Below, in pieces: positions 1 through 51,715 of a stretch of DNA of 51,715 nucleotides; within the stretch, counting starts at the first letter, position 1, and each line of letters starts with the position of its first letter. Under the pieces are notes generated by a model. It was not told the origin of the DNA. It searched no databases and saw only the letters and a program-made list of their open reading frames with translations. Source of the DNA: an uncultured Alphaproteobacteria bacterium. GTDB taxonomy: Bacteria; Pseudomonadota; Alphaproteobacteria; Rhodobacterales; Rhodobacteraceae. A program made the position numbers and the translations under genes. Location of the stretch: contig CACGWW010000011.1 in assembly GCA_902576905.1 (NCBI GenBank), positions 1 through 51,715 of the forward strand. The letters are read 5' to 3'.

Positions 1-349
1 AAATGAGCTTGAAGCAAAAAAATCCTAGTGAGGATGCCAACATTGTTATTCCAATCCCTGTAACATGCTGGGAAGCACCCAAATAGACGGTAAATATAGA
101 ATGGAGAAGGCCGAAAAGACCTCCAATAATAAGAGCAGCCAATATTCCAGTATATAGGTCTGCTCCAAGAAATACTGTCATCCATCCAACCATTGCTCCT
201 ATTGACATAATTCCCTCGATGCCCAGATTCAAAACTCCAGCACGTTCACATAATACCTCTCCAATTGTAGCTAATATTAGAGGGCAGGCTATTCTTATGG
301 TTGCCGCCCAAAAGCCGGCGGTAAAAATAATCTCAAAAAATTCAATCAT
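1..349 (-). CDS. ABC transporter inner-membrane permease, nucleoside type (3' part outside window)
   Basis: Partial gene; the first 116 codons are visible. Hydrophobic segments and the cytoplasmic-loop motif GVLNLGIEGIM (residues 38-48) mark the branched-chain/nucleoside class of ABC permeases (BPD_transp_2). The ATG overlaps the stop of the upstream permease by 8 nt (ATGATTGA), so the two are translationally coupled. It should form the heterodimeric channel with that permease, fed by the binding protein and double ATPase further upstream. Family knowledge (YufQ/NupQ-like) suggests nucleosides or related purines as substrate; that is inference. Confidence 0.9.
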   Translation of the reverse strand, partial: MIEFFEIIFTAGFWAATIRIACPLILATIGEVLCERAGVLNLGIEGIMSIGAMVGWMTVFLGADLYTGILAALIIGGLFGLLHSIFTVYLGASQHVTGIGITMLASSLGFFCFKLI

Positions 350-1418
350 TCTTTTTTACCCCGAAAAACAATATTTTGTAGTGAACGAACACAAGGCTTA
401 ACAATATGCACAGCACAGTTAATGCGACTATCACATCTGCCAAATAAGTAGGTACGTTCATCGCTCTACTCATTGCATCCGCTCCGACATAAATTGATGC
501 TAAAAACACACCTGAAAATATTACCCCGATAGGATTGAGATTTGCGAGCATTGCAACAGCTATTCCTGCGTACCCAAAGCCAGGGGATAGGTCTAAAGTA
601 AGATAACCTTTCAACCCTGCGGTTTCAGTTACTCCTGCCATTCCAGCCATCCCACCGCTCAGAAGTGCTACAATCAATACTGTTTTAAAAATTGGCACCC
701 CTGCATGCGACGCAGCTGCAGCATTTAAACCAACTGACTTTATTCGATACCCGATCACAGTTTTACTCAAAATAAACCAAACAGAGAAAGCAAAAAAGAT
801 AGAAATAATAAAACCAAGGTGGAGTCTGGTTTTGGAAAGAATTTGGGGTAACGCACCATCGTCAATTACTGATTTTCCTTGAGGCCAACCCAATGACATG
901 GGGTCTTTCCAGGGACCTTCTAATAAATAGCTTACAAGTAAAACTACAACAAAGTTTAAAAGTAAAGTCGTTACGACCTCGTCAACTTTATAATAAAGTT
1001 TCAAAAGAACCAACGGTAAAAGGAGTAACCCACCAGCAAGCGCTCCCATAATAAACAAAAAGGGGATCATTAGTATACTTGGTAAAACAACTAATCCAGT
1101 ACCAAACAATGTTGTTGCCAATGCCCCAAAATATAATTGGCCTTCCGCTCCTATATTCCAAAATTTTGCTCTAAACGCTATTGAAGCAGCAAGACCTGTT
1201 AAAATTATTGGAGTTGCTCGAGCAAGCGTTTCTGCAAACGAGTTTTTTGATCCAAATGCCCCAATAATTAATTGATAATAAGATTCAAATGGATTTGCAC
1301 CTGCGAGAACAATCAGAATACCAGCTAATATTATTGCGACTAATATGGCTATGAAGGGAGATAATATGATTAGCCAATAGGGGCTTTTAGCTCTTTCTTC
1401 AAGTCTAAATTTTATCAT
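342..1418 (-). CDS. ABC transporter permease, nucleoside type
   Basis: 358-residue polytopic membrane protein of the BPD_transp_2 family (YufP/NupP-like). A charged N-terminus is followed by about 8-10 hydrophobic segments, and the family motif FWNIGAEGQLYFGA lies near residues 87-99. Its ATG overlaps the ATPase stop by 4 nt (ATGA) and its own stop overlaps the next permease start, so the four genes form one operon. Normal full length. Substrate specificity cannot be read from the permease; the BMP-family binding protein points to nucleosides. Confidence 0.92.
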   Translation of the reverse strand: MIKFRLEERAKSPYWLIILSPFIAILVAIILAGILIVLAGANPFESYYQLIIGAFGSKNSFAETLARATPIILTGLAASIAFRAKFWNIGAEGQLYFGALATTLFGTGLVVLPSILMIPFLFIMGALAGGLLLLPLVLLKLYYKVDEVVTTLLLNFVVVLLVSYLLEGPWKDPMSLGWPQGKSVIDDGALPQILSKTRLHLGFIISIFFAFSVWFILSKTVIGYRIKSVGLNAAAASHAGVPIFKTVLIVALLSGGMAGMAGVTETAGLKGYLTLDLSPGFGYAGIAVAMLANLNPIGVIFSGVFLASIYVGADAMSRAMNVPTYLADVIVALTVLCILLSLVFVHYKILFFGVKKND

Positions 1419-2923
1419 AGGAAACCGTCACCTGCCATTCGAAGTCCAATAGAAAGTTTATCTGTAGAACTAGTTTCTATCGGATCAGACAACATACCTT
1501 TATACATTACCGAAATGTCATCAGACATAGTCAGTAATTCATCTAAGTCCTCTGATATTAAAATGATTGCTGAACCATTCTGTTGGGCTTTAAGAAGTAA
1601 ATTCTGGATAGAAGCTATCGCACCTTCATCAAGTCCACGGGTCGGTTGACAAGCGATTATTATTTTAGGTTTTCTCATGAGCCAACGTCCTAAAAGAAGC
1701 TTTTGTACATTTCCACCAGATAGTAGTCTGCTTCGTTGTCTTATCGACTGCATTCGTACGTCATATGTTTCACAGAGATTTTCACTTCTACCAAACGAGG
1801 CTTTTTTGTTTATAATTCCGAGACTATTCCTCAAGTATGAATCATCCATTTCGGTCATTATGGCATTTTCCCATATTTCCATATCTCCAACTATTCCATC
1901 ACTATTGCGATCTTCAGGTATGTAGGCAACTCCCAAATCCATAAATGATTTTGGCGATGTATGCACTCTTTTAGCCTTATTAAAGACTATCTTTCCCTGA
2001 GTTGGTTTAAAATGCCCTGAAAGGATTTTTGCTAATGTGGTTTGACCGTTTCCTGCAACACCCGCAATTCCAAGTATTTGACCACTATATAAATCCAAAT
2101 TGACTTTGCTTAATTTTGGGGCATCTGTTTTATTGTATGAAACATCTACTAGACTAAAGACCTTTGATTTTCTCGGTATTTTTTTTTTCTGAGGATAGTC
2201 TATTTTTTTTCCAACTATCATTTCAGCAATTTTTTCTCTATCCGCAGCATGGGTGTCGATTTCACCAACAGAGGAGCCATTTCTCAATACAATTATTCTA
2301 TCGCTGACGGCAAGTATTTCATTAAGTTTATGTGAAATTAAAATTACCGATAAACCAGTTTCAATCATATTACGAATAGTTGAGAATAAAGCATCTGTTT
2401 CTTGGGGAGTAAGAGCTGCAGTAGGTTCATCTAAAATTAGTAGTTTGCAGTCTAAAAATAGAGTTTTTAAAATCTCTATTCTCTGTTTCTCACTTACGGA
2501 TAAGTTTGCTACCAATTCATCAGGATCAATAGGTAACCCGAATTTTTTCGATAACTCTAAGATCTTTACTCTAGCTTGTCTTTTGGGTAAAGACAGGGAG
2601 AAGATTGATTGTCTACCAATAATAATATTCTCTAAGACGGTCAAATTTTCAGCTAACGTGAAGTGCTGATGAACCATTCCAATTCCAAGCTTTATAGCAT
2701 TATTTGTATTACCAAATTCTATTGCATGTCCTTCAAAATTTACGGTTCCAGCATCCGGTGTATAATGACCGAAAAGGATATTCATTAGGGTGGTTTTACC
2801 TGCTCCATTTTCACCTAGAATTGCCAATACTTCACTTTTATTTACTTCAAAGCTAATTTGGTCATTGGCATAAAAGTCACCAAATTTTTTTGTTATTTTC
2901 TCTACTTTTAGAAGTGTAGTCAT
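1415..2923 (-). CDS. ABC transporter double ATP-binding protein, nucleoside/sugar type
   Basis: Two ABC ATPase domains in one chain, as in YufO/NupO and ribose-type importers. First domain: Walker A GENGAGKT (residues 37-44), signature LSVSEKQR, Walker B LLILDEPTAAL. Second domain: degenerate Walker A GNGQTT, signature LSGGNVQK, and CQPTRGLD at the Walker B/D-loop position, which is typical of this subfamily. I chose the ATG at 2923. The longer GTG start at 2944 lies in the loop of a terminator-like hairpin and adds seven residues not expected in the family. Third in the order binding protein, ATPase, permease, permease if the binding protein is counted first. Confidence 0.93.
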   Translation of the reverse strand: MTTLLKVEKITKKFGDFYANDQISFEVNKSEVLAILGENGAGKTTLMNILFGHYTPDAGTVNFEGHAIEFGNTNNAIKLGIGMVHQHFTLAENLTVLENIIIGRQSIFSLSLPKRQARVKILELSKKFGLPIDPDELVANLSVSEKQRIEILKTLFLDCKLLILDEPTAALTPQETDALFSTIRNMIETGLSVILISHKLNEILAVSDRIIVLRNGSSVGEIDTHAADREKIAEMIVGKKIDYPQKKKIPRKSKVFSLVDVSYNKTDAPKLSKVNLDLYSGQILGIAGVAGNGQTTLAKILSGHFKPTQGKIVFNKAKRVHTSPKSFMDLGVAYIPEDRNSDGIVGDMEIWENAIMTEMDDSYLRNSLGIINKKASFGRSENLCETYDVRMQSIRQRSRLLSGGNVQKLLLGRWLMRKPKIIIACQPTRGLDEGAIASIQNLLLKAQQNGSAIILISEDLDELLTMSDDISVMYKGMLSDPIETSSTDKLSIGLRMAGDGFL

Positions 2924-2933
2924 TAAGAAAAAT

Positions 2934-2963
2934 ACCACTCCCACTTTATTAAATTGGAGTGGT
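2934..2963 (-). terminator. Intergenic hairpin after the BMP binding-protein gene
   Basis: ACCACTCC (2934-2941) and GGAGTGGT (2956-2963) form an 8-bp stem with a 14-nt loop, followed on the minus strand by ATTTTTC. It lies between the binding-protein stop (2971) and the ATPase start (2923). It probably acts as a partial terminator or 3' stabiliser, allowing more binding protein than transporter to be made. Confidence 0.6.
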
Positions 2964-2970
2964 GTTTTAT

Positions 2971-3978
2971 TTAGAATGTAGACTTTGGTTCGGCGTCATT
3001 TATTTCTACCGTGAACTTACCCTTCTTAATGTTATCCGCAAGGGTAGCTACTTGTTCTTTTACTGCAGAAGGTATCTTGCTTTCAAACTCGTAATATGGG
3101 GCTAGGGATGCACCTCCTTTTGCCATCATAGTCCAATCGTGATATTCTTCTGAGTAAAAGTTTCCTGATTTTACTTTTGCGATAGCATGATCAATCGCAC
3201 CTTCCATATGCCAAAGGGCTGAGGTGACAACTACATCTGTACCATTTTCTTCTTTGTTCATATCATTTACATTACCAAATGCTAAAATGCCTTTTTCTCT
3301 ACACGCGTCAACTACACCTGCTCTCTCGGCATAAAGAATATCGCAGCCAGCCTCAATCTGTGCAAACGCGGCTTCTTTTGCTTTCGGTGGGTCGTACCAT
3401 GATCCAATAAAGGTAACTTTAAATTTTATGTCTGGCTTAACAGATTTTGCTCCATTCATAAAAGCATGAAATAGTCTGTTAACTTCACCGATGGCATATC
3501 CACCAACCATACCTATCTTTTTAGCTTTTGTCATATGGCCAGCGACAATTCCCATCAAATAGCAAGGCTCATGTATGTAATTATCAAAAACTGAAAAATT
3601 ATTTCCGTGTGGCTTAAATGGATCTCCCATTAAAAATGCAATTTCTGGATAATCATCAGCGACTTTTCTGGCTTCTTTACTGATACCAAAGGCTTCGCCG
3701 ACAATCATGTTTACGCCGCTGTCACAGTATTCACGCATAACCCTAACATAGTCTGTATTAGCTGTGCTTTCTGAATATACATAGTCAATTTCACCGCGCT
3801 TTGCTGCTGCATCTAACGCAAGGTGCAATCGAGCTACCCATTTCTGTTGTGTCGGCACAGTATATATGCCAGCCACTTTAAGTTTACCGCTTGCCATTAC
3901 TGGCAGAGAGCTTATTGCAGTAACCAAAGCAGCACTTCCAACTGCGAACTCTCGCCTGTTTAAAATCAATTTAGGCAT
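2971..3978 (-). CDS. BMP-family ABC transporter substrate-binding protein (nucleoside type)
   Basis: 335 residues. The N-terminus has a twin-arginine signal: NRREFAVG with RR at 8-9, a hydrophobic stretch and an Ala-rich end near residue 30. It is therefore probably exported folded by Tat, or is a Sec/Tat ambiguous substrate. The body matches the basic membrane protein (Bmp/PnrA-like, PF02608) fold, for example GKLKVAGIYTVP at the start of the mature domain and ILAFGNVNDMN later. A good Shine-Dalgarno (AGGAGAG) precedes the ATG. First gene of the importer operon. Family members bind purine nucleosides; the ligand here is not proven. Confidence 0.9.
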   Translation of the reverse strand: MPKLILNRREFAVGSAALVTAISSLPVMASGKLKVAGIYTVPTQQKWVARLHLALDAAAKRGEIDYVYSESTANTDYVRVMREYCDSGVNMIVGEAFGISKEARKVADDYPEIAFLMGDPFKPHGNNFSVFDNYIHEPCYLMGIVAGHMTKAKKIGMVGGYAIGEVNRLFHAFMNGAKSVKPDIKFKVTFIGSWYDPPKAKEAAFAQIEAGCDILYAERAGVVDACREKGILAFGNVNDMNKEENGTDVVVTSALWHMEGAIDHAIAKVKSGNFYSEEYHDWTMMAKGGASLAPYYEFESKIPSAVKEQVATLADNIKKGKFTVEINDAEPKSTF

Positions 3979-4022
3979 GATTCTCTCCTGAACTTGTTTG
4001 TATGTGACAAAATGGTACTACA

Positions 4023-4055
4023 TTTAGACCAGATTCTACTAATTAAAAGTCTAAA
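4023..4055. promoter_or_regulatory. Inverted repeat upstream of the nucleoside importer operon
   Basis: TTTAGAC (4023-4029) and GTCTAAA (4049-4055) are perfect 7-bp arms separated by 19 nt. They lie between the binding-protein start (3978) and the next gene (stop at 4099). This could be an operator for the importer operon or a leader hairpin. No regulator gene is nearby to assign it to. Confidence 0.35.
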
Positions 4056-4098
4056 CTTAACCTCAGATCAAGTTACGCCGATCATTAAAGTTTAAAAC

Positions 4099-4581
4099 TT
4101 ATGCTGATAACTTGGGTGGGTCCTGCTGAACAAGAGTCAAAAGCCAATCAATTTGTTCCTCTTGGTGTATATTCCAGCTCTTCGGCGCTAAAGATACTTT
4201 TTGGGCCCTACATCTAAATACAAATGCTTTAAAGGAGCTGACGAGTTTTTTAGAGGTTACTGGTGCTTTCTCCCCTTTAAATTGATTAAAAAATACATTA
4301 AATCGTCTCGTACTTCCGTTTTCTTTAAATTTAATCCTATTAAATACAAATGATTTAACAAATCGAGCAGTAAATTCATCAATTCCTATATCATTCAACT
4401 CCGAAATAATGTCGTTTGCGGTATCATTCAAAAAATCCTTACTAATTTCTTCATAATGTTTGGATAAGCCATCACTAAATTTTTGGGAGTTAGCTAGGAT
4501 TGAGGTACTCCCCGTTAGAGCGTCTCCTACAATTACTCCTACCGCTACGCTCAATATCCATTCAGGGCAATAGTTTGACAT
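4099..4581 (-). CDS. Hypothetical protein, tandem paralog A
   Basis: 160 residues, family not recognised. The first 25 residues are moderately hydrophobic and contain a CPxWIL motif at residues 5-10, so the N-terminus may be membrane-associated. It is clearly homologous to the adjacent 162-residue protein: both have CPxWIL, HYxEISxDF, GSxR followed by FKGE, FxAFxF and a C-terminal DW. The rest looks soluble and helical. The start is set by the ATG at 4581; the Shine-Dalgarno is weak. No catalytic signature is visible. Confidence 0.75.
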   Translation of the reverse strand: MSNYCPEWILSVAVGVIVGDALTGSTSILANSQKFSDGLSKHYEEISKDFLNDTANDIISELNDIGIDEFTARFVKSFVFNRIKFKENGSTRRFNVFFNQFKGEKAPVTSKKLVSSFKAFVFRCRAQKVSLAPKSWNIHQEEQIDWLLTLVQQDPPKLSA

Positions 4582-4747
4582 AACTTAACAACCTAATATT
4601 CGAGTTTTGGAAGACACAAACTTAACACTATAGTCATGCGAATCCAATTAATTTTGAGAAAGTATTTAAATTTTTTTTAAAGGTATTCCCAGAGAGCTTA
4701 TTGATAAGGAACTAAAAAATATTGAAATGAAGTTATAGATCTAATTA

Positions 4748-5236
4748 TTATACATCCATTATGGAAACTTTTTGCATCATAACTTCACCAACCCAATCTA
4801 AATCTTGAACCTGATCGACTTGCCAGCCTGGAGGAGGGAGGCCTTTTGCTCCTGATCTCATTGAAAACAAAAAAGCTCTAAAGTTGGTAACAATATATTT
4901 TTCAGTTCCTGTGGGTGTTCTTTCACCTTTAAACTCCGACGAAAATATTCCCGACAACTTTCTAGCCGAACCATCATCTTTAGACTTTATTTTCTTATGA
5001 ATATATCCCCGAATTATCTCTTCCGCCGCGCTTCCTGCATCAACTTCTACAAGTGATGCAAGCATTTTTTCTGCACATACTTGTATAAAATCAGGTGATA
5101 TTTCGGAATAATGTTCATCTATTGCAACCGAATACTTTTTGACGATTGTGTTTATAGGGGCTGAGTAAAGAAGGGTTTCCCTAGCGGCGTTTGCACAAAA
5201 AATGCAGAGTATCCAGCCTGGGCAGTGTAAAGCCAT
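4748..5236 (-). CDS. Hypothetical protein, tandem paralog B
   Basis: 162 residues, paralogous to the neighbour downstream (shared CPxWIL at 5-10, HYxEISxDF, FKGE, FRAFLF and DW motifs). The N-terminus has extra cysteines (CPGWILCIFC), so residues 5-14 hold three cysteines in a hydrophobic context; the second and third are absent from paralog A. An AAGGAT Shine-Dalgarno lies about 9 nt before the ATG. The 166-bp gap between the copies is AT-rich with no clear feature. Function unknown. Confidence 0.75.
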   Translation of the reverse strand: MALHCPGWILCIFCANAARETLLYSAPINTIVKKYSVAIDEHYSEISPDFIQVCAEKMLASLVEVDAGSAAEEIIRGYIHKKIKSKDDGSARKLSGIFSSEFKGERTPTGTEKYIVTNFRAFLFSMRSGAKGLPPPGWQVDQVQDLDWVGEVMMQKVSIMDV

Positions 5237-5341
5237 TTATGTATTATCCTTACCTCAGTAATTGTTACAGACATTGTTAGCATATTTTTCTAAACATGAA
5301 AAATAAAAACCGATCTAACCTTTGCAAATTATAAGCAAAAT

Positions 5342-5956
5342 TTAATAAAAACATTTAATTTTTTCAGAGATTTTTTCAGGAGATTCTCTTCTATTAAAAT
5401 AAGATAAGACTTCTCCATCCTTGTTCACAAGATAAGAGAAAGTTGAGTGATTAACTAAATAGGATTGATCTTCGTTATCTACCTTATTTGATTTTCCAAA
5501 AACACCATACGCCTTCTTGAGGGCTTCTATTTGTTCATTTGAACCAGTTAAAGCAATCATTGATTTATGAATATACTCTGAAAAATCTTTCAATCGCTCT
5601 GTTGTATCTCTAGATGGATCAAGGGTGATAAATACTAAATTAATATCCAATTGCTGTTCATCCATAATATCTTTTACGTAGGCATTTCTTTCTAAATCAT
5701 AGGGACAGATATCAGGACAATAGCTATATCCGAAGTATAATAATGAAAGGGAAGCATTTTGTTTTTCCAAAGAGAAAGTAGTTTCATTCTGATCAATTAA
5801 ATCTATTGGTCCCCCTAATCCACTAACAAAATTGGTTGATTTATTACAGGTTCCAGATTCTGATATATGCGTGTAGATGTTATAGGAAAAAGAAAATATT
5901 ATTACGATGCTAGAAAACAGTAATAAATAAAAAAATTTACGATCTCGGGATACCAT
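5342..5956 (-). CDS. SCO1/SenC-family copper/thiol protein
   Basis: 204 residues with an N-terminal membrane anchor (about residues 8-26) and a periplasmic thioredoxin-like domain. The copper/redox motif CPDIC gives C80 and C84, and the family's distal histidine is H170 (LVNHSTF). Family role: delivery of copper to, or reduction of cysteines in, the CuA site of cytochrome c oxidase. No oxidase genes lie next to it. A pseudoazurin about 25 kb away is the only other visible copper protein. Usual length for the family. Confidence 0.9.
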   Translation of the reverse strand: MVSRDRKFFYLLLFSSIVIIFSFSYNIYTHISESGTCNKSTNFVSGLGGPIDLIDQNETTFSLEKQNASLSLLYFGYSYCPDICPYDLERNAYVKDIMDEQQLDINLVFITLDPSRDTTERLKDFSEYIHKSMIALTGSNEQIEALKKAYGVFGKSNKVDNEDQSYLVNHSTFSYLVNKDGEVLSYFNRRESPEKISEKIKCFY

Positions 5957-6206
5957 TTACTGATGCCCTTGGTAAACTATTTTTAATTTCATCAGAATTA
6001 GTTAAAATCACTTGTAACTCAGGATACTGAAAATTACTAAATATCATTCTTTTTTACTTTGCCTGACGCGTTAGATAATAAAAGTTTGTATGTCTTCAAA
6101 ATCTATAAATGTCAAATAGAATTGCACCAAACACAGAAAACCAATAAAAGATAAAATAAAAATAGAGTTCAACAAATTGAAGCGGGATGAAGGAGATTTT
6201 TATATA

Positions 6207-6848
6207 ATGGTTAAAGAGCTGGTAAATGGGTTTAAAAATTTTCGAGAGTCCTATTTTGAAAAAAGGAGTCAAGTTCTTCAACAGCTAGCTAAAAAAGGCC
6301 AGTCACCCGAAACGATGGTCATTTGCTGTTCTGACTCCCGTGTAGAACCATCTATTCTGTTTGGTACCGGGCCAGGTGACTTATTTGTTGTCAGAAATGT
6401 AGCAAATTTGGTACCTCCATTCACATCAAAAGATAATGTAAGCATCGGCTCAGCATTAGAATACGCTGTAAAGATTTTAAGGGTCAAAGATATTATTGTG
6501 ATGGGGCATGCCCACTGCGGAGGCGTTGCAGCCCTATGTAAAAGCATTAATAATGATAAAGAAGGAGAGGCTAAAGATAATCCGACCGATTTAATTCAAA
6601 GTTGGGTTGATATTGCAAAACCGGCTTTATCAAAAGTAGACTTTGATTACAACGACGCAAATATTGAAGTTAATTCAGAGAGGGCGGTGGTGCTATATTC
6701 CTATAATAACTTGCTTACTTACCCTTGGCTAAAAGATGCAGTGAGTAGAAATTCTTTAAAAATCCATGCATGGTGGCTAGATTTCAAATCAGTAATGTTA
6801 TGGAAAAAGGCTCAAGGGTCTGACTCTTTTATACCCATGGAGTTTTGA
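6207..6848 (+). CDS. Beta-class carbonic anhydrase
   Basis: 213 residues from the ATG at 6207, which has an AAGGAG Shine-Dalgarno at 6190-6195; the longer ORF from 6177 has none. The zinc site is complete: CSDSR gives C41 with the D43/R45 dyad, and GHAHCGG gives H101 and C104. It interconverts CO2 and bicarbonate in the cytoplasm. It heads a three-gene plus-strand unit with a methyltransferase starting 5 nt after its stop and a lipoprotein gene overlapping that one. Confidence 0.93.
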   Translation: MVKELVNGFKNFRESYFEKRSQVLQQLAKKGQSPETMVICCSDSRVEPSILFGTGPGDLFVVRNVANLVPPFTSKDNVSIGSALEYAVKILRVKDIIVMGHAHCGGVAALCKSINNDKEGEAKDNPTDLIQSWVDIAKPALSKVDFDYNDANIEVNSERAVVLYSYNNLLTYPWLKDAVSRNSLKIHAWWLDFKSVMLWKKAQGSDSFIPMEF

Positions 6849-6853
6849 CTTTA

Positions 6854-7453
6854 ATGAGCGTTGATCAAAAAACTTTAGATGTATATGACAAGTGCATTTC
6901 GGAATATGAAAAACTAATATCAAAAGAGCTGAAAGATGCAAACTTAGATATCTTTATGAAAATGATAGAAAGAGATGGAAAGGTACTTGATCTTGGTTGT
7001 GGAACCGGAACTGCATCACTCGAGCTTTTGAAAAATGGCTTTACACCTTTTCCTGTTGATGCTTCTCTCGAGATGGTAAAGGTGGCAGAAACCTTATTGG
7101 AAATTAAGCCAAGACAAATATCTTTTGATGAAATAGATGAGCATGATTTTTATGATGCAATTTGGGCTAACTTTAGTTTGCTTCATATAAAAAGGAATAA
7201 ATTTAGTGATATCTTGAAGCAATTATTTTTTGCTCTCAAGGAAGGAGGAATTCTATTTTTTAGCCTTAAACGAGGCGTGGGCGAAAGTCGTGACAAGTTA
7301 GGTAGGTTTTACAGCTACTATGAAAAGAGCGAAGTAGAAAAACTTCTTGAAAAAGCAAGCTTTCGAACTAAAACTTTTTTCGAAGGTGCTAGTATTGGTT
7401 TGGCTGGCGAGAAAGAAAATTGGATGGGTTTTTTTTGCGAAAAGATAAGATGA
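6854..7453 (+). CDS. SAM-dependent class I methyltransferase
   Basis: 199 residues. Motif I DLGCGTG (residues 46-52) and an acidic residue at the end of strand 2 (PVDAS) define the SAM-binding Rossmann fold; WANFSLLH resembles the motif IV region. The ATG at 6854 is preferred to TTG 6845 because GGAG at 6839-6842 is then correctly spaced. The acceptor substrate is unknown. The stop overlaps the following lipoprotein start (ATGA). Confidence 0.85.
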   Translation: MSVDQKTLDVYDKCISEYEKLISKELKDANLDIFMKMIERDGKVLDLGCGTGTASLELLKNGFTPFPVDASLEMVKVAETLLEIKPRQISFDEIDEHDFYDAIWANFSLLHIKRNKFSDILKQLFFALKEGGILFFSLKRGVGESRDKLGRFYSYYEKSEVEKLLEKASFRTKTFFEGASIGLAGEKENWMGFFCEKIR

Positions 7454-7743
7454 ATAAAGTTGCCATATTGTTACAACTTGCAGCGATATTCTTTATTGGA
7501 ATGGTAGGGTGTATGAGCAACGAAGAATATAATGCACAGTTAGAAAACACCTTTTCGGTCGAATGCCAGAGAGCGGGATTTCAAATAGATACGAGCGCGC
7601 ATAAATTATGTATGGAAAACAAGAGAGACTTAAATAAATTAGACCAACGAAACAGGTTGAATTCGTCATTAAACGCTTCTACCGCTCTGCCGACCACTTC
7701 CGGAAGCAACTTCTCTTTTTCTTACTCTGTTAGACTAAAATAA
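7450..7743 (+). CDS. Small lipoprotein with C-x(n)-C motif
   Basis: 97 residues starting at the ATG that overlaps the methyltransferase stop by 4 nt; an in-frame upstream ATG at 7420 would lie inside that gene. Residues 1-20 are a lipoprotein signal with a lipobox ending GMVGC (C21). The mature part holds ECQRAGFQIDTSAHKLC, resembling a two-cysteine motif common in small alphaproteobacterial envelope proteins. The C-terminus is Ser/Asn-rich. Function unknown. Confidence 0.75.
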   Translation: MNKVAILLQLAAIFFIGMVGCMSNEEYNAQLENTFSVECQRAGFQIDTSAHKLCMENKRDLNKLDQRNRLNSSLNASTALPTTSGSNFSFSYSVRLK

Positions 7744-7809
7744 GTATTTTTTGAATAGATTATCGTCGCATAAATCGTATAATTGGGCAGTTAATACTAC
7801 CGGCCATAA

Positions 7810-8757
7810 ATGAGAGCAAACAAAAATCAAATAGGAATGATTTTCATTGTTATTGGTATGCTAATTTACAGCTTTCATGATTTAGCTGTCAAACTGATAG
7901 CTAATGAAACAACTATATTTCAGCTCTTTATAACGCGAGCATTTGTTGGTGTAATAGTCACTTTGACTTGCCTAAAGTGTCTAAATTATAAAATTGGAGT
8001 AACCCCAATTTATCCCAAGTTAACATTAATCAGGTGTGTGTTAATGCATTTTGGGTTCTTTATATTCTTTATAAGTTTAGAGAAATTATCACTTTCCACA
8101 GTGACGGCTCTATTCTTTGCTGCTCCGTTTTTCATTACTATTTTATCTGGATTGGTTTTATCAGAGAGAATAGGCCTCATTAGAGTTTTGATCATAGTTC
8201 TTGGTTTCATTGGGGTATTTCTTATAGTGAAGCCTTTTAAGGAGTCTGCATTTAGCTTTTTTATGTTGGCTCCTTTATTCACTGCGTTTTCCTATGCTGT
8301 TGCAATGGTGATTTCTAAATATACCAAAGAGAATGAAAATGCATTTCTTCAGGCATTTCAGCAGTATTCTGTCAGCCTTCTTCTTTCAGTAATTACTTAT
8401 ACTATTATTTTAGTGTTTCCGTTAGACATGATAGATAGAGAGGAGTGGAGATTTATATTTGGTCCGATAAAATTTGATAACTATAATATATTAATTTCAA
8501 TAGCTATATTATCAATTTTTGGGACCCTCGGTATGACCTCATTGATACATGCTTACCAAGTTGGGTCTCCAATTACCAATGGGCCTACGGAGTATGTTTT
8601 GTTAATTTTAGCTATAATAAATGGATATTTCTTTTTTGGTAATATTCCAGATTACTTATCTTTAGCAGGAATTATTTTAATAATACTTGGAGGATGGGCT
8701 TTATTTTTTCGAGAACATAAACTAAATAAACTAGGTACTCAAGTTTCCCTTACGTAA
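7810..8757 (+). CDS. EamA/DMT-family transporter
   Basis: 315 residues with about ten hydrophobic segments arranged as two EamA repeats; AAPFFITILSGLVLSE ends the first repeat. Drug/metabolite transporter superfamily, probably an exporter of a small metabolite in the inner membrane. A TATAAT at 7778-7783 could be its -10 box, but no good -35 is visible. One of three DMT proteins in the window. Substrate unknown. Confidence 0.87.
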   Translation: MRANKNQIGMIFIVIGMLIYSFHDLAVKLIANETTIFQLFITRAFVGVIVTLTCLKCLNYKIGVTPIYPKLTLIRCVLMHFGFFIFFISLEKLSLSTVTALFFAAPFFITILSGLVLSERIGLIRVLIIVLGFIGVFLIVKPFKESAFSFFMLAPLFTAFSYAVAMVISKYTKENENAFLQAFQQYSVSLLLSVITYTIILVFPLDMIDREEWRFIFGPIKFDNYNILISIAILSIFGTLGMTSLIHAYQVGSPITNGPTEYVLLILAIINGYFFFGNIPDYLSLAGIILIILGGWALFFREHKLNKLGTQVSLT

Positions 8758-8822
8758 ATTTCTTGACTTATTTAAATTTAAATACAAAAATATTTACGTT
8801 TGCATTTTTATGGACTCTCAAA

Positions 8823-9200
8823 ATGGATTTAAATGCTGTTGAACAATTAAAAAACGTGCTTTCTTCCATAACTATCGAAAAAGACCAGATTATCTATAAA
8901 GAGGGCGAGCCTCTCGGTGATGGGTATATTTTGTCGCTAGGCAAAGTGCAGCTCTTTAAGAATACTAGCGATGGAAAACTAGCCGAAAAACAAACTATTA
9001 ACTCTATGCAGGTTTTTGGGGTTTGGAATTCTATATTAGGAAATAACGTAAGACTATTTACCGCTAAGGCTTTGGAAAAGTCATCCGCGTTAATTATACC
9101 AAAAGCTACCCTTGATAAAAAATTGTTAACTCTTGACCCTTTTCTTAGGCTGCTATTTAGACAAGCACTTACTCATAACGAAAATTTTGGTTCGCCATGA
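8823..9200 (+). CDS. Stand-alone cyclic-nucleotide-binding-like domain protein
   Basis: 125 residues from the ATG at 8823. The longer in-frame start at 8763 gives a hydrophobic lead with no Shine-Dalgarno. The sequence reads as a cupin-like cNMP-binding domain (EGEPLGDGYILSLGKVQLF near residues 27-45), but ends where CRP/FNR proteins would begin their helix-turn-helix. It therefore cannot be a conventional transcription factor. The phosphate-binding cassette is weak, so ligand binding is uncertain. Confidence 0.65.
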   Translation: MDLNAVEQLKNVLSSITIEKDQIIYKEGEPLGDGYILSLGKVQLFKNTSDGKLAEKQTINSMQVFGVWNSILGNNVRLFTAKALEKSSALIIPKATLDKKLLTLDPFLRLLFRQALTHNENFGSP

Positions 9201-9215
9201 CTTACTTTTAAATAA

Positions 9216-10403
9216 TCAGCCTGTTTTAAGTCTAAAAAACCCAAATTGACGAGAAAAGAATATCAAACCTAAGACTGGTCCAGGCAATAAGATCCAAACA
9301 AAATACAGACCAAGAGATTCATGAAAGTTGGTGGTCAGGAAGATAGTTATCATACTGATCGAGAAGCCAACACAATTCTGAGTAGTTAAAGCGGTCCCAA
9401 CTAAATGTTGTGGGCAAACACTTGCGGAAATTGCCGAAAATTGAGGTGAGTCAGAAATAACGAAAAATCCCCATAGCATCAGTAAACATAAATCAAGAAA
9501 AAAACTATGATTGCCTAACAGTGGATAAATTAAGCAGATGGAAAGGCTAAAGGCTAGTGATAGTGAGGCAACTCTGCTGCTATTTAAAGATTTTGCTAAA
9601 ATTCCACCCAAGACACAACTTATAAAACCTAAGCCAATTATTAGGAAGCTTAATAATGAAACAATAAACTCTTGATTATGAATTTGATGCTTTGACACCG
9701 ATATCGCTATTAGAATTGGGACACAAGTCCAAAAAGCATATAACTCCCACATGTGTCCAAAGTAGCCAACTGCAGAAGCTATATATTTTCTGTTTTTTAA
9801 CAGTTCGCTGAATTGGTCTAAAAGTCGAAAAGAGGGTTTTTTGCTTATTACTAAATGAGATCCGTCACCCATAAGATATATTGTAATTCCTGCAATGTAG
9901 CATAGCCCAGAAGTAAGTATAACGGTATATTGCCAATCAAATGAAATACCTAAAGCTCTTATAAGGTAGGGTAAAGATGAACCTAGGACTAACATGCCTA
10001 CAAGAAGCCCTAACGTGTTGGGCGCCTTCTGAGGGTTCCAACTAATAATTAGTTTCATGCCAATTGGGTATATTCCTGCTAGCGCCACCCCAACAACTAA
10101 TCGAGAAAAAATAACAAAAGTAAAAGAAATTTCGTCAAATACGACTAAAGCATTGGATGTTGCCCCTAAGAAACAGCAAAGCATTACAATTCGTGATGGT
10201 TTAAACTTGTCTGCAAATCCAGTTACTGAAAAGAGTAGTGTGCCAACAATAAAACCAAATTGAACAGAATTTGTTAACAAACCGAGATCACTGGTTGAAA
10301 GCATCCATATTTGTTCGATCTGTTTCAATACACCGTTGGTGCTGAACCACAACGAAGTACCAAACATTTGGGCTACAACTATTAGTAAAATAGGATTATT
10401 CAT
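9216..10403 (-). CDS. MFS transporter
   Basis: 395 residues with about twelve hydrophobic segments. The loop motif between segments 2 and 3 (GFADKFKPSRIV) matches the MFS A-motif region, and a Ser/Lys-rich central loop (around residues 185-200) separates the halves. The start overlaps the enoyl-CoA hydratase stop by 8 nt, so the two are co-translated. It probably moves the substrate or product of that pathway. Substrate unknown. Confidence 0.87.
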   Translation of the reverse strand: MNNPILLIVVAQMFGTSLWFSTNGVLKQIEQIWMLSTSDLGLLTNSVQFGFIVGTLLFSVTGFADKFKPSRIVMLCCFLGATSNALVVFDEISFTFVIFSRLVVGVALAGIYPIGMKLIISWNPQKAPNTLGLLVGMLVLGSSLPYLIRALGISFDWQYTVILTSGLCYIAGITIYLMGDGSHLVISKKPSFRLLDQFSELLKNRKYIASAVGYFGHMWELYAFWTCVPILIAISVSKHQIHNQEFIVSLLSFLIIGLGFISCVLGGILAKSLNSSRVASLSLAFSLSICLIYPLLGNHSFFLDLCLLMLWGFFVISDSPQFSAISASVCPQHLVGTALTTQNCVGFSISMITIFLTTNFHESLGLYFVWILLPGPVLGLIFFSRQFGFFRLKTG

Positions 10404-11214
10404 TCATCGAAAAACGTTTGTCTCTAAACTTTATAGCTTCTCGCATTCCTTCTTTTCTCGCAATTTCCATAAAATTTTTTTTGTCTGGCGATCCCTGGGA
10501 TTCTATCTGGTAATCTATCTCAAGACTATTTTCCAAAGATTCATGAATTCCTGCAGTCTCAAAAATTTGGTTAATAGCCTTTTTCGTTCTTTTGACTAAG
10601 GTGGGATCAATAACTGATATATGTTTCGCAATTTGCACCGACCTATGCAATACTTGATCGTTTTCGGTTATCTCGGTAACAATTCCTAATTCAAGAGCTG
10701 TTGATGCTGATATATCGTCTTTCCCTAATAGAATTATTGCTTTTGCTGCTTTCATGCCGATTACCCAGGGCAATAGCATTGTAACTATTCCCGCTCCGAA
10801 CTTTAGTTCAGGCTCACCGAAAAAGGAGTCTTTCGAACAAATTGTAAAATCACAAGCAAGAGATAGTTCAAATGCGCCGGCCAAACACGCTCCCTTTACT
10901 GCCGCTATTGTTGGCTTTGGGCTATTCCAAAAACGCATGATAGTTCGATGGTCTAATTCAAGGATTGGCTTCCATTCCTTACCTTCAGGGGCTTTTTCCA
11001 TTTGATCTTTCAAATCAAATCCGGAAGAAAAGGTATCGCCTTGACCGGTAATTAATATAACCCGAACCTTTTCATCACTTTCTGCTCTGTCTAGTAAAAT
11101 ATTAATCTGTTCTAAAGTTTCTGCATCAAGAGCATTGCGTCTTTCTGGTCTATTTATAGTAAGTATGGCTATGTTGCCACTTACTGAATAAAGAATTTTA
11201 TTAGAATTTTTCAT
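10396..11214 (-). CDS. Enoyl-CoA hydratase/isomerase family protein
   Basis: 272 residues, crotonase fold. NRPERRNALDAET near residues 21-33, the oxyanion-hole strand with SSGFDLKDQ, and GACLAGAFELSLACDF are typical. EPELKFGAG is the position that in hydratases carries a catalytic glutamate. An AGAAGGG Shine-Dalgarno lies about 12 nt upstream. It may act in beta-oxidation or in dicarboxylic/aromatic acyl-CoA breakdown; the exact reaction cannot be told from sequence. Operon with the downstream MFS gene. Confidence 0.88.
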   Translation of the reverse strand: MKNSNKILYSVSGNIAILTINRPERRNALDAETLEQINILLDRAESDEKVRVILITGQGDTFSSGFDLKDQMEKAPEGKEWKPILELDHRTIMRFWNSPKPTIAAVKGACLAGAFELSLACDFTICSKDSFFGEPELKFGAGIVTMLLPWVIGMKAAKAIILLGKDDISASTALELGIVTEITENDQVLHRSVQIAKHISVIDPTLVKRTKKAINQIFETAGIHESLENSLEIDYQIESQGSPDKKNFMEIARKEGMREAIKFRDKRFSMNE

Positions 11215-11267
11215 TAAGTAATCATAACCCTTCTTAATAATAAAAGCGATGTTAACTCATACAAAGA

Positions 11268-12149
11268 TTAGTTTTTGGCTGTCAGACTTCCTAAATCCTT
11301 ATTCTGCTTGGCAGAGGAGGTGTAAGTTACATACAATGATGATAGTATGATCAATGCAGCGCCTACAGTGAACCATAAGCTAATTGTCTCTCCAAAGAAA
11401 ATAAATCCTATACCGGATGCCCAAACTATTTGGACATAGGAGATAGGTTGAGTAATTGTAATAGGAGCCAGCTTTAAGGCAATTGTCATTGTGAAATGAC
11501 CGGCAGTTGCAAACAAAGCCACAACACCCAAAAATAATACTTCTTGAAGGCTTGGAGTTACCCAAAAAGCTATTGCAAATGGAGCTAATGTAAGGGTCAC
11601 AATGAAATTCAGTGCAACAAGAATTTCCAAAGTGCTCTCTGTTTCTGATAATTTTTTTGCCAATATATATGATGCAGCAAAAAACAGTGTAGCTATTATC
11701 ATCGACAATTGACCTGTCGCTATACCACTAGTTGTAGGTCTTATAATTATAATCATGCCGATCATACAAATAGCTAATGCACCAATAATACTAGTAGAAA
11801 GGGTTTCCTTTAAAAAAATAAATGCAGCTATTGAAACAAAAATTGGAGTTATATAGCCTATTGCCGTAACCTCAGAAACTGGGATTCTTGCCATTGCAAA
11901 AAACCAAAGAATAACTCCAAAACCGTGAGCTAAACCTCTAGACCAATAAACCCGTCTATTGCTTCTATTTCGTTCTAAAATGAACATTCTTACTATTAAT
12001 GGAATAAAGAATATCGTACTAATTATGTATCGAATAAATGCAGCTACAGGTGCAGGAATATCACTGCCAATGTACCTTACTATGCCCGTAACAATTGCAA
12101 AAAGCAGTGTAGTAACCACCATCCAAAAAATTGCCTGTAGATTTTTCAT
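11268..12149 (-). CDS. EamA/DMT-family transporter
   Basis: 293 residues, ten predicted membrane segments in two EamA repeats; first repeat ends with FIFLKETLSTSI, second with FIFFGETISLW. Both show the usual (K/G)E motif before the last segment. Inner-membrane metabolite exporter of unknown substrate. Divergent from the YedK-like gene, with a 69-bp shared upstream region. Confidence 0.88.
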   Translation of the reverse strand: MKNLQAIFWMVVTTLLFAIVTGIVRYIGSDIPAPVAAFIRYIISTIFFIPLIVRMFILERNRSNRRVYWSRGLAHGFGVILWFFAMARIPVSEVTAIGYITPIFVSIAAFIFLKETLSTSIIGALAICMIGMIIIIRPTTSGIATGQLSMIIATLFFAASYILAKKLSETESTLEILVALNFIVTLTLAPFAIAFWVTPSLQEVLFLGVVALFATAGHFTMTIALKLAPITITQPISYVQIVWASGIGFIFFGETISLWFTVGAALIILSSLYVTYTSSAKQNKDLGSLTAKN

Positions 12150-12218
12150 TTATTTTCTTTCTGCTTTGTTGTTATTCTCTTTTACACAAATGGTCAAAGA
12201 TTAATATTAGGGGTGAAA

Positions 12219-12800
12219 ATGTGTGGAAGGTTTGTACTTTCAAATTTTACTGATGTTAAAGACTTTCATAATATTTTAATTGAACCGTCTTATAATATTG
12301 CGCCCTCACACACTACATTAATTTTTAATCAGGAGATGAGGCCAGATTTTTTAGAGTGGGGCTATTCTCCCATTTGGGCAAAAAAGCCTATAAATTTAAT
12401 AAATGCCAAATATGAAAGTTTGGATATTAAACCCAGTTTTAAGGATTATGAAACCTGCGTCTTTATTGCGGATGGCTGGTTCGAATGGCAAAAGAACTCT
12501 AGCGGCGAAAAGCATCCAATATTTATTCATGCTGATAATGAAATTTTTTATTTTGCTGGTATTAAAAATGCTTCTGGAGCAGCTATAGTCACGATTAACG
12601 CTCATCCAAGCTTGACTAATATTCACCACAGACAACCGATGTTTTTAGATCGGCTGGAAACATCTTTTTGGCTAAAAGATAAACGAAAAGTTTCCTCATC
12701 TAGTTTATTGGAAAGAATAAAATCTCACCCAGTCAGTAAATATGTTAACTCGCCGATAAATAATGACCAAAGATGTATTTTGGAAACCGATTTAGAGTAA
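12219..12800 (+). CDS. yedK: SOS-response-associated peptidase / abasic-site shield, YedK/HMCES family
   Basis: 193 residues if begun at the ATG that places cysteine at position 2 (MCGRF); upstream GTG 12213 would bury it, and the family needs an N-terminal Cys after Met removal. Conserved elements: YNIAPS (N26), NAKYES, DGWFEW (E89) and NIHHRQPM (H136/H137). The usual R-M-P near the histidine is R-Q-P here. Family function: covalent thiazolidine crosslink to abasic sites in single-stranded DNA. Confidence 0.92.
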   Translation: MCGRFVLSNFTDVKDFHNILIEPSYNIAPSHTTLIFNQEMRPDFLEWGYSPIWAKKPINLINAKYESLDIKPSFKDYETCVFIADGWFEWQKNSSGEKHPIFIHADNEIFYFAGIKNASGAAIVTINAHPSLTNIHHRQPMFLDRLETSFWLKDKRKVSSSSLLERIKSHPVSKYVNSPINNDQRCILETDLE

Positions 12801-12812
12801 TCAAAATCATTT

Positions 12813-13946
12813 TCATAATGTTTGTTTCAAGATTTCCGTAAATCGCTCAAAGTCGTTAGTATTGTTCCATAAGTGAGGTGTAATTCTTAAATTGCCACCT
12901 CTCTCAGAGACAAATATTTTGTTTTCTGCCAAAGTTTCAAGAATGTTTTTCGGAGCTTTATAAGGTAGTTTTGCACCTATAAAATGAGGCCCTCTATTTT
13001 CAGGTCTTGGAATTTGCAACCCCAAATCGCTTAGCTTTTTACAGAGATTTAGATTTGAGTTATAGAGAGTGTTCTGAATGTTGGGTATACCCCATTTCTG
13101 TATTTGACGGAGTGCCTCTAGCACACCGGGAATAAGAGAAAAATTTGATCTTTGCCCCATATCATACCTGATTGCTCCAGGTTCATAATAATCCTGGTAA
13201 TCGACGAGATTTGCAAAATCCTTACTGTTTTTTCTTGTTATCCAGCCTTCTTCAAGTGGCTCCCCATTATGGAATTTAGGGGAAACATAAAGAAATCCAG
13301 TTGAGTAGGGGCCAAGCATCCATTTATAATTTGCTACAATTGCAAAAGCAGGATCTATTTCACTAAGGTCTATATCAAAAGCGCCTGCGGATTGGGTAAG
13401 GTCAACAACGAGCTCAGTTTTACATTCCAAGCATTTTGCTTTCACTTTTTCTAAATCTATTAATGATCCATTTGTCCACAATACATTTGCCGTTGCGCAA
13501 ACGCTAAACCGTTCATCTAAAGCGTCGATTATATGATCTGTGGCTGCTTCACCATCAGGGACATTTACAGTTTTGATCTCAGCACCTTTCTGCTTAGCTA
13601 TACGCCGCCACGGATAGACATTAGATGGAAACTGATCAGATAGAACAAGTATTTTTGATCCCGCTGAAATCTGTAAATTTTTTGCGGCAGTCTGAACACC
13701 ATAAGAAGCAGAGGGAATAATAGCTATATTAGTTCCAACTGTATGCATAAGGTTTGAAAATAAATTTCGAGCCTCTTCTATATCATCAAAAAAATTGCTT
13801 ATCTTGAGTTTCCATGGATTGGCTTTTAAACGACTTCCGCTATCTATGGCAGTGACAACGCTGTTTAAAAGGGGGGACATGTATGCAGTATTTAAATATG
13901 CGACGTCTTCAGGAATATCAAAAAGATGTCTTTGGCAAGGGATCAT
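12813..13946 (-). CDS. Aminotransferase class V-fold PLP enzyme
   Basis: 377 residues. PLP-binding features: D182 and Q185 (VDLTQSAGAF) and the Schiff-base lysine K208 in ANYKWMLGP. This resembles the kynureninase/cysteine desulfurase superfamily, but the exact reaction is not recognisable. It starts 15 nt after the class III aminotransferase stop, so it is the last gene of the long minus-strand run. It may process the amino-acid product of the hydantoin/pyrimidine pathway. Confidence 0.8.
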   Translation of the reverse strand: MIPCQRHLFDIPEDVAYLNTAYMSPLLNSVVTAIDSGSRLKANPWKLKISNFFDDIEEARNLFSNLMHTVGTNIAIIPSASYGVQTAAKNLQISAGSKILVLSDQFPSNVYPWRRIAKQKGAEIKTVNVPDGEAATDHIIDALDERFSVCATANVLWTNGSLIDLEKVKAKCLECKTELVVDLTQSAGAFDIDLSEIDPAFAIVANYKWMLGPYSTGFLYVSPKFHNGEPLEEGWITRKNSKDFANLVDYQDYYEPGAIRYDMGQRSNFSLIPGVLEALRQIQKWGIPNIQNTLYNSNLNLCKKLSDLGLQIPRPENRGPHFIGAKLPYKAPKNILETLAENKIFVSERGGNLRITPHLWNNTNDFERFTEILKQTL

Positions 13947-13961
13947 GTGTTCTTTTTTAAA

Positions 13962-15245
13962 CTAGGAAATTGCTGCAATGCCCTCAGCCGCTTTTTTAAA
14001 TGCGCTATCAGTTTTCTGAAGATCTTCTTTGGTAAGCGCAAGGTGTGTATAAAGTTTGGCATCGGCTTTGAGAATTCCGAGTTCTCTAACTATTTGATTG
14101 AAAGTTTTTGAGTATTCAGCCTTATTTTTCTTTGTATCACGGTAATTAATAACAGGTGTTTCAGAAAAAATGATATCGAAAAGTGTTGGGTCGCCAACAA
14201 TTTGAAACTCTATATTATTACTTTTAAGATGTTTTGTAATGCTATCAATTAAAAACCGCCCGTTTTCTCTTATCCTATTATAAGCACCATCTCTCCTAAG
14301 TATCTCCATGGTTTTTAAACCAGCTACTGCTGCCAAGGGATTTCCACTAAGAGTACCGATTTGGAAAGTAAACTTTTCTTCGCCAACAATATTTTTGTCA
14401 AAATGGTTCATAATTTCTTTTTCACCGGCAATAGCCGCTAAAGGTAAGCCACCTCCAATGATCTTCCCAAGCGTGCATAAATCAGGCACTACTTCATACA
14501 GCTCCTGTGCCCCGCCATAGGCCAACCTAAAACCAGTAACTATTTCGTCAAAAATCAAAAGCGCACCAATTCTTTTTGTTTCAGCCCTAAGATGCTCTAA
14601 AAATCCTTTTATTGGCGGAATTATTCTTTGAAGCGGCTCTACAATTACCCCAGCAATTTGATCTGAATACTCATTCATTATTTCCGTAGCGACTTGAGGA
14701 TCGTTAAATGGTGCAACCAAAATATCATCTCTAACGGTTTCAGGTATTCCCGCGGAATCCGGCACTGCCAATGGGAAATTTACCATTTTGTTAGGTGCAA
14801 GACTCATTAATGAGTCTCCACTCATCCCATGATACCCTCCCTCAAATTTGAGGATTTTATTTCTACCTGTATGTGCTCTCGCCAATCGCATCGCATACAT
14901 ATCAGCTTCACCACCAGAGCTTACAAATCTAATCTGCTCGGCACATTTCACTGCGTTACAAATTTCTTCAGCTAACTCTATTCCTTTTGAATTATTGGTA
15001 AAAAAAGTAAGACCTTCACCGAGTTGGGCCCGTATAGCATCCAATACTTCTTCATTTCCATGACCCAGTATCATTGGTCCTGAACCAATTAAAAAATCGA
15101 TATATTCTTTATTGTCTTCATCCCATACACGTGAACCTAACCCTCTTTTTAGACTGATGCTAGGATCAAAATTGCCAAAACCTGCACCTGGAAGAACCTT
15201 CTGTGCTCTGCTTTGCCATTCTTTTAGGGATATATTTTTATTCAT
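13962..15245 (-). CDS. Class III aminotransferase (glutamate-1-semialdehyde aminomutase-like)
   Basis: About 427 residues from ATG 15245; an ATG at 15257 is also in frame but begins 4 nt after a terminator hairpin. Class III signatures (numbered from the longer start): D237 in LLIFDEIVTGFR and PLP lysine K265 in LGKIIGGGLP. The normal SGSEA phosphate-binding motif reads SSGGEA. GSA aminomutase proper acts in heme synthesis, but the catabolic operon suggests an omega-transaminase, for example for beta-alanine or beta-aminoisobutyrate released by the ureidopropionase-like enzyme. That assignment is inference. Confidence 0.85.
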   Translation of the reverse strand: MNKNISLKEWQSRAQKVLPGAGFGNFDPSISLKRGLGSRVWDEDNKEYIDFLIGSGPMILGHGNEEVLDAIRAQLGEGLTFFTNNSKGIELAEEICNAVKCAEQIRFVSSGGEADMYAMRLARAHTGRNKILKFEGGYHGMSGDSLMSLAPNKMVNFPLAVPDSAGIPETVRDDILVAPFNDPQVATEIMNEYSDQIAGVIVEPLQRIIPPIKGFLEHLRAETKRIGALLIFDEIVTGFRLAYGGAQELYEVVPDLCTLGKIIGGGLPLAAIAGEKEIMNHFDKNIVGEEKFTFQIGTLSGNPLAAVAGLKTMEILRRDGAYNRIRENGRFLIDSITKHLKSNNIEFQIVGDPTLFDIIFSETPVINYRDTKKNKAEYSKTFNQIVRELGILKADAKLYTHLALTKEDLQKTDSAFKKAAEGIAAIS

Positions 15246-15260
15246 TTGTTTCTTCATTTG

Positions 15261-15292
15261 AAAAAGGGCAGACTATTGGTTCTGCCCTTTTT
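15261..15292 (-). terminator. Strong hairpin after the NMT1/ThiY-type binding-protein gene
   Basis: AAAAAGGGCAGA (15261-15272) and TCTGCCCTTTTT (15281-15292) form a perfect 12-bp stem with an 8-nt loop. Read on the minus strand the stem ends in a T-run, so this is a typical intrinsic terminator. It lies between the binding-protein gene and the aminotransferases, so the latter probably depend on read-through or a separate promoter. Confidence 0.85.
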
Positions 15293-15311
15293 GCTAAATA
15301 TTAGTTTGGAT

Positions 15312-16304
15312 CTATTTTAAAGCGGCATCCGTAATCTCGTGGGTCCATGCGCCAACTGGTTTTTTAGTAATAACAGGATCGGACCCTCCCTTAAGAAGTG
15401 TTGCCACTGTCCTGTCAAAATCGGCAGGTTCAAGTGCTCCATTTGACCCTGCGGTAAGCTTAGCAATTTCGCCCATCATCCTCTTCTGGTGTTTCTCGGT
15501 TTGAGCACCGGTAGCGTCATTATCTAACACTATTTCAGCGGCTCCGTCTGGATTACTCTCTGCCCACTTCCAACCCTTCATAGAAGCTCTTACAAATCGT
15601 ACCATTTGATCTTTAAAACTTGCATCCTTTAAGCGATCTTCAAGAACGTAAATACCATCTTCTAGAGTAGCTACTCCTTGGTCCTGATACTTGAAAACAA
15701 CGAGATCATCTGGTGTTAAGCCAGCATCAATGACCTGCCAATACTCATTGTAAGTCATCGTAGAGATGCAATCGGCTTGTTTTTGCAAGATTGGGTCCAC
15801 GTTAAAGCCTTGCTTAAGGATCGTAACGCCATCAGATCCTCCGTTTGTAGGAATCCCTAGCTGGCTCATCCATGATAGGAATGGATATTCATTACCAAAA
15901 AACCATACTCCTATTGTCTTTCCTCGGAAATCTGCAGGCGATTTAATTCCAGTCTCTTTTCTGCAGGTAAGCTGTAAACCTGAAGACTTAAATGGCTGAG
16001 CGATGTTTACAATTGGAACGCCTTTTTCTCTAGCTGCTAGCGCTGAAGGCATCCAATTAAGCATTAAATCTGCACCGCCACCTGCGAGCACCTGTGGAGG
16101 GGCGATATCGGGACCACCAGGCTTAATAGTAACGTCTAAACCTTCGTCAGCATAGTAACCTTTATCTTTAGCTACATAATATCCTGCAAACTGTGCCTGA
16201 GTAACCCACTGTAATTGTAAGGTGAGCTTGTCAGCAGCATTTGCAGTGATGCTACTTAGAGCTAAAAGCAATGCACCTAAAAGGCCTCCTAAAACTTTTT
16301 TCAT
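15312..16304 (-). CDS. ABC transporter substrate-binding protein, NMT1/ThiY type
   Basis: 330 residues with a Sec signal peptide (hydrophobic residues 5-20, cleavage likely after TANA at residue 23). The mature domain begins with LTLQLQWVTQAQFAGYY, typical of periplasmic proteins that bind pyrimidine-like, nitrate/taurine or riboflavin-type ligands. An AAGGAGA Shine-Dalgarno precedes the ATG. It sits after both permeases in the operon and before a strong terminator. With the dihydropyrimidinase and ureidopropionase-like genes upstream, a pyrimidine, hydantoin or similar heterocycle is the best guess for the ligand. Confidence 0.88.
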   Translation of the reverse strand: MKKVLGGLLGALLLALSSITANAADKLTLQLQWVTQAQFAGYYVAKDKGYYADEGLDVTIKPGGPDIAPPQVLAGGGADLMLNWMPSALAAREKGVPIVNIAQPFKSSGLQLTCRKETGIKSPADFRGKTIGVWFFGNEYPFLSWMSQLGIPTNGGSDGVTILKQGFNVDPILQKQADCISTMTYNEYWQVIDAGLTPDDLVVFKYQDQGVATLEDGIYVLEDRLKDASFKDQMVRFVRASMKGWKWAESNPDGAAEIVLDNDATGAQTEKHQKRMMGEIAKLTAGSNGALEPADFDRTVATLLKGGSDPVITKKPVGAWTHEITDAALK

Positions 16305-16322
16305 ATACTTTCTCCTTATGTT

Positions 16323-17417
16323 TTAATTCCCTCTTATTGAAGGATGCCAGAATGTTAACCTTTTTTCAATAAAAGTTATTATTCCGTAGGTAATAGTGCC
16401 TACTAGCGCCGCAACAGTTATTTCAGCCCAAACCATATCTAAGTTCATTCTTCCGACCTCAGTTGAAATTCTGAACCCTACCCCGACAATAGGTGTTCCA
16501 AAAAACTCAGCTACAATTGCTCCTATTAATGCAAGTGTGGAATTTATTTTTAGCGCATTGAATATAAAGGGAGCAGCTCCATGAAGCCGTAAAAAAAATA
16601 ATGTTTGCGAATATGACGCCCCATATATCTTCATTAGATCTTTCTCAATTTGGCTGCTAATGCTCAAACCCGTTATTGTATTTACAAGCATTGGGAAAAA
16701 AGTCATTATCACAACTACCGCTGCCTTAGACTCCCAATCAAAACCAAACCACATAACCATAATTGGTGCCACTCCAATAATAGGCAATGCTGAAATAAAA
16801 TTCCCTATAGGTAATAAGCCTCGCTTCAAAAAAGGAGAGCTATCAATCAAAATAGCAATGAGAAGCCCACTGCTACAACCTATTAAATAACCAATTAAAG
16901 CGGATTTTACAAAAGTTTGAATAAAGTCTGCCCATAATATATCTAGAGAAGCAACAAACTTGACTCCAATCACGCTGGGAGAAGGTAATATTACAACTGG
17001 AATTTTTAGCCCCACAGTAGCTACCTCCCAGAAAAAAATTATCCATACACCAAAAAAAATGGGGGCTACAAAGTTTCTTATGGTACTTAAATAATTAGTC
17101 TCAAATTGTTTTTGCATTATTTTTTCAACTGCAAGCCAGCTATACAACCAAGAAGAGAAGATAAGAGGCCAACTTCCATTTGGAAGATCTTCATAAAGAT
17201 TTAGAATAACAAATATTATTGTGGCTACGCCAATAAATAAATCGTAGTAAAAAGACGCAAAAAAAGGAAAAAAAAGTCTTAGGCCTAATAAAATTCCGAC
17301 AATAGAAAGTATCAAAACAATGATGTTTGACTCTGAAAACCAAATAGTAGAGCTAACAAAGCAAATGGCTGAAAAAAGTAGAGCAAAAGTTAATAAAATA
17401 TTGCTAAGCTTCTTCAT
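16323..17417 (-). CDS. ABC transporter permease with extra N-terminal membrane region
   Basis: 364 residues. Residues about 1-100 add three or four hydrophobic segments before a standard binding-protein-dependent permease domain (from about residue 118). The permease motif in the EAA loop region reads KIYGASYSQTLFFLRLHGAAPF. Typical partners are near 250-300 residues, so the N-terminal extension is notable. It overlaps the upstream permease by 14 nt. It forms the channel with that permease and the ATPase. Confidence 0.9.
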   Translation of the reverse strand: MKKLSNILLTFALLFSAICFVSSTIWFSESNIIVLILSIVGILLGLRLFFPFFASFYYDLFIGVATIIFVILNLYEDLPNGSWPLIFSSWLYSWLAVEKIMQKQFETNYLSTIRNFVAPIFFGVWIIFFWEVATVGLKIPVVILPSPSVIGVKFVASLDILWADFIQTFVKSALIGYLIGCSSGLLIAILIDSSPFLKRGLLPIGNFISALPIIGVAPIMVMWFGFDWESKAAVVVIMTFFPMLVNTITGLSISSQIEKDLMKIYGASYSQTLFFLRLHGAAPFIFNALKINSTLALIGAIVAEFFGTPIVGVGFRISTEVGRMNLDMVWAEITVAALVGTITYGIITFIEKRLTFWHPSIRGN

Positions 17418-18321
17418 TACTATATCCCATTTTTTTTGATACTAAATATCCGATTGCTTGAATGGAAAAAACTAGAGTGGCTGCCAAAATTGAGGCCATT
17501 ATTAATGCGGACCAAATTTGGATTGTCTGACCATAATAAGATCCAGTTAAAAGGCGTGCCCCAAGACCTGCTACTGCACCTGTCGGAAGTTCTCCGACGA
17601 TCGCGCCGACAAGCGAAATTGCTATTGCTACTTTCATCGATGTAAAAAGAAATGGTACCGACGCTGGTAGTCGTAATTTAAAAAAAATGTCAACTTTTGT
17701 ACTATTATAAGTTTTCATTAAATCTACTAATATAATATCAGGGCTCCTAAGACCTTTCACCATACCAACAACAATAGGAAAAAAACTTAGGTATGTGGAT
17801 ATCAGTGCTTTCGGAAGAAGGCCAGAAAACCCCAATGAATTCAATACGACGATAATCATTGGAGCAATAGCCAAAATGGGAATTGTTTGACTTGCTATTA
17901 TCCAAGGCATCAAGGAACTTTCCATTGCTCGGTTTTCCACTATGCTTACTGCTAGCACAACTCCCAATACAGTTCCCAGAATAAAACCAACTATGGTCGA
18001 GGACAACGTAATCGAACTGTGATAAATCAACGATCTTTTTGAGGTAATCTTTTTTTCAACCGTTGTTTCCCAAATTTCTTCTGCTATTTGATGCGGCGCT
18101 GGCAATTTCGGTCTCTCTTGAGACATTGTGTCTAGCACAAGTTTTGAAATATTCCATGAAATGCCCTGCTTGTCATACTTATCTATCTGCATAGCTGAAT
18201 TTAAATAAATAGTAAAAAAATACCAAACTACAGTAAGTAAAACTAGAATAGTTAAAATTGGCAAAATTTTTCCAGCAATTGTTTTCAAAAACTTCTTAGC
18301 CCTTATTCTCATTGTGGTCAT
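17404..18321 (-). CDS. ABC transporter permease, SsuC/ThiX type
   Basis: 305 residues: one N-terminal membrane segment (about 15-33), a periplasmic stretch of about 60 residues, then a core permease domain with the EAA-loop region MKTYNSTKVDIFFKLRLPAS. An internal ATG three codons in (18312) is an alternative start. It overlaps the ATPase gene, so translation is coupled. Paired with the second permease, making a heterodimeric channel rather than the homodimer common in SsuABC systems. Confidence 0.9.
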   Translation of the reverse strand: MTTMRIRAKKFLKTIAGKILPILTILVLLTVVWYFFTIYLNSAMQIDKYDKQGISWNISKLVLDTMSQERPKLPAPHQIAEEIWETTVEKKITSKRSLIYHSSITLSSTIVGFILGTVLGVVLAVSIVENRAMESSLMPWIIASQTIPILAIAPMIIVVLNSLGFSGLLPKALISTYLSFFPIVVGMVKGLRSPDIILVDLMKTYNSTKVDIFFKLRLPASVPFLFTSMKVAIAISLVGAIVGELPTGAVAGLGARLLTGSYYGQTIQIWSALIMASILAATLVFSIQAIGYLVSKKMGYSNEEA

Positions 18322-19087
18322 ACCCAGAACGCAACCCCTCTCTCACTCTCTGCGAAATAGATATAAATTCTTTACTGTCTCTTATTTCTAACGAACGAGA
18401 AGAGGGAAATGGACTCTCAATAACATCCACAATTCTCCCTGGCCTAGGCGACATTACTACAATTTTTGTTGATAGAAAAACAGCTTCAGGAATTGAATGC
18501 GTTACAAAGCAGATGGTCTTACCAGTTTTTTGCCAAAGATCCAATAGTTGTTCATTTAGGTGATCTCTTACTATTTCATCTAATGCGCCAAACGGTTCAT
18601 CCATAAGAAGCAGATCGGCATCAAAAGACAAGGCTCTAGCAATAGAAGCTCTTTGTTGCATTCCACCAGATAACTGCCATGGAAATTTTTTTTCGAAGCC
18701 ATTTAATTCTACTAAATTCAGTGACTCACTAACTCTTTTAGAAATTTCTTCTCTGCTGTAATTCATTATTTCCAATGGTAAACTTACATTTTTAGATATG
18801 TTCCTCCATGGATAAAGACCTGCTGATTGAAAGACATAGCCATATGCTCTATTGGTTCTTGCCTCATCTGGCGAAACTCCATTCACTAATATTTGTCCCG
18901 AGGTAGGATTCTCTAAAGCTGCTACAGTTCTCAAAAATGTCGTCTTCCCACAACCTGAGGGTCCAATAAAAGATACAAATTCACCTGCGCCCACTTCTAA
19001 CGAAATGTTTTTAAGGGCAACAACTTCCTCTGAACCTTTTCCGAACTTTAATTCAACATTTTTTGCTGAAATTATTTTATCCGTCAT
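18296..19087 (-). CDS. ABC transporter ATP-binding protein, SsuB/TauB/ThiZ type
   Basis: 263 residues with Walker A GPSGCGKTT (about 43-51), Q-loop YVFQSAGLYPWR, signature LSGGMQQR, Walker B LLLMDEPFGALDE and the switch histidine in CFVTHSIPEA. This is the nitrate/sulfonate/taurine-type ATPase family. It starts 5 nt after the dihydropyrimidinase stop and overlaps the first permease. It energises import of the substrate that the neighbouring hydrolases would open. Confidence 0.93.
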   Translation of the reverse strand: MTDKIISAKNVELKFGKGSEEVVALKNISLEVGAGEFVSFIGPSGCGKTTFLRTVAALENPTSGQILVNGVSPDEARTNRAYGYVFQSAGLYPWRNISKNVSLPLEIMNYSREEISKRVSESLNLVELNGFEKKFPWQLSGGMQQRASIARALSFDADLLLMDEPFGALDEIVRDHLNEQLLDLWQKTGKTICFVTHSIPEAVFLSTKIVVMSPRPGRIVDVIESPFPSSRSLEIRDSKEFISISQRVREGLRSGYDHNENKG

Positions 19088-19092
19088 TTTTA

Positions 19093-20553
19093 TTAGATGC
19101 CAGATGGTATATTTAAAGGGTCTCGTTCGATTTTCCTAGGTGTATTAAGCGCCTTCCATTTTGATACAGCACTATGTAATGCCGGGAATGCAGGTCTTGG
19201 GACAAATCTACCTCTTCCTGGTTGAGGACTTGAGTTTTTACCCCATGCCCAAATGACATCGCCTCTTGATAACGTGTACCTCGGCTGAGCTGTGACTTTG
19301 AACCCCTCAAAAACGTTATAGTCTAAAATTGATTTATGAGTGCTGGTAGAAATAGTTTTAGAAATCTTTGGGTCCCAAACAACAATATCTGCATCCGCTC
19401 CTTCCACAATTGCTCCTTTTTTTGGATAAATATTTAGAATTTTTGCAATATTACTCGAAGTAATTGCAACAAACTCCTGTCGGGTTAAACGCCCCGTTTC
19501 TACACCCTCTGTCCAAAGAACTGATAACCTTTCTTCAAGCCCGTTGCTACCATTTGGAATCTTTGTGAAATCATTTACTCCCATTCTTTTTTGTTCCGTC
19601 GAAAACGCCGCATGGTCTGTAGCGACTACTTGCAGAGATCCAGACTGAAGACCCGCCCATAAACCGTCCTGATGCGATTTGTCTCGAAAGGGAGGTGACA
19701 TCACCCGTCTAGCGGCATGTTCCCAATCTTTATTAAAGTATTCGCTCTCATCTAGCGTTAGAAATTGAATAAGGGGTTCACCAAAAACTCTCATACCTTT
19801 TTGCCTAGCTCTTCTAATAGCCTCATGAGCCTGCTCACAAGATACATGAACAACATATAGCGGTACTCCTGCGGCATCGGCTATCATTATCGCTCTATTA
19901 GCTGCCTCACCCTCTACCTCAGGAGGTCTTGAGTAAGCGTGCCCTTCAGGACCAGTTACTCCTTCTTGAAGGTATTTTTGCTGAAGCTCCGCAACAATAT
20001 CACCATTTTCGGCGTGAACCATGGGCAGAGCGCCTATAGCTGCACATCTTTTAAAGGATGCAAACATTTCATCATCTTCAATCATTAGGGCTCCTTTATA
20101 AGCCATAAAATGTTTGAATGAATTTACTCCCATCTCAACTACCCTTGGCATATCATCAAAAATCTGTTCAGACCAACCTGTAACTGCCATATGATAACCG
20201 ATGTCAGAACAAATTTGAGGCTCTGACTTTCTATGCCACTCCTTAACTGCATTTACCAAACTTCCATCCTCACCTGGAAGACAGAAGTCCACTAACATTG
20301 TTGTTCCGCCAACTGCAGCTGCCCAGGTACCTGTTTCAAAAGTCTCGGCGGCGGTAGTTCCCATAAATGGCATCTCAAGGTGCGTATGTGGGTCTATTCC
20401 GCCGGGGATCACATAAGCGCCTTCGGCGTCAATGGTCTCATCCCCCTTTAGATTTTCCCCAATCTGCTTGATCTTTTCATTTTCTATTAATATATCAGCT
20501 TTCCACTCTCTGTCCGTTGTTACAATGGTTCCACCTTTTATTACTTTAGTCAT
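19093..20553 (-). CDS. hydA: Dihydropyrimidinase / D-hydantoinase
   Basis: 486 residues, cyclic amidohydrolase. The binuclear metal site is intact: H56 and H58 (DPHTHLE), carboxylated lysine K147 (SFKHFMAYK), H180 (MVHAENG), H236 (YVVHVSC) and D313 (ATDHAAF). K147 with FMAYK separates it from allantoinase and dihydroorotase. A GGGAGGG Shine-Dalgarno is well placed. It hydrolyses the amide of 5,6-dihydrouracil, dihydrothymine or hydantoins to N-carbamoyl amino acids, the substrate of the enzyme encoded just upstream. Length is normal for the family. Confidence 0.93.
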   Translation of the reverse strand: MTKVIKGGTIVTTDREWKADILIENEKIKQIGENLKGDETIDAEGAYVIPGGIDPHTHLEMPFMGTTAAETFETGTWAAAVGGTTMLVDFCLPGEDGSLVNAVKEWHRKSEPQICSDIGYHMAVTGWSEQIFDDMPRVVEMGVNSFKHFMAYKGALMIEDDEMFASFKRCAAIGALPMVHAENGDIVAELQQKYLQEGVTGPEGHAYSRPPEVEGEAANRAIMIADAAGVPLYVVHVSCEQAHEAIRRARQKGMRVFGEPLIQFLTLDESEYFNKDWEHAARRVMSPPFRDKSHQDGLWAGLQSGSLQVVATDHAAFSTEQKRMGVNDFTKIPNGSNGLEERLSVLWTEGVETGRLTRQEFVAITSSNIAKILNIYPKKGAIVEGADADIVVWDPKISKTISTSTHKSILDYNVFEGFKVTAQPRYTLSRGDVIWAWGKNSSPQPGRGRFVPRPAFPALHSAVSKWKALNTPRKIERDPLNIPSGI

Positions 20554-20566
20554 TTTACCCTCCCAA

Positions 20567-21814
20567 TTAAACTATTTCTGCAGCTTCTAATACTGCATGC
20601 AATAAAACATCTGCACCTGCTGAAGCCCACTTTTCAGATATCTCTTCTGCCTCATTGTGGCTCAAACCGTCAACGCACGGGCACATTATCATAGCCGTTG
20701 GTGCTACTTTATTAATCCAACAAGCGTCATGTCCTGCTCCCGATATAATATTTTTATGTGAATACCCTAGTCTTTCAGCGGCTCTTCTAACTTTGTCAAC
20801 ACATCCTTCATCGAAAGTCACGGGGTCAAAATGTCCAACTTTTTCAAATTCCACAGTCAATTCCAAATCAGAAGCAATTTTTTTTGCTCCTTCATATAAG
20901 CGTTTTTCCATATCATCCTGGACGTCAAACGATGGAGATCTAAAATCTATAGTAAATACCACTTTCCCAGGTATTATGTTTCTACTATTAGGAAACACAT
21001 CGCATTGACCTATTCCACCAACTGCGGATGGCTGGTGACTCATTGCGATATCTTGTACGAGCTCTGTAATTCTAGCCATACCTAGGCCGGCATTTTTACG
21101 CATCGGCATGGGGGTTGATCCCGTATGACTTTCCCGACCATTAAGAGTTACTTGTATCCAATTAAGCCCTTGTCCATGGGTCACAACGCCAATATCTGTA
21201 TTTTCAGCCTCTAATATTGGCCCTTGCTCTATGTGGAGCTCAAAAAAAGCATGCATTTTTCGTGATCCTACTTCTTCGTCACCAATCCATCCAATGCGCT
21301 TGATTTCTTCTCCAAAAGTTTTTCCTGCTGTATCCTTTCTGTCATAAGCCCATTGCAGTTCGTGTACTCCTGCAAAAACTCCTGATGCCATCATCGGAGG
21401 GGCAAAGCGCGTTCCTTCTTCATTTGTAAAATTAACCACTACAATTGGATGCTTTGTTTTTATATCAAGTTCATTCAGTGTTCTTATTATTTCTAACCCT
21501 CCCAGAACGCCTAAAACTCCATCATACTTACCCCCAGTTGGCTGGGTATCAAGATGGCTTCCTACGTAAACAGGTAAGGCATTTGGTTCTGATCCCTCAC
21601 GTCTAGCGAACATTGTTCCCATTTTGTCAACACCCATTTCCAAGTTTTCTTTATCACACCACTTTTGGAACAACTCTCTTGCCTCTGCGTCTTCGTCCGT
21701 GAGTGTTTGTCTGTTGTTTCCACCCGCTACACCAGGACCAATTTTTGCCATCTCCATTAGAGAGTCCCAAAGACGAGAAGAGTTTATTTTTAAATTAGCT
21801 GCTGGTGTTGACAT
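20567..21814 (-). CDS. Zn-dependent amidohydrolase, beta-ureidopropionase/HyuC/AllC family
   Basis: 415 residues, M20-type dinuclear zinc enzyme. Metal and catalytic residues: H87 (GSHLDTQ), D98 (GGKYDGVLG), E132/E133 (FTNEEGTRF), H194 (ELHIEQGPIL) and a C-terminal histidine in LSHNEAE. The family hydrolyses N-carbamoyl amino acids or allantoate to ammonia, CO2 and the amino acid. Placed 13 nt before a dihydropyrimidinase, the best reading is N-carbamoyl-beta-alanine (or N-carbamoyl amino acid) amidohydrolase. Allantoate is less likely without allantoinase. AGAGGAT Shine-Dalgarno. Confidence 0.9.
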   Translation of the reverse strand: MSTPAANLKINSSRLWDSLMEMAKIGPGVAGGNNRQTLTDEDAEARELFQKWCDKENLEMGVDKMGTMFARREGSEPNALPVYVGSHLDTQPTGGKYDGVLGVLGGLEIIRTLNELDIKTKHPIVVVNFTNEEGTRFAPPMMASGVFAGVHELQWAYDRKDTAGKTFGEEIKRIGWIGDEEVGSRKMHAFFELHIEQGPILEAENTDIGVVTHGQGLNWIQVTLNGRESHTGSTPMPMRKNAGLGMARITELVQDIAMSHQPSAVGGIGQCDVFPNSRNIIPGKVVFTIDFRSPSFDVQDDMEKRLYEGAKKIASDLELTVEFEKVGHFDPVTFDEGCVDKVRRAAERLGYSHKNIISGAGHDACWINKVAPTAMIMCPCVDGLSHNEAEEISEKWASAGADVLLHAVLEAAEIV

Positions 21815-21833
21815 TTGATCCTCTTAACAAATT

Positions 21834-22745
21834 TCATATTTTCGTCTTTGCATTATCACTAATTAGCAGTAATAATGCAAAGGCAATTATCAAGCCCCCA
21901 AAAATTATGTTTTTATTTGGAAAGCTAGAGTTAATGATTATTTCACCTAAGGCTACCCAAAAAGGAACAGCATAGGTGTATGCCATTACTTTTGAAGCAC
22001 TGATCCTTTTCGCGGCAAACTGAATTAAGAAAAAAGTAAAGGCAGTCGCAATAGTTGCCAAGTAAATTATAGTTATCCAGACTAATGGAGATAGGCTGAG
22101 CCAATTTGTTTCAACAACATCATTAGTAAAAATTAAAATAAGTAGTAGAAATCCAGCGCTTAAAGTTCCCAAGGTTTGCGATGCTGCATTTTCCCCTTTG
22201 TTAAGAACAGGGATCAAAATAGCATATAAAGCGTGTCCAACACACCCCCAAAAAAAGAGTAGTTCGCCATAGCCTATTTTAAACGCGAAAAGGTTTTCTA
22301 GATTGCCTTCAAAAATCACCCAAATTGCTCCCATTGCTCCGAGGGAAATTGCAAATAACGCTCTGAAAGTCACTTTTTTCTTTAAAAAATACTCAAAAAA
22401 AAGTGCTATAAAAGGGGTGAGCGTGAAAACTACAGCTAGTGATAGAGAAGAAGCTGTTTTTAGGGCTTCGAACATCAATACAAAATAAATAACTATACTC
22501 AATCCGAGGATCAAAAATCGCCATGGTTTTTTGAAGGCCTCGTTCTTAAGGTTTTTTGAAATAAATAATAACGTTCCCATTACAATTGCTCCTATTAAAA
22601 ACCTCGCTGCTGTAATGGCTCCTGGCTCTATATCATTAGCTACCATGGCTCCTAAAATATAGGACACTGATACACAAAGGGAGAAAAGTAGCATTGCCCC
22701 GTGTCCCCAAACCTCTGCTGTCTCTACTGATACTTTTTTTATCAA
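21834..22745 (-). CDS. EamA/DMT-family transporter
   Basis: 303 residues, about ten membrane segments in two EamA repeats. The longest frame begins at TTG 22745. The first ATG is 17 codons in (22694), just before the first membrane segment, and is an alternative; neither has a strong Shine-Dalgarno. It lies between the F420 genes and the hydantoin-type catabolic genes, same strand, 19 nt before the amidohydrolase. It may export a product or import a related compound. Confidence 0.82.
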   Translation of the reverse strand: MIKKVSVETAEVWGHGAMLLFSLCVSVSYILGAMVANDIEPGAITAARFLIGAIVMGTLLFISKNLKNEAFKKPWRFLILGLSIVIYFVLMFEALKTASSLSLAVVFTLTPFIALFFEYFLKKKVTFRALFAISLGAMGAIWVIFEGNLENLFAFKIGYGELLFFWGCVGHALYAILIPVLNKGENAASQTLGTLSAGFLLLILIFTNDVVETNWLSLSPLVWITIIYLATIATAFTFFLIQFAAKRISASKVMAYTYAVPFWVALGEIIINSSFPNKNIIFGGLIIAFALLLLISDNAKTKI

Positions 22746-22844
22746 GAGCTAATTAACCTGAGATATTGCCTGAGCTATATTTGTAATACAGTTTTTTACA
22801 ACTTAGAAATGGAGAAAAGTCTGTTCTTCAATAACTTAGGCATC

Positions 22845-23846
22845 TTATGAGAAAGCCGGTATAACATTTTCGCCGTACTCTGCGATTATTCTCTCTTCGT
22901 CTCCGCTATCCAGATAAATATTAAATTGGGTTACTCCGAGATCTTTTAATGTTTTAAGTTTTTTTATATGTTGATCAGCGGTTCCTAAAACACAAAATTC
23001 TTCAACTATTTCATCTGTAATAAATTCTAAATAGGGATTGTCGCTCTGGCCATGTTTAGAGTAATCATAACCGCGGCGATCTTTGATATAGTCCGTAAGG
23101 CTGTTGGGAATGTCTTTATTATCTTCACCATACTTCTCAACTATGTCAGCTACGTGATTTCCAACCATTGCGGGAAACCACTTTACTTTCTCAATACTTT
23201 CTGCCCTGTCTCCAAAGTAAGCAGGTGCAGCCACCATTACCTTGTAGTCTGACATATCGCGTCCGTGTTCTTCTCCTGCTTTCACTGCTTGATCTCTTAG
23301 CCATTTGCAAACGGTTGGAGAAGCAATTTGAAGCACCAAACCATCTCCAACTTTTCCTGCAGATGTAAGAGCCTTTGGCCCATATGCAGCCACCCAGACT
23401 GGCAAATCATATCCGTCTGCCCATGGAAATTGGATTGGGTTGGGAACATCACCATAGTGGACTTCCTCCCCCTTAACCATTGCCTTTACTTTTAAAATAA
23501 ATTCTTCCATTCTTGCCAGGTTCGCAGGCTTCTTTCCCATCACGCGAACAGCGCTGTCTCCTCTTCCAACACCGATATCAAATCGTCCGTTCGATTGTAG
23601 AGCTAGTGAGCCAAACATTGATGCTGCTAAAGACCAGTCTCTAGTGTTAGGATTGGTTACACATGGTCCAAACCGCATTTCTTTTGTGTGTTCCATACAC
23701 ATAGCCATTTGAGCAAAGCTTTCTCTCCAAAGGATGTGGCTATCGTAGAACCAGCAATATGTGAATCCAGCGCTTTCAGCCAATCTAACCAGCGCTTTTG
23801 CTCGATCTGGTTGAACAAACCCTTTAAAACAAATTGCAAATTCCAT
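22845..23846 (-). CDS. LLM-class, probably F420-dependent oxidoreductase
   Basis: 333 residues from ATG 23846, chosen because GGAGGAAG sits directly before it; the 11-codon longer frame has no such signal. It is a TIM-barrel of the luciferase-like superfamily, close to methylenetetrahydromethanopterin reductase. Supporting stretches are FWYDSHILW-like YCWFYDSHILW, RFGPCVTNPNTRD and FDIGVGRGDSA. From memory it resembles the CPS_4043-type family of proteobacterial F420 oxidoreductases, whose substrate is unknown. F420 use is supported by npdG, cofE and cofD immediately upstream. Adjacent to the hydantoin/pyrimidine genes. Confidence 0.85.
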   Translation of the reverse strand: MEFAICFKGFVQPDRAKALVRLAESAGFTYCWFYDSHILWRESFAQMAMCMEHTKEMRFGPCVTNPNTRDWSLAASMFGSLALQSNGRFDIGVGRGDSAVRVMGKKPANLARMEEFILKVKAMVKGEEVHYGDVPNPIQFPWADGYDLPVWVAAYGPKALTSAGKVGDGLVLQIASPTVCKWLRDQAVKAGEEHGRDMSDYKVMVAAPAYFGDRAESIEKVKWFPAMVGNHVADIVEKYGEDNKDIPNSLTDYIKDRRGYDYSKHGQSDNPYLEFITDEIVEEFCVLGTADQHIKKLKTLKDLGVTQFNIYLDSGDEERIIAEYGENVIPAFS

Positions 23847-23860
23847 ATCTTCCTCCTTTT

Positions 23861-24529
23861 TTATTCCTCCGGTGGCCAAATTTTTATTCCAGCATGTGAA
23901 AAAGGCACCGCTTTAGACATATTTATTCTTATCAATATAGGCGTTATAGCCTCTAAACATCTCGCTGATGTTGCATCACCAGCATTGTAAGCTTCGACTT
24001 CCAAGTTTTTTAACAACTCTATAGTATCTAATCTAGCATCCAAATTATTTCCACATACCAAGATATCACAATTAATTTTTTTCTCTAGGTGATTGAGTGT
24101 ATTCGCGGAAACATTGTGGAGGGCGCCAACTACTGGTATGTCAGGCCCTAATATGGCTTGGGCTGCTTCTGTAGCTGAGCCTTCAGGGGGCATAGCTACT
24201 TTTCTTGGGTTTCCTTCCTCCAATGGAACTACTATATCAACAAGTACTTTATCCGCTAGCATCCCTTTGATTTCACTGAGTGTATTGTTGTGACCACTCC
24301 AAGGTACTGAAAATATAACAAACTTGTCGGTGAATGCTATTGCTTCGCTATTCGAAACCCCAGTTATTGACCCCACGAGGTTTTGGTTTTTTGATGTTAA
24401 ACTATCTGCAACTTCGATAGCTCTGGATTCATCACGTGATCCCAAAGCAACTTCAAAACCTGCCTTGGCAAATCTAAGGGCAAGGCCTTTACCTTGGGGC
24501 CCAGTTCCTCCAATGATTGATAATTTCAT
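23861..24529 (-). CDS. npdG: NADPH-dependent F420 reductase (F420H2:NADP+ oxidoreductase)
   Basis: 222 residues. The N-terminal Rossmann motif [13 protein letters not shown] (5-17) and the following GSRDESRA (30-37) bind NADP, as in NpdG/Fno. [11 protein letters not shown] and GALHNVSA are family-like elements around the active site. The ATG overlaps the cofE stop (ATGA). It transfers hydride between NADPH and F420 and so would supply F420H2 to the LLM enzyme encoded 14 bp downstream. Normal length. Confidence 0.92.
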
Positions 24530-25305
24530 CTAAACATATCCTCATTTTGTTTTCGTAGAATGTCATTTGCAGAGCCATATTTGCCACTCCAGCTAAGCCC
24601 TCTTAATAAAATTGCTGGACATTTTCCTGCTTTGCTCATAAGTAACCCCGAAGAAGTGGCTATTTCATCACAAAAAGCTGGTTCTGTCACGTATAATTGA
24701 TTTCCCCAAGCATCTTTAGTTCCCTGCTCTTTTTTTGTTGCTGGAATTCCTGCGACACCAATAGCGACATTGACCTGTCCAATCCTCCATGGCCTTCCAA
24801 AGGTATCACTCATAACTATCCCCAAATTCTCCAAATCAAAGTGATTTTTTAATTTATCTCGTAAAACTTGCACACTAAGGTCAGGATTTTTTGGAACGGT
24901 CACTACAGTTTCCTGACCCGCTATATTAGACTCGTCAACCCCTGCATTAGCGCAGATAAATCCAAGTTTATGCTGACAAATGAGAGTTCCTTCATTTTGT
25001 TCCTCTCTTTTAAAAGAGCGAATAATATTCTTACTTTCTTGTAATACGACTTCGACTTTTCTTGGGTCCTTGTTAAGGCTTTTCCCGAGTTCGATTGCTT
25101 TTCTGGAGGGAGTAATTTCTTTTAAATTTATTACACATCCCTCAGCTTTTGAAAATATTTTATGTGCTATACAAATAACGTCAAATTCTTTCAGACATAT
25201 AGATGATTTGTTGAGAGCAGAAATCAGGATGTCAGTAATGTTATCACCGTTATCAATGTCAGGAATATGCGGAATTATATTTAAATTTAACGTTGAATTT
25301 GACAT
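24526..25305 (-). CDS. cofE: Coenzyme F420-0:L-glutamate ligase
   Basis: 259 residues from ATG 25305; TTG 25314 is an alternative start. The family fold is indicated by [12 protein letters not shown] near the N-terminus, [13 protein letters not shown] in the middle and [18 protein letters not shown]. It adds gamma-linked glutamates to F420-0. It lacks the C-terminal FMN domain seen in actinobacterial FbiB, so it is the short archaeal/proteobacterial type. Overlaps npdG by 4 nt. Confidence 0.92.
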
Positions 25306-25348
25306 TTTCTTCAATAGTTACCTTAATCTGCAATAATTACTAGTTATA

Positions 25349-25381
25349 GATTACGATCTGTAATCAACTTTTTAAAAAGTT
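25349..25381. promoter_or_regulatory. Adjacent palindromes upstream of cofE
   Basis: GATTAC (25349-25354) and GTAATC (25360-25365) flank a 5-nt spacer. They are followed immediately by the perfect 16-bp palindrome AACTTTTTAAAAAGTT (25366-25381). They lie in the 94-bp gap between cofD and cofE. They may be an operator or overlapping RNA hairpins for the cofE-npdG-LLM unit. Confidence 0.4.
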
Positions 25382-25398
25382 CTAAAGTCTTTCAAAAG

Positions 25399-25420
25399 AT
25401 CAATCAATAGGTTGATTGAT
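25399..25420 (-). terminator. Hairpin overlapping the cofD stop codon
   Basis: ATCAATCAA (25399-25407) and TTGATTGAT (25412-25420) form a perfect 9-bp stem with a 4-nt loop, covering the last codons and stop of cofD. On the minus strand it is followed by CTTTTG, a weak T-run. The AT-rich stem makes strong termination doubtful. Confidence 0.35.
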
Positions 25421-26341
25421 TATGAACTTAGCTAGCCGTCTCTTGTCTGCGAGAGAGGTCATCAGAGTGTTCGTAAATATAGGTTTTTGATTTAGTAGAA
25501 TAAATTGTTTCTCCAAGCCTATATCAGACCTATCAAGAATAAATGATTTGCAAATATCTTTATAGAACTGCATACAAGAAAAAGAATTTGGCTTGAAACC
25601 TAATTGTTTAAGCATTTTTGATGCGGGACCTTTTACCGCCTTTCCTTGAATCAACGGACTTATTGCTATCACCTTCTTATTATTTTTTTTAATTGTCGAT
25701 TTAAACCCAGGTATTTCAAGTATTGGTTTTATACTTACTAAAGGGTTTGAGGGAGCAATAATTATAAGTTCAGCGTTAAATAGTGCTTTTTTTGCCTCTT
25801 TGGTGATTTTGGCTGATTTAATTCCGGTGTATTTTAGTTTTATAATTTTTGGTGAACACCTTTTTTTGACAAAATATTCCTGAAATGATAGCCAACCCGA
25901 CGTGGTTTGTACCTCTGTTCTTATCTTATCGTCAGTCGGTAAGATTATATCTGCAGTTACACCCAATTTTTTAGCGATCTCATTGGCAATAATTGTCGGA
26001 CGATGATCATTTAATAGTCTGTGCTGTCTGTATATATGGAGACCAAAGTCGAGATCACCTAAAGACATCCAGGTTTCTTCGCCTAATTTATTTAATATTG
26101 AGAGCGTCTTGTAATCGTCATTTTTTACTCCCCATCCTTGCTTTCGGTTCACCATTCCTGAAAGTGTATACGTTAAGGTATCTATATCTGGAGAAACCCT
26201 TAGCCCATGGAACTCATCATCATCTGCAATGTTGCCAATGATAGCGAGATTTATATCTTTTATGGAATTAAGTCCTTCTGCTAATTTTGCACCACCTACA
26301 CCACCTGCTATGAGAACAATATTTTTGGAAGATCTTGTCAT
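25400..26341 (-). CDS. cofD: 2-phospho-L-lactate transferase (F420 biosynthesis)
   Basis: 313 residues. The N-terminal AGGVGGAKLAEGL (about 12-24) and IGNIADDDEFHGLRVSPD are diagnostic of CofD/FbiA, which joins the phospholactyl-type moiety to Fo. Near-normal length. No Shine-Dalgarno is visible before the ATG, so the transcript may be short-leadered. First gene of the F420 group; CofC/FbiD and the Fo synthase (CofG/CofH or FbiC) are not in the window. Confidence 0.93.
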   Translation of the reverse strand: MTRSSKNIVLIAGGVGGAKLAEGLNSIKDINLAIIGNIADDDEFHGLRVSPDIDTLTYTLSGMVNRKQGWGVKNDDYKTLSILNKLGEETWMSLGDLDFGLHIYRQHRLLNDHRPTIIANEIAKKLGVTADIILPTDDKIRTEVQTTSGWLSFQEYFVKKRCSPKIIKLKYTGIKSAKITKEAKKALFNAELIIIAPSNPLVSIKPILEIPGFKSTIKKNNKKVIAISPLIQGKAVKGPASKMLKQLGFKPNSFSCMQFYKDICKSFILDRSDIGLEKQFILLNQKPIFTNTLMTSLADKRRLAKFIINQPID

Positions 26342-26500
26342 TTTGTTTATGTTAGTAACTTTATTTTTGCTTATGAAAGTGCGTACAATTAACTCAGCTA
26401 AAGTTAAATGTAAACATTTGATAGACTTTTTAAATTCTGGCTTGAAAAAAAGAAGATTACGCTAGTTCTAAAGAAAAGATTAATTCGAACCTATTCATCA

Positions 26501-27067
26501 ATGGCAAAAAAATTAATATATATATTCTGCCTCGCAATTTGCTTTACACTTTCGATCACATCACTTTCTCTTTCATCAAAAGAGAAAAACAGAATAGAAC
26601 TACTCCTTGATAACTTAGCGTCTTCGCCAAGCCCCTCCGACTCAGGGCTTATAAGAAGAGAAGTGTGGAATTTATGGTTAGAAGGGTATATCGATAGGAC
26701 AATCAAGAGCAAGATCGATGGAGCATTAGACTTATTCAATGCTGGAAAACTAGAACAAGCAAAGATCGCGTTCAGCGAAATAATTGAATTAGATCCAGAT
26801 TATGTCGAAGGGTGGAATAAAAGGGCGACAGTAAAATTTTTATTGGGTGATTTCCATGGATCACTTAAAGATATTGAGGAGGTGCTCAAAAGACAGCCTC
26901 GTCATTTCGGAGCAATATCTGGTTCTGGGCTTATTCATATTCACAATAGCAATATTCGTGAAGCATATAAGTCCTACAAGAGGCTGACTGAGATCGATCC
27001 CCATAATGAGGATGGTAAAAGGTTTTTGCCTATGCTAGAAAAAAAATTATATGGAAAGAGTTTATGA
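26501..27067 (+). CDS. TPR-repeat protein, secreted or membrane-anchored
   Basis: 188 residues. Residues 5-24 form a signal peptide or anchor. From about residue 75 there are two to three tetratricopeptide repeats (ALDLFNAGKLEQAKIAFSEI, then AVKFLLGD-like TVKFLLGDFHGSLKDIEEVL). The region 40-60 is Ser/Pro-rich. Likely a periplasmic scaffold; partner unknown. The SMR exporter gene begins 3 nt after its stop. Confidence 0.8.
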   Translation: MAKKLIYIFCLAICFTLSITSLSLSSKEKNRIELLLDNLASSPSPSDSGLIRREVWNLWLEGYIDRTIKSKIDGALDLFNAGKLEQAKIAFSEIIELDPDYVEGWNKRATVKFLLGDFHGSLKDIEEVLKRQPRHFGAISGSGLIHIHNSNIREAYKSYKRLTEIDPHNEDGKRFLPMLEKKLYGKSL

Positions 27068-27070
27068 AAA

Positions 27071-27409
27071 ATGCAACCAATAACAGCGTATCTCTGCCTT
27101 CTAGCCGCAATAGTCTTTGAGGTAAGTGGTACACTTTTGTTACCCGCGTCTCAAAATTTTACGAACGCAAAAGCCACTATATCTCTAGTGTTACTCTACG
27201 GTGTTTCTTTCTACTTTTTGTCAATCGTTGTGAACTTTATTCCTATTGCGATAATGTATGCTACTTGGAGTGGATTAGGAATTTTTACTTTGGCTCTAGT
27301 ATCTTATTTTGCTTTCAATCAATCTCTCAATTTTTGGTCTGTGATTGGATTAGCTCTAATAGTTATTGGTGTTGTTCTCGTAAATATAAATATAACATTA
27401 CCCAAATAG
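27071..27409 (+). CDS. Small multidrug resistance (SMR/EmrE) family transporter
   Basis: 112 residues with four membrane segments. The essential acidic residue is present as E17 in AIVFEVSGT, and the YATWSGLGI motif in segment 3 matches EmrE. It acts as a dual-topology dimer exchanging protons for cationic compounds or, in some subtypes, guanidinium or polyamines; the subtype is not resolved. Begins 3 nt after the TPR gene and ends convergently with the thioesterase. Confidence 0.9.
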   Translation: MQPITAYLCLLAAIVFEVSGTLLLPASQNFTNAKATISLVLLYGVSFYFLSIVVNFIPIAIMYATWSGLGIFTLALVSYFAFNQSLNFWSVIGLALIVIGVVLVNINITLPK

Positions 27410-27420
27410 ATTGCTAAAAA

Positions 27421-27852
27421 CTATTTCTTCATTCCATGCGTATCGAAAAGGAACCCAGTATGAAGACAGGAAGCCACCAATTTATTCTTTTCCTTAAAAA
27501 TCTTACCCTCTACCGAAACGATATTTTTGCCTATTTTCAAGATAGATGCCTTTATTGTTGCAGGCTCTAGAGACAATGGCCGATGGAATGTTGTGTGGAA
27601 GTCCGTTGTGTTGGGAAATCTTTTGCCTTTAGTAGAAAATAAAACACATAGTGCTGTGCAATCATCTAGTACGCTGGTGATCATTCCACCCTGTACATTT
27701 CCTTGAGGGTTTAAACAATCAGGAGGAAAGCACACCTCAAAAACAAATTCGCCATCCATTTCCACCAAAAATTTGATTGGGAAAAATTTCCCAACACCTT
27801 TGCTTTGGTAGACCTTCATAACTGCGTCAATCAGAGCTTTCTCAATAGACAT
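27421..27852 (-). CDS. PaaI-type hotdog-fold thioesterase
   Basis: 143 residues, hotdog fold. GNVQGGMITSVLDDCTA is the PaaI/4HBT helix with the catalytic Asp/Asn position, and FHTTFHRPL is the following strand. It hydrolyses acyl-CoA thioesters, often phenylacetyl- or hydroxybenzoyl-type. Convergent with the SMR gene; divergent from the pobA leader, so it may share regulation with aromatic degradation, but this is inference. Confidence 0.85.
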   Translation of the reverse strand: MSIEKALIDAVMKVYQSKGVGKFFPIKFLVEMDGEFVFEVCFPPDCLNPQGNVQGGMITSVLDDCTALCVLFSTKGKRFPNTTDFHTTFHRPLSLEPATIKASILKIGKNIVSVEGKIFKEKNKLVASCLHTGFLFDTHGMKK

Positions 27853-27925
27853 CTCGACTTATCCAATGGGCTATGCTGTTTCCTAAACCTGTCATTTCTG
27901 ATCTTTAAGTCAATTATAAATTTTA

Positions 27926-27948
27926 TAGTTTGAGAAGACTACAAACTA
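27926..27948. promoter_or_regulatory. Inverted repeat in the pobA leader region
   Basis: TAGTTTG (27926-27932) and CAAACTA (27942-27948) are perfect 7-bp arms with a 9-nt spacer, about 45 bp before the small ORF and between the divergent thioesterase and pobA units. Size and position suit an operator, but no adjacent regulator gene exists. Confidence 0.4.
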
Positions 27949-27980
27949 CCTTACATTGTTAATCAGAGTTTAACAACTGA

Positions 27981-27990
27981 AAGGAGGTGG
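27981..27990 (+). promoter_or_regulatory. Near-perfect Shine-Dalgarno before a 26-codon ORF
   Basis: The stretch AAAGGAGGTGGTCC (from 27980) matches 13 of 14 bases of the sequence complementary to a standard 16S rRNA 3' end (one G for A). GGAGG (27983-27987) stands 7 nt before ATG 27995. This is much stronger than any other ribosome-binding site in the window. Confidence 0.85.
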
Positions 27991-27994
27991 TCCA

Positions 27995-28075
27995 ATGTCT
28001 AGTGATTATTCGATGATGGTGGCAGACATAGATACCCTCTCGACAAAAATTTTCGAGGGGCAAAAAGGGGTCTGA
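27995..28075 (+). CDS. Leader peptide / small protein of 26 residues
   Basis: The ORF begins MSSDYSMMVADIDTLSTK and ends EGQKGV. It is supported by the near-perfect Shine-Dalgarno with ideal spacing and by its position inside a compact leader that ends in a terminator just before pobA. An 8-bp hairpin covers codons 14-22. There is no cysteine, no transmembrane segment and no run of a regulatory amino acid as in classical amino-acid attenuators. It could be a leader peptide whose translation controls read-through, or a small protein in its own right. I do not recognise it with certainty. Confidence 0.6.
   Translation: MSSDYSMMVADIDTLSTKIFEGQKGV
28036..28060 (+). ncRNA. Hairpin inside the leader ORF
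   Basis: CCTCTCGA (28036-28043) pairs with TCGAGGGG (28053-28060), 8 bp including one G-U, with a 9-nt loop. It could act as a pause structure between the Shine-Dalgarno and the downstream terminator. Confidence 0.5.
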
Positions 28076-28093
28076 CACTAAATCGTCAGTCGC

Positions 28094-28126
28094 CGAAGGA
28101 GGCTTAACAGCCTCCTTCGCTTTTTT
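28094..28126 (+). terminator. Intrinsic terminator / attenuator directly before pobA
   Basis: CGAAGGAGGC (28094-28103) and GCCTCCTTCG (28110-28119) form a perfect 10-bp stem with a 6-nt loop followed by C and six T. The T-run ends 6 bp before the pobA ATG, leaving no room for a normal promoter or ribosome-binding site after it. The right arm carries CCTCCTT, complementary to AAGGAGG at 27981-27987. Confidence 0.88.
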
Positions 28127-28132
28127 ATAATT

Positions 28133-29314
28133 ATGGTTAATTTTAAAACACAAGTAACGATTATAGGTGGTGGTCCATCGGGGCTATTATTATCCCAGTT
28201 GCTTATGAATGAGGGTATAGACACCATCATTTTGGAAAAACACACTAAAAGCCATGTATTATCAAGAATAAGAGCTGGTGTTTTGGAGAGTGGGACCGTA
28301 GAAATATTGAAGCAAGCTGGTGTAGGTGAAAGAATAGAGATTGATGGGTTTGTTCATGAAGGTACTTATCTTTCATCAGAAAATAAAGGTTTCAGAGTTT
28401 CTTTTTCAGAGACCGTGGGTAAGAGTGTTACAATTTTTGGACAAACTGAAGTAACAAAAGATTTATACCAAAAGCAGGAGGAGAGAGAAGCTAATATCTT
28501 TTTCCAGGTAAAAAACGTAAATATAATTGACCCAAAATGTTCAAAGACGGAGGTAATATTTGAAGATGAAATTGGGAAAGAAATTAAAATTGTATCTGAC
28601 TTTGTTGTAGGCTGTGATGGCTTTCATGGCGTTAGCAGGCAGCGAATCCCTCTAAACCAAAGAAAAGAGTATGAAAGAATATATCCATTCGGCTGGCTAG
28701 GTATTTTGTCTGAAACCCCTCCCGTCAGCGATGAGTTGATTTATGCCAACACTAGTGATGGATTTGCTCTATGCTCCATGAGGAATAATAATCTTTCAAG
28801 ATACTATCTTCAGTGTGATGTGAATACTAAAGCAGAGGACTATTCGGATGATTATTTTTGGAAGGAATTAATTAAACGACTGCCCGAGAATTCAAAGGAT
28901 AATTTAAGGACTGGCCCTTCAATTGAGAAATCTATTGCTCCGCTGAGGAGTTTCGTGGTCGAGCCGCTTCAATACGGCAATCTTTTTCTCGTTGGAGACG
29001 CGGCTCACATTGTGCCTCCAACCGGAGCTAAGGGTTTGAACCTAGCGGTGTCAGATGTGCATTATTTATCAGAGGGCCTTATAGCCTTTTATAGAGGAGA
29101 GGGTGATAAGAAATTATTTAACTACTCTAAAACGGCTTTGAATAGAATATGGAAAGCGGTGAGGTTTAGTTGGTGGATGACTACTTTGATGCATGAGTTT
29201 CCTGAGACTAAAGAATTCGACAGGAAAATAAAAATAAGTGAATTAGACTATCTTTCGCATTCAAATTTTGCGCAAGCGCATTTTGCCGAAAACTATGTAG
29301 GCATACCATTATGA
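28133..29314 (+). CDS. pobA: 4-hydroxybenzoate 3-monooxygenase
   Basis: 393 residues, normal for PobA. FAD-binding GGGPSG (12-17), the NADPH/FAD region SRIRAGVLESGTVEILKQAG and the second FAD motif GDAAHIVPPTGAKGLN match p-hydroxybenzoate hydroxylase closely. It converts 4-hydroxybenzoate to protocatechuate with NADPH and O2. The ATG lies 6 bp after a terminator T-run and has no Shine-Dalgarno; no better start exists before the FAD motif. Expression therefore probably depends on attenuation or on a (nearly) leaderless transcript. Overlaps the next gene by 4 nt. No ring-cleavage genes are in the window. Confidence 0.93.
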   Translation: MVNFKTQVTIIGGGPSGLLLSQLLMNEGIDTIILEKHTKSHVLSRIRAGVLESGTVEILKQAGVGERIEIDGFVHEGTYLSSENKGFRVSFSETVGKSVTIFGQTEVTKDLYQKQEEREANIFFQVKNVNIIDPKCSKTEVIFEDEIGKEIKIVSDFVVGCDGFHGVSRQRIPLNQRKEYERIYPFGWLGILSETPPVSDELIYANTSDGFALCSMRNNNLSRYYLQCDVNTKAEDYSDDYFWKELIKRLPENSKDNLRTGPSIEKSIAPLRSFVVEPLQYGNLFLVGDAAHIVPPTGAKGLNLAVSDVHYLSEGLIAFYRGEGDKKLFNYSKTALNRIWKAVRFSWWMTTLMHEFPETKEFDRKIKISELDYLSHSNFAQAHFAENYVGIPL

Positions 29315-29892
29315 AAAATTTCATAGAAAGAGCTTTGAGGGTAATCGAAGAAGAAATAATTCCAGAAACAAAAAAAGGTGTTGCGAAAGGTAATAAAGTT
29401 TTTGGAGGCGCTATTTTAAACAAAAGTGACTATGCAACCCTGACTATTGGAGTTAATCAAGAAACTGAAAACCCGCTTTTTCATGGTGAAATATCTACGT
29501 TAAACAAATTTTTTGCCGAAAACAAAAATAGGTCCACAGATGATTTAATATTTTTGTCGACACATGAGCCTTGCCCAATGTGTTTATCAGCTATTACTTG
29601 GGCAGGGTTTAATACTATTTACTATTTTTTTAATTACCAAGATACAAAAAAGGCTTTTAATATAGCTCATGATTTAGACATTCTGTCGGAAGTATTTGGA
29701 AGGTCGGATGGAGCATATAGTAAAGAAAATTATTTTTGGAAATGTTATGCAATAAAAGATCTGATCAGTAAGCTAGAGCCAGCAAGTAGAGATAATTTAT
29801 TGAAAATATCTGAGCGTATATCGTCAATATATGAGAGTTTATCGGAAGTGTACCAAAATAAGAAAAATGACAATAGTATTCCGCTCTGCTAG
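29311..29892 (+). CDS. Zn-dependent nucleoside/cytidine-deaminase-like protein
   Basis: 193 residues. The deaminase zinc site is complete: H58-x-E60 (FHGEIS) and P87-C88-P89-M90-C91. FGGAILNKSDYATLTIGVNQ matches the first strands of the guanine/cytosine deaminase fold. The C-terminal 60 residues, beyond the usual core, are charged and helical. Translation is coupled to pobA (ATGA). The partnership with an aromatic hydroxylase is unexpected, so the substrate may be an amino-substituted aromatic or purine; this is inference. Confidence 0.85.
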   Translation: MKNFIERALRVIEEEIIPETKKGVAKGNKVFGGAILNKSDYATLTIGVNQETENPLFHGEISTLNKFFAENKNRSTDDLIFLSTHEPCPMCLSAITWAGFNTIYYFFNYQDTKKAFNIAHDLDILSEVFGRSDGAYSKENYFWKCYAIKDLISKLEPASRDNLLKISERISSIYESLSEVYQNKKNDNSIPLC

Positions 29893-29969
29893 ATATAATT
29901 CAAGATTGGTCTATTTATTCTAATGTCACAAAAAAATAGAACTTAATAAGGTTTTAAGGAGTATGAAAT

Positions 29970-30368
29970 ATGTTTGATGAAAAAGAGTACTTTGACCCAA
30001 AAAAATCACAATTAAATGTAATTGGTTCAACACTCGAATCCTGTTCTAGTGACCCATTAACTGGGTTTTTGAGAGACGGTTGTTGTACTTGGGATCCTAG
30101 AGACATAGGAAGTCATACTGTTTGTGCAATAATGACAACAGAGTTCCTTGAGTTTTCAAAAGAAAGAGGAAATGACCTATCTACGCCTAGACCAGAATAT
30201 CAATTTGAAGGTTTGAAGGATGGGGATCGTTGGTGTCTTTGTGCAGCAAGGTGGGAAGAAGCTAGAATGGCAGGTAAAGCACCTAAAGTTGTTCTTGAAG
30301 CAACGAATATCAAATGCCTAGATATTTGCGATTTGGAACACTTAAAAAAACATACTGGAGGAAATTAG
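29970..30368 (+). CDS. DUF2237 family protein
   Basis: 132 residues. The cysteine-containing block DGCCTWDPRDIGSHTVCA and the stretch DGDRWCLCAARWEEA are hallmarks of DUF2237, a small soluble family of unknown function. AAGGAG precedes the ATG with 7-nt spacing; an out-of-frame ATG lies between. The cysteines suggest metal binding or redox activity but this is untested. Next gene starts immediately after its stop. Confidence 0.85.
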   Translation: MFDEKEYFDPKKSQLNVIGSTLESCSSDPLTGFLRDGCCTWDPRDIGSHTVCAIMTTEFLEFSKERGNDLSTPRPEYQFEGLKDGDRWCLCAARWEEARMAGKAPKVVLEATNIKCLDICDLEHLKKHTGGN

Positions 30369-30779
30369 ATGTCTGAAAATACTCATAATATCCAAGATTT
30401 TAGGGTCTTCTCGTTATCTATAGAGTTTTTGACAACACTTTATGGCTTGTTTATGGTCATTTGGGGTATTTCTATATCATTAATTTCTGGGAGCTCTTCT
30501 GTAACGTCTATGATACCTGCCTTCATCGGGGTGCCACTTGCGTTTATTGGCTTTATATCAATGATAAAACCGACATTTAGGAAGGCTTTAATGCATATAG
30601 CAGTAGTTATCGGCATAGTCGCTTTTTTGGGTGGGCTCGATTTTTTTAGAGGCATGTTTACTAATTATTATGCAGGATTATCAAAGCTTATGCTTTTGAT
30701 CACAGGATTTGTTTATGTATATTGTTGCGTCAAAAGTTTCATATTTGTGCGACGACAAAAAAAACTTCAGACTAATTAA
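30369..30779 (+). CDS. Small four-helix membrane protein
   Basis: 136 residues with about four hydrophobic segments (around 17-37, 47-62, 73-90, 99-120) and a basic C-terminus (RRQKKL). GGAGG 6 nt before the ATG supports the start. It follows the DUF2237 gene without a gap, so the pair probably works together. No recognisable family. Confidence 0.75.
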   Translation: MSENTHNIQDFRVFSLSIEFLTTLYGLFMVIWGISISLISGSSSVTSMIPAFIGVPLAFIGFISMIKPTFRKALMHIAVVIGIVAFLGGLDFFRGMFTNYYAGLSKLMLLITGFVYVYCCVKSFIFVRRQKKLQTN

Positions 30780-30811
30780 AAAATAATCTTCTTGGGTTTT
30801 TATATTTTTGG

Positions 30812-30840
30812 TTGACACTACTTAAATTTACTCCATGTTA
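30812..30840 (+). promoter_or_regulatory. Candidate promoter of the pseudoazurin gene
   Basis: A perfect -35 TTGACA (30812-30817) stands in the 96-bp gap before the pseudoazurin gene. With a 17-nt spacer the -10 would be ATGTTA (30835-30840), a weak match. The -35 is the best sigma-70-like box seen in the window. Confidence 0.4.
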
Positions 30841-30875
30841 CAGCTTGTGAGTTACATATTGTATAGGAGGATAAT

Positions 30876-31316
30876 ATGAGACTTTTTTCATTAACGGTAA
30901 CATTGTTGGCTAGTTTTTTAGTACCCGTTGCTTCTTTCGCAGCTGACATTGAAGTAAAAATGCTAAATAAGGGCGAAGAAGGAAAAATGATATTTGAGCC
31001 TTCCTTTATAAAAGCCCAAGTAGGCGACAACATAATTTTTCTACCGACGGATAAGGGGCATATGGCTGCGTCCATAAAAGGATTAATCCCCGAGGGGGCA
31101 AAAAAATTCAAGAGTAAAATTAACAAGAAATTTAGTTATACTGTGGAAGTTGAGGGACTTTACGGAATCCGGTGCACACCTCATTATGCGAATGGAATGG
31201 TGGCTTTAATCCAAGTTGGAGACTCTGCAGATCCTACTGATTTTCTTAAGGGACAAAAAGTTCCAAAAAAATCTAAAGAGCGGCTCGAAACATATTTGAG
31301 TCAAGTTGGTTCTTAA
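30876..31316 (+). CDS. Pseudoazurin (type I copper protein)
   Basis: 146 residues with a signal peptide (cleavage likely after SFA, residue 22). Copper ligands are H62 (KGHMA), C100, H103 and M108 (IRCTPHYANGM). Periplasmic single-electron carrier, in relatives serving nitrite or nitrous-oxide reductase or acting as a cytochrome c substitute. A strong GGAGG lies 5 nt before the ATG. No denitrification genes are nearby. Convergent with pcs. Confidence 0.93.
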   Translation: MRLFSLTVTLLASFLVPVASFAADIEVKMLNKGEEGKMIFEPSFIKAQVGDNIIFLPTDKGHMAASIKGLIPEGAKKFKSKINKKFSYTVEVEGLYGIRCTPHYANGMVALIQVGDSADPTDFLKGQKVPKKSKERLETYLSQVGS

Positions 31317-32054
31317 TTAAGTATTTTGTTTAAAGGATCTCCTTAGGGAGATCCATACAAAATAAGCTGTACTAATTAGCCATAGTCCAAAAATCATCGC
31401 ATGAAATTGGTGTAACAAGAAACTGTGTTTGTGTAGTATTAAAAAAACTGCGCTTGTGGACCATACTCCTACCATCAGTATTGAGGAATTGCGTAGCTCT
31501 TTAACTCTAAATGGGTGAATGATTTTTATCGGAATGAACGTTAATATTAAACATAAGCATATAGCTCCAAAATTAAACCAGAGCCCGAGATCTAAGATAA
31601 AAAGAAAGAAAACCAGCAAATTCCAAAGCGCAGAAAAGCCCTTAAAGTAATAATCTGTTGTTTTCATATTCTTATCAGAAAACGTATAACAACTAGCCAA
31701 TAAAATAGAAAAACAGGTTATATAAACGAGATTATATGGAACCATTGAAAACCAATAAATCATCAATACAGGTAGTATTGAGTAGTTAAACATGTCTATA
31801 ACGTTGTCTAAAGTGCTCCCATCTACTTCTGGAAGTGCTTCTTCCACGTTGACGTATCTAGCTAGAGTGCCATCTACGCCATCAATAACTAAAGCAAAAC
31901 CCATAAATAAAAATGCTAAGGTTTGTTCACCATTTAATATTGCTATAAGGCCTAGAAACCCAAAAATTAGTCCTGATGCAGTAAAAATGTGAGCCGCCCA
32001 CGCAAACGCTTTATTTATTTTTTTTGATTTAAAAACAATATCTTTTAACTTCAT
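31317..32054 (-). CDS. pcs: Phosphatidylcholine synthase
   Basis: 245 residues, about eight membrane segments. The CDP-alcohol phosphotransferase motif is D58-G-V-D61-G-T-L-A-R66, then G79, D83 and D87. The spacer before the glycine is longer than in other family members and, with LDNVIDMFNY, matches bacterial Pcs. It condenses choline with CDP-diacylglycerol in the inner membrane. No other phospholipid genes are near. Ends directly against the pseudoazurin gene. Confidence 0.88.
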   Translation of the reverse strand: MKLKDIVFKSKKINKAFAWAAHIFTASGLIFGFLGLIAILNGEQTLAFLFMGFALVIDGVDGTLARYVNVEEALPEVDGSTLDNVIDMFNYSILPVLMIYWFSMVPYNLVYITCFSILLASCYTFSDKNMKTTDYYFKGFSALWNLLVFFLFILDLGLWFNFGAICLCLILTFIPIKIIHPFRVKELRNSSILMVGVWSTSAVFLILHKHSFLLHQFHAMIFGLWLISTAYFVWISLRRSFKQNT

Positions 32055-32101
32055 GCCTTAAAAATAAATAAAAGTGGGTATATGTCAAACAATTAGAAAA
32101 G

Positions 32102-33316
32102 TTAAGATTTTTCCATTATTTCTGACACCTGAAACCCGTCTTCCCTTAGTGCCTTGATGATAGAGGCAATATGTTCTACGCTTAACGCTTCGATAATAGC
32201 ATCAATTTTTGCATTCTTAACTGGAACGTCATTAAACATTCTTTGGTGATATATTTCAATAATGTTGCCTCCATACTTAGCAATTAAATTTGATATTCTA
32301 GCTAACATTCCAGGCTCATCAATTATATCGATCCGTACTTTTGTCATCCTTCCATCCATCAAGAGCTTTCGGTTTAATATGCTGGCAAATAGCCTAGCAT
32401 CAATGTTACCTCCACAAATAACTGTTCCTACTTTTTTACCAGAAAATTTGTCTTTATTGTTCATTATTGCCGCTACACCTGCAGCGCCTGCTCCTTCAGC
32501 TACAACTCTCTCGTTTTCAAATAAAGAGCTAATTGCTTTTTCGAGCTCAAATTCGTTAATGAGCAAAATATCATCAACATGATCTTTTATTATCTCCGAA
32601 GTAATTTTCCCAGGCCTTTTTACAGCTATACCATCAGCCAAGGTATCTCCCAAAATTGTAAGATCCTTATTGTGAAGCACATTATACATAGAGGGAAATT
32701 TTTCAGTTTGCACTCCATATATTTTTATGTTGGGTTTCAAAGCCTTAGCCACTATTGATACGCCTGATATCAACCCACCCCCTCCAATAGGAATAACTAA
32801 TAGGTCTAAATCTTTAATATCTGCCATAAACTCTAGTCCGAGGGTGCCCTGTCCAATTACAACGTTATAATCGTCATATGGATGTATAAGGGTCAATTCT
32901 TTATCGTTTGCCAATTCGGAAACATAAGTTTGAGACTCATTTAAAGTGCGTCCCCTCAGGATAACGTCTGCACCTAAACTTTTTGTTTTCATTACTTTGA
33001 ATAAAGGAGCGTGCTCTGGCATAACAATTGTGGCGTTAACGCGTTCTTTTTTTGCCCACCAAGCTACAGCTTGGGCATGGTTACCCGCAGACATAGCAAT
33101 TACGCCCATTTTTTTTTGTTCTTCTTTTAAACGTGTTATGGAAGTGTAAGCTCCTCTAACTTTGAAAGAAGATGTATATTGAAGGTTTTCTAATTTAAGA
33201 AAAACCTCTCCATTGATTTCACTACTTAAATGCTGAGATCGAATAGTAGGTGTTCTAATTATATTACCTATCAATTCCTTACTAGCGCGCCTTATCGTGT
33301 CTATCTTGATTTTCAT
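32102..33316 (-). CDS. ilvA: Threonine ammonia-lyase (threonine dehydratase, single ACT domain)
   Basis: 404 residues. PLP lysine K52 in TSSFKVRGA, the phosphate-binding glycine loop IPIGGGGLISG, and a C-terminal ACT domain (from about residue 325, RIDIIDEPGMLARISNLI). The single ACT domain and length match the catabolic/TdcB-like or short IlvA type. It makes 2-oxobutanoate for isoleucine synthesis or threonine breakdown. Shares a 184-bp divergent upstream region with hpf. Confidence 0.9.
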   Translation of the reverse strand: MKIKIDTIRRASKELIGNIIRTPTIRSQHLSSEINGEVFLKLENLQYTSSFKVRGAYTSITRLKEEQKKMGVIAMSAGNHAQAVAWWAKKERVNATIVMPEHAPLFKVMKTKSLGADVILRGRTLNESQTYVSELANDKELTLIHPYDDYNVVIGQGTLGLEFMADIKDLDLLVIPIGGGGLISGVSIVAKALKPNIKIYGVQTEKFPSMYNVLHNKDLTILGDTLADGIAVKRPGKITSEIIKDHVDDILLINEFELEKAISSLFENERVVAEGAGAAGVAAIMNNKDKFSGKKVGTVICGGNIDARLFASILNRKLLMDGRMTKVRIDIIDEPGMLARISNLIAKYGGNIIEIYHQRMFNDVPVKNAKIDAIIEALSVEHIASIIKALREDGFQVSEIMEKS

Positions 33317-33402
33317 TTTTTTTTGTCAAAGCGTTTTTAAGCTCTTTATTCACCATTTCAATCTGAAAATAAAGAAAAATTATTTATAAAGATCAGAATG
33401 AT

Positions 33403-33460
33403 AATAGCGTAGAAATGGTATAAGCTACCGTCTGATTTTTAACAAACGCTATTTTTTTTT
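33403..33460 (+). ncRNA. Structured element with terminator-like end upstream of hpf
   Basis: AATAGCGT (33403-33410) pairs with ACGCTATT (33446-33453) and is followed by T7. The 35-nt interior contains a smaller hairpin GGTA-TAAGC-TACC. This could be the 3' end of a small RNA, an attenuator, or the terminator of an unseen transcript. The T-run lies where a -35 box for hpf would be expected. Confidence 0.45.
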
Positions 33461-33471
33461 ATGAATTGGTA

Positions 33472-33477
33472 TATAAT
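33472..33477 (+). promoter_or_regulatory. Candidate -10 box of hpf
   Basis: Perfect TATAAT at 33472-33477, 24 bp before the hpf start codon. No recognisable -35 lies 17 bp upstream, where the sequence is the T-run of the preceding hairpin element. Transcription would begin near 33484 with a very short leader. Confidence 0.5.
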
Positions 33478-33500
33478 AAGCGTGGGAGCGTGAATTAAAT

Positions 33501-34124
33501 TTGAATATAAAAATAGTTGGTAAAAATATTGAACTTGGAGAATCGTTTCAAGTTTACAGTAGTGCTAGGATAGGCGAAGTTCTTAACAAATATTCATATG
33601 ACGCCGTTAGCACTCAAATAACTTTAGAAAAAAGAATTGGGAACTTCAAAGCTAAGTTAAAAGTATATCTCAAGAATAAAATTGAATTAGATGCAACCGG
33701 TAGAGGAAAGGATGCAAATACCAGTTATGAGGATGCCTTAGATCATATAGAAAAAAAACTAAGGCGTTATCATAGAAGGATGAAAAGTCACAGGAATTAT
33801 GAAAATAAAAATATTTCATCAACTGATGAACCATTAAGGATTTATCAAAGTGTTTTGAATTTAGATGAAGATGAGATAGATGGTAACGATGGGGATAGTA
33901 TGCCTGTGATTGCAGAATTATCTTACAAGATAGACGAAATGACAGTTGAACAAGCTGTTATTCGCCTAGAATTAGAAAATGAAAGTTGCATATTCTTCAG
34001 AAATGCTTCGCATTCAGGCTTAAACTTAGTTTACTATCGGAAGGATGGTAACATTGGTTGGATTGATCCAAGAGGAAGTCGAGAGAAAACCATAGCCAAA
34101 AACCACAACTCCTCGGAGAATTAG
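33501..34124 (+). CDS. hpf: Long-form ribosome hibernation-promoting factor
   Basis: 207 residues. The N-terminal S30AE/YfiA domain (1-100: MNIKIVGKNIELGE start, basic helix KKLRRYHRRMKSH) and a C-terminal dimerisation domain (about 145-200: MTVEQAVIRLELENE, FRNASHSGLNLVYYRKDGNIGWIDP) give the long form that makes 100S ribosome dimers. It starts at TTG; no ATG or GTG is available at the family's N-terminus, and GGGAG is 12 nt upstream. Usual alphaproteobacterial neighbours (rpoN, ptsN) are absent. Confidence 0.93.
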   Translation: MNIKIVGKNIELGESFQVYSSARIGEVLNKYSYDAVSTQITLEKRIGNFKAKLKVYLKNKIELDATGRGKDANTSYEDALDHIEKKLRRYHRRMKSHRNYENKNISSTDEPLRIYQSVLNLDEDEIDGNDGDSMPVIAELSYKIDEMTVEQAVIRLELENESCIFFRNASHSGLNLVYYRKDGNIGWIDPRGSREKTIAKNHNSSEN

Positions 34125-34140
34125 TAAAAACGAGTGCATT

Positions 34141-34587
34141 ATGAATGAAGAGGAAATCATATCCCTTTTTTACGCAAAGAGTCATTCGGAAACTTATGAA
34201 GTATTATTTCCCCTAGCACAAAGAGGTAATAAATTTGCCAATTATTTTATAGGTAATATGCTCATTTCACCTATAGATCAGACTGTTGATGCAGACATTC
34301 TTGGAGGGCTTAGTTACTTAAAATTGTCTGCAAAAGCTGGGTATCCCCCAGCGCTTGAATTTTTAGGGAATCTATATGCTTATAACGAAAAGGTAAAAAA
34401 TGACTTAGTTGCTGCACATACTTTTTTTTATCTTGCAGCTTTAGTCGATAATAAAGTTGATATAGGATATCATTTATTGATTGAAGATGAATTTGGCATT
34501 TCTCAGGACAATATAACTAAATCTAAGAAGCTCGCAGAAGATTGTATGGCAGTTGGTCTAGCAAACTGTGAATTACTTAATGAATAA
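34141..34587 (+). CDS. Sel1/TPR-like repeat protein
   Basis: 148 residues without a signal peptide. Helical pairs such as GGLSYLKLSAKAGYPPALEF and NDLVAAHTFFYLAAL resemble Sel1-like repeats. Probably a cytoplasmic protein-interaction scaffold. It begins 16 nt after hpf and may be co-transcribed. No catalytic motif. Confidence 0.75.
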   Translation: MNEEEIISLFYAKSHSETYEVLFPLAQRGNKFANYFIGNMLISPIDQTVDADILGGLSYLKLSAKAGYPPALEFLGNLYAYNEKVKNDLVAAHTFFYLAALVDNKVDIGYHLLIEDEFGISQDNITKSKKLAEDCMAVGLANCELLNE

Positions 34588-34641
34588 GGAAGTTATATAA
34601 TACATTATGGCAAAACTGAAAGTTTTTAATAATCAAAGAAT

Positions 34642-35796
34642 ATGAAAAGTTCCAAGAGAAGTATAATAGATCCCTTCATTGTGATGGATATCATGGAAAG
34701 AGCTAGTTCACTTGAGCAAAAAGGACAAACAGTTGTGCATATGGAAGTTGGACAGCCAGGAACCTCAGCGCCAGAAGCTGCTAAGGATTTCTTAAAGAAA
34801 GCCATGGAAGATAATCCAATGGGTTATACAGTAGCTCTAGGGCTGCCTGATTTACGAAAAAAAATTGCTGAATTATATGGCGATTGGTATGGACTGGATG
34901 TCGATTGGAACAGGATCATAATAACTGGGGGTTCATCGGCAGGGTTTATCCTCGCTTTTACCGCACTCTTTGACAAGCTTGACAAAGTGGGGTTAGCTAA
35001 TCCAGGCTATCCCAGTTATCGGCAAATAATGAAAACCCTCAATTTAGATCCGGTTCTTATAAATACTACTGAAAAAAATAAATTTCAACCTACTCCAAGT
35101 GATCTAAGCCATAATAATATAAATGGCTTATTAATTGCCTCACCAGGAAATCCTACTGGATCTATGATTGATAGAGAGCCTTTGGAGGCTTTAGTAAATT
35201 ATTGTGCAGATAGAAAGATCTCACTAATTAGTGATGAAATATACCACGGCATACAATACGATATGCAACCTTCAACTGTCTTAGAGTTTAGTGATAACTG
35301 CTATATCATAAACTCATTTTCAAAATATTTTTCGATGACAGGCTGGAGAATAGGTTGGATTGTTGTTCCTAAAGAACATGTAAGGATAGTTGAAAGAATA
35401 CAGCAGAATATGTTTATATGTGCTTCTCACGCCAGTCAAATTTTAGCACTTGGAGCGTTTGAGGGTAAAGTGGAATTAGAAAAAAACCTCACGACTTACA
35501 GAGAGAATAGAGAGAATCTATTAAATGCGTTACCTGAATTTGGTTTTAATAATATAGCGCCGCCAGACGGCGCCTTTTATTTATATATAGATATCAGTGA
35601 GTTTTCGTCTGATAGCTATGATTTTGTAAAAAAAATGTTAGATGTTGGAGGGGTAGCGATAACACCTGGGATAGATTTTGATCCAATAAATGGAAAGTCA
35701 AAGATTAGGTTATCTTATGCTAGAAGCACACCCGAGATATTAAATGGTATAGAGAGAATAAAAAAATTTATGAAAGAAAAGAAATATCTTCAATAA
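34642..35796 (+). CDS. Class I/II PLP aminotransferase
   Basis: 384 residues, fold-type I. Visible elements: ASPGNPTGS (substrate/PLP Asn), SDEIYHGI (PLP Asp-Tyr) and the lysine in NSFSKYFSMTGWRIGW. It resembles aspartate/aromatic-type aminotransferases; the preferred amino acid cannot be read. Followed 17 nt later by an SDR gene, suggesting a two-step conversion. Confidence 0.88.
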   Translation: MKSSKRSIIDPFIVMDIMERASSLEQKGQTVVHMEVGQPGTSAPEAAKDFLKKAMEDNPMGYTVALGLPDLRKKIAELYGDWYGLDVDWNRIIITGGSSAGFILAFTALFDKLDKVGLANPGYPSYRQIMKTLNLDPVLINTTEKNKFQPTPSDLSHNNINGLLIASPGNPTGSMIDREPLEALVNYCADRKISLISDEIYHGIQYDMQPSTVLEFSDNCYIINSFSKYFSMTGWRIGWIVVPKEHVRIVERIQQNMFICASHASQILALGAFEGKVELEKNLTTYRENRENLLNALPEFGFNNIAPPDGAFYLYIDISEFSSDSYDFVKKMLDVGGVAITPGIDFDPINGKSKIRLSYARSTPEILNGIERIKKFMKEKKYLQ

Positions 35797-35813
35797 AAAA
35801 ACAAACATAAAAG

Positions 35814-36668
35814 ATGGGATTGGTTATGGTAAAAAGATTAGTGGATAAAGTAGTTGTTATTACAGGAGCTACAAGCGGCATAGGGCTAGAAATAGCAAAA
35901 TATTCAATTTCTCAAGGAGCTGAAGTGGTGATTTCTGGTAGGAGAGAAAACGAAGGAAAAAAAATAGTAATGGAGCTAGGAGAGAGGTGCAGATTTATCA
36001 AGTGTGATGTATTATACGAAGACCAGATCTGCGCACTCATTGAAGAAGTATTTAGTCACTACGGAAAAATTGATGCTATGTTCAATAATGCGGGCGCACC
36101 AGATTTTGTTAGAAATATTGAAGATATTTCTTACGATAAAATAAAGCATAGTCTAGATCTTCTGCTGACCAGTGTCATTATTGGGACCAGGGAAGTGACG
36201 AGAATTATGAGCAAGCAGAACAATGGCAGCATAGTGAATACAGCGAGTATTGCGGGCCATTGGGGAGGCTGTGGTGGTTCCGTTTATTCGGCAGCCAAAG
36301 CAGGGGTTATACACTTCAGCAAGGTTACTTCTCTTGAATTAGCGAAATATAATATACGAGTAAACTCAATTTCTCCTGGGGCAATAATAACCGAAATATT
36401 TGGTGTTGGTCAGAAATTATCGGGCGAAAAACTCTCTTCGAGTAATGATTATCTTAAATCAAGCGATGCCTTTAATGATTTTCAACCAATATCCCGAGCA
36501 GGATTGCCAGAAGATATTGCTAACTTGGCTATATATCTCGCCAGTGATGAAAGTACATTTGTAACTGGCCAAGATTTTGTCGTGGATGGAGGCTTATTGG
36601 CTGGTCGACCTCTCAACGTGGCAAGTGAATCCTTTAAAAGGATTAATAGGTCTCTGAAATCGATTTAA
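35814..36668 (+). CDS. Short-chain dehydrogenase/reductase (SDR)
   Basis: 284 residues, classical SDR: NAD(P)-binding TGATSGIG near residues 17-24, NNAG, catalytic Ser in NTASIAGHWGG and YxxxK as YSAAK, and a C-terminal DGGLLAG. An ATG four codons in (35826) is an equally possible start. A roughly 25-residue insert (LSGEKLSSSNDYLKSSD region) follows the substrate loop. Substrate unknown; runs with the aminotransferase. Confidence 0.88.
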   Translation: MGLVMVKRLVDKVVVITGATSGIGLEIAKYSISQGAEVVISGRRENEGKKIVMELGERCRFIKCDVLYEDQICALIEEVFSHYGKIDAMFNNAGAPDFVRNIEDISYDKIKHSLDLLLTSVIIGTREVTRIMSKQNNGSIVNTASIAGHWGGCGGSVYSAAKAGVIHFSKVTSLELAKYNIRVNSISPGAIITEIFGVGQKLSGEKLSSSNDYLKSSDAFNDFQPISRAGLPEDIANLAIYLASDESTFVTGQDFVVDGGLLAGRPLNVASESFKRINRSLKSI

Positions 36669-36694
36669 ATTTCATTTGTAAGCTCATTAGTTTT

Positions 36695-37114
36695 TTAACC
36701 AAGAAGTTGGCTAAAAAGCAAAGGGTTTTCTATTAAAAACATTGCGACGGCGGTAGCACTTATAGCGGAACCAATCATAATGGCTCGATCTCCCCACTGC
36801 ATACCTACATAAATCCATCCTATCGCGCTTATCAAGTAAGCTAGCTGTCCAAAAAGGTATACTTCGGCAGAGATAAGAAATACTCCCATAACTCCTAAAA
36901 TCATAGAGCTCCACTTCACATACCAATCTCTTGTCCCTGTCGGTGTCAGGGGTTTGATATCATCATATTCTCCCTGTAATTCTTCAAGTTCTTGCGCAAG
37001 ACGCTTTTTTTCTGCTGCCAATTCCATAGCCAGTCTCCCGGCTTTTGAAGTAATATTATGCATCTTGCCAGATTCTGCTGCTTCACTAATTTCATCATGC
37101 TCTATTTCTTTGCC
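36695..37114 (-). CDS. Small membrane protein with N-terminal coiled coil
   Basis: 139 residues from ATG 37114, chosen for its GGAG Shine-Dalgarno 7 nt upstream; the longer frame to 37171 lacks one. Residues about 25-55 are a charged coiled coil (AAEKKRLAQELEELQGEYDD), followed by about three hydrophobic segments. Family not recognised. Convergent with the SDR gene; divergent from the Sel1 protein across a 262-bp region with inverted repeats. Confidence 0.75.
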   Translation of the reverse strand, partial: GKEIEHDEISEAAESGKMHNITSKAGRLAMELAAEKKRLAQELEELQGEYDDIKPLTPTGTRDWYVKWSSMILGVMGVFLISAEVYLFGQLAYLISAIGWIYVGMQWGDRAIMIGSAISATAVAMFLIENPLLFSQLLG

Positions 37115-37187
37115 CATATTGCATCTCCAATTTAAATAGTGCATAACTACAAAAATTATTGTCTTTTTCAAGTATTTATTTTCATGG

Positions 37188-37204
37188 TGCCTAAGTTTTA
37201 GGCA
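37188..37204. promoter_or_regulatory. Inverted repeat in divergent intergenic region
   Basis: TGCCTAA (37188-37194) and TTAGGCA (37198-37204) are perfect 7-bp arms around a 3-nt centre. The site lies 74 bp from the membrane-protein start and about 170 bp from the Sel1-protein start. Operator-like size. Confidence 0.4.
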
Positions 37205-37265
37205 TATAGTGTGAAGTTATTATCGAACAGAGGTTTAGTAAAATATTTTCTTATTAATTCACAGG

Positions 37266-37290
37266 GTTTTCCACAGATTATATGGAAAAC
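37266..37290. promoter_or_regulatory. Second inverted repeat in the same divergent region
   Basis: GTTTTCCA (37266-37273) and TGGAAAAC (37283-37290) are perfect 8-bp arms with a 9-nt spacer. TTTTCCACA within it differs from a DnaA box (TTATCCACA) at one position, but only one such box is present. More likely an operator or an RNA hairpin. Confidence 0.4.
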
Positions 37291-37376
37291 ATTCAATAAA
37301 AGACAAAGTAAATAAAATATGATTTAAATACATTTATCTATATAACTAAGAGAACTCATTACCGAATAACAAATTC

Positions 37377-38144
37377 ATGTCTACAATATTTGCTAAAAAT
37401 GACTTTTCAAAAATAACCACGATCTTATTATTCTTTTGGATATATATGTACAGTGGGCCTTCTCTAGCAGGTTCGCCTAAAAACTTAATAAGGGAAGGGC
37501 TGAATTTTTATGATAAAGGAAACTATGCTGATGCCCTGCAGAGTTGGAAATCTGCTTCTGAAGTAGGCAGTAGAGAGGCTGATTTTCTTTTGGGCTTCTT
37601 ATATGATGGAGTTTTGCAGGATGATAAAGAAGCATTATCCTTCTTCACAAAAGCAGCTTCTTCCGGTCACATACAGGCACAAATCAATGTTGGACTGAAG
37701 TATGAAAAGGGTGAAGGAACAAAGATTGATAAAGAAAAAGCTCTTTATTGGTATTCGCAAGCGGCATTTAATCAAGACGATAATGCTCAATTTAGGCTCG
37801 CATCTTTATTACAAGAAGAATTTGGAAATTTTAAAGAAAGTCACTTCTGGTTTTCAAAATCAGCTCAACTAGGAAATCCAGAGGCACACTTAGCGCTAGC
37901 TACAAATTTTATTTTAGGACGTGGCGTAGACAAAAACTTAACTCTTGCTCACGTAAGTTGCAATTTGGCAACTTTACTTTCAAGAGATATTGGAAGTATT
38001 AGTAGAAGTATTCAGCTAAGAACTGAGCTAGAAGCAAAGATGTCCGCGGACCAAATAAAGAGAGCTGAAAAGCTATCGAGAAAATGTATTGAAAAAAAGT
38101 TTAAAGAGTGTATGAATTATTTGGAAGCGGATATAAGGCAGTAA
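37377..38144 (+). CDS. Secreted Sel1-repeat protein
   Basis: 255 residues with a signal peptide (hydrophobic about 13-30, cleavage near SLA|GS). Then about four to five Sel1-like repeats, for example KAASSGHIQAQINVGLKYEKG and QAAFNQDDNAQFRLASLLQE. Periplasmic scaffold, function unknown. No Shine-Dalgarno is evident. The next gene, a small lipoprotein, begins one nucleotide after its stop. Confidence 0.83.
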   Translation: MSTIFAKNDFSKITTILLFFWIYMYSGPSLAGSPKNLIREGLNFYDKGNYADALQSWKSASEVGSREADFLLGFLYDGVLQDDKEALSFFTKAASSGHIQAQINVGLKYEKGEGTKIDKEKALYWYSQAAFNQDDNAQFRLASLLQEEFGNFKESHFWFSKSAQLGNPEAHLALATNFILGRGVDKNLTLAHVSCNLATLLSRDIGSISRSIQLRTELEAKMSADQIKRAEKLSRKCIEKKFKECMNYLEADIRQ

Positions 38145-38145
38145 A

Positions 38146-38361
38146 ATGAAAAAAATCATTTGTGGTTTGATCACATTAAGCGTGCTTGCATGTTGTTCTG
38201 GACCACGTTATTTCAATAGCCCTTCTGACTTTGTAGGTGGTAACAGGGCAGTTGCTGTCGAAACACATTGTGCTAGAAAAGCTGGTGCAAATGGTTCGAA
38301 CAAAGATAGCGTTATGTATAAATTATGCGAACAATCATTTACTACCCACTACGGAAAGTAG
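38146..38361 (+). CDS. Small lipoprotein with C-x(n)-C motif
   Basis: 71 residues. Signal with lipobox LACC (C16 or C17). The mature chain holds HCARKAGANGSNKDSVMYKLC, which resembles the two-cysteine motif of the 97-residue lipoprotein at 7450-7743. Coupled to the Sel1-repeat gene. Function unknown. Confidence 0.72.
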   Translation: MKKIICGLITLSVLACCSGPRYFNSPSDFVGGNRAVAVETHCARKAGANGSNKDSVMYKLCEQSFTTHYGK

Positions 38362-38362
38362 T

Positions 38363-39304
38363 CTAAGATAATAAGTAGATCCAAAATGACGAAGTAAAAA
38401 TAGTAAGTCCGGTTGAAACCAAAATAGTAGAGGCTACCACATCCCTACATTCACCATAAATATTAGCAAAAAAATAGGCATTTAATCCAGGAGCCATGGC
38501 AGCCATAACAATTGCATTTCTTAATAACTCTATTTCAATATCCCAAGAATATACTCCCCATAGATAAACAAATGCAGGCTGAATAATCAGAGAGGTAATT
38601 ATTATTGTAAAAGGTATTTTGAAAGATTTGGTTATTCTATAGTAATACAAAACGCCTCCCATTGTAAAAAGTGAAATAGGTATAATCCATACTGTTCCTT
38701 GTTTTAATAAATCCTCAGTATGGGTTGAAAATTCTAATTTTAGTAAGTTGAAACTTATACCTAATAAAATTCCAATAGCTAGGTTATTGAGAACAATTGC
38801 TTTGAAAGCACTTTTTAGGGAAACTAGAAATGTGTTTTTTTTATTTTTAGCATCAGCGACCTCTATAAATGCTATGCCGACTAAATAGCAAAGTGGCGCA
38901 TGTCCGATTATAATTGTATAATTTATGAAAAGACTGTCGGCTCCAAAGGCAAGTTCACTAATTGGTAGCCCCAACAAAACTCCATTAGAGAACATCCCAC
39001 AAAATCCAAGTATTATGGAACTCTTATAAGGTTGCTCAAATATGAAATAGCTAGCACCGCTTATTATAAAAAATGAAATTACCATTGAGCTGTAGAAACA
39101 AATTAAGATTCTGAAATCGAAGGCTTTATCTAGGTCAAGTATTGCTAAGTTGAAAAATAAAAGAAAGGGTATGCCAAAATCCTGACAAAATTTTGTTAGG
39201 CCATCAACTGAATGTCTTTTCAATAACTGGATATAAGAAGAAATGAAGCCTATCGTCACTAATATAAAAACTGGCAGAATTACAAGAGCTATTTCGAGAA
39301 GCAT
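38363..39304 (-). CDS. AEC (auxin efflux carrier) family transporter
   Basis: 313 residues with about ten hydrophobic segments in two inverted halves. Typical features are the opening IALVILPVFILVTIGF, and GVLLGLPISELAFG at the broken helix of the first half. Members export or import carboxylates such as malate or malonate. Overlaps the MBL gene by 1 nt, downstream of a housekeeping cluster. Substrate unknown. Confidence 0.88.
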   Translation of the reverse strand: MLLEIALVILPVFILVTIGFISSYIQLLKRHSVDGLTKFCQDFGIPFLLFFNLAILDLDKAFDFRILICFYSSMVISFFIISGASYFIFEQPYKSSIILGFCGMFSNGVLLGLPISELAFGADSLFINYTIIIGHAPLCYLVGIAFIEVADAKNKKNTFLVSLKSAFKAIVLNNLAIGILLGISFNLLKLEFSTHTEDLLKQGTVWIIPISLFTMGGVLYYYRITKSFKIPFTIIITSLIIQPAFVYLWGVYSWDIEIELLRNAIVMAAMAPGLNAYFFANIYGECRDVVASTILVSTGLTIFTSSFWIYLLS

Positions 39305-40098
39305 TATTTCAGTTTTACTTCAAGCCCATCAAATGCTGGTTCAATGTTATTTGGCAGCTCTTTTTTAAGTTCAGAGTAATCTAGATCATTGTGTAAGTTA
39401 GTTAAAATAGCTCGTTTTGGGTCCAGCTTTTTTAGCCAGCCAAGTGTTTTTTCTAGGTGAGTATGAGATGGATGAGGATCTCTACGAAGCGCATCAATTA
39501 TTAAAATGTCAAGATTTTCTAATTCCTTCCAACTGTCAAGCGGTATATTTAGAACATCAGGAATATATGCCAATTTATCTATTTTGAAACCTAGAGACTC
39601 TATATCACCATGATTAACTGATAAAGGTTTAAAGGTGATTTCGCCTCCAGCACCCTGAACTTTTACATCTTTTGTCTCAATTAGATTCAATTTACAAATA
39701 GGTGGATACTTACTGTTTATCGGCGTTTGAAAAATATATGAGAAACCTTGTAATAATCTTTCCTGGGTTATTTTATCTGCCCATACCGGAATTTTTTCTT
39801 TTTTTCTGTAGGCTAATGTCCTTAAATCATCTATTCCATGAACATGGTCGGCATGTGAGTGGGTGTATAATACGGCATCTAAATTCGTAACTTTTGCTTG
39901 TAAAAGTTGTTCCCTCATATCTGGACCAGTATCTATAAGCACGGTCGTTTTTTTTGAGCTTGTAGTTCTTTCTACAAGCAAAGAGCACCTTAAGCGTCTA
40001 TTTTTTTTATTCATTGGATCACAATTTCCCCAACCAAAACCGACTCTTGGAACTCCACCAGATGATCCACTACCCAAAATTCTAAATTGATATGACAC
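39304..40098 (-). CDS. PhnP-like MBL-fold metallohydrolase
   Basis: 264 residues. N-terminal LGSGSSGGVPRVG and the metal motif THSHADHVHGIDDLR are complete, with distal SVNHGD and HLEKTLG histidines. It resembles phosphodiesterases of the PhnP/beta-lactamase-like group that sit next to tatD in alphaproteobacteria. Likely acts on a cyclic phosphate or nucleotide; substrate unknown. Starts 3 nt after tatD. Confidence 0.9.
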   Translation of the reverse strand: MSYQFRILGSGSSGGVPRVGFGWGNCDPMNKKNRRLRCSLLVERTTSSKKTTVLIDTGPDMREQLLQAKVTNLDAVLYTHSHADHVHGIDDLRTLAYRKKEKIPVWADKITQERLLQGFSYIFQTPINSKYPPICKLNLIETKDVKVQGAGGEITFKPLSVNHGDIESLGFKIDKLAYIPDVLNIPLDSWKELENLDILIIDALRRDPHPSHTHLEKTLGWLKKLDPKRAILTNLHNDLDYSELKKELPNNIEPAFDGLEVKLK

Positions 40099-40100
40099 AG

Positions 40101-40901
40101 CTAAAATGCTTTCTTAAACAGAGTAAAAAAATTTTTTGTAGTTTGAGTTCTGAAAAAGTCTTCATCAACATCAAGAACTTCTGCCCCTTTTTTAGCAATA
40201 AAGGAAACAAAAGCTGGTTCGTTAGATTTTCCACGATGTGGAACTGGGGCTAGATATGGGCTATCAGTTTCCACTAGGACTTTGTCAATCGGTACCTTTG
40301 CAAATATGTCTCTAAGACTTTGAGAGTTTTTAAAAGTAATAATGCCTGACATTGAAAGATAAAAACCTAAGTCAAGTACCTCCTCTGCTAAATAGGAACC
40401 GGAAGAAAAGCAGTGCATAACACATTGAAAAGAGCTTTTATGATATTGCTCAGACAAAATTTTCCCAATCTCTCTATCTGCATTTCTAGAGTGAATGATA
40501 ACTGGTAGATCTGCTTCTTTCGCTACTTCAATATGTTGTATCAGTGATTTTATTTGATCTTTTTTACTATCTGAAGAATAGTGAAAATCTAAACCAGTTT
40601 CACCCACTCCAATCATTTTTTTATGTGCGCAAATCGACAGTAAATCGTCGCTGTTAAATTTTAGATCATCTGATGGCTGGTTAGGATGTACCCCCGTTGC
40701 AAAAAATATTTCTTCGAACCTTTCGCTTAAAGAAATGGTTTTATTTATTTCTCTATAGTTTGTCCCGATAGTTAACATCTTTTGAACGCCCTCAGACTTC
40801 GCCCTACTTACAACACCAGATAAATCGTTGTTCAAGCTATTGAAGTCTAAATGACAATGGCTATCTATTAAAACTGATTTATTATTTTTTATATTTTTCA
40901 A
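40101..40901 (-). CDS. tatD: TatD-family deoxyribonuclease
   Basis: 266 residues. Metal-binding set: DSHCHLDF at the N-terminus, GETGLDFH, IIHSRNADREI, MHCFSSG, ETDSPYLAP. The start is TTG 40901; no ATG or GTG is available before the DSHCH motif, and the frame overlaps holB by 20 nt. 3'-5' DNase for DNA repair and fragment turnover. Part of the tmk-holB-tatD-MBL cluster; metG, often between holB and tatD, is missing here. Confidence 0.92.
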   Translation of the reverse strand: MKNIKNNKSVLIDSHCHLDFNSLNNDLSGVVSRAKSEGVQKMLTIGTNYREINKTISLSERFEEIFFATGVHPNQPSDDLKFNSDDLLSICAHKKMIGVGETGLDFHYSSDSKKDQIKSLIQHIEVAKEADLPVIIHSRNADREIGKILSEQYHKSSFQCVMHCFSSGSYLAEEVLDLGFYLSMSGIITFKNSQSLRDIFAKVPIDKVLVETDSPYLAPVPHRGKSNEPAFVSFIAKKGAEVLDVDEDFFRTQTTKNFFTLFKKAF

Positions 40902-41943
40902 AGGCCGATTCTATCATGTTTAAGGCTAGAAAGAGTACTTTTTTAGCTTCAACATTGTACTCTATTGATTGATGTCTCAAAAGTGAAATTTGAGGATACA
41001 AATTAGCTGCTATAAGGCTTATCTCTTCTTTAACGGATTTATTATTAATCAACAAATCGATTTCATTTTTTGCGATAGACGCGATTAACTTTAAAAGAAC
41101 ACCAAACGCAGATTTTTCAGGGTCGTCGTTACCAAGGTATTCTTTTTTCCCTGTTAATAATTTAATAGCTTTTCGTTTATTAAGGTTTGGTAGATCCAAA
41201 AATAGCTCCTTCATGCTATTAAAAAATTTAATGTAGTCTTTGTCTAGAAAGTTAAGAAGCTTTTTTACAGATCCATCGCAAGATGTCAGAGCGCCAGCCC
41301 TCTTAAGTAGATCAAAGTGATTTTCTTCAAATAAGCCCACAGTTATATTTCGAAGGTCATCCTCATTTAGTTTTTGGAAGCCAATTTTTTGGCATCTCGA
41401 AAGAATAGTTGGCAGTATAGATTGCTTGTTGTTTGACACTAAAATAAATAGAGTATTTTTTGGCGGTTCTTCAAGCATTTTTAATAGGGAATTTGATGCA
41501 GAAATGTTTAGATCTTCTGTCGTATCAACTATGCAGACTTTGTAAGAGTAGTCAGTCGAAGATAAATAGAATTTTCTACTGAGTTCTCGTATATCCTCAA
41601 TAGAAATATTCTTCTGAAAAACCTTCCTTTTGTCATCCCATTTTCTTTTGCAGAAGTAAATATTGTTTGCACGAATAGAAGCATTTGGATTTCTTAGATC
41701 TTTTTCAGAGAGATAACTCAGATTGTCTCCTTTTAATACGCCATTATTGGATAATACTTTTGCCACATTTAATGCAAGAGAAGCTTTGCCAATCCCAACT
41801 GGTCCGTGAAAAAGCCATGCGTTAGGAATTTGGTTAGCTCTAATGCAATTAAGTAGGAAAGCTATCTGTTCTCTATGCCCAAAAACAAAGGGATTTTGCA
41901 CTTTAGACGGTCCTGAAAACTCGTGAGTTTCTTTTTCTATCAT
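40882..41943 (-). CDS. holB: DNA polymerase III subunit delta'
   Basis: 353 residues. AAA+ clamp-loader fold with Walker A-like HGPVGIGKASLAL, LLKMLEEPPKNTLFILVSNN and the SRC motif LSRCQKIGF. The single CKRKWDD cysteine region is reduced relative to the usual zinc module. It loads the sliding clamp as part of the gamma complex. Starts one nucleotide after the tmk stop. Confidence 0.92.
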   Translation of the reverse strand: MIEKETHEFSGPSKVQNPFVFGHREQIAFLLNCIRANQIPNAWLFHGPVGIGKASLALNVAKVLSNNGVLKGDNLSYLSEKDLRNPNASIRANNIYFCKRKWDDKRKVFQKNISIEDIRELSRKFYLSSTDYSYKVCIVDTTEDLNISASNSLLKMLEEPPKNTLFILVSNNKQSILPTILSRCQKIGFQKLNEDDLRNITVGLFEENHFDLLKRAGALTSCDGSVKKLLNFLDKDYIKFFNSMKELFLDLPNLNKRKAIKLLTGKKEYLGNDDPEKSAFGVLLKLIASIAKNEIDLLINNKSVKEEISLIAANLYPQISLLRHQSIEYNVEAKKVLFLALNMIESAFEKYKK

Positions 41944-41944
41944 A

Positions 41945-42562
41945 TCACTTAACTAGGGTCTCTACGCTTTTGATTATTTGGGCAGCTACTTGCTGTGGTG
42001 ATCGATTTCCATCAACTATCTTTATTCTGTCACTATGTTTGTTTGCAATATCTAAAAAGTTTTGTCGAAGTTGGCGTTGAAAGTTAATTCCATAGTTTTC
42101 AAATCTATCTTCGTCATTTGCTCTGTTTAATGCACGGTCTAAAGCGATTTCAGGATCCATATCAATAAGAAATGTGATATCTGGACTAATACCTATAAGG
42201 TCAAATAATAATAGGCTCAATTTTTTTGCCCGAGGGCTTCGCATTCCCTGATAAACTATTGTACTATCCATGAATCGGTCACATATAACAATTTTATTGT
42301 CTTCAATGCCTGGTTTAATAACTTTTTCGACATGATCATTTCTAGCAGCCATGAAAAGCAATGCTTCTGACTCAACTGACCACTGAAAATTATTCTCCCT
42401 GAGAAGGATTTTCCTTATTTCATGTGCCCCTTCAGTACCTCCCGGTTCCTCGGTCCTAACAAAAGATTTTTTCTGCTTAGCAAAGTATTTTGCAAGAAGA
42501 CTTATTTGAGTAGATTTTCCAGAACCATCAATCCCTTCAAAACTAATAAAAATACCTTTCAT
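41945..42562 (-). CDS. tmk: Thymidylate kinase
   Basis: 205 residues. P-loop FEGIDGSGKSTQ (8-19), dTMP-binding DRFMDSTIVYQG, and the LID-region sequence LDRALNRANDEDRFE. Phosphorylates dTMP to dTDP. Overlaps the carboxypeptidase stop by 1 nt. Normal length. Confidence 0.95.
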   Translation of the reverse strand: MKGIFISFEGIDGSGKSTQISLLAKYFAKQKKSFVRTEEPGGTEGAHEIRKILLRENNFQWSVESEALLFMAARNDHVEKVIKPGIEDNKIVICDRFMDSTIVYQGMRSPRAKKLSLLLFDLIGISPDITFLIDMDPEIALDRALNRANDEDRFENYGINFQRQLRQNFLDIANKHSDRIKIVDGNRSPQQVAAQIIKSVETLVK

Positions 42563-43728
42563 TATTTAGATCCGAGAAGAGAGAAAAGTTTAGATTTCAA
42601 AGTATCCAGATTAGTTGATAGTTTATTTGCCAACCCTCCTCTTTCTAAATCTTCACCAACTTCTATTTGAAAAATTAATTGTCTCTTCTCGACATCGGCT
42701 TTGACAAGGGGAGCTGTTTTGACTACCAAGTGGCCATTTATTTTTTGTCCTTTCTTCAAAGGCGCGACTAGCGGTTCCTTTAATACAATTTGAATCTCAG
42801 TACTTTCTTTAGCATCGGAAGCAAGAAGTGTTTGAATATCATTTGTCGCAGATATCTTCACGCTTTCTTTTTCACCTCTCCAAACGGGCGCTTCCAAAAT
42901 GATAGAGTTCTTTTTAAAATATGTTTTCAATTTAAACTTCTTGAAAGCCCACGTTGTTATTCCTTTCGCTTCACGTGCTCTCTGCTCAACCGAGTTGAGA
43001 CCGGTAATAACAAAAGTTATTCGTCTTTTGTTTTGTTTTACTGAAGCAATTAATCCATAACCAGCCTCCTCCGTAAATCCGGTCTTCAGCCCATCGGCAC
43101 CTAGGTTCATGAAAAGTAGAGGATTTCTATTTTTTTGAGAAATATTATCCCAGGTAAACTCTAGATCATCAAATATTCTGTAATAGGAAGGATATTCTTC
43201 CCTTATTTTATTTGCCAGGGTAACAATATCTTTCGAAGACATCTTGTGTTCAGGGTCAGGCCAACCTGTTGAATTTGTAAAGTTTGAGTTTCTCAACCCA
43301 ATTTCCTTCGCTCTTATGGTCATTAGATCTGCAAAATTCGCTTCTGTTCCAGCTATTCCTTCGGCTAATACGATACATGCATCATTTCCCGATTGGATAA
43401 TAACCCCCTTAATTAGGTTTTTAATTGTGACGTATTCTCCTTCCCTGAGAAACATCTTAGACCCACCCTTTTTCCACGCTTTTTTTGATACTCTGAAAGT
43501 ATCATCCAATTCAATTTTGCCTTCCTCCAAACTTTCAAACACCATCCATAGTGTCATCAATTTTGACATTGAAGCTGGGGGAATTGGTCGATCAATATCT
43601 TTAGAGAGTAAAACTTCACCAGTCGTATTATCAATAACCAATGCTGTTTTAGCATTAGTGGAAAATCCGAGAGCTATTGTACTCCAGACACAAATTAGAA
43701 AAGTGGTAGAAACAAATAATTTTGTCAT
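42562..43728 (-). CDS. D-alanyl-D-alanine carboxypeptidase (DacA/DacC type)
   Basis: 388 residues. Signal peptide (residues 1-22), then the penicillin-binding motifs SxxK (PASMSKLM), SxN (QSGNDA) and KTG (DGLKTGFTE), followed by the beta-rich C-terminal PBP5 domain. It trims terminal D-Ala from peptidoglycan stem peptides in the periplasm. First gene of the minus-strand tmk-holB-tatD cluster, a common alphaproteobacterial arrangement. Confidence 0.93.
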   Translation of the reverse strand: MTKLFVSTTFLICVWSTIALGFSTNAKTALVIDNTTGEVLLSKDIDRPIPPASMSKLMTLWMVFESLEEGKIELDDTFRVSKKAWKKGGSKMFLREGEYVTIKNLIKGVIIQSGNDACIVLAEGIAGTEANFADLMTIRAKEIGLRNSNFTNSTGWPDPEHKMSSKDIVTLANKIREEYPSYYRIFDDLEFTWDNISQKNRNPLLFMNLGADGLKTGFTEEAGYGLIASVKQNKRRITFVITGLNSVEQRAREAKGITTWAFKKFKLKTYFKKNSIILEAPVWRGEKESVKISATNDIQTLLASDAKESTEIQIVLKEPLVAPLKKGQKINGHLVVKTAPLVKADVEKRQLIFQIEVGEDLERGGLANKLSTNLDTLKSKLFSLLGSK

Positions 43729-43821
43729 AAATTGATTTCTTTAATTTTTAATTCACTATTATCATAAGTCCTATAATAAATTATAAATATTGCTTTTAAT
43801 ATTAAAATCGGAGTCTTGAAT

Positions 43822-45360
43822 ATGATTGATAATACCCATTTCGATATTTTAAATGTAATTGAGACCCACGGTGCTTATCAACCTGAGAAGCCAGCTATAT
43901 GTTGTGGTGAAATAACAAGACTGTGGAAAGATTTTAGACAAAATATTAATAAGGTAGCAAATTTTTTTAAGAAAATGGGTGTTCATAAGGGAGATAACGT
44001 CGCGCTCTTAATAGGTAATCGGCCCGAAATACTTGAGCTAATTTTCGGTATAGTGAAAATGGGCGCGTGTGTTGTACCTCTTTCCGGACTTTTAACTAAA
44101 GAACAAATAACTGTGTTAGTAAATAATAGTGATGCAAAATTATTTATCATAGATAATGACCTTATAGATTTAGTCACTTCAGATTTAGCACAATTTAAAA
44201 ATATTGACGAAACTAAGTTACTTTTTTTAGGCGGGGAGTTTGATTGTTGGAAAAAAATTTCTTCTGAAGAGAAAGATTATTGTTTCGACTATAATTGCAA
44301 GCCGGAAGATAATTTTAATATTATTTATTCATCGGGAACAACGGGTGTTCCAAAAGGCATAGTTCAAACGCATAGAGCAAGAAGTCATTGGGCAACATCT
44401 AATGCGATCGAAATGTCATTTAATTCAGAATGTAAATCTCTCACGACAACAGCACTTTATTCAAATGGTACATGGCTAATGATGCTTCCCACATTATTTG
44501 TCGGAGGTACCCTTCATGTTATGACTGGTTTTGATCCGAAAGCTTTTGTGGATCTGGTTCAGAGAGAAAGAATTACACATACGTTCCTTGTTCCCCCCCA
44601 ATTTAGTGCAATCTTATCTTTGGAAAACCTAGAAAAGGATAGCTTTAGTTCTTTAAAGACTATCTTGTCAGCAGGGTCTCCGCTAAGGCTTGATATAAAA
44701 GAAAATATTTTAGCTGGTATCAGTGAAAACCTATTCGAGCTGTATGGATTTTCTGAAGGGTTTGCTACAATGTTAAAACCTCATGATCAAAGGAAAAAAT
44801 TTGGTTCTGTTGGCACTCCCGTCTTAGGGTTTGAAATTAAAATTATTGATGAAAAAGGAAATGAGTGTTCTCCAAATGTAGCGGGTGAGATAGCGGGTTA
44901 TGGAGCCGGAATGATGAAGGAATACTATAGTGAAGTCGAACTAACAAATAACCTTATCTGGACTGATAATAGGGGTAGAAGTTTTATAAAATCTGGAGAT
45001 ATTGGTAGCTTGGATGAAGATGGGTTTTTGACGATCCTGGATAGAAAAAAAGATATGATAATATCGGGAGGCCTAAACGTATTTCCTGTAGACATTGAAG
45101 AGGTGGTTGGCAAGCACCCCGATATAAATGACGTTACAGTCATTGGCGTTCCTCACGAAAAATGGGGGGAAACGTGCGTAGCACTTATTATTCCCAAGGA
45201 TGGGGTAGAAATAGATTGTGATGAAATTAAAAATTGGTCAAACGAAAAGTTGGCCAAACATCAGAGATTGTATAAGGTTGAAAGTAGGGAGGAGTTTCCT
45301 AGAAATGCCTTGGGAAAAGTCTTGAAAAGAGTTCTAAGAGAGCCTTACTGGTCTCAGTGA
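43822..45360 (+). CDS. AMP-dependent acyl-CoA synthetase
   Basis: 512 residues from ATG 43822, which has CGGAG 8 nt upstream; TTG 43816 is in frame but worse placed. ANL-superfamily motifs: P-loop IIYSSGTTGVPKG, ELYGFSEGFATM, SGDIGSLDEDGFLTILDRKKDMI and the catalytic lysine in RNALGKVLKR. TATAAT at 43772-43777 is a candidate -10 box. It activates a carboxylic acid to its CoA ester. Convergent, overlapping by 7 nt, with the thiolase-like gene. Confidence 0.9.
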   Translation: MIDNTHFDILNVIETHGAYQPEKPAICCGEITRLWKDFRQNINKVANFFKKMGVHKGDNVALLIGNRPEILELIFGIVKMGACVVPLSGLLTKEQITVLVNNSDAKLFIIDNDLIDLVTSDLAQFKNIDETKLLFLGGEFDCWKKISSEEKDYCFDYNCKPEDNFNIIYSSGTTGVPKGIVQTHRARSHWATSNAIEMSFNSECKSLTTTALYSNGTWLMMLPTLFVGGTLHVMTGFDPKAFVDLVQRERITHTFLVPPQFSAILSLENLEKDSFSSLKTILSAGSPLRLDIKENILAGISENLFELYGFSEGFATMLKPHDQRKKFGSVGTPVLGFEIKIIDEKGNECSPNVAGEIAGYGAGMMKEYYSEVELTNNLIWTDNRGRSFIKSGDIGSLDEDGFLTILDRKKDMIISGGLNVFPVDIEEVVGKHPDINDVTVIGVPHEKWGETCVALIIPKDGVEIDCDEIKNWSNEKLAKHQRLYKVESREEFPRNALGKVLKRVLREPYWSQ

Positions 45361-46607
45361 GTTCCTTCTAAAATTATTACAGAACACGCGGCCTCTTCAA
45401 AGCCAATTACGCCTCCACCATTTTCTGCAAGCCCAATCTTATTTCGTTCGCTTTGCCTTTTTCCTGCTTCTCCCCTTAGTTGCACAGCTAGTTCATGTAT
45501 CATAGATAATCCAGTTGCGCCTACAGGATGACCCTTCGATACCAATCCTCCCGATAAATTAACGGGTAATTTGCCACCAAGTTGAGTATGACCTTCCTCA
45601 ACAAATTTTCCTCCTGAACCAATCTCACAAAAACCAAGCATTTCAAGCTGATATATTTCACAAAACGACGTTGCGTCATGGACTTCAACAAAATTAATAT
45701 CTTTTGGTTCTAGATCAGCCTGTCTATAGGCCTTTTTTGCAGCCACTCTGGATAATCCTGTTTCTTGAGGGGTTCGGTACTTTCCACCAGAAAGTACACT
45801 TGCCTTGATTTTTATAGCCCTTTGTTGAATTTCTATTGGAAAGTGTTTTAGACCTTTTTCGGAACAAATAAGAGCTGCTGCTGCTCCATCTCCAATGGGC
45901 GCACACATTGCCCTTGTTAGTGGATATGAAATTTCTCTATCTTTTAAAACATCCTCTACGCTTACTTCAAATTGATATTGAGCTTTTTCATTTAAGGAGC
46001 CATGAAAATGATTTTTCGAGGCAGCAAAAGCAATTTGCCTTTGAGTGGTTCCATAGGTCTTCATATGCCAGAGGGCCTGAAGACCATACGTATCCATAAA
46101 AATTGTCCCTTTTTTATTTCCAGGGTCAAAAGGTTTCCCAAGTTCATTTCCAATTGATTGATAAAATTCTAGCCAATCATTCCGATCAAATTGATCAATG
46201 CCTCCATCATATATTTCTTGAATTTTCTCCGGTTGATTTGGCTGATATATTTTCTCAACACCTATTGCTAAAGACACGTCCTCTGTTCCAGAAATAACAT
46301 CTTTCCAAGCTCCATGAAATGCCATTGACCCTGTAGCACAACCTCCTTCTACGTTGATAATGCCAACTCTTTCAGGGAATAGTTTTTTTTGTACCAAAGG
46401 AGTAAAGCAAACTTGACCTCTTATATTATTTTGTCCGAAGGTACCCATTCCACAATTACCAAACCATGCTTGCCCAATCATATTACCATTTTCTAATTTA
46501 GCTGATTTTAGTAAGTCGCAATAAACCTCCTCCGTAAGACTTTTAAATGTCTGATCTGCTTTTTTCTCGAACTTGGTGCATGCGGTGGCAATGAGATAGG
46601 CTTCCAA
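45354..46607 (-). CDS. SCP2-type thiolase / acetyl-CoA acetyltransferase-like protein
   Basis: 417 residues. The nucleophilic cysteine lies in EGGCATGSMAF, and GHPVGATGLSMIHELA plus EVHDATSFCEIYQLE fit the SCP-x/lipid-transfer-type thiolases rather than classical FadA. The start is TTG 46607, supported by AAAGGAGG ending 5 nt upstream. Such enzymes shorten branched, steroid or aromatic-side-chain acyl-CoAs. Follows a P450 gene by 14 nt, same strand. Confidence 0.88.
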   Translation of the reverse strand: MEAYLIATACTKFEKKADQTFKSLTEEVYCDLLKSAKLENGNMIGQAWFGNCGMGTFGQNNIRGQVCFTPLVQKKLFPERVGIINVEGGCATGSMAFHGAWKDVISGTEDVSLAIGVEKIYQPNQPEKIQEIYDGGIDQFDRNDWLEFYQSIGNELGKPFDPGNKKGTIFMDTYGLQALWHMKTYGTTQRQIAFAASKNHFHGSLNEKAQYQFEVSVEDVLKDREISYPLTRAMCAPIGDGAAAALICSEKGLKHFPIEIQQRAIKIKASVLSGGKYRTPQETGLSRVAAKKAYRQADLEPKDINFVEVHDATSFCEIYQLEMLGFCEIGSGGKFVEEGHTQLGGKLPVNLSGGLVSKGHPVGATGLSMIHELAVQLRGEAGKRQSERNKIGLAENGGGVIGFEEAACSVIILEGTH

Positions 46608-46621
46608 TTTATCCTCCTTTT

Positions 46622-47827
46622 TTAGGTCAAATTAACGTCCAACTTTTTAAGACCACGGGGCACCATTGCATCAATCCATTCAAAGGAATTCTCCGCTTTC
46701 AGCCTAGTTGTTGGATATTGCTTGAAGAAATTTAATATAGCTATACGTCCTTCCTCTCTGGCGAGAGCAGCACCAATACAAAGATGAGGACCATACCCAA
46801 ATGTTAAATGCCTGTTCGGTGAACGATCGATTTTAAAAACATCTGGTTTGTCAAAGATATTTTCGTCTCTGTTTGCACTAGAAACCATGGCAAACACTCT
46901 ATCACCTCTTTTGAGTGTTTTATTATGAAGTTGATGTTCTTTTTCCACATTCCTTACGAGCGAGTTTGTTGGCCCGTCATATCTCATTATTTCTTCTATG
47001 GTAAGATCAAGTAGATCGGGGTTTTTAAGAAGTTTTGATAGTTCTAATGGATTTTTAATCAGAGTGAGAATCCCGTTTGATATAAGATTCGTCGTAGTTT
47101 CATGACCAGCAAATAAAATTAACATGCAAGTCGCAATCAACTCATCATCAGAAAACTTATCGTTTGCAACAGATGCATTTATCAAATCCATTAAAAAACC
47201 CTCAGAAGGATTTGCTCTCCGCTCTTCAATAATTTCCCTAAAGAAAGAAACCATTTTTCTACATCCACGAGACGCTTTCTCATACTTATGCTTATCATTC
47301 CTAGCGCCGCCAATAAATTTTGACATATCATCTGACCATGATTTAAATTCGTCTAGCATGTCTATTGGAACGCCTAGTAGGTGCATTATAGTAAGTGCTG
47401 GAATGGGAGAAGCATAATGATTAACTAAATCAATTTCTCTCATATTTTTTAGTTTAGATAATGTGGCATCCGTTATAGCATTTATCTTTGGTTGCATTTC
47501 GTTAATAGATTTTCTTGTGAACGCAACCATCATTATCCTTCTCATTCTGGTATGGTCAGGGGGATTCCTGAATGCAGCCCATAGATTTAAATATTTTACA
47601 ATTTCTGCCAATAGCTTTGCTTCCTTGGTAGGGAGTTTACTATAAAAGTTGTTTAACCTATCAACAGTAATATTATCACTTGAAAGTATAGATCTAACGT
47701 CGTCGTATCTCGTAATTATCCATGATTTCAATTTCGTGTGCCAGTGTATAGGATCTTCATTTCTAAGTGCCAAGAAATAGGGATATGGATTAGCCAAAGT
47801 ATTTGGGTCAGATGGGTCGTAGTTCAT
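46622..47827 (-). CDS. Cytochrome P450
   Basis: 401 residues, soluble bacterial type. I-helix FAGHETTTN (oxygen activation), K-helix EEIMR and heme loop FGYGPHLCIGAALAREE with the thiolate cysteine. Overlaps the OYE-like gene stop by 4 nt (ATGA). No ferredoxin or ferredoxin reductase gene is adjacent, so electrons come from elsewhere. Monooxygenation of a hydrophobic substrate; identity unknown. Confidence 0.94.
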   Translation of the reverse strand: MNYDPSDPNTLANPYPYFLALRNEDPIHWHTKLKSWIITRYDDVRSILSSDNITVDRLNNFYSKLPTKEAKLLAEIVKYLNLWAAFRNPPDHTRMRRIMMVAFTRKSINEMQPKINAITDATLSKLKNMREIDLVNHYASPIPALTIMHLLGVPIDMLDEFKSWSDDMSKFIGGARNDKHKYEKASRGCRKMVSFFREIIEERRANPSEGFLMDLINASVANDKFSDDELIATCMLILFAGHETTTNLISNGILTLIKNPLELSKLLKNPDLLDLTIEEIMRYDGPTNSLVRNVEKEHQLHNKTLKRGDRVFAMVSSANRDENIFDKPDVFKIDRSPNRHLTFGYGPHLCIGAALAREEGRIAILNFFKQYPTTRLKAENSFEWIDAMVPRGLKKLDVNLT

Positions 47828-48906
47828 GCTGAGTCACTTACAAAATTTTTCCAGGTAGCCATATAGTTGACAAATGTTTCTGATAAACCTTCTTTCAAAA
47901 GATGATCCTTTGTAACAGGAGCAGAGTAGGGCTGAAAGTTTGATCCTTCAGCCTTGAGGCGGTTTGGAAATTGATGATCTAAAATTGCAGCTCTCCCTAA
48001 ACAGAAAAAGTCAACATTATTATTTTGTAAAATTTCTATATCTTCATAAGAAAAAATCTTTCCTGCTACGGTTAATAGCTTTGAACCTCTGTAGATAGTC
48101 GTAAATAGTTTTAACAAGCTTTCACCTGTGAAAGGTCCATCATCGACCAATTTAAATGAATCCCAGAGTGAAATATCGATAAAATGAATATTATTATTTT
48201 CACAAAGCATTTTATACAGTGTTATCATTTCGTTAGTATCTAAACCAAACCTTTCTGGAGAAATCCTCACACCAATCAGAAAGTTCGAGGGAGTCTTTTC
48301 TTTAATTTCCTTGATAATATCTATAAGAAACTTGGCTCTGTTTTTGAAAGAACCTCCATAATTGTCTCCTCTTTTATTGAACTTTTTAGAAAGGAATTGA
48401 CCAATGAGATAGCCGTGAGCAGCATGTAGTTCTATGCCATCATAGTTACATTGGTGTGCTCTAATGGCACATTCTACAAACGCCGCTTTCATTTCTTCAA
48501 TTTCTGCTATAGACATCTCTCTCGCAGACTTTTCTAAATTCATACTCGGACCTATTTTGTCTCCTGAATAATTAATGTCTGCCCTTATCCCTGCATGGAA
48601 AATTTGTGCTATAGAAAGTGCCTCTAAATTGTGTAATCGCTCATTTAAGCGATAGTGGCCATCTTCATGTTTAGGATCATATATGCCAAGCTGTCCTTTC
48701 CAACCAATTCCAGATTTTAACACTGGCATGGCGCATGTCATTATTATCCCAAAACCTCCTTCTGCCCTTTTTGTAAGCCAAATAAACTCATCATCAGAAA
48801 TTCTCCCTTGGTCAGGACTTTGCATATTGGTGAGTGGTGCAAGCAGAAATTTATTTTTTGCTTTTACTCCGTTTGAAAACGTGAGTTCTTTAAATAATTG
48901 CTCCAT
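47824..48906 (-). CDS. Old Yellow Enzyme-like NADH:flavin oxidoreductase
   Basis: 360 residues, FMN-binding TIM barrel. FLLAPLTNMQ near the start, GIELHAAHGYLIGQFLS (substrate/flavin region), FLIGVRISPERFGLD, and FFCLGRAAILDHQFPN at the phosphate-binding end. Reduces activated C=C bonds or demethylates; no Fe-S domain is fused. First gene of the minus-strand OYE-P450-thiolase operon. AAGAACTC-type Shine-Dalgarno is not evident. Confidence 0.9.
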   Translation of the reverse strand: MEQLFKELTFSNGVKAKNKFLLAPLTNMQSPDQGRISDDEFIWLTKRAEGGFGIIMTCAMPVLKSGIGWKGQLGIYDPKHEDGHYRLNERLHNLEALSIAQIFHAGIRADINYSGDKIGPSMNLEKSAREMSIAEIEEMKAAFVECAIRAHQCNYDGIELHAAHGYLIGQFLSKKFNKRGDNYGGSFKNRAKFLIDIIKEIKEKTPSNFLIGVRISPERFGLDTNEMITLYKMLCENNNIHFIDISLWDSFKLVDDGPFTGESLLKLFTTIYRGSKLLTVAGKIFSYEDIEILQNNNVDFFCLGRAAILDHQFPNRLKAEGSNFQPYSAPVTKDHLLKEGLSETFVNYMATWKNFVSDSA

Positions 48907-48950
48907 AGTTATATATTAAAACATACTTTCTTCTGATCAAAGGTCTATTA

Positions 48951-49526
48951 ATGCATTTAAAAAATTTATTGCGGTTTGAAATTATATTAATTTTTTTTGC
49001 ATTTTCTTTATTTGCAAATAACGTTTTTGCAAGTGAAAGATATACAATTGCAAATTCAAAAGCACTTAAATTTACCTACTTTGTAAGTGGCATTCCTTTA
49101 CAGGGTGAGTTTCATGTAGAAACATCTCATTTTACTATCGATTTTACTGAAGAACAGCAATCTAAGTTTTACATTAAAGTAGATGTCAGAAAAAGTACTG
49201 CAGGTTTTCCTTTGGCTACCAGCGCCATGTTAGGACCAAGTGTCTTAAATGCAAACAAATATCCATTTATGGAGTTTAAAAGCACTAGTATTTCTAAAAA
49301 AGATAAGGGATATCGAGTAAGCGGCCTACTCGAACTGAAAGGAGTACAGAAAAATATTGTTATTATGGTTTTTACCAAAGACAAATACAGAAAAAATGCA
49401 AAAACTCTTTTGTTTGAAATAATGTCTTCTATTAACAGATATGACTTTGGCGCTAACGGATTTCCTTTTCTTGTTGGCAAGGAAATTAAATTAAATTCTA
49501 GTATAGAATTAAAAAGAGGGGATTAA
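48951..49526 (+). CDS. YceI-family periplasmic protein
   Basis: 191 residues. Signal peptide (hydrophobic about 10-26, cleavage near VFA|SE). Beta-barrel lipocalin-like domain with KFTYFVSGIPLQGEF, MEFKSTSI and SGLLELKGVQKNI, typical of YceI. Family members bind polyisoprenoids or amphiphiles. AAAGGT upstream of the ATG. The nuclease gene begins 1 nt after its stop. Confidence 0.87.
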   Translation: MHLKNLLRFEIILIFFAFSLFANNVFASERYTIANSKALKFTYFVSGIPLQGEFHVETSHFTIDFTEEQQSKFYIKVDVRKSTAGFPLATSAMLGPSVLNANKYPFMEFKSTSISKKDKGYRVSGLLELKGVQKNIVIMVFTKDKYRKNAKTLLFEIMSSINRYDFGANGFPFLVGKEIKLNSSIELKRGD

Positions 49527-49527
49527 T

Positions 49528-50301
49528 ATGGCAAGGCATCGTGGAAAATTTGATAAAAATAAGGTTGAGCCCTATGAACTAAGTAGAAGCAGAATTGAAA
49601 ACTTTGTTAAATGTAAAGCTTGTTTTTATATGGAACAAGTGGAGGGCATAAAGTTCCCTTCTATTCCGGGGTTCAATATAAATGAGGCTACTGATATATT
49701 GCTTAAAAGAGATTTTGATAAATACAGAGAAATTGGAGAGCCTCATCCATTTTTGGTTGCCAAAGGACGAGACTTTCTCATTCCCTTCTCTCATGAACAC
49801 TTTGAATTATGGACGCAAAGCTTACATTTTGGAGCAAAAGATAGGCTTAACTTTGTGGACCCTAAAACAAATCTTAAAGTTGGTGGTGGTCTCGATGACG
49901 TTTGGTTAAATATTAACACTAATTGTTTGCATATAGTTGATTATAAAAGTACGTCGCAAAAATCAGATAAAGGTCCTATTACATTGGATGATCCCTGGAA
50001 AGCTTCTTATAAAAGGCAAATGGACCTCTATGTCTGGGTTTTAAGAAAAAAAGGCTTTCATGTTGATGATGTGGGTTACTTCCTATATTGCGACGGGGAT
50101 AGATTCAGTGACTATGTTTTTTTATCAAGTACTGCCGCATCTATGAATTTTAAGATAACTTTAATTGACTACAAAACTAACGACACCTGGATAGAGCCGA
50201 CCTTGCAAGATATTAGAGAGTGTTTGAACGAGAGCAAAAGACCGCTGCATTCAGACTATTGTGAATATGGAAAATTTCTTACTCAAAGTTTAAATCAATG
50301 A
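49528..50301 (+). CDS. Stand-alone PD-(D/E)XK nuclease (AddB/Cas4-like fold)
   Basis: 257 residues. N-terminal LSRSRIENFVKCKACFY matches the SxSRlxxFxxCp start of AddB/Cas4-type domains. Core: D123/D124 (GLDDVWL), D138-x-K140 (VDYKST) and the QxxxY motif Q164 (KRQMDLYVW). Cysteines C29/C32 and C232/C245 could bind a 4Fe-4S cluster, though the spacing differs from AddB. No helicase or cas gene is near. Likely DNA repair or processing. Confidence 0.82.
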   Translation: MARHRGKFDKNKVEPYELSRSRIENFVKCKACFYMEQVEGIKFPSIPGFNINEATDILLKRDFDKYREIGEPHPFLVAKGRDFLIPFSHEHFELWTQSLHFGAKDRLNFVDPKTNLKVGGGLDDVWLNINTNCLHIVDYKSTSQKSDKGPITLDDPWKASYKRQMDLYVWVLRKKGFHVDDVGYFLYCDGDRFSDYVFLSSTAASMNFKITLIDYKTNDTWIEPTLQDIRECLNESKRPLHSDYCEYGKFLTQSLNQ

Positions 50302-51549
50302 ACTCAAAATACTATCTGTATTATTAAGTCTCTCAATGTTAAGACCAGCAACAGATTTGTATTTTTCTGAGTGATTTTTAAGTTCGCTTTGGCTAATGAT
50401 TTCCTGGATATTATTAAAAGTTCCTCCACAACGGTCTTCAACTACTTGTAGAAGAGCATCGGGACCAGAACTTCTATTTGCTAATGTTATTTTGGCAGTT
50501 AGGGGAAGCATCTCTTCTTCATAGCGCAATAAAGCAGTTTCATTAAGTCCATTTACTTTTAAATGAAACGCAAGTTTTCTAGCATCAATAATAGCTTGGC
50601 TGGCACCATTTGATCCAACTGGATAAGTTGGGTGGGCAGCATCACCTAACAAGGTTGTTCTTCCAAAAGTCCATTTTGGTAATGGATCTCTGTCAACCAT
50701 TGGATATTCATAGATTGAGCTCGTTTCTGAAATAAGGCTTAGAGGATTTATCCATTCAAAGGACCACTCTGTAAAGCTACCTATAAATTTTGATTTATCT
50801 ACCTTTTTACTCCAGTCACTTTTCATATATATTTTTTCAGGATTAAATTTTAGTTCCGCTATCCAGTTTATTTTTGTATTCCCGTGACTGTCTTTTTGAC
50901 TTATAGGGTATGAAACAAATCTTTGCGTATCATGTCCAATCATCACCATAGAAGCACCAGTCCTAAAAGGAGTAGCAGCTGTTAGCCCACGCCATAAAAT
51001 TGCTCCGTTCCATAGAGGATCCCCTTCATCTGGGAATAACTGTTTTCGAATATTTGAATTTATCCCATCACAAGCAACAAGAATATCGCCGTAAAAGGAT
51101 TCATTTTTTTTTGTATTCTTATTCAAGTATTGCAATTCTACTGAAGAGGATAAATTTTTGAAGCCAGTAGCTCTAATACCTAAATTAACATAGCTTTTTT
51201 TCGAACGTCCAATAAGAGTATCATAAAGTAACTTTTGGAGTTCTCCTCTATGGACAGAAAATTGTGGTACATTATACCCTGCTTTTAAGCCCCGTGATTC
51301 AGTCCAAATTTCCAAACCTTTTTTTGAAAATAATCCAAATTCTTCAGTTTGCACCCCAATTCTTGTCAGACTATCTTTTAATCCTAATGCGAAAAGTTCC
51401 CTTACGGCATTAGGTTGAAGGTTGACTCCAACTCCTAGTGGTTCAATAGATACTGAGGTCTCAAATATTTGAAATGGTATTTTTAGTTGTTGTAGGGATA
51501 GCCCTAAACATAAACCACCTATTCCTGCTCCACTAATCAGAACTGTCAT
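50290..51549 (-). CDS. FAD-dependent monooxygenase, PhzS-like
   Basis: 419 residues, class A flavoprotein. N-terminal GAGIGGLCLGLSL, EPLGVGVNLQPNAV, the PQFSVHRGELQ block, DGINSN, and YPMVDRDPLPKW with GDAAHPTYPVGSNGASQA. These blocks resemble PhzS/salicylate-hydroxylase-like enzymes. Hydroxylates an aromatic or heteroaromatic acid using NAD(P)H and O2; the substrate is unknown. Overlaps the nuclease gene tail-to-tail by 12 nt. A partial gene ends 53 bp upstream on the same strand. Confidence 0.9.
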   Translation of the reverse strand: MTVLISGAGIGGLCLGLSLQQLKIPFQIFETSVSIEPLGVGVNLQPNAVRELFALGLKDSLTRIGVQTEEFGLFSKKGLEIWTESRGLKAGYNVPQFSVHRGELQKLLYDTLIGRSKKSYVNLGIRATGFKNLSSSVELQYLNKNTKKNESFYGDILVACDGINSNIRKQLFPDEGDPLWNGAILWRGLTAATPFRTGASMVMIGHDTQRFVSYPISQKDSHGNTKINWIAELKFNPEKIYMKSDWSKKVDKSKFIGSFTEWSFEWINPLSLISETSSIYEYPMVDRDPLPKWTFGRTTLLGDAAHPTYPVGSNGASQAIIDARKLAFHLKVNGLNETALLRYEEEMLPLTAKITLANRSSGPDALLQVVEDRCGGTFNNIQEIISQSELKNHSEKYKSVAGLNIERLNNTDSILSSLI

Positions 51550-51602
51550 TTTAAATTAATTCTATTTGAGTGACGTATATGTGGACCATAATAAGCCTTC
51601 AT

Positions 51603-51715
51603 TCAATTGACGTACATTGGTAGTGCTGTGGAAAATGTCCAAGCCAATGCTATTCCATTGGCTAACCCTACCGAAAGAGTGTTATTGTACTTTCTACTTA
51701 TCATATTTGCTAAAA
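51603..51715 (-). CDS. C-terminal end of a membrane protein (5' part outside window)
   Basis: The last 36 codons are open to a TGA at 51603-51605, ending GLANGIALAWTFSTALPMYV-N. The hydrophobic segment near the end and its placement 53 bp before the same-strand monooxygenase support a real gene. Family cannot be judged from this fragment. Confidence 0.45.
   Translation of the reverse strand, partial: LANMISRKYNNTLSVGLANGIALAWTFSTALPMYVN

Follow-up and report, generated by a model that had tools for sequence, protein, structure and literature searches.

Gene content of the locus

The window, that is, the whole stretch of 51,715 nucleotides that was analyzed, contains a 13.5-kb block in the order cofD-cofE-npdG-LLM-EamA-M20-hydA-ABC importer-two PLP enzymes. 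An earlier note on this DNA had described cof/npdG genes, LLM and hydantoin/pyrimidine genes running together on one strand, and all 13 of these genes were confirmed. They occupy the minus strand between 26341 and 12813; neighbors overlap in several places and are otherwise no more than 99 bp apart. Families were assigned by Pfam and NCBIfam profile scans, and scores are given against curated cut-offs.

The block opens with two genes of F420 biosynthesis: cofD (25400..26341), encoding 2-phospho-L-lactate transferase (Pfam CofD, 132.7 bits against 30; TIGR01819, 255.5 against 257.45, just under), and cofE (24526..25314), encoding F420-0:L-glutamate ligase (TIGR01916, 223.3 against 180.65). A different contig of the metagenome-assembled genome (MAG) to which the window belongs carries the FO genes cofG-cofH-cofC, and thus all F420-pathway genes were found. 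The third gene, npdG (23861..24529; TIGR01915, 173.4 against 149.8), encodes an NADPH:F420 oxidoreductase, the proposed supplier of F420H2; enzymes of this family transfer a hydride from NADPH to F420.

The LLM gene (22845..23846), for which we propose the role of an F420H2-dependent pyrimidine (uracil/thymine) reductase, had been called as an open reading frame from a TTG at 23879, and the start conserved in the alignment is the ATG at 23846. Its product belongs to the luciferase-like (LLM) family PF00296 in Pfam and to TIGR03842, named LLM class F420-dependent oxidoreductase, in NCBIfam (502.7 bits against 295.45), a family typed as a hypothetical equivalog and lacking an assigned reaction. 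The best 15 Foldseek matches in the PDB are all F420 enzymes. Mer is the nearest solved relative by both sequence and fold, with 21-27% identity in fold alignments, and LLM scores far under the NCBIfam cut-offs of the Mer models (114.5 against 348.7 and 123.4 against 276). Together with the cof and npdG genes at its loci, these folds point indirectly to F420 as the predicted cofactor. The idea of a catalytic cysteine, drawn from PydA, was weighed and rejected: all 33 proteobacterial rows of the alignment share C42 and C61, which the Streptomyces row lacks, and position 17 is cysteine in 21 rows but threonine in 12. Given this variability, no catalytic residue is proposed.

LLM is followed by an EamA/DMT permease gene (21834..22745; Pfam EamA, 85 bits); in some PreTA regions (L146, L148, L159 and L162), preA too is followed by an EamA gene. 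Next come an M20 N-carbamoyl amidohydrolase (20567..21814), assigned the ureidopropionase or PydC role, and the dihydropyrimidinase HydA (19093..20553), assigned the PydB role. HydA enzymes open the ring, with dihydropyrimidinase acting on reduced rings, and M20 enzymes release beta-alanine or its methyl analogue together with CO2 and ammonia. HydA matches TIGR02033 (592 against 393), and its nearest solved relatives are the D-hydantoinase 4tqt (746 bits) and the dihydropyrimidinase 3dc8 (734 bits). The PydC assignment is made at family level: M20 matches NF006769, a model named allantoate amidohydrolase (681 against 452), and its nearest solved relatives are the N-carbamoyl-L-amino-acid hydrolase 8apz (676 bits) and the N-carbamoyl-beta-alanine amidohydrolase 8c46 (666 bits).

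The ABC importer comprises an ATPase (18296..19087; Pfam ABC_tran), two permeases (17404..18321 and 16323..17417; both Pfam BPD_transp_1) and an NMT1/THI5-like substrate-binding protein (15312..16304; Pfam NMT1, 143 bits), which among solved structures comes closest to a formylaminopyrimidine-binding protein (PDB 3ix1, 84.6 bits). The block ends with a class III aminotransferase (13962..15257), a possible beta-alanine transaminase that resembles glutamate-semialdehyde aminomutase below that model's cut-off and has a 58% relative directly after LLM in locus L089, and a class V PLP enzyme (12813..13946; Pfam Aminotran_5, 84.6 bits) with weak PDB relatives. It is plausible that these PLP enzymes form the beta-alanine end of the pathway.

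Conservation of the locus and proposed exchange with preTA

The identical gene order recurs elsewhere in the window's genus (among others in L044, L046, L048, L049 and L051-L056), so the neighborhood is not a matter of chance; chance was also set aside on the conserved LLM loci and the preTA regions. LLM loci elsewhere read cofGHDCE-npdG-LLM-M20-hydA-ABC, in some cases with a gene for a RutR-like regulator after LLM. PreTA regions read preT-preA-[RutR-like]-M20-hydA-ABC, with M20 and hydA present in 29 of the 34 regions examined. A separate region, L196 of G266, contained no matching gene and thus did not place the hydA of that genome. Thus, preTA occupies in PreTA operons the slot that npdG-LLM occupies here, and the partners are common to both. 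Across the 75 rows of a hydA tree, linkage to LLM and linkage to preTA are interspersed, changing seven times, and both linkage types occur inside strongly supported sets.

The earlier note had made its reading depend on conserved linkage, and the association of LLM with hydA and M20 is indeed kept in many Alpha- and Gammaproteobacteria and also in one Streptomyces. In that single case (L185), a TIGR03842 gene directly follows hydA; genes for an aminotransferase and for a C-N hydrolase of non-homologous type lie 2-5 kb upstream on the same strand, and the pathway genes are interrupted by opposite-strand ORFs. Plasmid records yielded one actinobacterial case. Pathway genes were absent from the examined flank at 28 of the 80 named loci, 19 of which are cut by contig ends and nine of which are not. 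LLM and hydA are unlinked in eight of 46 full-flank loci (a ninth, L097, was judged from its flank alone).

At least three cof/npdG genes accompany LLM at 72 of the 80 named loci, and some other LLM loci include in the same cluster the PntAB transhydrogenase, which could make NADPH. LLM also lies beside M20-hydA-ABC where no cof gene was found, both in 10 kb of upstream sequence (L062, L066 and L092) and in a short flank of 1.8 kb (L077). The link is therefore to LLM itself, and hitch-hiking of the F420 genes was set aside on these four loci, one of them short-flanked.

Occurrence of PreA and of RutR-like regulators

The first step of reductive pyrimidine breakdown is usually carried out by an iron-sulfur flavoprotein, dihydropyrimidine dehydrogenase (PreTA/PydA). 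The earlier note had reported PreT/PreA to be absent and had named their presence elsewhere in the genome as evidence against its proposal. No PreA match exceeded the cut-off in the window's own MAG, which is 77% complete (best 36.8 bits against 335), or in the 91% complete congener G007, so that a PydA/PreTA enzyme was recognized in neither; preA and preT likewise gave no match at any of 80 LLM loci.

This pattern extends to a family sample of 394 genomes, about one per genus and otherwise uncorrected for phylogeny, in which PreA (E <= 1e-80) occurs in two of 13 LLM+ genomes versus 327 of 381 LLM- genomes (Fisher p = 6.8e-8). With the sample restricted to completeness of 90% or more and contamination of 5% or less, the counts are 2/11 versus 299/335 (p = 2.3e-7). 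Considering the 346 genomes with hydA (E <= 1e-110), LLM is present in 10 of 27 without PreA versus two of 319 with it (p = 8.5e-11). A second, named set comprises 50 of 65 LLM+ genomes outside the window's genus and its kin, four of which (G117, G151, G168 and G298) are also in the family sample. In this set, hydA scores over cut-off in all 50, and PreA is missing from 39 of them, as it is from 11 of the 13 in the family sample.

PreA and LLM occur together in the remaining two family-sample and 11 named genomes (two genomes are in both counts) and may therefore handle different substrates. At least two hydA genes are found in 10 of the 11 named genomes with PreA, as one pathway per enzyme would predict, but also in 10 of the 39 without; in Shimia (G468) an LLM locus is present, yet the sole hydA sits with PreTA. 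Both PreA and LLM are missing from 17 hydA+ genomes of the family, five of which combine a strong hydA with completeness of 95% or more; this implies another solution or another use of hydA. A gammaproteobacterial replicate in the Oceanospirillum order gave nothing (LLM 11/244, PreA 15/244, overlap 0, p = 1) because both genes are rare there.

Regulators point toward uracil as well. E. coli RutR contacts uracil through W77, Y97, W167, Q171 and Q179 (PMC10891134), and these five residues are present in every one of the 50 RutR-like regulators kept from LLM loci. These regulators come from 36 of the 80 named loci, the window's locus having none, after two short and seven stop-holding segments over all loci were dropped. 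Since they were chosen by likeness to RutR, a conserved pocket is partly expected, and the same residues are equally present in regulators of preTA loci. Three regulators at other loci score 198-224 bits with TIGR03613 against a cut-off of 368 and are RutR-like rather than RutR proper.

Proposed pathway, alternatives and known systems

Our findings suggest, with a probability of roughly 0.8, that LLM reduces uracil or thymine with F420H2 in the place of PreTA, has been swapped with it several times and usually travels with F420 synthesis. The central idea of the earlier note, an NpdG-fed LLM replacing PreT/PreA ahead of dihydropyrimidinase and ureidopropionase, finds good support in the genomic data, which predict this activity. 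The ABC importer would bring in the base; NpdG would pass a hydride from NADPH to F420, made by CofD and CofE from the window and CofG, CofH and CofC from the other contig; and LLM would use F420H2 to deliver this hydride to the C5=C6 bond of uracil or thymine, yielding the dihydropyrimidine. HydA would open this ring, M20 would then free beta-alanine or its methyl analogue with CO2 and ammonia, and the aminotransferase may pass beta-alanine on. At many other loci, a putative RutR-like repressor belongs to the same cluster as the pathway.

Alternatively, HydA and M20 might receive the product of another ring reduced by LLM, such as a hydantoin, a modified pyrimidine or some other cyclic ureide. 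The names of their top-scoring solved relatives agree with this, although 3dc8 and 8c46 lie within 13 bits of these best matches. Several of the 11 named genomes combining PreTA and LLM have different transporters for the two (ABC versus NCS1), and one NCS1 protein has allantoin permeases, under their cut-offs, as its next NCBIfam matches; most LLM+ genomes, however, are without PreA. With LLM-linked and preTA-linked rows mixed in HydA trees and the uracil contacts conserved, we regard a substrate other than uracil as unlikely.

Far less credible is a neighborhood without a functional link, arising from operon drift or from the ribityl-uracil origin of FO, with LLM doing an unrelated job. A review does describe FO as built from 5-amino-6-ribitylaminouracil (PMC8498797), and the eight unlinked full-flank loci fit such drift. 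Seven of these eight genomes nevertheless carry a hydA operon without preTA, LLM stays with M20-hydA-ABC at the four loci where no cof gene was found, and PreA and LLM are anticorrelated. Least probable of all is an FMN-dependent, oxidative ring opening like that of RutA, which belongs to the luciferase-like family PF00296 and acts on uracil: no RutA model appears among the 20 NCBIfam matches of LLM, BLASTP against E. coli RutA gave no meaningful match (best E 0.034), RutA occurs in only two of 62 LLM+ genome entries and, at E <= 1e-80, was not found in the window's own MAG, the nearest folds are F420 enzymes, and LLM is linked to NpdG, F420 synthesis and a reduced-ring enzyme.

If LLM is the proposed pyrimidine reductase, a likely reaction can be assigned to TIGR03842, and the opening reaction of a nitrogen-recycling route gains a reductant and an enzyme class. 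Should LLM need no Fe-S clusters, as its family suggests, the swap would spare iron and the enzyme could serve as a useful ring reductase. Proteobacterial, Rhodobacteraceae-like hosts would also gain a concrete, testable reason for F420 synthesis, which the available text of a 2021 review lists among unanswered questions, stating that experimental work on F420-dependent enzymes of bacteria had been confined to Actinobacteria (PMC8498797). The odds are about even for a broader reading, in which many Alpha- and Gammaproteobacteria make F420 chiefly for pyrimidine reduction, with LLM, the genes for its cofactor and those supplying NADPH (NpdG and, in some, PntAB) forming one uracil-induced mobile module exchanged with PreTA several times, and in which the actinobacterial TIGR03842 enzymes catalyze this reduction too, perhaps paired with a non-homologous ureidopropionase. 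On that view, the traces of F420 reported from Paracoccus denitrificans would stem from growth in the absence of pyrimidines.

Among known systems, the Rut pathway shares a luciferase-like enzyme acting on pyrimidines and a RutR-like regulator, but it is oxidative and its RutA is not recognizable in LLM. Mer, the closest solved relative, acts on a pterin, and LLM falls far short of the cut-offs of its models. In the literature searched, we found no earlier proposal of an F420-dependent first step for pyrimidines. The ferredoxin-dependent dihydropyrimidine dehydrogenase PydAc of Clostridium chromiireducens, as described in the available text, is likewise a variant first step with a changed electron donor, but it remains a PydA homologue, whereas enzyme family and cofactor both differ here (PMC7332683). 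A comparable genomic case, compared by its description in the available text, was made in 2025 for yanthine in Chloroflexota urate clusters, where a putative F420 luciferase-family reductase was proposed in place of a PydA-like reductase, in another pathway and another phylum (PMC12507026). A further counterpart is the NAD(P)H-dependent PreTA/PydA pathway (E. coli PreTA; rhodobacteral preTA-M20-hydA-ABC), which shares the dihydropyrimidinase, the M20 enzyme and the ABC importer, arranged alike, and at many loci also has a RutR-like regulator of the same kind; it differs in its first enzyme, PreA with PreT, for which the locus described here would substitute a PF00296 protein of a non-homologous family together with F420.

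Organization of the operon and its encoded enzymes

The window corresponds to contig C11 in a genome of 1.69 Mb with 77% completeness, and from 26341 down to 12813 its minus strand carries a 13-gene operon: cofD, cofE, npdG, the luciferase-like gene (LLM), EamA, the M20 N-carbamoyl amidohydrolase gene, the dihydropyrimidinase gene hydA, an ABC ATPase, two permeases, a binding protein, a class III aminotransferase and a class V PLP enzyme. Family scans bore out the gene list and coordinates of the earlier note. CofD scored slightly below its NCBIfam cut-off and far above the Pfam one. The genes cofG-cofH-cofC lie on a different contig of the same genome; in the congener G001, about 40 kb separates cofH from LLM on one contig.

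HydA scored 592 against a cut-off of 393 with the dihydropyrimidinase model, and among solved structures it is closest to 4tqt (named D-hydantoinase, 746 bits) and 3dc8 (named dihydropyrimidinase, 734). The best solved relatives of M20 are 8apz (676) and 8aq0 (668), both named N-carbamoyl-L-amino-acid hydrolase, and 8c46 (666), named N-carbamoyl-beta-alanine amidohydrolase. The binding protein is NMT1/THI5-like, with a formylaminopyrimidine-binding protein as its closest solved relative. LLM belongs to TIGR03842, a family typed as hypothetical equivalog; its closest solved relatives by sequence are Mer enzymes, and the first 15 Foldseek PDB matches of its AlphaFold2 model (mean pLDDT 82.6) are F420 enzymes. 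Named relatives 96-99% identical to the window's LLM locus bear the title uncultured Alphaproteobacteria or, in a single instance, Rhodobacteraceae-MED-G56; among plasmids, those of Paracoccus and Leisingera match best.

The four-gene ABC importer (15312-19087) exists in two versions within the genus: L045, L050 and L051 carry one like the window's (97-100%), and loci L044, L046, L048, L049 and L052-L055 another, about 56-72% identical to it. The flanking hydA and class III aminotransferase stay at 90-99% with either version, and exchange within the genus seems to have affected the importer cassette alone. At the operon's end, the class V PLP enzyme (12813-13946) has weak solved relatives only, namely cysteine desulfurase and kynureninase. 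Immediately past the operon, the plus strand encodes at 28133-29892 a 4-hydroxybenzoate 3-monooxygenase (580 bits against 538.7) and then a deaminase-like protein that contains the motif PCPMC.

LLM in the position of preTA

A scan of public genomes returned 195 places with an LLM relative; 80 loci were examined, and 34 preTA regions (L139-L143 and L145-L173) served for comparison. LLM occupies the position that preTA holds in related operons. The common preTA order is preT-preA-(EamA)-[TetR]-(aminotransferase)-M20-hydA-ABC, with M20 and hydA present in 29 of the 34 regions and both missing from L141, L143, L147, L148 and L163. In loci L063, L065, L069, L096, L103, L107 and L120, cofGHDCE-npdG-LLM precedes M20-hydA-ABC, with a RutR-like gene between LLM and M20 in L096, L103 and L107. 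EamA separates LLM from M20 in the window and likewise adjoins preA in L146, L148, L159 and L162. Loci L062, L066, L092 and L077 (the last with an upstream flank of 1.8 kb) also have LLM and then M20-hydA-ABC, and the flank search found no cof gene there. A divergent layout with an NCS1 transporter occurs in Leisingera, Limimaricola, Pseudovibrio, Paracoccus denitrificans and Thalassovita; hydA-NCS1-M20 is divergent to cof-LLM in two Vibrio, one Marinomonas and one Oceanospirillum.

This linkage is conserved. At least three cof/npdG genes accompany LLM in 72 of the 80 loci, hydA or M20 lies inside the examined flank in 47, and a preA or preT match in none. Of the 46 loci flanked by roughly 10 kb at each end, 33 contain hydA or M20; when the genus and its kin are set aside, the figure is 23 of 36. 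In L105, L109, L112 and L122 hydA or M20 lies just past the flank, and eight loci are unlinked; these calls cover all of the 46 but L097. Seven of these eight genomes have a preTA-less hydA operon elsewhere (L179-L183, L192 and L193) and no PreA in the genome; the eighth, a Shimia, has PreTA (L173). Shimia sp. R9_2 (L075, genome G468), which has a full cof-npdG-LLM cluster while its sole dihydropyrimidinase sits with PreTA, departs most clearly from the replacement pattern.

Evidence beyond Proteobacteria consists of one case, the Streptomyces plasmid L185, where a dihydropyrimidinase gene (554 bits) is directly followed by a TIGR03842 gene (579 bits). The same strand also encodes, 2-5 kb upstream, a class III aminotransferase and a carbon-nitrogen hydrolase, and ORFs of the opposite strand intervene; the hydrolase matches Pfam CN_hydrolase, and its best NCBIfam match, N-carbamoylputrescine amidase, is below cut-off.

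Several loci showed further features. In Leisingera and Limimaricola the cluster includes pntAB, encoding NAD(P) transhydrogenase (L026, 9269-12286; L204 and L205), which suggests a dedicated NADPH source for NpdG. In two Roseibium and genome G103 (L090, L100 and L134), LLM lies near a second, far more divergent F420 cluster (cofE 36%, cofD 33-36%, cofG 52-56% and cofH 48-50% identity), so these bacteria may have acquired F420 genes on more than one occasion. Plasmid pSBC2-6 of Caballeronia sp. SBC2 (L027) matches the final third of the LLM gene only, at 72% identity, beside an M20 gene, alanine dehydrogenase and pntB, and is a decayed or partial form of the cluster. JAHVJD010000013.1 (L086/L124), titled Nocardioides marinus, matches genome G298, placed in the window's family; the title looks wrong.

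Distribution of LLM and PreA across genomes

Genomes with LLM mostly lack PreA. In a sample of 394 genomes from 393 genera of the window's family, with presence lists crossed by hand, PreA (E <= 1e-80) was found in 329 genomes, 316 of them over cut-off, dihydropyrimidinase (E <= 1e-110) in 346, 344 of them over cut-off, and LLM in 13. PreA occurred in 2 of the 13 genomes with LLM (G168 and G298) versus 327 of the 381 without (Fisher p = 6.8e-8), and in 2 of 11 versus 299 of 335 when the count was limited to genomes with completeness of 90% or more and contamination of 5% or less (p = 2.3e-7). Among the 346 genomes with hydA, LLM was present in 10 of 27 without PreA versus 2 of 319 with it (p = 8.5e-11); one LLM genome, G054 (74% complete), yielded no hydA. 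Against a simple replacement picture, 17 family genomes with hydA have neither PreA nor LLM, and five of them, G163 (870 contigs), G236, G286, G357 and G369, combine a strong hydA with completeness of 95% or more.

For a second sample, the 65 named LLM loci L059-L123 were thinned of near-duplicates and short loci to 50, and the genomes behind these were searched. All 50 have hydA over cut-off and 11 have PreA, or 9 of 46 without the four genomes shared with the family sample (G117, G151, G168 and G298), through which the two samples partly overlap. Two or more hydA genes occur in 10 of the 11 genomes with PreA, Shimia G468 being the exception, and also in 10 of the 39 that lack it. A RutA match came from 2 of 62 LLM handles, which count the four shared genomes twice. 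Paracoccus denitrificans DSM 413 (L088) gave a match to neither PreA nor RutA. In Oceanospirillum's order (244 genomes), LLM occurs in 11 and PreA in 15, with an overlap of 0, which equals chance expectation.

In a quick IQ-TREE phylogeny of 75 HydA proteins, built without bootstrap, LLM-linked and preTA-linked rows require seven changes, and the window's clade lies within a strongly supported 12-row set of six LLM-linked and six preTA-linked rows. The labels are still clustered, with 13 changes versus 22-23 on average for each label after shuffling. The tree, which gives no direction, would fit repeated swapping between the two kinds of hydA operon, and whole operons may have moved by transfer. 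Overall, the genomes demonstrate the anatomy of the operon, its conserved linkage, the anticorrelation with PreA, the slot shared with preTA and the regulator pocket. As for the reaction, which is inferred, we consider it probable, at roughly four in five, that LLM is an F420H2-binding reductase of uracil or thymine.

Associated regulators and comparison with known systems

A RutR-like regulator accompanies 36 of the 80 named LLM loci; a search of the window found none. Three TetR proteins, from two LLM loci and one preTA locus, have RutR as best match (198-224 bits, below the cut-off of 368), and the two from LLM loci score 147-157 bits against RutR structures. The five uracil contacts of RutR described in the available text of PMC10891134 (W77, Y97, W167, Q171 and Q179) are all kept in 101 of 101 retained regulators (50 at LLM loci, 34 at preTA loci and 17 others), a set selected for resemblance to RutR or to a single regulator from an LLM locus. 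Seven stop-containing and two short segments were dropped from it, and some loci represent the same genome twice.

Among the matches listed for F420, TIGR03842 and pyrimidine literature, mostly abstract beginnings, we found no published proposal of F420-dependent pyrimidine reduction; older F420 work may hold one. The available text on CofC of Paracoccus denitrificans reports its assay (PMC8764529), and that on PydA describes a ferredoxin-dependent enzyme, with F420 unmentioned in that portion (PMC7332683). For Chloroflexota urate clusters, the accessible part of PMC12507026 proposes an F420-dependent luciferase-family reductase and compares their diversity with that seen in the Pyd pathway.
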